In this document: positions 1-64,000 of the stretch, piece by piece
Position numbering within the stretch: the first letter of the stretch is position 1
Layout: every line of letters begins with the position of its first letter
Source: Polytrichum commune
Taxonomy: Eukaryota; Streptophyta; Polytrichopsida; Polytrichales; Polytrichaceae
Direction of reading: 5' to 3'
NCBI GenBank assembly: GCA_950295325.1
Contig: OX485803.1
Location: forward strand, 2,418,001-2,482,000
Length of the DNA: 64,000 bases
Position numbers and translations under genes: made by a program
The notes under the pieces: generated by a model
The model's input: only the letters and a program-made list of their open reading frames with translations
What the model was told of the DNA's origin: nothing
The model's database searches: none

Positions 1-1071
1 TGGACTCAAATATTATGGTTTATTTCAAATAATATCTTGACAATATATGTGGGAACATTATGAAACTTCATATAGCCGAAGCCACCAAATACAATAATTA
101 CAGTTTATGTCGTTATGAAGACTTTCACATGAGGACTTATACATTGAAAACAAGGAATTGATCTCATGACAAATTTGAATAAATTGGCCAACTTTCAATT
201 TGCAACAATAAAATGAGAAAAGCTTTAAAAGAACATGTGACGTTTGTAATGTGTGCACACAACGTTGATCCATTGTCCAACATACAAGTGTGGCAATGGA
301 TAACCTATGTGAAAGGCATTAATGGGAATTCCATCACGAATAGGACTTTTTAGTTCATTCTTTCAAGGATGTTTGAAACTATCATGAAGTCCATTTGAAA
401 TCTAGTATGAAGATCATATATACTATAATCAAATTATTATACTCTTCTTTTTAGACAGACATTGTTATAACTTAATATTGGTTGACATGATCGTGAGCAC
501 ATATGATTAGGATGTTGTCAAGACAATATACATTTGTATTGGAAACTACAAGCACTAAGGCCCTGTCATTTAACCTTATGTGCCATTCATTTAAGGCTTG
601 CGGTGTTTAGGGTTTAGGGTTTAGGGTTTAGGTTGGAGGGATCATCGAACATCAAGCTTAATGCTTAAAACACTATATTCGTTAATCGGAGACTTTCGAA
701 AGTCTCAAAATAAAATATGCCCATAGTTTGGGATGCCAATATTGTGGGCATACGGAATATTGGGAACATCAAGGACATAACGATTTAAAAAGTAGCACGT
801 AAAGAATATTCTCATTTCTAAAAATAGAGAATGTCAATTAAAATGCAAACGTGAGCTCCATGTGGAAAATAACAATCGAATCTAAAAAAACAAATGGTTT
901 ATGTCATTATAGAGTTTGGGGTGCGCATCCCATAAGTAAGGCTCTTATGAATTTGGATGGCACATCCCAAACGTATACCACAATGGAGTGTGACAAGTCC
1001 ATGAAGTCTATTAAAAACCAAGTCTACTAAGCGTCCATGTTTTTCGCCATGAACTCCCACCTATGTTATGT
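1..1071. other. AT-rich non-coding flank
   Basis: No open frame of convincing length or composition is seen on either strand. The stretch is AT-rich and holds one short telomere-like run. It lies downstream of the stop codon of the minus-strand DUF7869-like gene, so its right part should include that gene's 3' untranslated region. I see no clear inverted repeat that would mark the end of a DNA transposon. Confidence 0.6.
606..632 (+). repeat. Interstitial telomere-like repeat (TTTAGGG)n
   Basis: Almost four TTTAGGG units in tandem, the Arabidopsis-type plant telomere motif, inside single-copy AT-rich DNA. Short runs like this arise by break repair or telomerase capture and do not mean a chromosome end is near. 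A second, more degenerate run lies near 44.4 kb. Confidence 0.85.
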
Positions 1072-2892
1072 TTACACATCTCCGTCTTCCGCTTCATATC
1101 CATTATCGGCGTCATTTTCCGCAGCTGCAATACGTGCCAAGTTGTCTTTGGCAAAATCTATATGTTTTTGGGGGATGGTCATTGCTTCTGTGTTGGAACC
1201 TTTGCGCGGCTTCCAAGCACAAAGTATAGTATCCGTGTTTATCCAAACCGGTGTGTACGCTGAGTCCACTGTCCACTTAAAATTCTTTTTGGTGTCCCAA
1301 CCTAAATAAGTGCGGAGCACGTTGTGGTCTTTAGTGCTTGGACGACAATATTCCACCTCAATTTGATGAAAGTTGGGGCTAGTTCGAACAAAATTGGGTG
1401 AAGACAATGCTTTTACCAACCAAATTGGCTTGGGATGCTCCTCATCCCCAGCTCGTACGAGGACCAAATACCCTTCATGGCAATCAACACCTACACGAAA
1501 CGACGGTGCCGGTCGATTGCGGGCAGGGCCAACGTAATGCTCGTCCATTGCGAACTCTTCACGAACGTCTCCATTGCTGAAAAACATAGTATCGGACTCG
1601 ACAACCGTCAAACGACTTTGTGGCCAAAATCCTTGTGTCAAAGTCGTACGGGTGTCGCCACCAAGTGTCATCAAGGCTGAGCGAATGCGATCCCAATACG
1701 CGATCAACGGTTCATGGGTATCTCTAACACGTCTTATGATGTCCTCCTCGCACAACTCTTTCCAATATTCAATGAATCCGGATATGCCTTTGATGATTTC
1801 CGGCCCATTCCTCATGGGTTCGGGTTTGCAAGGCTTTGGTTCCCCATCCGGGACCAAACATTTCCCATCATTGTCTTGACGCCATACGAGTATACCATCA
1901 TCCGGGCCCCAATTAGGAGATGTGCACAAAAGCTTGAATTGCATGGCCGGGAGACCATCGTCCCTCATATAAAATCGGAATTGTTGTGCTTTGGTATGCC
2001 CCACCAAACGGTCCCCTCCCTTCAACATGTATGGCTTGATGAAGGCCTTGAAATTTGGTACTTCCTCAATCAAGTGCGGAATTACTGGCATATGGTCCAA
2101 ATCCATATACGATTTCATAAGAAGAGGTATGGTTGGAAAATCTTCTTCATGCAACTTCATGCTCCACCGTCCGAATGATGCATTAATGTCGTCGTGTGTA
2201 TGTCCCACCATCAAGAAAGACACAAACACCTCCTTGAAGATTCCTTTCGCCACGAGCAATGACCAAAAACAAAATACGTATCGACATTTGTTGTCCTTCG
2301 CATAATTATCAAGTTGAACGTGGAGAGTTGGAGGCAATGCTTTTGCACAAATGGGCTCTCCGGGTGGTTCTGGCAATGACGACATACAAACCTCCTTCCC
2401 CGCAAGCACTGCCTCATAAAGGGATGTGGTTCCACAACCATCAAAAAGTGCACGGGAAGAATGTACCGGTGGCTTCTCAAGATCGCGCAAGAGTTTTGCA
2501 AATGAACCCACCGTGTGGTTAGCATCGCCAGGGTAAAAATCCAAACCATAATGGGCATACTTTACGTCCCCATGGCCGTGGGCAATCATACCTGGAAAAA
2601 ACAAACGATGCGTGACCAAAATAATCAAATAACCACTAAACGGATGTATGGAGTTGGACATTTGCCAAACACACCCAAGAAAATTGGATAGACTTTAAAC
2701 ACGTAGTTGTGATTTCATACAAACCTGTGACAGCTACGGGCAACTTGAAGAGACCATCCGTGGCCTTTATTTTGCGTGCATAACAAGGGCATGCGATTTT
2801 GGCGTGGTCCATTTTATCATGGATGACTGTTAGAACCTCTGTGGGCCTCATTATGGATAGAGCACGATTCTTATAATAATCTTGACGGTGTG
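1072..2892 (-). CDS. DUF7869-like transposase-related gene, 3' part (two exons)
   Basis: This is the C-terminal 560 or so codons of the gene that begins at 32587. Two exons are visible: 2892-2725 and 2591-1072, split by a 133-bp GT/AG intron (2592-2724) in phase 1. Motifs seen in order are DKMDH, MIAHGHGD followed by YAHYGLDFYPGD, QLDN followed by KDNKCRYVF, and VGHTHDDIN followed by FGRWSMKL. From memory these match large transposase-like proteins annotated with DUF7869, in which spaced Asp residues may form an RNase H-like active site; that assignment is recalled, not searched. The frame is clean to the stop at 1072. The break at 2892/31274 is exactly an LTR element with a GTGTG duplication, and the frame on the far side continues in phase, so the gene was open when the element landed. 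Confidence 0.75.
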
Positions 2893-3865
2893 TGTCGCAA
2901 CCCTTGCTAGGTCCCTTAACAATCTTGCCAATTTTCGTTTCTAGCAAAGGTTACGAGCGCTAACCCTTCGCATTCCGCCATGCTAATGGATAGCTCCTCT
3001 TACCCCGGACCAATAGTTCATAGGAGGGAACCAACCCTCCTACTTTGCTTTCGGGACTCACCCCTTAATCGGTAACCCATTTCCCCAATGTGGACTTCCA
3101 TCCATGGAAGTCCAATCCTATGTTGATCATCGCGTTGCCGGAGCAACACTACAACAACCCGAAGCATACTAGGCAACTATGGCCTCACAATAGGCCAAAG
3201 CCCATGGAGGCCTTGCCGTTCGGCCTCGGGTGGGTGAGGCCACACCACCTCACCCATATAAGCCTCTAGGACTTCACGCGGGGCCCCTACCCCACCGTCA
3301 ACCAACCTCTTGTCTCTCTACCAAGAGTTGGGGCCAAGTGGACATTTTCCTTTAGCTGCTGGGCCTAGAACCCCCCAGCAGCTTCAGACCATCACAACTT
3401 CCTTGTATGATGTCTGATCATAACAACCAACCACTCCATCTTCATCTACGCTTCACGTAGATGCCGATGGACTCCTCACTTGCTCCATTCGGGCAAGTAC
3501 TGAGGAAGTTATGCCTGTTTGAACCTTGGCAGTCCCGGGAATCACTCCCAGGGCACTGCTGTACCAGGGCGCTGTCCCGGGACAGCGCCCCACTCAAATG
3601 GCCATAACTCCTAGCTCACACCTCCGATTGAGGTGATCTTGAGCTTTCTAGAACCACCACGCCATGAGCTACGCATAGCTCATGGCCTTACCCTCATGCA
3701 TCCTAGTCTCAGTGGGTGGGAGGCGTTCCCAACGCCCGGGGCCCTCACCCACACTAGGATCACTTGGGCCCTCTCACCAACGGCGCCACAAGTCCCGGGT
3801 GTCACTCCGGGGTCCCCCTTGTGCCCATCGTGTTTCGGGCACTCCTCATGGAGAGGTGCGCGACA
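2893..3865 (-). repeat. Element A 3' LTR
   Basis: 973 bp, ending in the short inverted repeat TGTCGC/GCGACA. A purine-rich tract lies just inside it. The LTR is unusually rich in perfect inverted repeats: a 24-bp palindrome at 3567-3590 (arm GGGCGCTGTCCC), 11-bp arms at 3661-3686, 8-bp arms at 3443-3463, 10-bp arms at 3354-3383, 11-bp arms with a two-base centre at 3091-3114, and 8-bp arms at 3021-3042. Open frames of 110-155 codons that recur in every copy fall here and are only LTR sequence. Confidence 0.95.
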
Positions 3866-6800
3866 CTCACCCGCACCAAATGGAGTCGATGCCCTCATCG
3901 ACTATACTCGTAGTCGGCACACCAATTCTCAAGTTGCCATCCTCTATGGTGCGGCATTGTGTTTACCTTAGGGCGCGACCCCCACAATGCATCGTCAAAT
4001 TTGGCATAGTCCCAAAGGTGTCGTTCCTAGGTGGTTTGTTATAGCGACCTTAGATCTCTACTCCAAGGACCTAACCTATACTAGACCCACCTACTTTGGG
4101 ACTCACTTGGGTTGCCCCTCCTTTGGGGCCTCCCCCGTTAGGCTCCACTAGCCTAACATGACACATCTAGGCAAGACCTCAACGCTTCCACTAAGTTGTC
4201 TCGGTTGCAACTCCGAGATGGCTTTCCATTGTTAAGCCACGCCTCGATCGCACGGGGGTGATGCCAAGTCCCGCCCGACTCGGTTCCCACTTTGCTCTTT
4301 CGAGACATGGGTTCATGACTCCCATGCGCCAACTCTCGTTAGCTCGCGGGTAGCACTTTTATGAGCACGCGCCCTCACCTTGTCCCCGCCCGGACAAGCC
4401 CACAGCTAAGAAGTTTCTTGGTTTTATCCAAGGCCCCTCCAAGCCATGGCCCCCAATTACTCGGCTTACCCAACCTAGTTTGGCATATCTATTCCCCCTC
4501 TTCCATTAACCAAGCACAAGTACAAGACTAGGACCTCATCTCATACTTTTCTCTTTGCACCACTAAAGTTTGGACTTTATTCCCTCAAGCCAAATAACAA
4601 GTTCATGTTGTGGAGTAATTAATCTCGAAGCTAAGTGTGCTACTAGCGCCTCTCCCCCACTAAAGGAGATTGATGTCCTCATCAATGCCTACGCTTCATT
4701 TTATTGGAATCCTTAGCCTTAGTTTCTTCAAAGTGCTTCACCAATTCATTGGTGTTCACCATGTCTCTTGCCGCTACCCAAGCGGTTTCTTTCTCATGGT
4801 ATCCTCACCATTTCACCAAGTACTCCTTTGTACATTTTCTTTCATTTTCACTTGGGCTTCCTACACTTGAGGATGCCCTCCTACCTCATGTTCCAAATGA
4901 CCTCCACAAGGTCGGGCCGTGGCCTAATCACTTGCTTGTGATCGGGCCACAAGGTGTCGTCCTAAAATGACATTCGTAATGAGACATGAAATGTCGGATG
5001 CACTTTGATCTCCGGCGGTAATTCCAACTTATACATGTCCTTGAACACTTGTTCCACAATGGAAAACGAAGCTCCAATTTTGGACATGAACTTTTGGAGT
5101 AAGGCCTTTGGGCAAGGTGAAGTTGTCCACATTCAACAACACCTTATTGGCCCACCTCATACTCCACTTTGCGTCTTCCGGCATTGATTTGCACTCTGTA
5201 GCACCTTCGGGCTTTCTCCACCAACAACTTGGACATCTCCAAGACTTGTTTACCATCCTTGGCCAAGTCCTCACCATCTTGGTTGAACTCTAGTGTTGAA
5301 TGTGCCCCCTCGAGAGCTAGGTTAATAGGTTGGAGCGCATCCACTCCATAAGCCACCACGAAAGACCACCCCTTGGTAGCCAAGTGCGTGGCTACATTGC
5401 AATTATAATCCGCTCGACCCACATAGTCCGCCCAATCTCCTTGGTCCGCCCCCACCAAGTTCCTCCAGTATTGCTTCAAGACTCCATTCACACGCTCCGC
5501 TTTCCCATCCATTTGGGAATGCAAGGCCGTGCTAAACCTTAGTTTCATTCCGACCTTCTAAGTGAAATGCATTGAAAATGCACTTGTGAACTTTGGATCT
5601 TGATCCCACACAATCACTCTTGGCAACCCGTGGTGCCTCAACCATCCTTTGAGAAAAGGCTATGCGGTCTCCAACGCGGTGGCGGTTCCCACAATCGGCA
5701 CCATGTGTGCCAACTTGGCAAACCGCTCTACCATCAACAAGATGGCATCATACCCATGTGACTCCGGCAAACTTGTGATCAAGTCCATGCACATACTATG
5801 CCATGGCCCCGACGGGATAGGCAACGGTTGCAAGAAGCCGCCTTACTTTTGGTACGAGGCTCGGTTCACTTGGCACTTCATCCAAGCCTTCACAAAGTGG
5901 GCTATATCCTTCTTTATGCACCGCCAATGGTACCCCCATGACACCATTCTATGGCGGTTGTTTCTTTCTCCTCTATGGCCGGCAATAGGACTATCACATT
6001 CTTCCTTCAAAACCGATAGCCTCAACTTGCCTTGTGGCACATACACCCGACTTTGTTTACACTTGAACAATCCGTCCACCAACTTAACCTCTTTGAGCAC
6101 CTTGCTCTTGCGAAGCTCACCTAAAAGCATTTGTGCTTTGGGGTAGTTAATTTACCCCTCCCGTATCTTGCATCACAAGTTTCCTTCGCCGGCACACATT
6201 AGCCACAAGGTTTGGATGGTTCTCATTGCTTGGAACTCTTCCCGTCTACTTAGCGCATCCGGCACCACATTTCCACGGTCCGGTTTGTGGATTAAATCCA
6301 CCTTCATAAGCGCCAAGCTATCATGCCAACGCAATGACTTGGCGGTCACTTGCGCTTGTATGTCAAAATACTTTTAGGACACATTGTCCTTGTAGACCTT
6401 TACTTTGTGCGACCCCAACTAGTGTCGCCACATCTTCAAGCAATGCACTACCGCAAAGAAATTCTTTGTCATGAGTTGGTTGTCTTCTTTGACAACCATC
6501 GAGCTTCATGCTCGCATATGCAATGGCCATCCATCTTACACATAATCCACCATTGTTAAAATCACTCACCCCCGTATGCACCTCAAAAGGTTTGTCAAGC
6601 TCCGCGAACTTGAGCACGGGCGGCGAAGAGAACTTGGGCTTAAGCTCCCCAAAGACTCGTGACAAACATCATCCCACTCTTGGGATAGCCATTTCTTCCA
6701 CAAGTCGAACCATCGAGCTTCATGCTCTCATGTGCAATGGCCATCCATCTTGCATCAACATCCGCCAATGGTAAAGTCACTCGCCCCCCGTATGCACCTC

Positions 6801-7015
6801 AAAAGGTTTTTCAAGCTCCGCGAACTTGAACACGGGTGGTAAAGAGGAACTTGGTCTTAACCTCCTCAAAGACTTGGTGGCAAGGCTCATCCCACTCTTG
6901 GGATAGCCATTTCTTGCACAAGTTGGACAAGCTTCTACAACCATGGAGCTTAATGCTCCCATAAGCAATGGTCATCCATCTTGGATCAACATCCGCCAAT
7001 GGTAAAGTCCTTCGC

Positions 7016-7988
7016 TGTCGCGCACCTCTCCATGAGGAGTGGCCGAAACACCATGGGCACAAGGGGGACCCCGGAGTGACACCCGGGACTTGTGGCGCCG
7101 TTGGTGAGAGGGCCCAAGTGATCCTAGTGTGGGTGAGGGCCCCGGGCGTTGGGAACGCCTCCCACCCACGAAGACTAGGAGGCACAAGGGTAAGGCCATG
7201 AGCTATGCGTAGCTCATGGCGTGGTGATTCTAGAAAGCTCAAGAACACCTCAATCGGAGGTGTGAGCTAGGAGTTATGGCCATTTGAGTGGGGCGCTGTC
7301 CCGGGACAGCGCCCTGGTACAGCAGTGCCTGGGAGTGATTCCCGGGACTGCCAAGGTTCAAACACGCATAACTTCCTCAAGACTTGCCCGAATGGGGCAA
7401 GTGAGGAGTCCATCGGCATCTACGTGAAGCGTAGATGAGGATGGAGTGGTTGGTTGTTATGATCAGACATCATACAAGGAAGTTATGATGGTCTGAAGCT
7501 GCTGGGGGGGTTCTAGGCCCAGCAGCTAAGGGAAAATGTCCACTTGGCCCCAACTCTTGGTAGAGAGACAAGAGGTTGGTTGGCGGTGGGGTAGGGGCTC
7601 CGTGTAGAGTCCTAGAGGCTTATATGGGTGAGGTGGTGTGGCCTCACCCACCCGAGGCCGAACGGCAAGGCCTCCATGGGCTTTGGCCTATTGTGAGGCC
7701 ATAGTTGCCTAGTATGCTTCGGGTTGTTGTAGTGTTGCTCCGGCAATGCGATGATCAACATAGGATTGGACTTCCATGGATGGAAGTCCACATTGGGGAA
7801 ATGGGTTACCAATTAAGGGGTGAGTCCCGAAAGCAAAGTAGGAGGGTTGGTTCCCTCCTATGAACTATTGGTCCGGGGTAAGAGGAGCTAACCATTAGCA
7901 TGGCGGAATGCGAATGGTTAGCGCTCGTAACCTTTGCTAGAAACGAAAATTGGCAAGATTGTTAAGGGACCTAGCAAGGGTTGCGACA
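7016..7988 (+). repeat. Element B 5' LTR
   Basis: 973 bp, begins TGTCGCGCACC and ends GTTGCGACA. Followed by the initiator Met-tRNA primer site at 7991-8002. Appears identical to the 3' partner at 13092-14064. Confidence 0.95.
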
Positions 7989-9805
7989 CTTGGTATCAGA
8001 GCAGGGTTCCAATATTTGAGCTAGCACTTTGAGGGAGACATGGCTATCAAACCTGAGGGTTATTATGGTGAGCCCGGGTTTCCAAAAGGTTGTGAGGCTC
8101 AAATTGGAACAAGGATCATGTGCAAATGGAGTTTGACCATACCATTGATTTTAATGGTAATGGTGGGCATGAGGGTGGATTCGGTGAGGAAAATGGAGGT
8201 GTTCTTTGAAAGGGCTCCCGCAAACCTCAAATAGTATTTGGGGCCTAGAATACCGAATGCACCCAAAACCTTGGAGGGTATTAATGTTGGATTGAAATTT
8301 CAATTCGAGATGCTTCGAAGGTTCGGATGTTGAAATGAACTTGGTGCTAATGAGGCACCCGGGGCCTCTTAAGGCCTATGTGCGCTATTCAAACGCACAA
8401 ATGAAGGATACACCTAAAACGGACAAGCTTTCTAAGGAATGCATCGTTTTAGGTGGGGTTTTAAAAGCGGGTGGTGGATGTTTTGTTTAAGTCCCCAAGG
8501 CTTCTTGAGGACATGGTGGGGATCATAAAGTTTGCAAGATCATTGAATCCGATGGTCCCGAAGAAAAGTTTGGCGGCGCATCACCACAAGTGGCTTTAGC
8601 CAAAGTTGGTCCCAAAGAAATGAGTGCAAATTGTTTGGTCCATTTTACTTTGGCAAAACATGTGGGTGCCGCGGACGGAATGCTGAAAGGTGGCTTTATG
8701 CTTCCAAGGCAAATCATACTCATGCCGCGGACGGAATGTTGGGAGGTGGGTTTATCCTACCAAGGCAATTCATGTTCGTACCGCGGACGGAGTTTGGGAA
8801 GGTGGCTTTGTGCTACCAAGGCAAAACATGTTTGTTTTGCGGACAAACTATTAGAAATTGGTTTTGTGGCACCAAACCAATTTGTCCCGCGGACGAAATG
8901 TTTAAAGTTGGCTTTGCGGACCAAGCCAAGCCAAGTTGCCGAGGACCAAATGTAAGACGATGGCATTGTGGCCAAGGCTAGTAGCCTTAAGCCAAGGCCA
9001 ACTATTTTATATCTTGAGGCTCAAATGAATGGGACAAACGTCTAATGGGTTGACAAAGAGGCAAGCCATGCCTTCTTGAGCCCAAAACTCATAAGGGAGT
9101 TGGGGCTTGCCGATTGGTAGAGCGGGCAAGCCCACCAAGGTGCGGTTTGGAAAGGGCAAACCACATGAGACAAAGGAGGCCGCGATGCATGTAACCTTTC
9201 AATGTGGGACATTGGATTTTTGTCAAAATTTCACACCAAGTGAAATAGATGAAATGCATGTCATTGTGAAGGCCGCCTACTTTGAAACTCACATAATAGA
9301 TGTGAGGTGCAAGCCGGTGTGCTTGCGGTGCATTATGATGTGTCATAATGGCAAAGAATTGAAGTTCAAATTGACAAGGACTCCTATGGTAGGAGGATCT
9401 AAGTTGAATTTGGTCTTAATGGACCAAATGAAAAATAGAAAGCATAATAGTCGTGGTTCAATTGGAGCAACTCGATAGAACTTATGGGGAGGCTAGGAAA
9501 GATGGGCCTCCCCTAAACCACTTTGGTGGGATGTTGGGGAGATACAATGATGTATTCACCAATGTGTTGCCCAAAAGTTACCGCCAAGAAATGAAAATAA
9601 CTTTGCTCAACAACATATTGAGTTCTAGAGGTATGTGGTGACAAAGGAAGTTGGTGACAAACATGAAGAATATCAAGGCCATCCAAAAGGAGAATTGGTC
9701 CTTGACTCAAGAAAATGGCTTAGGTCATTTGTTGGCCTAGCCAACTACTACCACCACTTCATTCGAGGTTTTTCTAAGGTTGCTAGGACCTTAGTCAATT
9801 TGTTG

Positions 9806-10468
9806 AAAAAATGGCTATCCCAAGAGTGGGATGAGCCTTGTCACCAAGCCTTTGGGAAGCTCAAGAGCAAGTTCCCTTCACAAGATGTGGTTAAGTTTCC
9901 GGGTTTTCATAAGCATTTTGAGGTGCACATGGAGGCGAGTGACTTTACCATTGGCGGATGTTGATCCAAGATGGATGCCCATTGCATATGGGAGTATTAA
10001 GCTTAAAGGTTGTCAAACCTTGTGCGACCTATGAAAGAAATGGCTATCTCAAGAGTGGGATGAGCCTTGCCCCAAAGTCTTTGGGGAGCTTAATACAAAA
10101 TTGTCTTTGACGCCCGTGCTCAAGTTCGCGGAGCTTGACAAACCTTTTGAGGTGCATACGGGGGTGAATGACTTTGCCAATGGCGGATTGTTGATGTAAG
10201 ATGGATGGCCATTGCATATGGGAGCATGAAGCTCGATGGTTGTCCGACTTGTGAAAGAAATGGCTATCCCAAGAGTGGGACTAACCTTGTCACCAAGTCT
10301 TTGGGGAGCTTAAGAGCAAGTTCTCTTCGCCGCCTGTGCTCAAGTTCGCGGAGCTTGACATACCTTTTGAGGTGCATACGGGGGTGAATGACTTTGCCAA
10401 TGGCGGATTGTTAATGTAAGATGGATGGCCTTTGCATATGGGGGCTTGAGGCTCGATGGTTGTCAAAG
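9806..10468 (+). repeat. Tandem copies of an RT/RNase H-junction segment in element B
   Basis: A segment of about 220 bp, covering the end of the reverse-transcriptase connection and the start of RNase H, is present about three times in tandem. The units differ from one another by many substitutions. The same region is repeated in the other copies of the family, so the array was present before most of them moved. Confidence 0.8.
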
Positions 10469-13091
10469 AAGACAACCAACTCATGATAAAGAACTTCTTT
10501 GCCGTAGTGCATTGCTTGAAGATGTGGCGACACTATTTGGGGTCGCACAAAGCAAAGGTCTACATGGACAATGTGTCCTAAAAGTATTTTAACATATACA
10601 AGCGCAAGTGAGCGCCAAGTCATTGCGGTGGCATGATAGTTTGGCGCTTATGAAGGTGGATTTGATCCACAAACCGGACCATGGAAATGTGGTGCCGGAT
10701 GCGCTAAGTAGACCGGATGAGTTCCAAGCAATGAGAACCATCCAAACCTTGTGGCTAATGTGTGCCGGCGAAGGAAACTTGTGATGCAAGATACGGGAGG
10801 GGTAAATTAACTACCCCGAGGCACAAAAGCTTTTAGGTGAGCTTCGCAAGAGCAAGGTGCTCAAAGAGGTTAAGTTGGTGGACGGATTGTTCAAGTGCAA
10901 GCAAAGTCGGGTGTATGTGCCTCAAGGCAAGTTGAGGCTATCGGTTTTGAAGGAAACATGTGATAGTCCTATTGCCGGCCATAGAGGAGAAAGAAAAAAC
11001 CGCCATAGAATGGTGTCATGGAGGTACCATTGGCGGTGCATAAAGGAGGATATAACCCACTTTGTGAAGGCGTGAATAAAGTGCCAAGTGAACCGAGCCT
11101 CTTACCAAAAGCAAGGCGGTTTCTTGCAACCGTTGCTTATCCCGTCGGCGCCATGGCATAGTATGTGCATGGACTTGATCACAAGTTTGCCGGAGTCACA
11201 TGGGTATGATGCCATCTTGTTGATGGTAGAGCGGTTTGCCAAGTTGGCACACATGGTGCTGATTGTGGGAACCGCCACCGCGTTGGAGACCGCATAGCCT
11301 TTTCTCAAAGGATGGTTGAGGCACCACGGGTTGCCAAGAGTGATTGTGTGGGATCAAGATCCAAAGTTCACAAGTGCATTTTCAATGCATTTCTCTAAGG
11401 AGGTCGCAATGAAACTAAGGTTTAGCACGGCCTTGCATTCCCAAATATTTGGAAAAACGGAGCGTGTGAATGGAGTCTTGAAGCAATACTTGAGGAACTT
11501 GGTGGGGGCGGACCAAGGAGATTGGGCGGACTATATGGGTCGAGCGGAGTGTAATTGCAATGTAGCCACGCACTTGGCTACCAAGGGGTGGTCTTTCGTG
11601 GTGGCTTATGGAGTGGATGCGCTCCAACCTATTAACCTAGCTCTCGAGGGGGCACATTCAACACTAGAGTTCAACCAAGATGGTGAGGACTTGGCCAAGG
11701 ATGGTAAACAAGTCTTGGAGATGACCAAGTTGTTGGTGGAGAAAGCCCGAAGGTGCTACGGAGTGCAAATCAATGCCGGAAGACGCGAAGTGGAGTATGA
11801 GGTGGGCCAATAAGGTGTTGTTGAATGTGGACAACTTCACCTTGCCCAAAGGCCTTACTTCAAAAGTTCATGTCCAAAATTGGAACTTCGTTTTCCATTG
11901 TGCAACAAGTGTTCAAGGACATGTATAAGTTGGAATTACCGCCGGACATCAAAGTGCATCCGACATTTCATGTCTCATTACGAAAGTCATTTTAGGACAA
12001 CACCTTGTGGCCCGATCACAAGCAAGTGATTAGGCCACGTCCCGACCTTGTGGAGGTCACTTGGAACATGAGGTAGGAGGGCATCCTCAAGTGTAGGAAG
12101 CCCAAGTGAAAATGAAAAAAAAAATGTACAAATGAGTACTTGGTGAAATGGTGAGGATACCATGAGAAAGAAACCGCTTGGGTGGCGGCAAGAGACATGG
12201 TGAACACCAATGAATTGGTGAAGCACTTTGAAGAAACTAAGGCTAAGGATTCCAATAAAATGAAGCGTAGGCATTGATGAGGACATCAATCTCCTTTAGT
12301 GGGGGAGAGACGCTAGTAGCACACTTAGCTTCGAGGTTAATTGCTCCACGACATGAACTTGTTCTTTGGCTTGAGGGAATAAAATCCAAACTTTAGTGGT
12401 GCAAAGAGAAAAGTATGAGATGAGGTCCTAGTCTTGTACTTGTGCTTGGTTAATGGAAGAGGGGGAATAGACATGCCAAACTAGGTTGGGTAAGCCGAGT
12501 AATTGGGGGCCATGGCTTGGAGGGGCCTTGGATAAAACCAAGAAACTTCTTAATTGTGGGCTTGTCCGGGCGGGGACAAGGTGATGGCGCGTGCTCATAA
12601 AAGTGCTACCCGCGAGCTAACGAAAGTTGGCGCATGGGAGTCATGAACCCATGTCTCGAAAGAGCAAAGTGGGAACCGAGTCGGGCGGGACTTGGCATCA
12701 CCCCCGTGCGATCGAGGCGTGGCTTAACAATGGAAAGCCATCTCGGAGTTGCAACCGAGACAACTTAGTGGAAGCGTTGAGGTCTCGCCTAGATGTGTCA
12801 CGTTAGGCTAGTGGAGCCTAACGGGGGAGGCCCCAAAGGAGGGGCAACCCAAGTGAGTCCCAAAGTAGGTGGGTCTAGTGTAGGTTAGGTCCTTGGAGGA
12901 GAGATCCAAGGTCGCTAACGGACCACCTAGGAACGACACCTTTGGGACTATGCCAAATTTGAAGATGCATTGTGGGGGTCGCGCCCTAAGGTAAACACAA
13001 TGCCGCACCATAGAGGATGGCAACTTGAGAATTGGTGTGCCGACTACGAGTATAGTCGATGAGGGCATCGACTCCGTTTGGTGGGGGTGAG

Positions 13092-14064
13092 TGTCGCGCA
13101 CCTCTCCATGAGGAGTGGCCGAAACACCATGGGCACAAGGGGGACCCCGGAGTGACACCCGGGACTTGTGGCGCCGTTGGTGAGAGGGCCCAAGTGATCC
13201 TAGTGTGGGTGAGGGCCCCGGGCGTTGGGAACGCCTCCCACCCACGAAGACTAGGAGGCACAAGGGTAAGGCCATGAGCTATGCGTAGCTCATGGCGTGG
13301 TGATTCTAGAAAGCTCAAGAACACCTCAATCGGAGGTGTGAGCTAGGAGTTATGGCCATTTGAGTGGGGCGCTGTCCCGGGACAGCGCCCTGGTACAGCA
13401 GTGCCTGGGAGTGATTCCCGGGACTGCCAAGGTTCAAACACGCATAACTTCCTCAAGACTTGCCCGAATGGGGCAAGTGAGGAGTCCATCGGCATCTACG
13501 TGAAGCGTAGATGAGGATGGAGTGGTTGGTTGTTATGATCAGACATCATACAAGGAAGTTATGATGGTCTGAAGCTGCTGGGGGGGTTCTAGGCCCAGCA
13601 GCTAAGGGAAAATGTCCACTTGGCCCCAACTCTTGGTAGAGAGACAAGAGGTTGGTTGGCGGTGGGGTAGGGGCTCCGTGTAGAGTCCTAGAGGCTTATA
13701 TGGGTGAGGTGGTGTGGCCTCACCCACCCGAGGCCGAACGGCAAGGCCTCCATGGGCTTTGGCCTATTGTGAGGCCATAGTTGCCTAGTATGCTTCGGGT
13801 TGTTGTAGTGTTGCTCCGGCAATGCGATGATCAACATAGGATTGGACTTCCATGGATGGAAGTCCACATTGGGGAAATGGGTTACCAATTAAGGGGTGAG
13901 TCCCGAAAGCAAAGTAGGAGGGTTGGTTCCCTCCTATGAACTATTGGTCCGGGGTAAGAGGAGCTAACCATTAGCATGGCGGAATGCGAATGGTTAGCGC
14001 TCGTAACCTTTGCTAGAAACGAAAATTGGCAAGATTGTTAAGGGACCTAGCAAGGGTTGCGACA
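13092..14064 (+). repeat. Element B 3' LTR
   Basis: 973 bp partner of the LTR at 7016-7988, followed by the target duplication TTCGC. It is preceded by a purine-rich tract near 13080. Confidence 0.95.
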
Positions 14065-14179
14065 TTCGCCTTCATGTGCACCTCAACATGCTCATGAAAA
14101 CCCGGAAACTTAACCACATCTTGTGAAGAGAACTTACTCTTGAGCTCCCCAAAGGCTTGCTGACAAGGCTCATCCCAGT

Positions 14180-15152
14180 TGTCGCAACCCTTGCTAGGTC
14201 TCTTAACAATCTTGCCAATTTTCGTTTCTAGCAAAGGTTACGAGCGCTAACCCTTCGCATTCCGCCATGCTAATGGATAGCGCCTCTTACCCCGGACCAA
14301 TAGTTCATAGGAGGGAACCAACCCTCCTACTTTGCTTTCGGGACTCACCCCTTAATCGGTAACCCATTTCCCCAATGTGGACTTCCATCCATGGAAGTCC
14401 AATCCTATGTTGATCATCGTGTTGCCGGAGCAACACTACAACAACCCGAACCATACTAGGCAACTATGGCCTCACAATAGGCCAAAGCCCATGGAGGCCT
14501 TGCCGTTCGGCCTCGGGTGGGTGAGGCCACACCACCTCACCCATATAAGCCTCTTGGACTTCACGCGGGGCCCCTACCCCACCGTCAACCAACCTCTTGT
14601 CTCTCTACCAAGAGTTGGGGCCAAGTGGACATTTTCCTTTAGCTGCTGGGCCTAGAACCCCCCAGCAGCTTCAGACCATCATAACTTCCTTGTATGATGT
14701 CTGATCATAACAACCAACCACTCCATCTTCATCTACGCTTCACGTAGATGCCGATGGACTCCTCACTTGCTCCATTCGGGCAAGTACTGAGGAAGTTATG
14801 CCTGTTTGAACCTTGGCAGTCCCGGGAATCACTCCCAGGGCACTGCTGTACCAGGGCGCTGTCCCGGGACAGCGCCCCACTCAAATGGCCATAACTCCTA
14901 GCTCACACCTCCGATTGAGGTGATCTTGAGCTTTCTAGAATCACCACGCCATGAGCTACGGATAGCTCATGGCCTTACCCTCATGCCTCCTAATCTTCGT
15001 GGGTGGGAGGCGTTCCCAACGCCCGGGGCCCTCACCCACACTAGGATCACTTGGGCCCTCTCACCAACGGCGCCACAAGTCCCGGGTGTCACTCCGGGGT
15101 CCCCCTTGTGCCCATGGTGTTTCAGGCACTCCTCATGGAGAGGTGCGCGACA
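14180..15152 (-). repeat. Element C 3' LTR
   Basis: 973 bp LTR of the family, ending in TGTCGC/GCGACA, adjacent to the CCAGT duplication. Confidence 0.95.
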
Positions 15153-17776
15153 CTCACCCCCACCAAACGGAGTCGATGCCCTCATCGACTATACTCGTAG
15201 TCGGCACACCAATTCTCAAGTTGCCATCCTCTATGGTGCGGCATTGTGTTTACCTTAGGGCGCGACCCCCACAATGCATCTTCAAATTTGGCATAGTCCC
15301 AAAGGTGTCGTTCCTAGGTGGTCCGTTAGCGACTTTGGATCTCTCATCCAAGGACCTAACCTATACTAGACCCACCTACTTTGGGACTCACATGGGTTGC
15401 CCCTCCTTTGGGGCCTCCCCCGTTAGGCTCCACTAGCCTAACGTGACACATCTAGGCGAGACCTCAACGCTTCCACTAAGTTGTCTCGGTTGCAACTCCG
15501 AGATGGCTTTCCATTGTTAAGCCACGCCTCGATCGCACGGGGGTGATGCCAAGTCCCGCCCGACTCGGTTCCCACTTTACTCTTTCGAGACATGGGTTCA
15601 TGACTCCCATGCGCCAACTCTCGTTAGCTCGCGGGTAGCACTTTTATGAGCACGCGCCATCACCTTGTCCCCGCCCGGACAAGCCCACAACTAAGAAGTA
15701 TCTTGGTTTTATCCAAGGCCCCTCCAAGCCATGGCCCCCAATTACTCGGCTTACCCAACCTAGTTTGGCATATCTATTCCCCCTCTTCCATTAACCAAGC
15801 ACAAGTACAAGACTAGGACCTCATCTCATACTTTTCTCTTTGCACCACTAAAGTTTGGACTTTATTCCCTCAAGCCAAAGAACAAGTTCATGTTGTGGCG
15901 TAATTAACCTCGAAGCTAAGTGTGCTACTAGCGTCTCTCCCCCACTAAAGGAGATTGATGTCCTCATCAATGCCTACGCTTCATTTTATTGGAATCCTTA
16001 GCCTTAGTTTCTTCAAAGTGCTTCACCTATTCATTGGTGTTCACCATGTCTCTTGCCACCACCCAAGCGGTTTCTTTTTCATGGTATCCTCACCATTTCA
16101 CCAAGTACTCTTTTGTACATTTTCTTTCATTTTCACTTGGGCTTCCTACACTTGAGGGTGCCCTCCTACCTCATGTTCCAAATGACCTCCACAAGGTCGG
16201 GACGTGGCCTAATCACTTGCTTGTGATCGGGCCACAAGGTGTCGTCCTAAAATGACTTTCGTAATGAGACATGAAATGTCGGATGCGCTTTGATCTCCGG
16301 CGGTAATTCCAACTTATACATGTCCTTGAACACTTGTTCCACAATGGAAAACGAAGCTCCAATTTTGGACATGAACTTTTGGAGTAAGGCCTTTGGGCAA
16401 GGTGAAGTTGTCCACATTCAACAACACCTTATTGGCCCACCTCATACTCCACTTCGCGTCTTCCGGCATTGATTTGCACTCCGTAGCACCTTCGGGCTTT
16501 CTCCACCAACAACTTGGTCATCTCCAAAACTTGTTCACCATCCTTGGCCAAGTCCTCACCATCTTGGTTGAACTCTAGTGTTGAATGTGCCCCCTCGAGA
16601 GCTAGGTTAATAGGTTGGAGCGCATCCACTCCATAAGCCACCACGAAAGACCACCCCTTGGTAGCCAAGTGCGTGGCTACATTGCAATTACACTCCGCTC
16701 GACCCACATAGTCCGCCCAATCTCCTTGGTCTGCCCCCACCAAGTTCCTCAAGTATTGTTTCAAGACTCCATTCACATGCTCCGCTTTCCCATTCATTTG
16801 GGAATGCAAGGCCGTGCTAAACCTTAGTTTCATTCCGACCTCCTTAGAGAAATGCATTGAAAATGCACTTGTGAACTTTGGATCTTGATCCCACACAATC
16901 ACTCTTGGCAACCCGTGGTGCCTCAACCATCCTTTGAGAAAAGGCTATGCGGTCTCCAACGCGGTGGCGGTTCCCACAATCGGCACCATGTGTGCCAACT
17001 TGGCAAACCGCTCTACCATCAACAAGATGGCATCGTACCCATGTGACTCCGGCAAACTTGTGATCAAGTCCATGCACATACCATGCCATGGCGCCAACGG
17101 GATAGGCAACGGTTGCAAGAAACCACCTTGGTTTTGGTTAGAGGCTCGGTTCACTTGGCACTTCATCCAAGCCTTCACAAAGTGGGCTATATCCTCCTTT
17201 ATGCACCGCCAATGGTACCTCCAAGACACCATTCTATGGCGGTTTTTTCTTTCTTCTCTTTGGCCGGCAATGTGACTATCATATTTCTTCTTCAAAACCG
17301 ATAGCCTCAACTTGCCTTGTGGCACATACACCCAACTTTGCTTGCACTTGAACAATCCATCCACCAACTTAACCTCTTTGAGCACCTTGCTCTTGTGAAG
17401 CTCACCTAAAAGCTTTTGTGCTTTGGGGTAGTGAATTTACCCCTCCCGTATCTTGCATCACAAGTTTCCTTCGCCGGCACACATTAGCCACAAGGTTTGG
17501 ATGGTTCTCATTGCTTAGAACTCTTCCGGTCTACTTCGCGCATCCGGCACCACATTTCCACGGTCCGGTTTGTGGATCAAATCCACCTTCATAAGCGCCA
17601 AACTATCATGCCACCGCAGTGACTTGGCGCTCACTTGCGCTTGTATGTCAAAATTCTTTTAGGACACATTGTCCATGTAGACCTTTGCTTTGTGCGACCC
17701 CAAATAGTATCGCCACATCTTCAAGCAATGCACTACGACAAAGAAGTTCTTTGTCATGAGTTGGTTGTCTTCTTTG

Positions 17777-18663
17777 ACAACCATCGAGCTTCATGCTCCC
17801 ATATGCAATGGCCATCCAATTACACATAATCCACCATTGGCAAAGTCACTCACCCCTGTATGCACCTCAAAAGGTTTGTCAAGCTCCGCGAACTTGAGCA
17901 CGGGCGGCAAAGAGAACTTGGTCTTAAGCTCCCCAAAGACTCGTGACAAACATCATCCCACTCTTGGGATAGCCATTACTTCCACAAGTCGCACAAGGTG
18001 GGACAACCATCGAGCTTCATGCTCTCATATGCAATGGCCTTCCATCTTGCCTCAACATCCGCCAATGGTAAGTCACTCGCCCCCGTATGCACCTCAAAAG
18101 GTTTGTCAAACTCCACGAACTTGAGCACGGGCGGCGAAGAGAACTTGCTCTTAAGCTCCCCAAAGACTTGGTGACAAGGCTCATCCCACTCTTGGGATAG
18201 CCCTTTCTTTCACAAGTCACACAAGGTTCGACAACCATTAAGCTTAATGCTCCCATATGCAATGGGCATCCATCTTGGATCACATCCGCCAATGGTAAAG
18301 TTACTCGCCCCCGTATGCACCTCAAAAGGTTTGTCAAACTCCGCGAACTTGAGCACGGGCGGCGAAGAGAACTTGCTCTTAAGCTCCTCAAAGACTTGGT
18401 GGCAAGGCTCATCCCACTCTTGGGATAGCCATTTCTTGCACAAGTTGGACAAGGTCGGACAACCATCGAGCTTCATGCTCTTATATGCAATGGCCATCCA
18501 TTTTGCCTCAACATCCGCCAATGGTAAAATCCTTCGCCTCTATGTGCACCTCAAAATGCTTATGAAAACCCGGAAACTTAACCACATCTTGTGAAGAGAA
18601 CTTGCTCTTGAGCTCCCCAAAGGCTTGGTGACAAGGCTCATCCCACTCTTGGGATAGCCATTT
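17777..18663 (-). repeat. Tandem copies of the RT/RNase H-junction segment in element C
   Basis: About four diverged units of roughly 225 bp, one more than in elements A, B, D and E. Each unit carries the same recognisable landmark (CCCACTCTTGGGATAGCC on the plus strand), at about 17958, 18186, 18413 and 18642. Confidence 0.8.
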
Positions 18664-20429
18664 CCCTCAATAAGTTGAATAAGGTCCTAGCAACCTTCGA
18701 AAACTCTCGAATGAAGTGGTGGTAGTAGTTGACTAGGCCAACAAATGACCTAAGCTTTTTTTTGAATGAAGGGCCAATTCTCCTTTTGGATTGCTTTGAC
18801 ATTCTTCATGTTCATCCACCAACGCCCTTTGTCACCACATACCTCAAGAACTCAATCTCTTGTTGAGCAAAGTTATTTTTCACTCCTTGGCGGTAACTTT
18901 TTGGGCAACACATTGGTGAATACATCCTTGCATCTCACCAACATCCCACCAAAGTGGTTTAGGGGAGGCCCATCTTTCCTAGCCTCCCCATAAGTTCTTT
19001 GGAGTTGCTCCAATTGAACCACAACCATTATATTTTCCATTTTTCATTTTGTCCATTAAGACCAAATTCAACTTGGGTCCTCCTACCATAGGACTCCTTG
19101 TCAATTTGAACTTCATCTCTTTGCCATTATGACACATCATAATGCACCGCAAGCACACCGGCTTGGGCCTCACATCTTTCATGTGAGTTTCAAAGAAGGT
19201 GACCTTTACAATGACATGCACCTCATTAATTTCACATAGAATGAAATCTTGACAAAAATCTAATGTCCCACATTAAAAAGGTGACATGCATCACCTCCTC
19301 CTTTGCTTCATGCGGTTCGCCCTTTGGAAACCGCACCTTGGTGGGCTTGCCCGCTCTATGCGTCGGCAAGCCCCAACCCCCTTGTGAGCTTTGGGCTCAC
19401 GAAAGAGTCCGTTGCCTCTTTGTCAACTCATGAGACATATCTCCCATTCATTTGAGCCTCAAGGTATAAAAGACTTGGCCTTGGCTTAAGGCTATTAGCC
19501 TTGGCCACAAAGCCATAGTCTAACATTCGGTCCACGGCAACAATATGTTTTGGCTTGGTCCGCAAAGCCAACTTTTAACATTCCGTCCACGGCACAAATA
19601 TGTTCTAGCTTGGTACCACCAATTCACATTGTAACATTCCGTCCGCGGCGCAACCATTATATGGCTTAGTAGCATAAAGCCAACTTCTAACATTCCGCAT
19701 ACGGCACAAATATGATTTGGCTTCGTACCACAAAGCCACCTTCTCATATTCCGTCCGCGAAACGAGCATGATTTGCCTTGGTGTAATGGGCCACACTACT
19801 TGCCCCCATTTCCTTGAGACTTTTTTCGGCTAAAGCCACTTTGTGGTGAGGTACCATCCAACTTCTTTATGGAATTCAATGCTATCGCAATCTTGATGAT
19901 CCCCGCCATGTCCTCAAGAAACTTTGGGGACTTGAACAAGGTATTCACCACCCGCTTTTGAATCCCCACCTAAAATGATGCATTTCTTACAAAACTCGTC
20001 CATTTTAGGTGTATCCTTCACTTGTGCGTTTGAATAACGCACATAGGCCTTAAGAGCCTCCGGGTGCCTCATTTGCACCAATTCCAACATCAATACCTTC
20101 CAAGCATTTCGAATTGGAATTTCAATCCAACATTAATGCCCTCCAAGGTTTTGGGTGCTTTCGGTATTCTAGGCCCCAAATGTTTTTTGAGGTTTGAGGG
20201 AGCCCTTTCAAAGCACTCCTCCATTTTCCTTACCAAATCCACCCTCATGCCCACCATTGTCATTAGAACCAATGGTATGGTCAAATTCCACTTGCACATG
20301 ATCCTTGTTCCAATTTGAGCCTCACAACCTTTTGGAAACCCCGGGCTCACCATCATAACCCGCATTTTTGATAGCCATGTTTCCCTCAAAGTGCAAGCTC
20401 AAAACTTGGAACCCTGCTCTGATACCAAG

Positions 20430-21402
20430 TGTCGCAACCCTTGCTAGGTCTCTTAACAATCTTGCCAATTTTCGTTTCTAGCAAAGGTTACGAGCGCTAA
20501 CCCTTCGCATTCCGCCATGCTAATGGATAGCTCCTCTTACCCCGGACCAATAGTTCATAGGAGGGAACCAACCCTCCTACTTTGCTTTCGGGACTCACCC
20601 CTTAATCGGTAACCCATTTCCCCAATGTGGACTTCCATCCATGGAAGTCCAATCCTATGTTGATCATCGCGTTGCCGGAGCAACACTACAACAACCCGAA
20701 GCATACTAGGCAACTATGGCCTCACAATAGGCCAAAGCCCATGGAGGCCTTGCCGTTCGGCCTCGGGTGGGTGAGGCCACACCACCTCACCCATATAAGC
20801 CTCTTGGACTTCACGCGGGGCCCCTACCCCACCGTCAACCAACCTCTTGTCTCTCTACCAAGAGTTGGGGCCAAGTGGACATTTTCCTTTAGCTGCTGGG
20901 CCTAGAACCCCCCAGCAGCTTCAGACCATCATAACTTCCTTGTATGATGTCTGATCATAACAACCAACCACTCCATCTTCATCTACGCTTCACGTAGATG
21001 CCGATGGACTCCTCACTTGCTCCATTCGGGCAAGTACTGAGGAAGTTATGCCTGTTTGAACCTTGGCAGTCCCGGGAATCACTCCCAGGGCACTGCTGTA
21101 CCAGGGCGCTGTCCCGGGACAGCGCCCCACTCAAATGGCCATAACTCCTAGCTCACACCTCCGATTGAGGTGATCTTGAGCTTTCTAGAATCACCACGCC
21201 ATGAGCTACGCATAGCTCATGGCCTTACCCTCATGCCTCCTAGTCTCCGTGGGTGGGAGGCGTTCCCAACGCCCGGGGCCCTCACCCACACTAGGATCAC
21301 TTGGGCCCTCTCACCAACGGCGCCACAAGTCCCGGGTGTCACTCCGGGGTCCCCCTTGTGCCCATGGTGTTTCAGGCACTCCTCATGGAGAGGTGCGCGA
21401 CA
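20430..21402 (-). repeat. Element C 5' LTR
   Basis: 973 bp; the initiator Met-tRNA primer site lies just inside it at 20416-20427. Partner of 14180-15152. Confidence 0.95.
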
Positions 21403-23173
21403 CCAGTCTTGGGATAGCCATTTTTTCCAACATGTTGACTAAGGTTCTAGCAACCTTAGAAAAACCATGAATGAAGTGGTGGTAGTAGTTGGCTAGGCCA
21501 ACAAATGACCTAAGCCCTTTTCTTGAGTCAAGGGCCAATTCTCTTTTTGGATTGCTTTGACATTCTTCATGTTCGTCCACCAACTTCCTTTGTCACCACA
21601 TACCTCAAGAACTCAATCTCTCGTTGAGCAAAGTTATTTTTCACTTCTTGGCGGTAACTTTTTGGGCAACACATTGGTGAATACATCCTTGTATCTCACC
21701 AACATCCCACCAATGTGGTTTGGAGGAGGCCCATCTTTCCTAGCCTCCCCATACATTCCTTGGAGTTGCTCCAATTGAACCACGACCATTATGTTTTCTA
21801 TTTTTCATTTGGTCCATTAAGACCAAATTCAACTTGGGTCCTCCTACCATAGGAGTCCTTGTCAATTTGAACTTCAATTCTTTTCCATTATGACACATCA
21901 TAATGCACCGCAAGCTCACCGGCTTGCACCTCACATCTATCATGTGAGTTTCAAAGTAGGCGGCCTTCACAATGACATGCATTTCATCTATTTCACATGG
22001 TGTGAAATTTTGACAAAAATCCAATGTCCCACATTGAAAGGTTACATGCATCACGGCCTCCTTTGTCTCATGCGGTTCGCCCTTTCCAAACCGCACCTTG
22101 GTGGGCTTGCTTTCTCTATCAATCGGCAAGCCCCAACTCCCTTGTGAGTTTTGGGCTCAAGAAGGAGTGGTAGCCTCTTTGTCAACACATGAGACATTTC
22201 TCCCATTCATTGAGCCTCAAGGTACAAAAGATTTGGCCTTGGCTTAAGGCTACTAGCCTTGGCCACAATGCCATCATCTTACATTCGGTCCTCGGCAACT
22301 TGGCTTGGCTTGGTCCGCAAAGCCAACTTTAAACATTTCGTCAGCGGGATAAATTGGTTTGGTGCCACAAAACAAATTTCTAATAGTTTGTCCGCAAAAC
22401 AAACATGTTTTGCCTTGGTAGCACAAAGCCACCTTCCCACACTCCGTCCGCGGCACGAACATGAATTGCCTTGGTAGGACAAACCCACCTCCCAACATTC
22501 CGTCCGCGGCACAAGTATGATTTGCTTTGGAAGCATAAAGCCACCTTTCAACATTCCGTCCGCGGCACCAACATGTTTTGCCTAAGTAAAATGGACCAAA
22601 CAATTTGCACTCATTTCTTTGGGACCTACTTTGGCTAAAGCCACTTGTGGTGATGCGCCGCCAAACTTCTCTTTGGGACCATCGGCTTCAATGCTCTTGC
22701 AAACTTGATGGTCCCCACCATGTCCTCAAGAAGCCTTAGGGACTTAAACAAGGCATCCACCACCCGCTTTTAAAACCCCACCTAAAAGGATGCATTTCTT
22801 AGAAAGCTCGTCCGTTTTAGGTGTATCCTTCATTTGTGCGTTTGAATAGCGCACATAGGCCTTAAGAGGCCCCGGGTGCCTCATTAGCACCAAATTCATT
22901 CCAACATCAATACCTTCCAAGCATTTCAAATTGGAATTTCAATCCAACATTAATGCCCTCCAAGGTTTTGGGTGCTTTCGGTATTCTAGGCCCCAAATGT
23001 TTTTTGAGGTTTGAGGGAGCCCTTCCAAAGCACTCCTCCATTTTCCTTACCAAATCCACCCTCATGCCCACCATTGTCATTAGAACCAATGGTATGGTCA
23101 AATTCCACTTGCACATGATCCTTGTTCCAATTTGAGCCTCACAACCTTTTGGAAACCCCGGGCTCACCATCAT

Positions 23174-24149
23174 TGTCGCAACCCTTGCTAGGTCCCTTAA
23201 TAATCTTGCCAATTTTCGTTTCTAGCAAAGGTTACGAGCGCTAACCATTCGCATTCCGCCATGCTAATGGATAGCTCCTCTTACCCCGGACCAATAGTTC
23301 ATAGGAGGGAACCAACCCTCCTACTTTGCTTTTGGGACTCACCCCTTAATCGGTAACCCATTTCCCCAATGTGGACTTCCATCCATGGAAGTCCAATCCT
23401 ATGTTGATCATCGCGTTGCCGGAGCAACACTACAACAACCCGAACCATACTAGGCAACTATGGCCTCACAATGGGCCAATGCCCATGGAGGCCGTGCCGT
23501 TCGGCCTCGGGTGGGTGAGGCCACACCACCTCACCCATATAAGCCTCTAGGACTTCACGCGGGGCCCCTATCCCACCGTCAACCAACCTCTTGTCTCTCT
23601 ACCAAGAGTTGGGGCCAAGTGGACATTTTCCTTTAGCTGCTGGGCCTAGAACCCCCCCCCCAGCAGCTTCAGACCATCATAACTTCCTTGTATGATGTCT
23701 GATCATAACAACCAACCACTCCATCTTCATCTACGCTTCACGTAGATGCCGATGGACTCCTCACTTGCTCCATTTGAGCAAGTCTTGAGGAAGTTATGCC
23801 TGTTTGAACCTTGGCAGTCCCGGGAATCACTCCCAGGCACTGCTGTAGCAGGGCGCTGTCCCGGGACAGCGCCCCACTCAAATGGCCATAACTCCTAGCT
23901 CACACCTCCGATTGAGGTGTTCTTGAGCTTTCTAGAATCACCACGCCATGAGCTACGCATAACTCATGGCCTTACCCTTGTGCCTCCTAATCTTCGTGGG
24001 TGGGAGGCGTTCCCAACGCCCGGGGCCCTCACCCACACTAGGATCACTTGGGCCCTCTCACCAACGGCGCCACAAGTCCCGGGTGTCACTCCGGGGTCCC
24101 CCTTGTGCCCATGGTGTTTCGGGCACTCCTCATGGAGAGGTGCGCGACA
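23174..24149 (-). repeat. Element D 3' LTR
   Basis: 976 bp LTR next to the ATCAT duplication; nearly identical to 29247-30222. Confidence 0.95.
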
Positions 24150-26773
24150 CTCACCCCCACCAAACGGAGTCGATGCCCTCATCGACTATACTCGTAGTCG
24201 GCACACCAATTCTCAAGTTGCCATCCTCTATGGTGCGGCATTGTGTTTACCTTAGGGCGCGACCCCCACAATGCATCTTTAAATTTGGCATAGTCCCAAA
24301 GGTGTCGTTACTAGGTGTTCCGTTAGCGACCTTGGAACTCCTCCAAGGACCTAACCTATACTAGACCCACCTACTTTGGGACTCACTTGGGTTGCCCCTC
24401 CTTTGGGGCCTCCCCCGTTAGGCTCCACTAGCCTAACGTGACACATCTAGGCGAGACCTCAACGCTTCCACTAAGTTGTCTCGGTTGCAACTCCGAGATG
24501 GCTTTCCATTGTTAAGCCACGCCTCGATCGCACGGGGGTGATGCCAAGTCCCGCCCGACTCGGTTCCCACTTTGCTCTTTCGAGACATGGGTTCATGACT
24601 CCCATGCGCCAACTCTCGTTAGCTCGCGGGTAGCACTTTTATGAGCACGCGCCATCACCTTGTCCCCGCCCGGACAAGCCCACAACTAAGAAGTTTCTTG
24701 GTTTTATCCAAGGCCCCTCCAAGCCATGGCCCCCAATTACTCGGCTTACCCAACCTAGTTTGGCATATCTATTCCCCCTCTTCCATTAACCAAGCACAAG
24801 TACAAGACTAGGACCTCATCTCATACTTTTCTCTTTGCACCACTAAAGTTTGGACTTTATTCCCTCAAGCCAAAGAACAAGTTAATGTTGTGGAGCAATT
24901 AGCCTCGAAGCTAAGTGTGCTACTAACGTCTCTCCCCCACTAAAGGAGATTGATGTCCTCATCAATGCCTACGCTTCATTTTATTGGAATGTCTAGCCTT
25001 AATTTCTTCAAAGTGCTTTACCAATTCCTTGCCGTTCATCATGTCTCTTGCCGCTACCCAAACGGCTTCTTTCTCATGGTATCCTCACCATTTCACCAAG
25101 TACTCCTTTGTTCATTTTCTTTCATTTTCACTTGGGCTTCCTACACTTGAGGATGCCCTCCTACCTCATGTTCCAAATGACATCCACAAGGTCGGGAGGT
25201 GGCCTAATCACTTGCTTGTAATTGGGCCACAAGGTGTCGTCCTTAAATGGCTTTAGGAATGAGACATGAAATGTTGGATGCACTTTGATCTCGGGCGGTA
25301 ATTCCAACTTATACATGTCCTTGAACACTTGTTCCACAATGGGAAATGAAGCTCCAATTTTGGACATGACCTTTGGAGTGAGGCCTTCCGGCTAAGTGAA
25401 GTTGTTCACATTCAACAACATCTTTTGGCCCACCTCATTCTCCACTTCGCGTCTTCCGGCATTGACTTGCACTTCGTAGCACATTCGGGCTTTCTCCACC
25501 AACAACTTGGTCATCTCCAAGACTTGTTTACATTCTTGGCCAAGTCCTCACCATCTTGGTTGAACTCTAGTGTTGAATGTGCCCCCTCGAGAGCTAGGTT
25601 AATAGGTTGGAGCGCATCCACTCCATAAGCCACCACCAAAGACCACCCCTTGGTAGCCAAGTTCGTGGCTACATTGCAATTACACTCCGCTCGACCCACA
25701 TAGTCCGCCCAATCTCCTTGGTCCGCCCCCACCAAGTTCCTCAAGTATTGCTTCAAGACTCCATTCACACGCTCCGTTTTCCCATCCACTTGGGAATGCA
25801 AGGCCGTGCTAAACCTTAGTTTCCTTCCGACCTCCTTAGAGAAATGCATTGAAAATGCACTTGTGAACTTTGGATCTTGATCCCACACAATCACTCTTGG
25901 CAACCCGTGGTGCCTCAACCATCCTTTGAGAAAAGGCTATGCGGTCTTCAACGCGGTGGCGGCTCCCACAATGGGCACCATGTTTGCCAACTTGGCAAAC
26001 CGCTCTACCATCAACAAGATGGCATCATACCCATGTGACTCCGGCAAACTTGTGATCAAATCCATGCACATACTATGCCATGGCGCCGACGGGATAGGCA
26101 ACGGTTGCAAGAAACCGCCTTGCTTTTCGTAAGAGGCTCGGTTCATTTGAACCTTGATTCAAGCCTTCACAAAGTGGGCTATATCTTCCTTTATGCACCG
26201 CCAATGGTACCTCCATGACACCATTCTATGGCGGTTTTTTCTTTTCTTTCTCCTCTATGGCCGGCAATAGGGCTATCACATTTTTCCTTCAAAACCGATA
26301 GCCTCAACTTGCCTTGTGGCACAAATACCCGACTTTGTTTGCACTTGAACAATCCGTCCACCAACTTAACCTCTTTGAGCACCTTGCTCTTGCGAAGCTC
26401 ACCTAAAAGCTTTTGTGCTTTGGGGTAATTAATTTACCCCTCCCGTATCTTGCATCATAAGTTTCCTTCGCCGGCACACATTAGCCACAAGGTTTGGATG
26501 GTTCTCATTGCTTGGAACTCTTCCGGTCTACTTCGCGCATCCGGCACCACATTTCCACGGTCCGGTTTATGGATTAGATCCACCTTCATAAGCGCCAAGC
26601 TATCATGCCAACGCAATGACTTGGCGCTCACTTGCGCTTGTATGTCAAAATACTTTTAGGACACATTGTCCTTGTAGACCTTTACTTTGTGCGACCCCAA
26701 CTAGTGTCGCCACATCTTCAAGCAATGCACTACCGCAAAGAAATTCTTTGTCATGAGTTGGTTGTCTTCTTTG

Positions 26774-27423
26774 ACAACCATCGAGCTTCATGCTCGCATA
26801 TGCAATGGCCATCCATCTTACACATAATCCACCATTGGCAAAGTCATTCACCCCCGTATGCACCCCTCAAAAGGTTTGTCAAGCTCCGCGAACTTGAGCA
26901 CGGGCGGCGAAGAGAACTTGGTCTTAAGCTCCCCAAAGATTCATGACAAACATCATCCCACTCTTGGGATAGCCATTTCTTTCACAAGTCGAACCATCGA
27001 GCTTCATGCTCTCATATGCAATGGCCATCCATCTTGCATCAACATCCGCCAATGGTAAAGTCACTCGCCCCCCGTATGCACCTCAAAAGGTTTTTCAAGC
27101 TCCGCGAACTTGAACACGGGTGGTAAAGAGGAACTTGGTCTTAAGCTCCTCAAAGACTTGGTGGCAAGGCTCATCCCACTCTTGGGATAGCCATTTCTTG
27201 CACAAGTTGGACAAGCTTCTACAACCATGGAGCTTAATGCTCCTATAAGCAATGGTCGTCCATCTTGGATCAACATCCAACAATGGTAAAATCCTTCGCC
27301 TCCATGTGCACCTCAAAATGCTTATGAAAACCCGGAAACTTAACCACATCTTGTGAAGAGAACTTGCTCTTGAGCTTCCCAAAGGCTTGGCGACAAGGCT
27401 CATCCCACTCTTGGGATAGCCAT
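26774..27423 (-). repeat. Tandem copies of the RT/RNase H-junction segment in element D
   Basis: About three diverged units of about 220 bp in the same position as in the other elements of the family. Confidence 0.75.
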
Positions 27424-29246
27424 TTCCCTCAATAAGTTGAATAAGGTCCTAGCAACCTTCAAAAACTCTCGAATGAAGTGGTGGTAGTAGTTGGCTAGGC
27501 CAACAAATGACCTAAGCCCTTTTTGAATGAAGGGCCAATTCTCCTTTTGGATTGCCTTGACATTCTTCATGTTCGTCCACCAACTTCCTTTGTCACCACA
27601 TACCTCAAGAACTCAATCTCTCGTTGAGCAAAGTCTTTTTCACTCCTTGGCGGTAACTTTTTGGGCGACACATTGGTGAATACATCCTTGTATTTCACCA
27701 ACATCCCACCAATGTGGTTTGGGGGAGGCCCATCTTTCCTAGCCTCCCCATACGTTCCGTGGAGTTGCTCCAATTGAACCACGACCATTATGTTTTCTAT
27801 TTTTCATTTGGTCTATTAAGACCAAATTCGACTCGGGTCCTCCTACCATAGGAGTTCTTGTCAATTTGAACTTCAATTCTTTGCCATTATGACACATCAT
27901 AATGCACCGCAAGCACACTGGCTTGCACCTCACATCTATCATGTGAGTTTTAAAGAAGGCGGCCTTCACAATGACATGCATTTCATCTATTTCACTTGAT
28001 GTGAAATTTTGACAAAAATCCAATGTCCCACATTGAAAGGTTACATGCATCGCGAACTCCTTCGTCTCATGCGGTTCGCCCTTTCCAAACCGCACCTTGG
28101 TGGGCTTGCCCGCTCTATCAATTGGCAACCCCCAACTCCCTTGTGAGCTTTGGGCTCATGAAAGAGTCCATTGCCTCTTTGTCAACTCATGAGACATATC
28201 TCCCATTCATTTGAGCCTCAAGGTACAAAAGACTTGGCCTCGGCTTAAGGCTACTAGCCTTGGCCACAATGCCATCGTCTTACATTTGGTCCTCCACAAC
28301 TTGGCTTGGCTTGGTCCGCAAAGCCAACTTCAAACATTTCGTCCGTGGGACAAATTGGTTTGGTGCCACAAAACCAATTTCTAATAGTTTGTCCGCAAAA
28401 CAAACATGTTTTGCCTTGGTAGCACAAAGCCACCTTCCCACACTCCGTCCGTGGCACAAACATGAATTGCCTTGGTAGGACAAACCCACCTCCCAACATT
28501 CCGTCCGCGGCACAAGTATGATTTGCTTTGGAAGCATAAAGCCACCTTTCAACATTCCGTCCGCGGCACCAACATGTTTTGCCTAAGTAAAATGGACCAA
28601 ACAATTTGCACTCATTTCTTTGGGACCTACTTTGGTTAAAGCCACTTGTGGTGATGCGCCGCCAAACTTCTCTTTGGGACCATCGGCTTTAATGCTCTTG
28701 CAAACTTGATGGTCCCCACCATGTCCTCAAGAAGCCTTGGGGACTTAAACAAGGCATCCACCACCCGCTTTTAAAACCCCACCTAAAGGATGCATTTCTT
28801 AGAAACCTCGTCCGTTTTAGGTGTATCCTTCATTTGTACGTTTGAATAGCGCACATAGGCCTTAAGAGGCTCCGGGTGCCTCGTTAGCACCAAATTCATT
28901 CCAACATCAATACCTTCCAAGCATTTCGAATTGGAATTTCAATCCAACATTAATGCCCTCCAAGGTTTTGGGTGCTTTCGGTATTCTAGGCCCCAAATGT
29001 TTTTTGAGGTTTGGGGGAGCCCTTTTCAAAGCACTCCTCCATTTTCCTTACCAAATCCACCCTCATGCCCACCATTGTCATTAGAACCAATGGTATGGTC
29101 AAATTCCATTTACACATGATCTTTGTTCCAATTTGAGCCTCACAATCTTTTGGAAACCCCGGGTCACCATCATAACCCGCTTATTTGATAGCCATGCTTC
29201 CCTCAAAGTGCTAGCTCAAATATTGGAACCCTGCTCTGATACCAAG

Positions 29247-30222
29247 TGTCGCAACCCTTGCTAGGTCCCTTAATAATCTTGCCAATTTTCGTTTCTAGCA
29301 AAGGTTACGAGCGCTAACCATTCGCATTCCGCCATGCTAATGGATAGCTCCTCTTACCCCGGACCAATAGTTCATAGGAGGGAACCAACCCTCCTACTTT
29401 GCTTTTGGGACTCACCCCTTAATCGGTAACCCATTTCCCCAATGTGGACTTCCATCCATGGAAGTCCAATCCTATGTTGATCATCGCGTTGCCGGAGCAA
29501 CACTACAACAACCCGAACCATACTAGGCAACTATGGCCTCACAATGGGCCAATGCCCATGGAGGCCGTGCCGTTCGGCCTCGGGTGGGTGAGGCCACACC
29601 ACCTCACCCATATAAGCCTCTAGGACTTCACGCGGGGCCCCTATCCCACCGTCAACCAACCTCTTGTCTCTCTACCAAGAGTTGGGGCCAAGTGGACATT
29701 TTCCTTTAGCTGCTGGGCCTAGAACCCCCCCCCCAGCAGCTTCAGACCATCATAACTTCCTTGTATGATGTCTGATCATAACAACCAACCACTCCATCTT
29801 CATCTACGCTTCACGTAGATGCCGATGGACTCCTCACTTGCTCCATTTGAGCAAGTCTTGAGGAAGTTATGCCTGTTTGAACCTTGGCAGTCCCGGGAAT
29901 CACTCCCAGGCACTGCTGTAGCAGGGCGCTGTCCCGGGACAGCGCCCCACTCAAATGGCCATAACTCCTAGCTCACACCTCCGATTGAGGTGTTCTTGAG
30001 CTTTCTAGAATCACCACGCCATGAGCTACGCATAACTCATGGCCTTACCCTTGTGCCTCCTAATCTTCGTGGGTGGGAGGCGTTCCCAACGCCCGGGGCC
30101 CTCACCCACACTAGGATCACTTGGGCCCTCTCACCAACGGCGCCACAAGTCCCGGGTGTCACTCCGGGGTCCCCCTTGTGCCCATGGTGTTTCGGCCACT
30201 CCTCATGGAGAGGTGCGCGACA
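29247..30222 (-). repeat. Element D 5' LTR
   Basis: 976 bp; primer site just inside at 29233-29244. Partner of 23174-24149. Confidence 0.95.
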
Positions 30223-30300
30223 ATCATAACCCGCATTTTTGATAGCCATGTTTCCCTCAAAGTGCGAGCTCAAAATTTGGAACCCTGCTCTGATACCAAG

Positions 30301-31273
30301 TGTCGCAACCCTTGCTAGGTCCCTTAACAATCTTGCCAATTTTCGTTTCTAGCAAAGGTTACGAGCGCTAACCCTTCGCATTCCGCCATGCTAATGGATA
30401 GCTCCTCTTACCCCGGACCAATAGTTCATAGGAGGGAACCAACCCTCCTACTTTGCTTTCGGGACTCACCCCTTAATCGGTAACCCATTTCCCCAATGTG
30501 GACTTCCATCCATGGAAGTCCAATCCTATGTTGATCATCGCGTTGCCGGAGCAACACTACAACAACCCGAAGCATACTAGGCAACTATGGCCTCACAATA
30601 GGCCAAAGCCCATGGAGGCCTTGCCGTTCGGCCTCGGGTGGGTGAGGCCACACCACCTCACCCATATAAGCCTCTAGGACTTCACGCGGGGCCCCTACCC
30701 CACCGTCAACCAACCTCTTGTCTCTCTACCAAGAGTTGGGGCCAAGTGGACATTTTCCTTTAGCTGCTGGGCCTAGAACCCCCCAGCAGCTTCAGACCAT
30801 CACAACTTCCTTGTATGATGTCTGATCATAACAACCAACCACTCCATCTTCATCTACGCTTCACGTAGATGCCGATGGACTCCTCACTTGCTCCATTCGG
30901 GCAAGTACTGAGGAAGTTATGCCTGTTTGAACCTTGGCAGTCCCGGGAATCACTCCCAGGGCACTGCTGTACCAGGGCGCTGTCCCGGGACAGCGCCCCA
31001 CTCAAATGGCCATAACTCCTAGCTCACACCTCCGATTGAGGTGATCTTGAGCTTTCTAGAATCACCACGCCATGAGCTACGCATAGCTCATGGCCTTACC
31101 CTCATGCCTCCTAGTCTCCGTGGGTGGGAGGCGTTCCCAACGCCCGGGGCCCTCACCCACACTAGGATCACTTGGGCCCTCTCACCAACGGCGCCACAAG
31201 TCCCGGGTGTCACTCCGGGGTCCCCCTTGTGCCCATCGTGTTTCGGGCACTCCTCATGGAGAGGTGCGCGACA
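30301..31273 (-). repeat. Element A 5' LTR
   Basis: 973 bp, partner of 2893-3865. It is followed by the GTGTG duplication and then directly by coding sequence of the DUF7869-like gene. Confidence 0.95.
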
Positions 31274-32587
31274 GTGTGCCTCTTGATTGTTGACATGTTC
31301 AATATATTTTTTCTGGTGTCTGGAATGAGATTCAGTGCCTATGGGGTGGGCGTCTCGAAGACCTTTGTATTTTTCACACGTCGTACATCTAGCGAACTTG
31401 TCCCCGGGTCTTTTCAGAATGTATTCCGCAAACTGCTGGTTTTTAATCACACTCAACTTGGACAAAGAAATGGGCCCACATCCCGCTATGCGACCCACTT
31501 CATTGATGTCCGTTAAGATGTTCTTCCATTTTGTGCCCGTGGGCAACACCATTTGAACAACCTTCTCCCCTGACGACAATGTCCTCGTCTTGTGGGGCAT
31601 TGCATCGGCCAATGGCACTATGATGGTGGATAGTGTCGCGGACGCTTGCAGTGTAGCCTCCCTAGGTTTCTTTGTGCCCGAGTTGCCATGAAATCGAGAG
31701 CGGCGACCCAACGATGAATACTTTCGAAACCTATAAAAGTCAGCCTTGGAGACGGCGTGGATGGTATACCACGCTGTACAACACACATCAACATTCTCAA
31801 GTGTCACCACCTTATGCCCATGGGTATCAAGGTGCAAATTTCTGTGGACCTCGAGTTTCTTAGCCGACCTCATACGAAAATCCGCAAGCCACATCTCTTG
31901 ACGCAGAGATCTAATTTTCTCCCGCGGGAAAAATTGGCAACATTTCCTCGCGCAACAATCCTTGCCGGACACTAGACGGATAGATTCGTCCCCCAAAAGC
32001 CGATCCCGTCGACGCTCCTTATCTCCGCGAGGCACACGGTTTGAATCATATCTACGGAGGCCTTTGCGAGGACGTGTTGTGGCCAACAAAGCTAATTGTG
32101 TTTGCTTATGCCGCCGCTCATGATCCCACAAACTCACTTCCTCATGTAGAACTCGACGAAGCGGCCATCGACGCAAGGAAAATCTCCATGTCACCGGGAC
32201 CTCTAGCGGAAGCAAAGAGTTCAAGATGCACACGCCAACATCATCGAGACCTAGGGCGTTGGCATCGACACAATCACGGGGATTGGAGTTTCTACATATG
32301 CCATCTGCCACCGGGACACCAACCTCGTTGAGTAGAACGACGTCAAGGCCAACCCATTGCTCCCTCCCGAAACCGGCACACAACGGAATGTCATCGTGGT
32401 CATCTCCGGAATGCAGATATTGTTCGTGGACTTCCAAAGATTCATGGGAGGATGTATCCACAAACACCCCCCTCACGTTTGGCACACCATTACTATCTGC
32501 CGACGGGGAAGACACTTCACATTCAACATCGGATGACGATGCATACGTCGACAACTCCAATGAACTATCACCCACATGCAACGCCAT
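31274..32587 (-). CDS. DUF7869-like transposase-related gene, 5' part
   Basis: The first 438 codons of the gene that ends at 1072. The start chosen is the ATG at 32587, opening MALHVGDSSLE; no stop interrupts it. The first 110 residues are acidic and low in complexity. A strongly basic stretch follows (around residues 140-200, rich in Arg and Lys). Cysteine clusters CCARKCC, then VCCTAW, then RCTTC look like metal-binding knuckles, in line with the DNA-binding front part of DUF7869-type proteins as I recall them. The reading frame stops being native exactly at the edge of element A. LTR element E sits about 270 bp upstream of the start codon, where the promoter should be, so both insertions probably silence the gene. 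No terminal inverted repeats were found, so I cannot say whether it was itself mobile. Confidence 0.75.
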
Positions 32588-32828
32588 ACCGCCTAGACCA
32601 ACCACCAGGAAATGATCAACCCAACCACCACCGCAATGCATACAAGAGATGATAGAATATATGTGGAGATACATGGCCCAAAATTGACAAACAAATTTTG
32701 GTGCACCATTGGAGAACCTCACGCACAAAGACGAACGCGCGTCCCAAAAAAACGTTTTAAGCATACGTCTAGGAGCCTCACTAATGAAAACAATACATGG
32801 ACAAAGAGGAGAACAATCGTTAGTCGTC

Positions 32829-32856
32829 CAGGAGGGCCCTGCTGTTCGGACCAGCG
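32829..32856 (+). pseudogene. Fragment of the palindrome-gene family, left piece
   Basis: About 28 bases closely match locus 1 near 51069-51096 (the segment around CTGCTGTTCGGACCAGCG), the end of its linker-coding exon. The match resumes at 39608 after element E. It shows that a third copy of the gene family was here before E inserted. The 240 bases between it and the DUF7869-like start codon hold nothing else I recognise. Confidence 0.6.
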
Positions 32857-33829
32857 TGTCGCGCACCTCTCCATAAGGAGTGCCCGAAACACCATGGGCA
32901 CAAGGGGGACCCCGGAGTGACACCCGGGACTTGTGGCGCCATTGGTGAGAGGGCCCAAGTGATCCTAGTGTGGGTGAGGGCCCCGGGCGTTGGGAACGCC
33001 TCCCACCCACGGAGACTAGGAGGCACAAGGGTAAGGCCATGAGCTATGCGTAGCTCATGGCGTGGTGATTCTAGAATGCTCAAGAACACCTCAATCGGAG
33101 GTGTGAGCTAGGAGTTATGGCCATTTGAGTGGGGCGCTGTCCCGGGACAGCGCCCTGGTACAGCAGTGCCTGGGAGTGACTCCCGGGACTGCCAAGGTTC
33201 AAAGAGGCATAACGTCCTCATAACTTGCCCAAATGGGGCAAGTGAGGAGTCCATCGCCATCTACGTGAAACGTAGATGAAGATGGAGTGGTTGGTTGCTA
33301 GCCTCGGACATCATACAAGGAAGTTATGATGGTCTGAAGCTGCTAGAGGCTTCTTAGCCCAGCGGCTAAGGGAGAATGTCCACTTGGCCCCAACTCTTGG
33401 TGGAGAGACAAGAGGTTGGTTGACGGTGGGGTAGGGGCCCCGTGTAAAGTCCTAGAGGCTTATATGGGTGAGGTGGTGTGGCCTCACCCACCCGAGGCCG
33501 AACGGCAAGGCCTCCATGGGCAATGGCCCATTGTGAGGCTATAGTTGCCTAGTATGGTTCGGGTTGTTGTAGTGTTGCTCCGGCAACGCGATGATCAACA
33601 TGGGATTGGACTTCCATGGATGGAAGTCCACATCTAGGAATGGGTTACCGATTAAGGGGTGAGTCCCGAAAGCAAAGTAGGAGGGTTGGTTCCCTCCTAT
33701 GAACTATAAGGTCCGGGGTAGGAGGAGCTAATCATTAGCATGGCGGAATGCGAATGGTTAGCACTCGTAACCTTTGCTAGAATTGAAAATTGGCAAGATT
33801 GTCAAGGGGGGCTAGCAAGGGTTGCGACA
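32857..33829 (+). repeat. Element E 5' LTR
   Basis: 973 bp; belongs to a subgroup distinguishable from the LTRs of A-D. It lies 270 bp from the start codon of the divergent DUF7869-like gene. Confidence 0.95.
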
Positions 33830-35345
33830 CTTGGTATCAGAGCAGGGTTCCAATATTTGAGCTAGCACTTTGAGGGAGACATGGCTATCAAACCTGAGGG
33901 TTATTATGGTGAGCCCGGGGTTTCAAAAAGGTTGTGAGGCTCAAATTGGAACAAAGATCATGTGTAAATGGAATTCGACCATACCATTAGTTCTAATGAC
34001 AATGGTGGGCATGATGGTGGATTCGGTAAGGAAAATGGTGGAGTCCTTTGAAAAGGCTCCCGCACACCTCAAAAAACATTTGGGGCCTAGAATACCGAAT
34101 GCACCCAAAACCTTGGAAGGCATTAATGTTGGATTGAAATTCCAATTCCAAATGCTTGGAAGGTATTGATGTTGGAATGAATTTGGTGGAAATGAGGCGT
34201 CCGGGCCTCTTAAGACATATATGCGCGCATTTCACACCCGAATGAATTGTACATCTTAGATGAACGAGCTTTCTAAGAAATGCATCGTTTTAGGTGGGTT
34301 TCAAAAGCGGGTGGTGAATACCAAGTTCAAATTTCCAAAGTTTATTGAGGTTGTGGCGGGGATCGTCAAAATTGCCATGAGCATCAAGGCCGATGACCCC
34401 ATTAAGCAATTTGGCGGTGCGTTACAACAATGGACGTTGAGGGGAGATAGGTACCCCGCCAAATAATACTTGTGCCGCGAACCGAATGTAAGACGATGAC
34501 ATTGTGGCTAAGGCTAGTAGCCTTAAGCCGAGGCCAAGTCTTTTGTACCTTGAGGCTCAAATGAATGGGAGAAATGTCTCATGTATTGACAAAGAGGCTA
34601 CCACTCCTTCTTGAGCCCAAAACTCATAAGGGAGTTGGGGCTTGCCGATGGGTAGAGCGGGCAAGCCCACCAAGGTGCGGTTTGGAAAGGGCAAACCGCA
34701 TGAGATAAAGGAGGTCGCGATGCATGTAACCTTTCAATGTGGGACATTGGATTTTTGTCAAAATTTCACACCAAGTGAAATAGATGAAATGCATGTCATT
34801 GTGAAGGCCGCCTACTTTGAAACTCACATGATAGATGTGAGGTGCAAGCCGGTGTGTTTGCGGTGCATTATGATGTGTCATAATGGCAAAGAATTGAAGT
34901 TCAAATTGACAAGGACTCCTATGGTAGGAGGACCCAAGTTGAATTTGGTCTTAATGGACCAAATGAAAAATAGAAAACATAATGGTCGTGGTTCAATTGG
35001 AGCAACTCCAAGGAATGTATGGGGAGGCTAGGAAAGATGGGCCTCCTCCAAACCACATTGGTGGGATGTTGGTGAGATACAATGATGTATTCACCAATGT
35101 GTTGCCCAAAAAGTTACCGCCAAGAAGTGAAAAATAACTTTGCTCAACGAGAGATTGACTTCTTGAGGTACATGGTGACAAAGGAAGTTGGTGGACGAAC
35201 ATGAAGAATGTCAAGGCAATCCAAGAAGAGAATTGGCCCTTGATTCAAGAAAAAGGCTTAGGTCATTTGTTGGCCTAGACAACTACTACCACCACTTCAT
35301 TCATGGTTTTTCTAAGGTTGCTAGAACCTTAGTCAACATGTTGGA

Positions 35346-36010
35346 AAAAATGGCTATCCCAAGAGTGGGATGAGCCTTGTCACCAAGCCTTTGGGGAGCT
35401 CAAGAGTAAGTTCTCTTCACAACATGTGGTTAAGTTTCCGGGTTTTCATGAGCATGTTGAGGTGCACATGGAGGCGAAGGACTTTACCATTGGCGGATGT
35501 TGATCCAAGATGGATGACCATTGCTTATAGGAGCATTAAGCTCCATGGTTGTAGAAGCTTGTCCAACTTGTGCAAGAAATGGCTATCCCAAGAGTGGGAT
35601 GAGCCGTGCCACCAAGCCATTGAGGAGCTTAAGACGAAGTTCTCTTCGCCGCCCGTGCTCAAGTTCGCGGAGTTTGACATACCTTTTGAGGTGCATACGG
35701 GGGCGAGGGACTTTATTTGGCGGATGTTGATGTAAAAAATAAAGATGGCCATTGCATATGGGAGCATGAAGCTCGATGGTTGTCCGACCTTGTCCGACTT
35801 GTGAAAGAAATGGCTATCCCAAGAGTGGGAGTAGCCTTGTCACCAAGTCTTTGGGGAGCTTAAGAGCAAGTTCTCTTCGCCGCCCGTGCTCAAGTTCGTG
35901 GAGCTTGACAAACCTTTTGAGGTGCATACGGGGGCGAGCGACTTTGCCAATGGTGGATTATGTGTAAGTTGGATGGCCATTGCATATGGGAGCATGAAGC
36001 TCGATGGTTG
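35346..36010 (+). repeat. Tandem copies of the RT/RNase H-junction segment in element E
   Basis: About three diverged units of about 225 bp in the same place as in elements A-D. Confidence 0.75.
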
Positions 36011-38634
36011 TCAAAGAAGACAACCAACTCATGACAAAGAACTTCTTTGCCGTAGTGCATTGCTTGAAGATGTGGCGACACTATTTGGGGTCGCACAAAG
36101 CAAAGGTCTACATGGACAATGTGTCCTAAAAGAATTTTGACATTCAAGCGCAAGTGAGCCAAGTCATTGCAGTGGCATGATAGTTTGGCGCTTATGTAGG
36201 TGGATTTGATCCACAAACCGGACCGTGGAAATGTGGTGCCGGATGCGCGAAGTAGACCGGAAGAGTTCCAAGCAATGAGGACCATCCAAACCTTGTGGCT
36301 AATGTGTGCCGGCGAAGGAAACTTGTGATGCAAGATACGGGAGGGGTAAATTAACTACCCCAAAGCACAAAAGCTTTTAGGTGAGCTTCGGAAGAGCAAG
36401 GTGCTCAAAGAGGTTAAGTTGGTGAACGGATTGTTCAAGTGTAAGCAAAGTCGGGTGTATGTGCCTCAAGGCAAGTTGAGGCTATCGGTTTTGAAGGAAG
36501 AATGTGATAGTCCTATTGCCGGCCATAGAGGAGAAAGAAAAAGCCGCCATAGAATGGTGTCAAAGAGGTACCATTGGCGGTGCATAAAGGAAGATATAGC
36601 CCACTTTGTGAAGGCTTGAATCAAAGTGCCAAGTGAACCGAGCCTCTTACCAAAAGCAAGGCGGCTTCTTGCAACCGTTGCCTATCCCGTCGGAGCCATG
36701 GCATAGTATGTGCATGGACTTGATTACAAGTTTGCCGGAGTCACATGGGTATGATGCCATCTTGTTGATGGTAGAGTGGTTTGCCAAGTTGGCACACATG
36801 GTGCCGATTGTGGGAACCGCCACCGCGTTGGAGACCGCCTAGTCTTTTCTCAAAGGATGGTTGAGGCACCACGGGTTGCCAAGAGTGATTGTGTGGGATC
36901 AAGATCCAAAGTTCACAAGTGCATTTTCAATGCATTTCTCTAAGGAGGTCGGAATGAAACTAAGGTTTAGCACGGCCTTGCATTCCCAAATGGATGGGAA
37001 AGCGGAGCGTGTGAATGGAGTCTTGAAGCAATACTTGAGGAACTTGGTGGGGGCGGACCAAGGAGATTGGGTGGACTATGTGGGTCGAGCGGAGTGTAAT
37101 TGCAATGTAGCCACGCACTTGGCCACCAAGGGGTGGTCTTTCGTGGTGGCTTATGGAGTGGATGCGCTCCAACCTATTAACCTACCTCTCGAGGGGGCAC
37201 ATTCAACACTAGAGTTCAACCAAGATGGTGAGGACTTGGCCAAGGATGGTAAACAAGTCTTGGAGATGACCAAGTTGTTGGTGGAGAAAGCCCGAAGGTG
37301 CTACAGAGTGCAAATCAATGTCGGAAGACGCGAAGTGGAGTATGAGGTGGGCCAATAAGGTGTTGTTGAATGTGGACAACTTCACCTTGCCCAAAGGCCT
37401 TACTCCAAAAGTTCATGTCCAAAATTGGAGCTTCGTTTTCCATTGTGGAACAAGTGTTCAAGGACATGTATAAGTTGGAATTACCACCGGAGATCAAAGT
37501 GCATCCGACATTTCATGTCTCATTACGAAAGTCATATAAGGACGACACCTTGTGGCCCGATCACAAGCAAGTGATTAGGCCACCTCCCGACCTTGTGGAG
37601 GTCATTTGGAACATGAGGTAGGAGGGCATCCTCAAGTGTAGGAAGCCCAAGTGAAAATGAAAGAAAATGTACAAAGAAGTACTTGGTGAAATGGTGAGGA
37701 TACCATGAGAAAGAAACCGCTTGGGTGGCGGCAAAAGACATGGTGAACACCAATGAATTGGCGAAGCACTTTGAAGAAACTAAGGCTAAGGATTCCAATA
37801 AAATGAAGCGTAGGCATTGATGAGGACATCAATCTCCTTTAGTGGGGGAGAGACACTAGTAGCACACTTAGCTTCGAGGCTAATTACTCCACAACATGAA
37901 CTTGTTCTTTGGCTTGAGGGAATAAAGTCCAAACTTTAGTGGTGCAAAGAGAAAAGTATGAGATGAGGTCCTAGTCTTGTACTTGTGCTTGGTTAATGGA
38001 AGAGGGGGAATAGATATGCCAAACTAGGTTGGGTAAGCCGAGTAATTGGGGGCCATGGCTTGGAGGGGCCTTGGATAAAACCAAGAAACTTCTTAGTTGT
38101 GGGCTTGTCCGGGCGGGGACAAGGTGATGGCGCGTGCTCATAAAAGTGCTACCCGCGAGCTAACGAGAGTTGGCGCATGGGAGTCATGAACCCATGTCTC
38201 GAAAGAGCAAAGTGGGAACCGAGTCGGGCGGGACTTGGCATCACCCCCGTGCGATCGAGGCGTGGCTTAACAATGGAAAGCCATCTCGGAGTTGCAACCG
38301 AGACAACTTAGTGGAAGCGTTGAGGTCTCGCCTAGATGTGTCATGTTAGGCTAGTGGAGCCTAACGGGGGAGGCCCCAAAGGAGGGGCAACCCAAGTGAG
38401 TCCCAAAGTAGGTGGGTCTAGTGAAGGTTAGGTCCTTGGAGGAGAGATCCAAGGTCGCTAACGAACCACCTAGGAACGACACCTTTGGGACTATGCCAAA
38501 TTTGAAGATGCATTGTGGGGGTCGCGCCCTAAGGTAAACACAATGCCGCACCATAGAGGATGGCAACTTGAGAATTGGTGTGCCGACTACGAGTATAGTC
38601 GATGAGGGCATCGACTCCGTTTGGTGGGGGTGAG

Positions 38635-39607
38635 TGTCGCGCACCTCTCCATAAGGAGTGCCCGAAACACCATGGGCACAAGGGGGACCCCGGAGTGACA
38701 CCCGGGACTTGTGGCGCCATTGGTGAGAGGGCCCAAGTGATCCTAGTGTGGGTGAGGGCCCCGGGCGTTGGGAACGCCTCCCACCCACGGAGACTAGGAG
38801 GCACAAGGGTAAGGCCATGAGCTATGCGTAGCTCATGGCGTGGTGATTCTAGAATGCTCAAGAACACCTCAATCGGAGGTGTGAGCTAGGAGTTATGGCC
38901 ATTTGAGTGGGGCGCTGTCCCGGGACAGCGCCCTGGTACAGCAGTGCCTGGGAGTGACTCCCGGGACTGCCAAGGTTCAAAGAGGCATAACGTCCTCATA
39001 ACTTGCCCAAATGGGGCAAGTGAGGAGTCCATCGCCATCTACGTGAAACGTAGATGAAGATGGAGTGGTTGGTTGCTAGCCTCGGACATCATACAAGGAA
39101 GTTATGATGGTCTGAAGCTGCTAGAGGCTTCTTAGCCCAGCGGCTAAGGGAGAATGTCCACTTGGCCCCAACTCTTGGTGGAGAGACAAGAGGTTGGTTG
39201 ACGGTGGGGTAGGGGCCCCGTGTAAAGTCCTTGAGGCTTATATGGGTGAGGTGGTGTGGCCTCACCCACCCGAGGCCGAACGGCAAGGCCTCCATGGGCA
39301 ATGGCCCATTGTGAGGCTATAGTTGCCTAGTATGGTTCGGGTTGTTGTAGTGTTGCTCCGGCAACGCGATGATCAACATGGGATTGGACTTCCATGGATG
39401 GAAGTCCACATCTAGGAATGGGTTACCGATTAAGGGGTGAGTCCCGAAAGCAAAGTAGGAGGGTTGGTTCCCTCCTATGAACTATAAGGTCCGGGGTAGG
39501 AGGAGCTAATCATTAGCATGGCGGAATGCGAATGGTTAGCACTCGTAACCTTTGCTAGAATTGAAAATTGGCAAGATTGTCAAGGGGGGCTAGCAAGGGT
39601 TGCGACA
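38635..39607 (+). repeat. Element E 3' LTR
   Basis: 973 bp partner of 32857-33829, preceded by the purine-rich tract and followed by the CAGCG duplication. Confidence 0.95.
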
Positions 39608-39790
39608 CAGCGCCTGTCCCCATACAACCGACGACGAAATCAGAAATCCGAGAACGCCACATGCATTTACGAACGCGCGTTCGTGACCTCAGTAACTTCT
39701 CCATGTACATCCGGCGGCCTTCGAGATCCCTCAAATGAGAGCACCCTGAGGAATATCGGTTTTGTAGGTCAAAGTACCATGTTGACTTAG
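39608..39790 (+). pseudogene. Fragment of the palindrome-gene family, middle piece
   Basis: Collinear with locus 1 from about 51092 to 51290: the end of the linker exon, the intron start with a P1 palindrome at 39666-39687 in the matching place, and the stretch that in locus 1 reads WPCESPLQ. In this copy the AG acceptor before that stretch is lost and the frame is not open. Substitutions are frequent, so the fragment is older than the LTR insertions that split it. Confidence 0.75.
39666..39687. repeat. P1 palindrome, intron position of the fragment
   Basis: P1 copy with centre CG and one mismatch in the right arm. It is orthologous in position to the copy at 51150-51171 of locus 1. Confidence 0.9.
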
Positions 39791-40729
39791 TGTCGCGACC
39801 CTTGCTAGTTTTTCTCCACTTAGCTCAATCGCTTTCCAACTCTAGCAAGTGTCCCGAGCGCTAACCTGCACATCCCACGCACATGCATGGTTAGCTTTCA
39901 AAACCGCGGACCTTCAATCCCATATTTGGTCACCAAACCCTCCTACACATGCATTCGGGACTCTTTCCCCTTAGTAGGTAACCCATCGCTAAGGTGGACT
40001 TCCATCCATGGAAGTCCACTCCCTACTTGGTCATAGTGTTGCTAGGACAACACTACAACCACCCGGAGCACATTGCCAAGTATGCTCCGGGGGGGTCGGT
40101 CGGCAAAGCCGCCTCACCCATATAAGCCTCTAGGACTTTTGGCGGGGCCCCTCCCCCACCGTCAACATCCCTTTTGTCTCTCTACCAAGAGTTGGGGCCA
40201 AGTAGACATTTTCCCTTAGCCGCTGGGTCTAGAAGCCTCCCTGCAGCTTCAGACCTTCATAACTTCCACGTGCGGTCTCTGAATCTAACAACCAACCACT
40301 CTATCGTCATGTACATTTCACGTAGATCCCTATGGACACCTCACTTGCCCTATTCGGGCAAGTATTGAGGAAGTTATGCCTGTTTAAACCTTTGCAGTCC
40401 CGGGAGCCACTCCCAGGCCCCTGCTGTTCCAGGGCGCTGTCCCGGGACAGCATCCCACTCAAAGTGCCATATCTCCTAGCTCACACCTCAATTGAGGTGT
40501 TCTTTAGCATTCTAGAATCGGGACGCCATAAGCTACTCATAGCTTATGGCTTTACCCTCATGACTCCTAGTCTTTGTGGGTGGGAGGCGTTCTAAACGCC
40601 CGGGGCCCTCACCCACATTAGGATCACTTGGTCCCTCTCACGAATGGCGTCACAAGTCCCGGGTGTCACTCCGGGGTCCCCCTTGTGCCCATGGTGTTGC
40701 GGGCACTCCTCATGGAGAGGTGCGCGACA
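39791..40729 (-). mobile_element. Solo LTR F (old)
   Basis: A single 939-bp LTR of the same family, minus orientation, flanked by CTTAG (39786-39790 and 40730-40734). It differs at many sites from the LTRs of A-E and carries small gaps, so it is clearly older. A solo LTR with a duplication on both sides is the usual product of recombination between the two LTRs of one element. Confidence 0.92.
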
Positions 40730-41000
40730 CTTAGGAACCTGCGCGATATACTATCACAAGAGAACACTTGTCCATACGCACAAAATTAGCAAATCTGCAG
40801 ATGATGCCTGAATCAACTCCAACAATATTTTGAACACTGAGCACCTCCATATTGTGAATTTGATTATGTTGACTTTTGCGTACCTACCCATTTACGAACG
40901 GACGTTCGTAAATGGGTGCGACCCCGTGTTCACATCCTTCACGGACGAGCGATGAGCATATTTTTCTTGCTATTCTGTGTTCGTAAATTACTGCCATACT
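40730..41000 (+). pseudogene. Fragment of the palindrome-gene family, right piece
   Basis: Continues the match to locus 1 beyond 51286: the segment with GATTATGTTGACTTTTGCG aligns with the one near 51423, and the P1 palindrome at 40891-40912 aligns with the degenerate one at 51453. Here the palindrome is better preserved than in locus 1 and extends to 32 bases (40886-40917). Homology fades near 41000, where the satellite begins. Confidence 0.7.
40886..40917. repeat. P1 palindrome, extended copy
   Basis: Perfect inverted repeat of 15-bp arms (ACCCA plus the standard P1 arm) around the centre GA. Its counterpart in locus 1 is badly mutated. Confidence 0.9.
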
Positions 41001-41053
41001 GATGTGCATGAATGAAGATGTGTTGCTCGATGCGTAGACAATAATGACATGTA

Positions 41054-42815
41054 TTTACGAACGAACGTTCGTAAATTCCCGACCATCAGGTACCAATAGA
41101 TACGGGTCAAATAAGTATGTATGATCCTCGAAGGCATATTTACGAACGCACGTTCGTAAATGACTGTCATGGATTATGTGCATGTGACTAACTGTCGCCC
41201 ACCTCTCCATGAGGAGTGCCCGAAACACCATGGGCACAAGGGGGACCCCGGAGTGACACCCGGGACTCGTGGCGCCGTTGGTGAGAGGGCCCAAGTGATC
41301 CTAGTGTGGGTGAGGGCCCCGGGCGTTGGGAACGCCTCCCACCCACAAAGACTAGGAGGCACAAGGGTAAGGCTATGAGCTATGCGTAGCTCATGGCGTG
41401 GTGATTCTAGGAAGCTCAAGAACACCTCAATCGGAGGTGTGAGCTAGGAGTTATGGCCATTTGAGTGGGGCGCTGTCCCGGGACAGCGCCCTGGTCAAGC
41501 AGTGCCTGGGAGTGATTCCCGGGACTGCCAAGGTTCAAACAGGCATAACGTCCTCAATACTTTCTTGAATGGGGCAAGTGAGGAGTCCATCGGCATCTAC
41601 GTGAAGCGTAGATGAGGATGGAGTGGTTGGTTGTTGAAATCAGACATCATACAAGGAAGTTATGATGGTCTGAAGCTGCTGGGGGCTTCTAGGCCCAGCG
41701 GCCAAGGGAAAATGTCTACTTGGCCCCAACTCTTGGTGGAGAGACAAGAGGTTGGTTGACGGTGGGGTAGGGGCCCCGCGTGAAGTCCTAGAGGCTTATA
41801 TGGGTGAGGTGGTGTGGCCTCACCCACCCAAGGCCGAACGGCAAGGCCTCCATGGGCATTGGCCCATTGTGAGGCCATAGTTGCCTAGTATGGTTCGGGT
41901 TGTTGTAGTGTTGCTCCGGCAATGCGATGATCAACATGGGATTGGACTTCCATGGATGGAAGTCCACATCTAGGAATGGGTTACCGATTAAGGGGTGAGT
42001 CCCGAAAGCAAAGTAGGAGGGTTGGTTCCCTCCTATGAGCTATATGGTCCGGGATAGGAGGAGCTAACCATTAGCATGGCGGAATGCGAATGGTTAGCGC
42101 TCGTAACCTTTGCTAGAATTGAAAATTGGCAAGATTGTCAAGGGGGGCTAGCAAGGGTTGCGACACTAACCATATGAGTACCTCAATCCAGAACATGCTC
42201 TCATGTGGGATTTACGAACGCACGTTCGTAAATTACCGACCATCAGGTACCAATAGACAAGGGTCAAATATGTATGTATGAACCTCGAAGGCATATTTAC
42301 GAACGCACGTTCGTAAATAAATGCCATGGATGATGTGCATGTGATTATCCATGAGTAGCTCAATCCAAAACATGATCTCCTGTGGGATTTACGAACGCAC
42401 GTTCGTAAAATTACCGACCATCAGGTACCAATAGATACGGGTCAAATATGTATGTATGATCCTCGAAGGCATATTTACGAACTCACGTTCGTAAATAATT
42501 GCCATGGATTATGTGCATGTGACTATCCATGAGTAGCTCAATCCAAAACATGCTCTCAGGTGGGATTTACGAACGCACGTTCGTAAATTACCGACCATCA
42601 GGTACCAATAGATAAGGGTCAAATATGTCTGCATGGTCCTCGAAGGCATATTTACGAACGCACGTTCGTAAATCACTGAGATGGATTACGTGCATGTGAC
42701 TATCCATATGAGTAGCTCAATCCAGAACATGCTCTCATGTGGAATTTACGAACGCGCGTTCGTAAATCCTTGCCATGTCCAGGTCCGAATCGTTTGTCTA
42801 AACCTAAAGCTCCTC
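41054..42815. repeat. P1-containing satellite of about 180 bp, split by solo LTR G
   Basis: A unit of about 180 bp is repeated roughly four times (part at 41054-41192, the rest at 42166-42815). Each unit holds two P1 palindromes, one after CATGTGGGA and one after TCGAAGGCATA. Copies start at 41054, 41139, 42211, 42296, 42388, 42474, 42566, 42651, 42745 and 42819. Eight of these ten fit the arm pattern with no mismatch; 42474 has one. Solo LTR G interrupts the array. No coding potential is seen. Confidence 0.9.
41193..42165 (+). mobile_element. Solo LTR G
   Basis: A single 973-bp LTR, plus orientation, flanked by CTAAC (41188-41192 and 42166-42170). It inserted into the P1 satellite. It resembles the LTRs of E more than those of A-D. 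Confidence 0.94.
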
Positions 42816-42840
42816 ATCTTTACGAACGTGCGTTCGTAAA

Positions 42841-43130
42841 GTTCCGGTATTTACGGCGGTATATGCGGTAGGTGCAGCCTGTACTGTACCTGGGTGGTGT
42901 AGGGTTGGCGCACACGAAATGGCTTGAGCGCGTTCGGTGAGGTCTGTAGAGCGCACACTTGCATGTGCCGCTGAAAAGAGCTTTGTTGTGGGGGGAAGAG
43001 CTTTAAGTACTTCACCCCGCTGGTTCAAAATCCCTTGGATGCTCTTTAAAAAGCGGATTCCCGCCGCCTTCTTTGGCCTAACAATCTCCCATTCCATCCA
43101 TGCGGAATTATATAAATAGCATTGTCATGT
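42841..43130 (+). other. Unassigned stretch with a short ORF and TATA-like motif
   Basis: Between the satellite and the AT-rich region. A 60-codon frame (42937-43119) is open but shows no recognisable domain. A good TATA-box match (TATATAAATAG) lies at 43109-43119 with no gene right after it. I would not call a gene here. Confidence 0.3.
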
Positions 43131-43229
43131 ATGGAACATGCCTTGCATGCACGCCAACATATTGAAAATATATAAATCGGTTGCACACCTTAGTTGTGAC
43201 CAAGGTCTCATCGAAATATATGTATATAC

Positions 43230-43252
43230 ATATATATATATATATATATATA
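43230..43252. repeat. (TA)n microsatellite
   Basis: Uninterrupted TA dinucleotide run. Confidence 0.9.
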
Positions 43253-43371
43253 CACATAATGTCTAAATATGGAGATGGTTAACATTGAATATTTAATGAT
43301 TTGCGACTAAGGTATGAAGTCCAAGTTAATTGACAATTGATGCCTAATAAAGTTATGAATGTCGAAGTCAT

Positions 43372-43373
<2 letters not shown>

Positions 43374-43440
<67 letters not shown>
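43374..43440. repeat. (TA)n-(CA)n compound microsatellite
   Basis: A TA run passes into a CA run; likely unstable in length. Confidence 0.9.
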
Positions 43441-44417
43441 ATGAGGTCAGAGTGGCTAAGAAACATGTTGCGGACGCCCCTAAAATTATAGGTATCATAT
43501 GTTTCACATCAAAAAATGACCGTAATATGGTCACCAAGTGCATGAATACAACTAAAAAATCGGGTTAATTCATAATGGCTTGCACTAGGGTAGATTGAGG
43601 ACACTATGAACTAATTATACCTAATAATATATGTAAGTTAGGTCTTCTTTCAAATGGTATCTAGGTGTGAAAATAAGGAATTAAAATGGCATGAGTAGGA
43701 AGGATTAATCAATTTGTAATGCTGCATAGTATGATAGCGTAATGATCATTGAGACTTGAAACCATACTAGCTACCGTAACGTTGAATCATAGTTACAATT
43801 ATTATGTGTTTGACGTCCTATTGGAAATTGAATTTTCGTCCACTTGTTGTAAGGGTACGGATACACATTGGTTAAATGTTTATTAGATCATTGGTGATAT
43901 TTATAGTTGAATGCATTGTTCGATTGTTAGTTTAAGTTGATACATGATTAAATGAGTTGAGGTCCTATTGGAAATAGACTTTTAGGGTTTGGGGAAATAC
44001 ACTATTAATTTGGAATGGTGCATACAATAGTATGTACTTACAATTAATATATGTTTTGTATCCTATGAGAAGGATGTGCATCATCATAGCTTAAAGTGTT
44101 GATATAAATTGAAGTCTTAAGACATGCATGTTATTATAATAAGATCGTGGATTGTGTGATGAAATTTCACTCAGAACTATTAAGGTGAAAGTGGGAATAT
44201 TTGAAATTTCACTTATCACCTAAACCAAAGTTTTATCTCAAATCTATTAATTTGGAATGTGAAAATGACAATTGGCATCATTATCAATTATTATAGTTGT
44301 TATGAACGGAATTAAGCATTCTCCATCCAACCAACATTGGTAGACCAATTTGACCTGCCCTCAGAAAACAACATGGCCACATATAAGAAAGGTTGGTAAG
44401 ATAAAAAGATGCAGGGA

Positions 44418-44488
44418 TGTAGGGTTTAGGGTTTGCGGTTAGGATTTAGGGTAAGGGTTTGGGGGTAGGGTTTAGGGGTTTAGGGTTT
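44418..44488 (+). repeat. Degenerate telomere-like repeats
   Basis: Several TTTAGGG units with spacer changes. Together with 606-632 this supports a plant-type telomere motif. Confidence 0.75.
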
Positions 44489-45079
44489 GTGAAAGTTGTG
44501 TATGTGGTATTTGGGTTTAGGTTTTAGATTGTTACTAGGATACATTACACACACAAACAATATTGACTCCTCAAAAACCCTTGTAATTGCACTAACTTCA
44601 TTCATCGCAAGGTCGTAGTTGATGCTAGCAAAATAGTTGACCACTCCAGAAATGCATTAGTTCAAGCTAACACCTAATATTAGAACTTGAATTGACATCC
44701 TATCGTATAGCAACTCTGCGCAATCTCATATTATTATGAATTCTTTTTTGCATGTAATATTTATTTGAGGAACCATCGAATTAATTGAAAGATATCTAGC
44801 TCTTACATAAACTATATTTTAAAACACCATATACATATCTTTGCGGGTGGATTCTACATTGACAACCTAGGAAATGACATGCATTGTTTATTACGAATTA
44901 ACTGAGCATATTTTCCTAAAATATGTTTACAAGGAATCCAAATGTAGAGGTACTAAGGAAATAAAACGAGTAAAATTCATGTATTTGAACTAAGCTTTTC
45001 AAGTTAATGCCTTAAACGCGTCCATTACATATAAATATGTCAAAGCATGAGAATAACATGAAGGGTTCCAATATACAAC

Positions 45080-45155
45080 CATCTCCCATCTCCCATCGCA
45101 TCCCATCCCATCCCATCCCTTCCCATCACCTCCCATACCATCCCATCCCATCTCT
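45080..45155 (+). repeat. CATCC-type simple repeat
   Basis: Imperfect run of CATCC/CATCTC units just upstream of the G-box; probably proximal promoter or leader of locus 1. Confidence 0.8.
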
Positions 45156-45181
45156 CTCCCAGCCCTAGCCAGTGGAGTTGT

Positions 45182-45210
45182 GCCACGTGGCAGGTGCTGG
45201 GAAACCCTAG
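45182..45210 (+). promoter_or_regulatory. G-box and telo-box of locus 1
   Basis: GCCACGTGGC (45182-45191) is a palindromic G-box, a site for bZIP and bHLH factors in plants. AAACCCTAG (45202-45210) matches the telo-box found near many plant transcription starts. Their spacing and position about 0.8 kb before the leader-intron donor fit a promoter or 5' leader. Motif matching only; no expression evidence. Confidence 0.45.
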
Positions 45211-45344
45211 CGGCGCACCTACCTCCCCGCGCCCCTTCCTCTTCTCCTCATTTGTCATTTCGAGGAGAGGAGGAGCGGAGCGTTTAGAGAGCGAAGCTCT
45301 TGCTTTTTTTAGTCTTGAAGTTTTAAATTAGTTTTGTTGCAAGT

Positions 45345-45660
45345 TTTGAGAGATTTCAGATTGAGAGCTTGTGTGAAAGCTTTTGAGTTTGTGAAAGCTT
45401 TTGAGTTTGTGAAAGCTTTCATTGTGAAAGCTTGTGAGTTTGTGAGTTTCAAAAGCTTGAGAGCTTGACTAGGAAAGCTTCAGAGTTTCGGATTGAGAGC
45501 TTGAGGGTGATCTTTAGAAGCTTGAGAGTTTAAGGAAGCTTCAGAGTTGAAGCTTGAGAGTTTAGGGAAGCTTCAGAAGTGAAGCTTGAGAGTTTAGGGA
45601 AGCTTGAGAGTTTAGGGTTTGCTTAAGAGTTCAGAAGCTTGAGAGCTACAAGGTTGTGAG
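45345..45660 (+). repeat. Degenerate short repeats in the locus 1 leader
   Basis: Many imperfect copies of a unit near GAAGCTTGAGAGTTTAGG. The region is likely transcribed as the 5' leader of locus 1. The leader of locus 2 also contains internal duplications, but of different sequence. Confidence 0.7.
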
Positions 45661-46086
45661 TTTTGTGTACATAGGAGTATACTAGGGTTTGTATATAAGC
45701 TGTGAAGGCTTGAGGTCTGCATTAGAGAGTTATCTGAGTGTGCATTTGAAAGGCAATTGAGTGTGCAGTTGTGAGGATTTTTGGGATTTTCAGAAAGAGA
45801 AGAAGCAGGGTTTGAAGTGTGCAGCATTTCAATGTAATTTGTTATCCTTTCCAACTCCTCTCACATTCTGAAAATGTTGCTTCTTGAATTCAATTTCTTT
45901 TGTTACATGCAATGTGAATTATCACTCTCTTCTTCATGTTTCATTCTGCATCTCATTCTGCATCTCAATTGCTTTATGATTGAAGATTTGCATCATTCTG
46001 ACCAAAATTTTGCAGGCACGGCTGCAAGCAGAGTAGCTAATAAGTGAGTTATATACATATACGTATATATATATACGTATATATAC

Positions 46087-46108
46087 GTATTCGTATATAT
46101 ACGAATAC
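46087..46108. repeat. AT-rich perfect palindrome
   Basis: 22-bp perfect inverted repeat with arm GTATTCGTATA at the head of the leader intron. It sits in a TA/CG-alternating stretch, so it may be simple-sequence in origin. Confidence 0.7.
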
Positions 46109-46144
46109 ATATATGTACGGACAGGGGATCCCAAAACCATCACA

Positions 46145-46777
46145 TATACGAACGCTCGTTCGTAAATGGACATACACTGCATACCCACCTCCATTTACGA
46201 ACGCTCGTTCGTAAATGGACATACACTGCATACCGAACCTCCATTTACGAACGTGCGTTCGTAAATACGCACTCCACGTTCTTTGAAATGATCTATATTT
46301 ACGAACGCACGTTCGTAAATATACGCAAAATATCACTCAGAAGGAACCTTAACTTTAATATGAACCTCTATGAATATCTAAAGAACAAATATAATTTTGC
46401 GAACACCAATAAGACAAATCACATGTACTTACGAAAGATAAATCAACCAAATATCCGAAAAGATAGACCAAATGGACATACATTACGAACGCACGTTCGT
46501 AAATGAATCCAAATCTATAAAACCTATATCTTTTACGAACGATCGTTCGTAAAAATAACCAAATATATTACAAACACATTCATGACGAGTAGTCTCTTTG
46601 ATCTTCATATCTTTTACGAACGCTCGTTCGTAAACTCAATACTAAAAATTTATATGATCTTGCAACCCCTCATTTACGAGCGAACGTTCGTAAATATAAT
46701 TACATCAATTGCAAAGACGCATTAACACTGCGTAGTCTGTGGGATATGCATGTCACTTACGAACGTTCGTTCGTAAA
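46145..46777. repeat. Cluster of nine P1 palindromes in the locus 1 leader intron
   Basis: Copies start at 46145, 46194, 46244, 46298, 46482, 46532, 46613, 46673 and 46756. The pattern is arm TTTACGAACG, two free bases, reverse-complement arm; the centres seen are CT, CT, TG, CA, CA, AT, CT, AA and TT. Several extend beyond the standard arm (CC pairs with GG at 46194; T pairs with A at 46532). Between copies the sequence is unrelated AT-rich DNA except for one repeated stretch (GGACATACACTGCATACC) linking the first three. Confidence 0.95.
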
Positions 46778-46805
46778 GTCACTAATTGTTTATATTCTGT
46801 TGCAG

Positions 46806-49800
46806 ATGGCAAGATCAAGCAGAAGCGCCATTGAGATGTTCGCGGTGAAGGTCGATGGCCTCCCAGAGTCGGTGTTAGACGATAACGGCAACGACAACTA
46901 TGTCCCCAAGGAAGACTTCATGGGGGAGTGGACGGCACTGCCAGAGAAGATCGGGGACGGCCTCTTCTGCATGCGCTTCACCTACGAGCTGGAGACAAGA
47001 CCGGACCAGCCCGAACAGTGGGTTCAAATGAAGACGTGGGAGATAGAGTCCATAGAGGCCCAGGGGGAGTATGTAATTCTGGACATGAAGAACAAGAAGG
47101 ATCATATCAACCTCTTGTTGCATTTTCAGAAAAATACCTTCTCCTACCAATACGCCACCAATAACGTAGCGGAAGATGCCAAGCACTTCGACCTGGACGG
47201 CCTCTTCTCCAAATATGCGTTGAGCCCATACTGGACTGCAAGGAAATTGACCGCCCTTGCATTGAACATCTCCAAATACAACAGTGTGGTCACTGAGGCA
47301 AACAAGAAGAAGAAGAGCCCCAGGAAACCATCCACATCAGGGGCAGGAGGATCTAGAAGTGCACCCAGGCCTGTGCCTTCCGCTAGCAGGGCGACGGAGG
47401 GCCCCAGTAGACACTCCACGCCATCGAAGAGGACAAGGGAGGAGATGGAGAAATCGGGAGTAACGGAGACCGCAGAGGTGACCTCGCCTGTCGTAATGCC
47501 CACCCCCTTGAAAAAGGGTGAGAACCCTGACGCTGTGAAGGCCACGAGGATCCTTCGAGACTTCAACAACTACTCGAAGGATTGCTGGCCCATGGGACGC
47601 CACTTCACATTCAACGTGGACTGCTTCAAGTGCGAGATATCCCCCAACAAATGGGTGGTTCGCTCTCGCGAAAGCGGTGGTGTGAAGTGGCAGATAAATA
47701 ATCTAATGAACAACGTCAAGTGGGACAGGCAGACCGTCTGCGTCATGCCGAAGGGGCTGACATCCCGTCCGACGGAGAAGGACTGGCCACGGATCCATAA
47801 TGGAGAGTTCTGGATCATAGACGGCCAACACAGCTTGGAGGCGTCCCAGATAATTCTCAAGGACGACAACTTCCAGCATGAGCTGAAGGAGGACTTGCGC
47901 TACTGGAAGGCGTTCTTGGTGTGGTCGGACGATTGGGACAAGCTGCGGAAGATATCCACCTTCCTCAACTCCGGCAACAAAATCAAGGCCTTCGAGGCGT
48001 CGTGGGCAGCCAACATAGTGGCTGCAAGGGACGTCTGGGTCGCCCACGGGTGCCCCCCTAAAGAAAGGGAGAACGCGAAGACGCCGTCTCCACAATGGAA
48101 GGTGAGTTTACGAACGAACGTTCGTAAATATCTTTGACATTCAAATTTTCAAGTTCTTTGACATTCAAATTTACGAACGTGCGTTCGTATTTTGTGCATT
48201 ACTGATGCCTTTCTTGCTGCAGGCATTCTGCGACGCGATGGTGGACAAGTTCTCCTCCATCGACATGAAGTCTACAACAACCAAGTCTGTCCTGGAGCTC
48301 AAGGGTGAGCTCCGCCTCATCTGTTGCAACAGGGACACTTGGGAGTTGTGGACACAATTTTTTGATGCGCACAGCTCGGGCGATCTGGTCAACCCCGACA
48401 CCGAGGAGAAATACAGCGCTGAGAAGACCGGGGAGGCCCCTCCACTACTGAGGGAGTTCTTCAGGTCCCTTCAAGGGTTAACAGAGTCCGAGTTGCAGAG
48501 GTGCGCGGTGCATCTTCTTGGGAACACAGTGGGAAGAACCATCCCATACCCGAAGATATTTTTGAAGAGGCCAAGACACAAGCCCGGCACGTATTCCATC
48601 AAGGAATGGTGCGAACACCGCAAGCTGAAGACTGCTGCAATGAGGGAGTTGAACGCCCTAATACCAGAGTACGCACTCATCCTAGCCGACGGGGACATTA
48701 ATTGGGCCAGCTGGAAGATGTTCAAGGTCGACTACAACATCTCCGGACCCTCAATGCGTTGTCTTGTCAAGGAGCACGCCTCCATTTTGAAGCAAAAGGG
48801 GAACAAGAGGACAAAGAAAACCGAGACGGATCCCCAGGAGGTGGAGCAATACAGAAGTTTTTTGGCGCGGAAGAGGTTGGCCACATTCGAAGGAGTGGCC
48901 AGATTTTGTCTGGTGACAAAAGGAGTGGAGAGGGTGACATTTTCCAAGTGGGACCGGACCATGAGCAGGGCCGAGGTGAGGGAGGATCGACGGGGGTGCC
49001 CATTTGCCCTGATCGATTTCAGGGGGATCCCCGGTGCGTCGAGGCAGGGGGGGAAGGACATACCTTTCTACGACCCCTTCATGGCCAAGTTCAAGGAGCA
49101 CAAGTCTCCGGACATGATTGAGCCTCACGTTTGGCTGTGGATAGTGGAGCAGGAAAAGCTCTCTGCTGTAGTCGACCTGTACGAGAAGAGGATCAAATTC
49201 GAGTACATCATCTTCCACAGCACTTACGTGCCCGCCAAGACGGAAGGGATCGTGGCCATCAACGAGGCCAGGGGAAACAAACAGGTGGGGGCGGTCAGCC
49301 TCGTCTTCTTGACGTACAACGCGCTTCGGAATGGGCGAGCCCCTGTCAAGGCGAACACTACGTTCAAGAAGATCTACAGCATCCCCCATCCCCCTCCCAA
49401 GGATCTGCTGCAGGAGACCTTGTACACTGTCTTCCCGGCGATGGAACTCAGGTTGGAGTTCTACGTCTCCGTTTTGCAGAGCGTGGCAATAAGCGGAGAG
49501 ACCGTGTACAACGTTTGTGGCGGCAGCAAGTTCATGTACGCTGCGATGGTAAGCTCTCCAACTAATATTTACGAACGCTCGTTCGTAAAGTTCACCTCAA
49601 CTTGTCTTGGGTTTGATAACATTGTTTCTCGTCGTTGATGTTTACGAACGCACGTTCGTATATTCTAACGTATTTGCTTGAATCTCAGATTCTGGGGCTG
49701 GTCGTCAACAGCTTCATTGAAGCCATCGACGAGGAGGACTTCCACGTGCACAGGGCGAAGGCCTCCACGATGGACCTGGAGGACATGTCCCTCCCGAGGA

Positions 49801-52508
49801 CGGACATCAACATGCCCGTCGACGAAGGCATGCCCGCCATGGAGACGGACGACGACGAGCCCGCGCCCTCCTACAACGTCGAGGCGATCCTCCGATCCTT
49901 GGACGTCACTCCTCTCCGCATTTTGGCGCCGTCGGGAAATCCATCCGACGTGCAAGGGACTCCGGGTGGATACACGGGGTCGTCGGCGGGGACAACCCAA
50001 GATGTCCTCCCCGCGAGAACGTCTGGAGCGGAGGCATTCGGCACTCCCGGGGGATGCTCGACATCCGTGTCGCCCAGGCCGATCGTGGTTCCCAAGATGG
50101 AGAACCTCGACCTTCTGGACCAACGGTCCCGACCGACGTTGGACCAGTACCGCAACACGAGGCGGAGGATGAAGAAGACCCCCTACGTGGAGCTGCCTCC
50201 GGGGGCAATCATCGAGGTCTTCGATGAGGACGAGGGCGACATGGAGATCATGGTCGAGCTGGGGGTAGACTTTGACAAAAACAAGAGGGTCAAAGAGGAG
50301 GCGTTGTCCGTCGCCGAGCTTAACGCCAAGCTTGAGCAAAAGATGAAGGAGGACATGGCGAAGGCGGCAGAGGAGAATGCCAAGAAAATGTTCGAAATTC
50401 AGGAGGAGCTGAGGCAGTCCAACGAGAAGACGGACGCCATCCTTGCCATGCTCCAGCGTATGCAGAGCTTCTCGGCGCCCCCCCTGCCGGCCTACCCCTT
50501 CCCTGGAGGATACCCCTCCCAATCCCCTCCACCGGGCATGTTCACCGGAGGGCCTTTCCGCCAGCAGGCGCCCCACCCTACGCCTGTTGGCACTCCTCCG
50601 CCACCAGAGGTTCCCTCGACCACCTCCCACGATGCTGTGGCGGCGGCCATCCAGGAGGACGAGGATTTACGAACGCGCGTTCGTGAATCTTCAGGTCCTC
50701 CAATCCTCACCCCTCCCCCTTCAAGGGTAGGACTGCCCTCATACACCGATGCATCGTCTTTCACCGTCGTCCCCAGGGTAGTAGACAGACATGGCGATGA
50801 CTCTGCGCGACACACTGACATGGTCATTGTAGAGGACACGCAGGGGAGCCCCAATGACGCACCAGGGGTGCATGGGATGGACGTGGAAGAAACCCATGCG
50901 GCGTGGATGGAGGATGTCAGGATGGACGCGCTCGACCTGGGCGCTGAGGAAGAAGACGCGCTGCGCATCCAGGCGACACAGGCCTCTCAACCGGAGCGTG
51001 AGGCAGAGGCCATGGAGATAGAGGCGGCTGCAGCTGTGGAGGTTACGAACGCGCGTTCGTTAATCATTGAGGAGGGACCTGCTGCTCGGTCCAGCGCCGC
51101 TACCCCTCCCCCCGATGACGAGGTAACTCTCCTCTGAGAATACCATTTTTTTACGAACGCGCGTTCGTAACCTCTCTAACATCGCGATGTTTTTCTCTTC
51201 ATCGACATCCAGTGGCCTTGCGAGAGCCCTCTTCAGCGGTCCCCCTTAGGGCCGAACAGTTTTGTAGGACACGGCATCATTTTGCCTTAGGAAAATGTGA
51301 TAGACTATCACGTGAGAAATGTAAATATTCAACGGATTAATATATGAGCCTATGTTATCTGCATCGCGTTGCTTCAAATTCTCTGCCCTCGACCCCTTCT
51401 CGTATGTTGTATATGTTGATGAGATTATGTTCATTCTTGCATACCCACCTCATTCGTGAACGCTCGTTCGTGAAAGGCTGCGACCCACTGTCCACCTCAT
51501 TCGCGAACGACCGCTCGTAAATGTACGTGTAGCCGCGCTCACGAACAAGCGCTCGTAAATGATGCGCACCGCCCCCGCAACCTTCATTCACGAACGCTCG
51601 TTCGCAAGTGTGCCCTTGAGCACATTTTCCTTGCACTCTCCTCACTTCCTCGTCTTTCCCCATAATGCACCGTCTTCATTTTCTACGCAAAATTTCATTA
51701 TTGGATCATAGAATTAAACTAGTCGAGTTGTTCATCACAGGACCCCCTGGAGATTGGTCGCAACCCCTCTACCAGTGGACCTCCCACCCGGAACAAACCT
51801 TTCATCGTTTTTGACCTCAACGGGGTGTTGTGTCACACCCAACACATCCCAAGGGTCCCCACGCGTCCCTTCCGTCACCCCGACGAAAGGGACTACGACG
51901 GCGAGCTCGACACCCTCATTAACCGCAAGGCTGTCCGCGCCCGTCCCGGCTTGCGTGACTTCCTTCGCGAGGTGGTCGAGTTTGCTCACGTCATTGTGTG
52001 GAGCTCCATGGTCATGGAGAACACCGAGCCCATCGTGCACTTCTTGTTCCGCGATCTCCCGAGCCCTTGCCTCGTCCTCGGCCAAGAGGACTGCGACGAG
52101 CTGCTCGACGAGAAAGGTCAACCGGTGCCCAAGTTTGGCGGTCGGGGCGGAGGACAACAATTCCTCAAGGTCCTCCGCTCGAGACTCTGGCGAGGCGTCC
52201 CCCGTCTGCAAGGGACGCCGCACGGGTGGTGGCCGACTCCAGAGAACACCGTCCTCATCGACGACAGCCCCACCAAGAGCGTCTTGAACCCCCCGGGCAA
52301 CGTCATCTTCCCGGACACTTGGACCGGCGATAGGCAAGACACATTTTTGGTCGATAGGCTAGCCCCCTACCTTAGAAGGCTCGTGCTCCACGCCGGTAGC
52401 ATCCCATTTTTTGTTAGGTCCAACCCCATCGGCAATGCGGCACTAAGCCCCCGCGATAATGTATTCAAGAGCATCATGAGGCTCGCCAAACTCAATAAAT
52501 TGATTTGA
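46806..52508 (+). CDS. Locus 1: DGQHS-motif protein fused to an FCP1-like phosphatase domain
   Basis: Four exons, all junctions phase 0: 46806-48101, 48223-49548, 49689-51122 and 51741-52508, giving about 1,607 residues. The start is the ATG directly after the leader-intron acceptor. Layout: an N-terminal domain (1-165, shared with locus 2), a basic patch (about 165-175), a Ser/Thr/Pro linker, then WIIDGQHS (DGQHS at 339-343), which resembles the DGQHR signature of ParB/Srx-type proteins; that link is weak. Exon 2 is well conserved but unrecognised. Exon 3 encodes an acidic linker with a coiled coil (about 1070-1135) and a Pro-rich tract. The last exon has HAD motifs DLNGVL (D1377), VWSS and IDDS (D1526), as in FCP1/NIF C-terminal-domain phosphatases. 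The fusion is inferred from phase and from the lack of an in-frame ATG before DLNGVL; a transcript would settle it. Confidence 0.7.
48107..48191. repeat. Two P1 palindromes in coding intron 1 of locus 1
   Basis: Copies at 48107-48128 (centre AA, 5 bases after the donor GT) and 48170-48191 (centre TG, damaged right end). The intron (48102-48222) is only 121 bp, so the palindromes make up over a third of it. Confidence 0.95.
49568..49662. repeat. Two P1 palindromes in coding intron 2 of locus 1
   Basis: Copies at 49568-49589 (centre CT) and 49641-49662 (centre CA) in the 140-bp intron 49549-49688. Confidence 0.95.
50666..50687. repeat. P1 palindrome inside coding exon 3 of locus 1
   Basis: A P1 copy with centre CG is read through as part of the linker (EDLRTRVRES). 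The frame stays open across it. One right-arm base differs from the intronic consensus (GTGAA for GTAAA), and that base removes a stop codon only in another frame, so no selection can be read from it. Confidence 0.92.
51042..51063. repeat. Second P1 palindrome inside coding exon 3 of locus 1
   Basis: Copy with centre CG, read as VTNARSLI in a different frame from the copy at 50666. Both lie in the weakly constrained linker before the phosphatase domain. Confidence 0.9.
51150..51171. repeat. P1 palindrome in the last intron of locus 1
   Basis: Copy with centre CG, 28 bases after the donor GT. The same intron position is occupied by P1 in the fragment (39666) and by P2 in locus 2 (61533). Confidence 0.92.
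51213..51290 (+). CDS. Possible alternative last exon of locus 1
   Basis: After an acceptor at 51211-51212 (CATCCAG), 25 codons read WPCESPLQ onward to a TAG at 51288-51290, in phase with the end of exon 3. Using this exon would give a protein without the phosphatase domain. Its sequence is recognisable in the older fragment (39608-39790), but there the acceptor is gone. It may be a real alternative end or ordinary intron. Confidence 0.35.
   Translation, partial: WPCESPLQRSPLGPNSFVGHGIILP
51453..51612. repeat. Four degenerate P1 palindromes in the last intron of locus 1
   Basis: Four P1-like segments near 51453, 51490, 51537 and 51588 keep the ACGAACG/CGTTCGT theme but have several arm mismatches each. 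They are the most decayed copies in the locus. Confidence 0.7.
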
Positions 52509-52619
52509 AATGCCTCCATGTCTTTGCTTGTATCATGTGGTTCACATTTACTAATGCTTGCTTCGTTTTTGGATGTCTTTTGTTGTTGTGATTGTTGTTG
52601 TTGTTGTTCTTGCCCATAG

Positions 52620-53617
52620 TCTGCCCCCATATGCGACGCCCCTGTGGTCGACGGCCCTTCCCGTCCCCTCTCGCCCCCTGCCTCCCCTTCCCGCGACGTC
52701 ACGGACTTCCAAATGCCATCCCTCTACCAGTTCTTGGTGGTGGACGCGGCCTCGGCTGTGGATTACTCCCGCGACATCGGCATCGACGACGGCGTCGTCA
52801 ACAGCCCGCCCCCCGCACTTGTCGCCCGCGCCTACGCCCCGTCGCCCTCCCCCCTCTCCAAGGAGAAACGGACGCTCGTTCGTTTGGGACACCTCTCGCC
52901 CTCGAGGGATGACGCCGTCGCTCGTCGCGGGCCGAGCCGCCGTCTCTGCATGGAAGGCCCCCGTTGCCACACCTCCCCCGCCGACTCCGTTCCTCCCCCC
53001 GCAACGTCCTCCGCGATCGTGGGCCCTCCACGCCTCGACTCACCCCCGCCATCCAACATTGCAATAGTTCCATCGGCTCCGGATGCTCCCGTCGACGCCC
53101 CCCTCGTTCCCACCGTTCCCCGCATGGACGTCCCCAAAGCCAAGGTGCCCTCCTCAACCCTGAACCCCTTTCTCGCTTTTGCTTTCCTTGTCTTCTGTTT
53201 GCGTGCCGTTCTCTTTACGAGCGCCCATCCCAAACCGCCCTCATTATTTTCCCCACTCCATTCCTATTCTTATCTTCCTATGACGTTGTTTCGCAGGTGG
53301 TTACCCGCTCGCTTGGTGCCCGGCCCTCCTCCACGTCCTCCTTGGATAGGCACGCCCTCAAGGCCGCATCTTCCGAGTCCGATCGTTGTCTGGCCCTCCG
53401 GAGAAGCGCAAGACGTTCCCTTTCGCAAACACCCTCGCAGTCTACTTATAATACCACCTCTTACAATTCGGGAGCGCGTCCTGAAACATGCAAGAACGAC
53501 ACATATTCATGCCCAGGCAACACACAAGGATACAGTCGTGGGCCTGAGATTTTTAGAGCCATGGAGGCCGCCAAAAAAAAGGACTTAGCCGCAAAAAAAA
53601 ATAGTGGGTCGGACTAG
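52620..53617 (+). CDS. Candidate two-exon Pro/Ala-rich coding unit after locus 1
   Basis: Past the phosphatase stop codon, a possible acceptor (GCCCATAG) precedes an open, GC-rich exon at 52620-53140 (SAPICDAPVVDGP onward). A donor after GCCAAG and an acceptor at 53296-53297 (TTTCGCAG) would join it in phase 0 to a second exon that ends with a Lys-rich tail (KKKDLAAKKNSGSD) at 53617. No ATG opens the first exon convincingly. The protein is low in complexity and matches no family I know. It could be a further alternative C-terminus of locus 1, or a separate or decayed gene. Degenerate P1-like pieces at about 52865 and 53213 tie it to this locus. Confidence 0.35.
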
Positions 53618-54480
53618 TGTGACGTCTAGAAGCGTACTAGTGGGACGGACTCCCTAAATGGGCTTAGGTGTAGAACATATTTAAGTGCTTACTTTCTATG
53701 CTATTCCAAGTTATTCAAGACATTGATGGTATTTCCATTATAATTGTATTTCAATCCCAATTAATTCATTCAACTTCCATTCATTCTTCGCACCTTCCCT
53801 TCCATTCATAACGAGTTGTGATTTCATACGCAACTATTTTCATGTATGCCTCACATTTTTGTTCACTTCCATGCCTTTATGTATAATAATAGTAGCATAC
53901 CATTATATATATGGGATTTTTAGTCGTCATTACTGGTCCAATTTTGAAAGGTGCATCCTTATATAGTCTCATAATCAACAAAAAGTCTCCAAATACCGAA
54001 TATAGTGTTTTAAATGGCTTCATATGATGTTGAACTCCATGGGGTTGCAGTAGATAAATTTGTAATCTTTGTGTATCTCCCATTTACTTCAAATGTCAAC
54101 TTCTATGTACTGATATAAATGTTGAATTTAATGCTACTTGGGTGGGTAATATCCATTGTAGGCTAGAGCCTTATCTTCTACGAACTTGGGTTATAGAAAT
54201 TACAATAGAGAGCACTAAACCCTTGACCATGTAAATTGTCACCATATTTTAATTGTTGCACCGTGCAATTGCATTTGAGGATTGCAATATACTTATGAAA
54301 TACTCCTCTTAGACTTTGTATCGCTCTCATCTTACTCCATATGACTACAATATTCAAATACTAAAACAAATAATGGATTCATTCTATGATGTAAGCAATT
54401 CCAACGCGGGACCATTGAATTGAACACCATTAAAATCAGAGTTGGTGATGGTGTTAATTATGTGCAATACCTTAGGCTAT
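53618..54480. other. AT-rich intergenic DNA between the two loci
   Basis: No open frame or repeat worth reporting; it separates locus 1 from the GC-rich leader of locus 2. Confidence 0.6.
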
Positions 54481-54500
54481 GTTGCTTTTCAATTTTTGGG

Positions 54501-54526
54501 CTAAGCCGCTATAGATAGCGGCTTAG
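54501..54526. repeat. 26-bp palindrome upstream of locus 2
   Basis: Perfect inverted repeat with 12-bp arms (CTAAGCCGCTAT) and a two-base centre AG. It marks the edge of a GC-rich stretch that begins the probable promoter/leader of locus 2. It has the same arm-plus-two-base design as P1 and P2 but no CG-NN-CG core. Confidence 0.85.
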
Positions 54527-54871
54527 AAGGCCGGGGCCGGGCTTCGGCGGGCAGGAGGCCGGGTGGCCGCTAGGCGCCAAGTGTGCACCCCAGAAGCCTC
54601 GGGTAGCCACCATCACCAATAAGGTGTTGACACATGGCAGGGTGGCTGCCCGCGAGGCTTGTGAGCCGTAGATGGGCTCGGGGCGCTCCCATGGCCCAGA
54701 TTGGGTCCCATGGCGACCCTTCGCTTTGTCTATTTAACTCCCTCCGCGCCAAGCTCCCTCCTTTCTCTCCCTCATTTCTCACCTTGTCGTGAAGCGGCGC
54801 CTCCGCCTAACGCCGCTTCCCACATTCTCTCTCTCATTCCTTTCCACCTCTCTGATTCTTGTAACCCTCTT

Positions 54872-55325
54872 CTCTCATTCTCTCTTCTTCTTGTAAGGGT
54901 TTAGGAGTGATTGTAGAGTGTGTTTAGGGGTTGGGGAAGTGTTTTTGTGTAGAAATATGCGCATTGAGTGATTTCAGGGTGTGTATGTTGTTTAGGAGTG
55001 TTGTTTTGTTTAAAAATACAAGCATTGAGTGATTTCAGAGTGTGTTTGTTAGTTAGGACTGGAAGCGGCGCCTTTCGACTTACACTCATTCTCTCATTCT
55101 CTCATTCTCTCATACTCTCCTTCTCTCTTCTCTCATTCTTCTCGCCGTCTCTCATTCTCTCTTCTTCTTGTAAGGGTTTAGGAGTGATTGTAGTAGGGTA
55201 GTGTTTTTGTGTAAAAGTATCCGCATTGAGTGATTTCATAGTGTGTTTGTTGTTTAGGAGTGTTGTTTTGTTTAAAAATACGAGCATTGAGTGATTTCAG
55301 AGTGTGTTTGTTGGTTCGGAGTGTG
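54872..55325 (+). repeat. Direct duplication in the locus 2 leader
   Basis: A block beginning CTCTCATTCTCTCTTC and including TTGTAAGGGTTTAGGAG occurs at 54872 and again at about 55151, a spacing near 279 bp. Within each block a unit near CGCATTGAGTGATTTCAGAG recurs several times. Confidence 0.8.
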
Positions 55326-55456
55326 TTTTTGTTTTAAAGTGCGCCCTTGTAGTGATTTCAGAGTGCTTTTGTTGTTTTGAAGTGTGTGTGAGTTGTTTGT
55401 GAAATCTAGTGAGTGGAATTTTAGTGAGTGTTAGTGATATCTGAGTGTTCAGGTGT

Positions 55457-55479
55457 AATCTGATTCTAAGAATCAGATT
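55457..55479. repeat. Hairpin near the end of the locus 2 leader
   Basis: 11-bp arms (AATCTGATTCT) around a single base; perfect. Confidence 0.8.
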
Positions 55480-55579
55480 CGCAAAACCTATTCGCAAAAC
55501 AACATCAGATTGGCAGAGCTTGCATCAAGGTAACTTATCTCACTCAACATAACCTGCTTCTTAGCCTTTAGGGTCTTCA

Positions 55580-55611
55580 TGCATATACAATGCATAAGCA
55601 TTGTATATGCA
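55580..55611. repeat. Long perfect hairpin at the start of the locus 2 leader intron
   Basis: 14-bp arms (TGCATATACAATGC) with a four-base loop ATAA. The longest gap-free hairpin noted outside the P1 set; it lies about 50 bp past the inferred donor. Confidence 0.88.
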
Positions 55612-55712
55612 GCGTAAAACATTACGGGTGAATGTTGAAACACTACGGTTTCAGTAGACGCCCGAAACCTCTATATAAAACCCCAAACCCATAAAGAATT
55701 AACTGGGCAGCT

Positions 55713-55800
55713 AGTTTGGGTCGACCGACCCAAACTATGCAGCTGGTTTGGGTCGCTCGACCCAAACTCTGCAGTTGGCTTGGGTCGCTCGACCCAAACT
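55713..55800. repeat. Three P2 palindromes in the locus 2 leader intron
   Basis: Copies at 55713-55736 (centre AC), 55745-55768 (CT) and 55777-55800 (CT) in a tight array of 32-bp spacing with GCAG between them. The P2 arm is AGTTTGGGTCG, then two free bases and the reverse complement. Confidence 0.95.
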
Positions 55801-56056
55801 CTGCAACCTACAAATCCAATATCCCAAAATAAACATCCTTCCCACCATCAACAAGAAATTATATTCAAATGGCTATAATTTGAAATCGTCTGATATTTGT
55901 TGGCATGTCCACACACGTCCAGCGCGGCTCTAGAAGGTCACCAAAAATTGCTCTCCTGTTGGATAATTTGACCACTACACAATATTCAATATATTCATAT
56001 TCTTAAGACCCGAACTCTACCAATAATTCTTATACGATTAGGCTATTCGAGGCTTG

Positions 56057-56165
56057 GGTTTGGGTCGGTCGACCCAAACCTATTCATGATGGCCAGTAGA
56101 GCACCTTTCAATTCGCACTAATGTTCAATCCAAGTTGAAAAACTTTGGGTCGATCGACCTAAACT
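56057..56165. repeat. Two more P2 palindromes before the locus 2 start codon
   Basis: Copies at 56057-56080 (centre GT) and 56142-56165 (centre AT, two arm changes). The last ends 25 bases before the ATG at 56191; the last P1 in locus 1 likewise ends 28 bases before its ATG. Confidence 0.95.
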
Positions 56166-56829
56166 AACAATTTTGTTTCTGGACTTACAGATGGCCACTA
56201 AAAAGAGACCTGGAGAGAGGTGGTTCATGCTCGCCCCAGACCACCTTTGGGAGGAATACGAAACTCCACAGGACGACTCATACGTCCCAAAGGATGGGAT
56301 CGTTCTTGCGTGGTCCGTTCAGGTTGTGAAAGCCTCCCAGTACAAGCTCTTGTTCGTGGTGAAAGTGGGGACCCACGAGCAACACACCTGGGCAACGCTG
56401 ACGGGATGGGAGGTTGCTTCCGTCCAAGCTCTCGGGGAGCACGTTGACGTTATTCTAGAGAACTCCGCAGTGCAAAACGTGCATATGTTCATGCACCAAT
56501 TCTCCGAGGCTTTCGACCCCCTATACGCCAAGGAGACGTGCGTTGACCCGGAGACCATAAAACCGGAGACCACCTTCATAGATGGCACTGTATCGAACAC
56601 CAAGGTCGCTAGCAGGTTCACAAAACTGAAACAAGCGATCACGGTTTTGAATAAAGCGTTGCAAAGCAAACCAAAAACGCAACAACCTGTCAGGCGGAAG
56701 GACAAGATAGAAGAAGGAGCATGTTCCTCCAGACCCCAATCTGTGAGGATTCCGCTGGCGGTTCCGGCAGATTCTAAAAGAACGAGCACTACCTCGACTC
56801 CGGCTGACAGCGAAACGCCATCTCCTTCA

Positions 56830-56877
56830 GGAAGTCGGCAGACGACCCCGTCCGGAAGCCGGCAGACGACCCCGTCG
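56830..56877 (+). repeat. Doubled 24-bp coding unit in locus 2
   Basis: Two head-to-tail copies around GGAAGTCGGCAGACGACCCC, encoding SGSRQTTP twice in the Ser/Thr/Pro linker. Confidence 0.85.
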
Positions 56878-56893
56878 AAAAAGGCAAGAGAGT

Positions 56894-59859
56894 TGTGGTA
56901 CTTTTGGGCCACCCCCTTTCGAGGGAGCCTAAAAGTATCACACAAGCCCTTCGGTGAAGGTGGCCTGCATTTGCAGGCGCCCAAGCCGAACCCGGATGAT
57001 AGGTGTATAACGTGAGTAGTTAGATTTTTAAGGGAGATTAAATATGCGTCGTAGTACCTCCGGAGGTTGGGCCTTAGTTTTTTACTAGTGTGGCTTTAAA
57101 CTCCACTAACCAATTTCATATCTAGTTCTAACCTTAACCTACAACCTATTCTACGCGCAAACGCACCAGCCTTGAAACCAAGGCAATCCTAATTTGTGAA
57201 TTGGGATGGTTCTAATACACCCAACCGGGTGTGACTCATACCACCCTAATTCAACGAACGGAATAACGACAATTTGATGGACCATTCAATTCTTCCTATT
57301 TCTTTATTTAGTTCTATTTAGTTTTCTAAGCGGGGGAACTTGGCCTAAGTCCCACCCTTCACACAAATTCCTTCTTAATTACTTACTTTTGTTTGCACGT
57401 CCTAACTCACTACATTAACATATTAGGCATCACCCCTTACCTGGTTGGTGCACCCCTTACCTCGGAACCTTCTAAGGCCTCGTGCAGGTCCTTTGAAGGT
57501 CGAGTAACATCTCAAACCCTTCGGATATCAATGGTTCGAAGGGTGGTGTCACTCTACCGAGTTAAGTTTCCGATTCGGGTCTCTTGCCAACAAGGGTTTA
57601 CGATTTATTTTGTATGTTTTGATTGTTAAATGTGTTTACACTGGATAGACCACGAAATGCAACTCAATGGGACCAGGGTGACGGGCAACCTGTAGGTTCA
57701 ACCTGTTGCGCAATCTTCATAAATTGGGGCCATTACTCCCAATCTATGAGGCCAACAACATAATAGTGGATTCGCGGGTCATTAACCCCACCTTTCCACC
57801 AACAACATTCAGAGTGGTCGTGTCGATGATTAATCCGACTTACCACACATGAAACTTGCTAATAAATGAAGCTACTACCACAAAACATACCAAGGGCCCC
57901 GAAAACAATGGAGTTGGGTATTCCCTTGGCGGTCAAGTGGTCAAGCCACTTGACCTTACGAGATAGGTGAGTGGGTTTATAGATGCGTACCTTAGCCGCG
58001 CTCCCTCCAACCCTAAATGGAAGGCTAGCGTTAATAAATTTACCTCAATTCTCCTCGGTTGATTTGGGCTCGATGTAGGCCGAGCCGCTATCTCCTTCCT
58101 TGCTCCACTTCCCTAGCGTCGACCTTGCCTCCTTCTTTGTAACTAGTTTGGTAGTAAGCGTACTTTAGTTAACAATTAAAATATCAAGTATTTATTCTGC
58201 GCTGTAATTTAATCCTAAGAATAATATTTATACTTAGTGCACCTAATTATCTTTCCAATGATCTAAAAATCACTTGAATCGGATAAGAAATGCAAAAGTT
58301 ATGAGGGTTGGAAGTGTGAGGTCGATTCAACCGACCCTTCCAACCCACCTATCTAACTTCTAACTTCAAAAATTCATAGCACCTTCCTTACTACTTGGAT
58401 CTAGGCTTTCCTTATACTATTGGAAAGCTATGAACAAGCTCTAACTAGAAAAATTATGACATTAGCAGGTTAAGCTAATAGAAATTCAGCGGACTCCTTG
58501 TAACACAGCAGTCAATCAAGAAGGCTTAAACTATGTATCTCACCTTCAACAATTCATATCTAATTCAAATCTTATTCAAATCAAACGTTCTATATGACCT
58601 TGGAGAGATATTAAAAAGATGTATTTGATAAAAATATGTGATTAGAAAGGTAAGCCGAAGTGAATCCAGCAGGTCCTCTGTAATGCAGCAGTCAACCAAA
58701 AGTTCTCAAACTATGTGTCCCATCTTGCACAATTCATATCTGATTCATATCATGCTCAAATCAAATGTTCTAAGCCATTTTGGAAAGCTACACAAAAATT
58801 CTACTTGGGAAAAATATAAATTCTTGGAATTAAAATTCCTATTGGGCTCGCAGGTCTGATTCAGCAGCCGCTACCCACAAGACCACCCAGTTTTTCTACT
58901 CCATCTTTGAAAATTCATAACTAATTGTCATCTTAACCAAATCACAAATGGGAAACGGCTATGGATAGCTATAGGAAATCTCTCTAAGAGAAAAATGATA
59001 AGTATCTTTTTCTAGCTTCTGAACTAAGCCTTCAGGGCATTGGCAGATGAGGTCTATAATGCCTTCACTCAAAATTCTACCATTCAACCTACCTCTACAA
59101 AAGAAGGAATCATTTTGTTGGTGTGTTAATAAACACACATTCTAACTAGGAGAGAGAATAGAGGAGGTTGTCAAGCCTTTCTTTTAGGCCATTGAGAATG
59201 CATACTAAAGGATTTTTTCCTAACTACATTGAAGCAGGGCTTCGCCCAAGCATTAGAGGACGAGAGAGAGCTACAAGGTGGAAGGAGGGGTTTTTAAACC
59301 CTCTCACAAAAGGGTTGGACCCCTCCTCCACCGGATCCATTTTTCAAACCCTTTCCCAAAATTTTGGCTCGGGGGTTTTCCCGGTTGAGGTTGCCACCCT
59401 CTCGCCGAGGTGGCTCCGACGGGGAACCTAGAAATCTTTCTAATTTTTCGCCATCGAGTTGGCAAGGGGGCAAGTGGGCAAGTAGCCCCCTTGCTCTCTT
59501 TCTTTTTTGTCTTCAAAAGTCTTCAAGCCGATTTTATCTTCTTAGGTAAAACACCTCCAATAGTCTTGTGTGCCTCACACTAACTAATAAACTAACACTT
59601 GCTTAGCTAGCATTTACTAACATTTGCTTAATAGCTAGCATCTACTAACATATGCTTAATAGCTAGCATCTACTAATATTTGCTTAGCTAGTTGTTTTTA
59701 CTAGCTAGTACATTTTTTCTACTTTGCTACCTTCTAGCACTACTTAGTTTCATTTTGACCTTCCTTCTTCTAGGCTAAATGCTAAATGAACTAATTTTCC
59801 CTAAATTCCCTATCAATTCTGACTTTTAATGCTAACATTCTAACTAAAAGTGATCCCGC
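56894..59859. mobile_element. Unclassified 2,966-bp insertion in locus 2
   Basis: It separates two parts of locus 2 that are adjacent in locus 1 and is flanked by AGAGT (56889-56893 and 59860-59864). It starts TGTGGTACTTTT; the reverse complement of its right end (GCGGGATCACTTTT) is only loosely similar. No coding frame or known domain is seen. Internal features are degenerate repeats around 58480-58810 and short GCTAGCAT-type repeats at 59600-59700. It could be a non-autonomous LTR-type or DNA transposon; neither is proven. Confidence 0.55.
58480..58810 (+). repeat. Degenerate tandem pair inside the insertion
   Basis: Two diverged units of about 170 bp sharing GCAGCAGTCAA, AACTATGT and CAATTCATATCT in the same order; a third, weaker unit may follow. 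Confidence 0.6.
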
Positions 59860-60547
59860 AGAGTGGTGGACCACTCAAAGGGTTCACAAGAGTCATCAGT
59901 CATGACCACCGAGCCAGTTTCGCCAGAGTTGGGGATGCCCAAGCCTGGCCAAGAGGTTGATGCTGGGGAAATTCAAAAAATCAACGACAATTTTGAGACC
60001 AAATGCCTCCATTGCTTCTTCGTGGGCAGGGACTTCAAGTTCGAGGTGAACATTGCACAATGCCACCTTGCGCCACCTGAAAAGTGTGTCCGAGCCAAGG
60101 AGGATGCCTATGTCGACTGGATGGTCGCTCAAATCTTGGGAGGGCAGTTCAAGGACGACCGATAGACAATTGTCGTGATGCCCCAGGGGCTAAAAAAAAT
60201 GCCTACGGCTGATATGTGGCCGGCGATTTCTAAAGGAGTTTTCTGGCTGATTGACGGCCAGCACAGTGTAGAGGCCTCCAAAAAAATCCATCTGATGACT
60301 GAATGAGACGACTCCAACAACCAGAAGGAGAAGCTGAAGGTATGAAAGGCACTGGTGATTTGGTCGGACAACGAGACCGTCCTCAGTGACATCTCCAGGT
60401 TTTTCAACATGGGGAATATAAAGAGGGCGTATTAGGCATCCTAGATTAGGAATATAATGGCCTCGAGGGATGTGTGGGAGTTCTATGGCAGGCCTCCCAA
60501 AGAAAGGGAGAATGCAAAAGACAAGAACCCAAAATGAGAGGTGAATA

Positions 60548-60729
60548 AGTTTGGGTCGATCGACCCAAACTCTTGTATTGTTTTATTTTCTTCGCAAGTT
60601 TTGTAGTTTGGGTCGATCGACCCAAACCCTTGGATTCATCAGATTTAAAGTTTGGGTCGATCGACCCAAACTATTGGCATGTCTTATAGTCTTCATCAGA
60701 TTTAAAGTTTGGATCGATCGACCCAAACT
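60548..60729. repeat. Four P2 palindromes in coding intron 1 of locus 2
   Basis: Copies at 60548-60571, 60605-60628, 60649-60672 and 60706-60729, all with centre AT and all but the last perfect or nearly so. The matching intron of locus 1 (48102-48222) carries P1 copies instead. Confidence 0.95.
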
Positions 60730-61159
60730 GCTGTTCCATTTTTTTCATGATGTGTTCTCTAACATATGTTCTTGACTTCATGTTCAGGACTTCAAATACC
60801 AGATGATCAATAAATTCTCCTCTATTGACAACGCGAGCCACAAGCAAAAAAAATATAACGAGCTAAGAGGAGAAATCTACTTGATCACAGCGTCCGACTC
60901 CGTGTGGACAAAATGGAAGACTGTCTTCGAAAAACACGAGACGGGGGACCTCATCGATCCCGACACCGGCATTCTGTACAACCAGACTGCGCGCTTCAAG
61001 CAAATGAAGCCACTGGTGAGGGAGTTCTTCAGAGCTCTTCAAGGTCTCTCGGAGACAGAGGTGGGAAAGGCGGCGTCCCACATCCTCCACGTGGAGCCGA
61101 CGGCGAAGAGATGCTGGGTTCACCCGAAGATCGTCTTCACGAAGCGGGACGACCCCCAC

Positions 61160-61253
61160 ATGTTTGGGTCGGCCGACCCAAACAGTGCCGACGTTGCAGC
61201 TTCCCAGAGCGACGCTCGCCAAGCAGCAGGGTTTGGGTCGGCCGACCCAAACC
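61160..61253. repeat. Two P2 palindromes inside a coding exon of locus 2
   Basis: Copies at 61160-61183 and 61230-61253, both centre GC and perfect over 24 bp. Each is 24 bp, so eight codons, and is read in the same frame as FGSADPN. They fall in the linker before the phosphatase domain, as the exonic P1 copies do in locus 1. Confidence 0.95.
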
Positions 61254-61532
61254 CCGTCCCCGATCAGACCCCGGTGGACGAGCCCATGTTAGATGTTGAA
61301 GGCCCGCAAGGGCCTGGTGATACCTCTACTCCTAACCCAGTCGATGAACCAATGCATGATGCGCATGCGGAGGTTGGGTTGGGACAAAGGCCTGACAGTC
61401 AGCCTTTGCATGAGCAGGTTGAGGCTGAAGTCGTCTTCGGAGGCGGCGGTGACAGAGTGGGGCAGCGCACGCGGTGACGGCATCCACGTCGTCAAGGCGC
61501 GACCAAGGCGAGGTAATGCACTGACCCCACTC

Positions 61533-61556
61533 AGTTTGGGTCGGTCGACCCAAACT
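61533..61556. repeat. P2 palindrome in the last intron of locus 2
   Basis: Perfect copy, centre GT, 21 bases after the donor at 61513. This is the counterpart of the P1 copy 28 bases after the donor in locus 1. Confidence 0.95.
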
Positions 61557-62028
61557 CCCTGGGTCTTTGTCTTCTTGCCTTGGTCGTGTCCCCTAGCTAC
61601 CCTAAACTCACGCACACGTCGCCCCCCCCCCGGCACTCGCGCCCTTCGCCACATCCCCCCGACCATTCGATCGTCCACATACCCCCGGCTTGCGACGAAG
61701 TCTTCATCACGGCGGCCCGTCTCTTCAATTTTTGCTAGATGTAGAAGTAGGCTAGTTTGAACGCATCGTTCAATGCGGCTCCCCCCATTCAAGATGTACA
61801 TAGAGCATTGTATACAATATAATCACCATTTTTTACTCCTATATATTTGTATCCTGTGTTTGAATGTATGTTGTATGCTCTTGCCTCTCTTGTGTCCCTT
61901 GTTGCACCCCCTCCAAAATGAATCAAATGGTTTTGTGTTTGCACCGAGAACACTCGTTTCTTTAAATGCTTCGTTTGGACATAGCATGACATAAGTCGCC
62001 CACCGTTTTCTCTCGATCGTATCCGCAG

Positions 62029-62841
62029 GGCTCGGAGCATAGCGTAGCGGCTCCCCGACGCTCTTCTCCAAGGAGCGGAGAGGGCAGCGCGGCGGCGCCC
62101 CCGATTTTACCCGTCCCGCCCCCGCGGCCGAAGAAACGATTCCTGGTGTTAGACCTGAACGGGGTCCTCGTCCAATGCATTCATTGCCCTAGGACCCCCA
62201 CGGTGCCCTTTTGCAAGCCCGAGGACGCGAATTACGACGGGCCGCCCACGTTCATAAAGAGCAAGCTAGTTCACCTCCGCCCGTGGCTTCAGACCTTCCT
62301 CCAGATGGCCCAACAACGATGGTGGGTGGTCGTGTGGAGCTCCATGACGGCCGAGAACACCAATGCTGTCGTGGAGTTCATCTTCAAGGGCATCGAGCCC
62401 CCCTGCATGGTTCTAGCACAGGAAGCCTGTAGAATATTGTACACACCGGACGGCAAAGTCGTCAAAAAACCAAACAACCCCGCTTCCCCCCAATACCTCA
62501 GGGTCTTGAAACCCATTTTTTGGGACCAACGTCCGTCATTGATAGGCGTCCCCTACGACGTCCGCCCCACCCGCGAGAACACGCTCATGGTGGACGACAG
62601 CGCCGCAAAGAACATGTTGAACCCGACGGCCAACCTCATAGTTTGCCCTACGTGGACGGTCGAGAAGGTCCGGGACCGATTTTTGTTGGACCTTGGTAAA
62701 TACCTCCAGGCGCTCTGCGGAAGCGGACTGCCCGTAAACAATTTTGTTAGGAACAATCCGATAGGCGAGAGATACTTGGATCCACGAGACCATTTGTACA
62801 GAGAGTTGTTATCTCACGCGAAATTTAACAAGCTCATTTGA
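62029..62841 (+). CDS. FCP1-like phosphatase exon of locus 2
   Basis: An open exon of 270 codons plus stop, beginning in phase 0 after ATCCGCAG. Motifs: FLVLDLNGVLV, VVVWSSM, LMVDDSAAK and a C-terminal NNPIGERYLDP, matching the last exon of locus 1 along its length. In FCP1/NIF phosphatases the first motif is DxDx(T/V); here, as in locus 1, the second Asp is Asn (DLN), which should weaken or abolish phosphatase chemistry. Plant relatives with DLNG are known to me only from memory. No in-frame ATG precedes the motif, so the exon needs upstream splicing. Its clean frame contrasts with the decayed middle of the locus. Confidence 0.7.
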   Translation, partial: GSEHSVAAPRRSSPRSGEGSAAAPPILPVPPPRPKKRFLVLDLNGVLVQCIHCPRTPTVPFCKPEDANYDGPPTFIKSKLVHLRPWLQTFLQMAQQRWWVVVWSSMTAENTNAVVEFIFKGIEPPCMVLAQEACRILYTPDGKVVKKPNNPASPQYLRVLKPIFWDQRPSLIGVPYDVRPTRENTLMVDDSAAKNMLNPTANLIVCPTWTVEKVRDRFLLDLGKYLQALCGSGLPVNNFVRNNPIGERYLDPRDHLYRELLSHAKFNKLI

Positions 62842-62850
62842 GACACTACG

Positions 62851-63824
62851 TGTCGCAACCCTTGCTAACCCCCCTTGACAATCTTGCCAATTTTCAATTC
62901 TTGCAAAGGTTACGAGCGCTAACCATTCGCATTCCGCCATGCTTATGGTTAGCTCCTCCTACCCCGGACCATATAGCTCATAGGAGGGAACCAACCCTCC
63001 TACTTTGCTTTCGGGACTCACCCCTTAATCGGTAACCCATTCCTAAATGTGGACTTCCATTCATGGTAGTCCAATCCCATGTTGATCATCGCGTTGCCAA
63101 AGCAACACTACAACAACCCGAACCATACTAGGCAACTATGGCCTCACATTGGGCCAATACCCATGGAGGCCGTGCCGTTCGGCCTCGGGTGGGTGAGGCC
63201 ACACCACCTCACCCATATAAGCCTCTAGGACTCTACGCGGGGCCCCTACCCCACCGTCAACCAACCTCTTGTCTCTCCACCAAGAGTTGGGGCCAAGTGG
63301 ACATTTTCCTTTAGTTGCTGGGCCTAGAACCCCCCTAGCAGCTTCAGACCATCATAACTTCCTTGTATGATGTTTGATCATAACAACCAACCACTTTATC
63401 TTCATCTACGCTTTATGTAGATGCCGATGGACTCCTCACTTGCCCCATTCGGGCAAGTATTGAGGAAGTTATGCCTGTTTGAACCTTGGCAGTCCCGGGA
63501 ATCACTCCCAGGCACTGCTGTACCAAGGCGCTGTCCCGGGACAGCGCCCCACTCAAATGGCCATAACTCCTAGCTCACACCTCCGCTTGAGGTGATCTTG
63601 AGCATTCTAGAATCACCATGCCATGAGCTACGCATAGCTCATGGCCTTACCCTCATGCCTCCTAGTCTCCGTGGGTGGGAGGCGTTCCCAACGCCCGGGG
63701 CCCTCACCTACACTAGGATCACTTGGGCCCTCTCACCAACGGCGCCACAAGTCCCGGGTGTCACTCCGGGGTCCCCCTTGTGCCCATGGTGTTTCGGGCA
63801 CTCCTCATGGAGAGGTGCGCGACA
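62851..63824 (-). mobile_element. Solo LTR H
   Basis: A single 974-bp LTR of the family, minus orientation, flanked by CTACG (62846-62850 and 63825-63829). It begins nine bases after the stop codon of locus 2 and so replaces its native 3' untranslated region. It is moderately diverged from the LTRs of A-E. Confidence 0.94.
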
Positions 63825-63828
63825 CTAC

Positions 63829-63854
63829 GTGTGTTTGTATGTGTATGTATGTAT

Positions 63855-63885
<31 letters not shown>

Positions 63886-63889
63886 CGCC
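63829..63889 (+). repeat. (TGTA)n-(GT)n-(GC)n compound microsatellite
   Basis: A GT run passes directly into a CG-alternating run, a sequence type prone to Z-DNA. It adjoins solo LTR H; the rest of the window to 64000 shows no gene. Confidence 0.9.
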
Positions 63890-64000
63890 TGTTCATTTTG
63901 TGTAATATATGCTTCATATGTATCTTGATTTTCACGCGCTCTATCAAACCCTCCTCCCTTGGGTTTTGTTTCGTTTCTTTTTTTGCGCCAGCGTTTGGAG

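Follow-up and report, generated by a model that had tools for sequence, protein, structure and literature searches.

Clade-specific palindromes repeated through a dispersed gene family of Polytrichum commune

Introduction

ParB, Noc and KorB, which have the ParB-CTPase fold, bind DNA, and in canonical ParB a helix-turn-helix domain reads the parS site. The DGQHR protein DndB is counted as ParB-like in the section of the survey available (PMC12704722), and its homodimer is described, in the part of the study cited here, as binding TACG-N10-CGTA palindromes in the promoter that controls its own gene (PMC4507180). According to the same portion of the survey, fusions of a ParB fold with a methyltransferase are frequent in phages, enriched in prophages and also present in archaea (PMC12704722). 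The accessible text on the VANC proteins of Arabidopsis states that they bind motifs that recur in introns and in upstream DNA throughout the transposon family encoding them, that motif and protein change together, with different targets in related members, and that the VANC21 motif YAGTATTAY lies in one orientation and mainly in non-coding DNA (PMC5735166).

Here we describe a gene family of Polytrichum commune whose loci carry many copies of a short palindrome with the core CG-NN-CG. The window, that is, the whole stretch of DNA analysed, comprises 64,000 nucleotides (assembly GCA_950295325.1, contig OX485803.1, positions 2,418,001 to 2,482,000, forward strand) and contains two loci of the family, with palindromes of type P1 at locus 1 and P2 at locus 2. 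Positions are those of the window, and palindromes are located without strand.

Results

Locus 1 encodes a predicted protein of 1,607 residues. Exon 1 (46806..48101, +) comprises an N-terminal domain, a Ser/Lys linker and a ParB-CTPase-like fold, which the structure model places at residues ~267-393 with the motif IIDGQHSLEA. Exon 2 (48223..49548, +) has a predicted beta-class amino-methyltransferase fold with the degenerate motif DFRxxP in its second half, and is followed by a linker exon (49689..51122, +) and, in frame, by an NIF/FCP-SCP-like phosphatase exon with the motif DLNGVL (51741..52508, +; PF03031). The protein is thus predicted to combine folds of the ParB-CTPase and degenerate amino-methyltransferase kinds with an NIF-phosphatase exon; the fold matches of the exon 1 and exon 2 models are predictions with moderate Z, and PF03031 was matched with 60 bits (locus 1) and 54.3 bits at a gathering cutoff of 21.8. 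In the motif DxDx(T/V), which we take to be the signature of the NIF/FCP-SCP exon, the second Asp is Asn in both loci. The arginine of the ParB P motif GxxR is replaced by Ser (GQHS type) in 26 and by Thr in one of the 27 members that have this position (four of 31 are gapped there), which makes a ParB-like NTP switch doubtful. For neither model, that of exon 1 or that of exon 2, do the listed matches include a helix-turn-helix domain. Beta-class amino-methyltransferases have the catalytic motif (D/N/S)PP(Y/F/W), which is absent from the methyltransferase-fold part; D-F-R-x-x-P stands at the corresponding strand end in 37 of 37 sequences. TIGR03187 (DndB/DGQHR) matched one of 31 members, below its cut-off (E 0.5), the motif being DGQHS and not DGQHR. 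A Pfam search of exons 1 and 2 gave no family at its cut-off, and a limited search found neither a transposase nor terminal repeats.

Locus 2 is a damaged gene copy. The first half of its exon 1, with the N-terminal domain and linker (56191..56893, +), is open and 61-65% identical to the clade C relatives P0030/P0031. The exon is split by an insertion of ~3 kb (56894..59888, no strand assigned) with TG...CA ends and the 5-bp target duplication AGAGT on each side, in which no long terminal repeats were found. The second half, the ParB-fold part with ...IDGQHSVEAS... (59889..60540, +), contains all six in-frame stops (60163-60537); the other three exon pieces were tested and have none. In the alignment with P0030, five of the six stops face Gln (two) or Trp (three), matching the expectation for C-to-T or G-to-A changes. 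Only the first ~121 residues of exon 2 remain (60782..61144, +; 80-84% identity to P0077/P0079), and an NIF/FCP-SCP-like phosphatase exon (62140..62841, +; PF03031) lies farther downstream.

Other elements were observed in the window. A repeat of ~975 bp, with internal palindromes such as GGGCGCTGTCCCGGGACAGCGCCC, is present at 41193-42166, 38633-39608 and 62850-63824 and in further copies; two copies are ~94-95% identical to the third, and one splits the P1 array. Degenerate TTTAGGG-like repeats of the plant telomere type were seen by eye at 44420-44500, and inspection of the open reading frame list suggested several Ty3-type integrase-like frames in 1-40000 and one long transposase-like frame on the minus strand (1072-2694).

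A scan of the window recovered 12 P2 sites at locus 2, four of them exact and eight with 1-2 mismatches, and none in the dinucleotide-shuffled window. They are distributed as the first-pass annotation had described: five in the leader intron, three of these at a spacing of 32 bp (55713, 55745 and 55777; 55713..55800) and two 5' of the ATG at 56191 (56057 and 56142; 56057..56165), four in coding intron 1 (60548, 60605, 60649 and 60706; 60548..60729), two in the linker exon with the in-frame reading FGSADPN (61161..61253) and one in the last intron (61533..61556). The linker-exon pair is 69 bp apart, a distance shared by three other loci of clade C. When as many as 6 mismatches are tolerated, P2 is confined to 55713-61556 except for a single 6-mismatch match at 950, and no upstream P2 array for locus 2 lies within the window. 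Across the 24 half-sites, a single base accounts for 96-100% at each of positions -1 to -10 and for 62% at position -11, the three columns flanking the arms are near random (33-46%), and the spacer is free, with five different dinucleotides among the 12 sites.

At the same tolerance of 6 mismatches, P1 has 32 sites in the window, all of them within 39665-42841 or 46144-51609. Twelve sites lie upstream of locus 1 (39665..42841), in part as a tandem repeat whose 178-bp unit contains two palindromes. Nine are in the leader intron (46144..46778), two in intron 1 (48106..48192), the first overlapping the 5' splice site region, two in intron 2 (49567..49663), two in frame in the linker exon (LRTRVRES at 50665, VTNARS at 51041), and one good and four degenerate copies in the last intron (51149..51609). 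Ten bases of the half-site are 88-100% conserved, lowest at the outer positions and with the four degenerate copies counted in; conservation fades at base 11 and is near random further out, and the spacer is again free (10 dinucleotides among the window sites). A P1-like palindrome, AAACGGACG-CT-CGTTCGTTT, was also seen at 52866-52885 in an open frame 3' of the locus 1 stop, and its arm pair recurs reversed in L045.

At up to 6 mismatches there is no P1 in the P2 locus and no P2 in the P1 locus of the window. The arms had been called unrelated outside CG-NN-CG, which is too strong, as they agree at 6 of 11 positions. The geometry TACG-N10-CGTA is found in 25 of the 32 P1 sites of the window, which has 26 such motifs in all, and in the core of a third type, P3, which differs from P1 by a single base per arm, the A at -4 of P1 being G in P3; P2 does not have the geometry.

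Such palindromes could act in RNA, as pre-mRNA hairpins or by pairing between copies, and control the splicing of their own transcript. Four intron stretches that bear them do fold better than shuffled sequence (z -2.8 to -10), and the first site of intron 1 lies on or directly next to the 5' splice site. We nevertheless consider this unlikely. All copies share one arm, which base pairing alone would not demand; the 44 sites of the window have 31 deviating pairs at their ten inner positions, of which one is compensated, eight are wobble pairs and 22 are mismatched; sites also stand in arrays kilobases 5' of the leader; and the closing CG...CG is nearly fixed, even though a loop of two bases is, to our knowledge, impossible in RNA.

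Three protein searches yielded 113 relatives, nearly all of them single-exon predictions. Many of these run on into the next intron, so that intron DNA becomes visible through three reading frames, in which P1 reads FTNxRS, LRTxVRK or YERxFV, with x encodable by GNN, NNC or NCG. Leaving x free gave 106 diagnostic matches, 105 of which have a spacer residue compatible with the palindrome, and shuffles of all 113 proteins gave a mean of at most 0.76 matches per pattern. Because NNC permits many residues (15 of 20 for RTxVR, the commonest pattern), the residue test discriminates well only with GNN and NCG, where 61 of 62 matches have a permitted residue. Among the 106 matches, 39 are in proteins from the linker search and mostly represent coding sequence, which is under protein constraint as well; in the linker exon of relatives the arm residues are kept and the spacer codon varies. 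Of the 58 intron tails (a recognisable exon end plus at least 6 residues beyond it), 41 admit a CG-NN-CG palindrome with a minimum arm length of 9, compared with 2.9% of 1,160 shuffled tails; of the other 17, eight have a mismatched or shorter-armed motif and nine have none. The palindrome is present in 20 of 24 intron-1 and 24 of 40 intron-2 tails at offsets that are near-constant within a clade; in clade A, 12 tails have a first intron-1 site, and in 11 of these it lies 2-3 residues beyond the exon. One clade B entry, P0065 (863 aa), contains exons 1 and 2 without the intron; it may represent a transcript, a retrocopy or a prediction that was spliced.

The tails of clade B read FTDxRP or YGRxSV, corresponding to arm TTTACGGACG (P3), or RPxGRK, corresponding to TTTACGGCCG (P3b). 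The type was scored in the 82 exon-1 and exon-2 relatives, leaving out the 31 from the linker search as well as LRTxVR matches, by which P1 and P3 are indistinguishable. P1 was found in 21 of 45 clade A proteins and P3 in none, P3 or P3b in 13 of 33 clade B proteins and P1 in none, and P2 in two of four clade C proteins with no other type (A versus B, Fisher 1e-9; clades were assigned by identity class, and in exon 2 identity classes substitute for clades). In the exon-1 tree, B and C each form one side of a supported branch, and neither includes a P1 row. Divergence between clades is greatest in the N-terminal domain (A-C identity 0.20, compared with 0.41 in the ParB-fold part). The arm type is therefore private to a clade of many copies and not to a single locus. 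The suggestion of one private arm for each locus holds in that each locus has a single type, which is, however, shared clade-wide.

These results imply a recogniser for each arm type but do not name its encoder, and the reader might be a regulator of the host, such as a silencing factor diversified against the individual clades. We regard this as quite unlikely, as it would require three separate host readers and three clades of a single family to have diversified in parallel.

Exact cores were counted in 407.8 Mb of the genome: P2 occurs 9,231 times, P1 2,909 times and P3, which was first derived from the intron tails of relatives and then counted, 1,147 times, whereas reversed controls gave 0; the chance expectation at equal base use is ~0.0004 per exact core. 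The individual loci all come from the first 2.6 Mb of a single contig, where they were picked by their palindromes, and the scans of loci required the CG-NN-CG core, so that other cores would escape. Four clade C loci have 40, 23, 31 and 12 sites, all 106 of them P2. Locus 1 with its array has 28 P1 sites and one that is P1-like, and the 24, 22 and 16 sites of three more loci of clade A are all P1; the four clade A loci together have 90 P1 sites and the one P1-like site, with neither P2 nor P3. A further cluster with 37 P1 sites contains only an NIF fragment. For exon 1 of clade B, a first look gave 1,048 candidates, of which 95 matches were scored; these lie on the seven contigs C1 to C7. On C1 up to 37.11 Mb, all six of the exon-1 matches listed have P3 nearby when compared by eye with the first 100 P3 sites, five within 0.2 kb and the sixth ~6 kb upstream, where that list ends; a P3 cluster at 25.98 Mb has no exon-1 match among the 95 scored of the 1,048 candidates.

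Seven loci (three of clade C and four of clade A) share one plan, in which an array is followed after 3.2-4.5 kb by the leader sites and the ATG, and then by exon 1, intron 1 with 2-4 sites, exon 2 and intron 2 with 2-3 sites where fetched; clade C adds two linker-exon sites 69 bp apart and one last-intron site. The P1 block upstream of locus 1 fits the plan of the other loci, and locus 2 has the sites of the plan except those of intron 2, which is missing along with most of exon 2, and those of an array, of which the window shows none. The array period differs by locus (178 bp with two sites at locus 1; ~78, 64 and 56-65 bp in clade C), and array sites are not independent, because they are partly tandem duplicates. 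When intron 1 of the four clade C loci is aligned, the palindromes are largely intact islands amid diverged sequence, the exceptions being one broken centre in C2 and the lack of the fourth site in C2 and C3. Stop-free matches in the exons seen were found at L036/L037 (clade C) and, as far as fetched, L051 (clade A); the remaining fetched copies have stops or breaks. The gene family is dispersed and possibly mobile.

Five P2 clusters (L033, L034, L035, L042 and L044), often with a spacing of 32 bp or 79 bp, have no family gene within the 10 kb examined, and may be remnants or targets without a gene. The 50 kb chosen around gene-less P2 clusters contain 38 sites, and L044 and the first 39 kb of the window combined contain 10.

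The palindromes might themselves be tiny mobile elements, similar to MITEs or, among known parallels, to the palindromic elements of Rickettsia, which colonised the genes by a CG-NN-CG insertion rule. Their presence in introns and, in frame, in exons would fit this, as would thousands of copies and clusters without a detected gene. Yet three arbitrary 10-kb stretches contain no palindrome, the rule of one type per clade has zero exceptions in 82 relatives, and independent colonisation by related elements, one of the two origins first proposed, is disfavoured because offsets in the same introns are near-constant across relatives (positions also agree across the four clade C loci) and the flanking columns are near random. 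We judge this origin very unlikely. The replacement of whole sets of arms at equivalent positions, in turn, was upheld in the fetched genome stretches and in the relatives. Loci mixing P1 and P2, or relatives lacking palindromes in the same introns, had been named as evidence to the contrary; neither was encountered in the loci and relatives examined.

Discussion

The palindromes are probably read by a sequence-specific factor that binds as a dimer, and the most likely one is the protein of the family itself, with operators that differ by clade in a dispersed family. A two-fold site with fixed half-sites and a free spacer is what a homodimer on DNA requires, and a single arm per clade throughout the gene, exons included, points to a single reader that selects all sites. 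Since this reader must split with the clade, the simplest candidate is the product of the gene. The privacy of arms to clades could by itself be explained by inheritance, and the argument for self-recognition therefore needs the conservation data as well. Counting against it are the P2 clusters in which no gene was detected, the missing array of locus 2 within the window, the 17 intron tails that do not pass the arm criterion, the replacement of the GxxR arginine and the departure of P2 from TACG-N10-CGTA. The matched recogniser that had been proposed for each locus remains the best reading, although its unit would be the clade with its many copies rather than the locus.

Each clade would keep one 22-bp operator, composed of 10-bp half-sites around a free 2-bp spacer with a CG-NN-CG centre and repeated ~12 to 40 times per fetched locus in the upstream array, the introns and the linker exon. 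The protein would dimerise on this operator, load onto the copies of its own clade and control their chromatin or transcription, either by autorepression, as in DndB, or by protection from silencing, as with VANC in VANDAL transposons, which binds its motif and removes DNA methylation; private arms would prevent cross-control between clades.

Tentatively, the family may also represent an undescribed class of eukaryotic mobile genes derived from a phage-type ParB-methyltransferase fusion and persisting by recognition of themselves, in which the proteins of each clade load onto the parS-like palindromes of their own copies and upstream arrays and form mutually blind, orthogonal systems with hundreds of copies in one nuclear genome. 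If the self-recognition proposed here is right, one family in one genome would provide at least three natural orthogonal protein-operator pairs, each with a thousand sites or more, even in exons, and a VANC-like self-targeting selfish gene would have been made of bacterial partition and methylation parts. The co-change of a protein with its repeated operators would become testable, as would the way in which multi-copy genes escape or set silencing.

Among the systems compared, ParB/parS, Noc and KorB share with this family the predicted ParB-CTPase fold and palindromes clustered at the gene, but the family has lost the GxxR arginine and has extra domains, and helix-turn-helix was not among its listed matches. 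The phage, prophage and archaeal fusions, as far as the available survey text describes them, likewise have both of the folds predicted here in one polypeptide; in Polytrichum commune the gene is eukaryotic and intron-bearing, its methyltransferase catalytic motif is degenerate, and an N-terminal domain and an NIF phosphatase exon are added. DndB, in the part of its description cited, resembles the family in the DGQH motif and in the TACG-N10-CGTA geometry that the cores of the putative P1 and P3 operators share, but is bacterial and acts at two promoter regions only, whereas the motif here is DGQHS and P2 does not match. The VANC proteins of VANDAL transposons differ in that the folds predicted here are ParB-like and methyltransferase-like and no transposase was seen in a limited search; going by the accessible VANC text, the sites here are, unlike those of VANC21, two-fold symmetric and also present in coding exons. 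With VANC/VANDAL, as described there, the family has in common that it is dispersed and carries arrays of its own motif upstream and in introns, that the putative targets differ between related members, and that these arrays evolve as tandem repeats.
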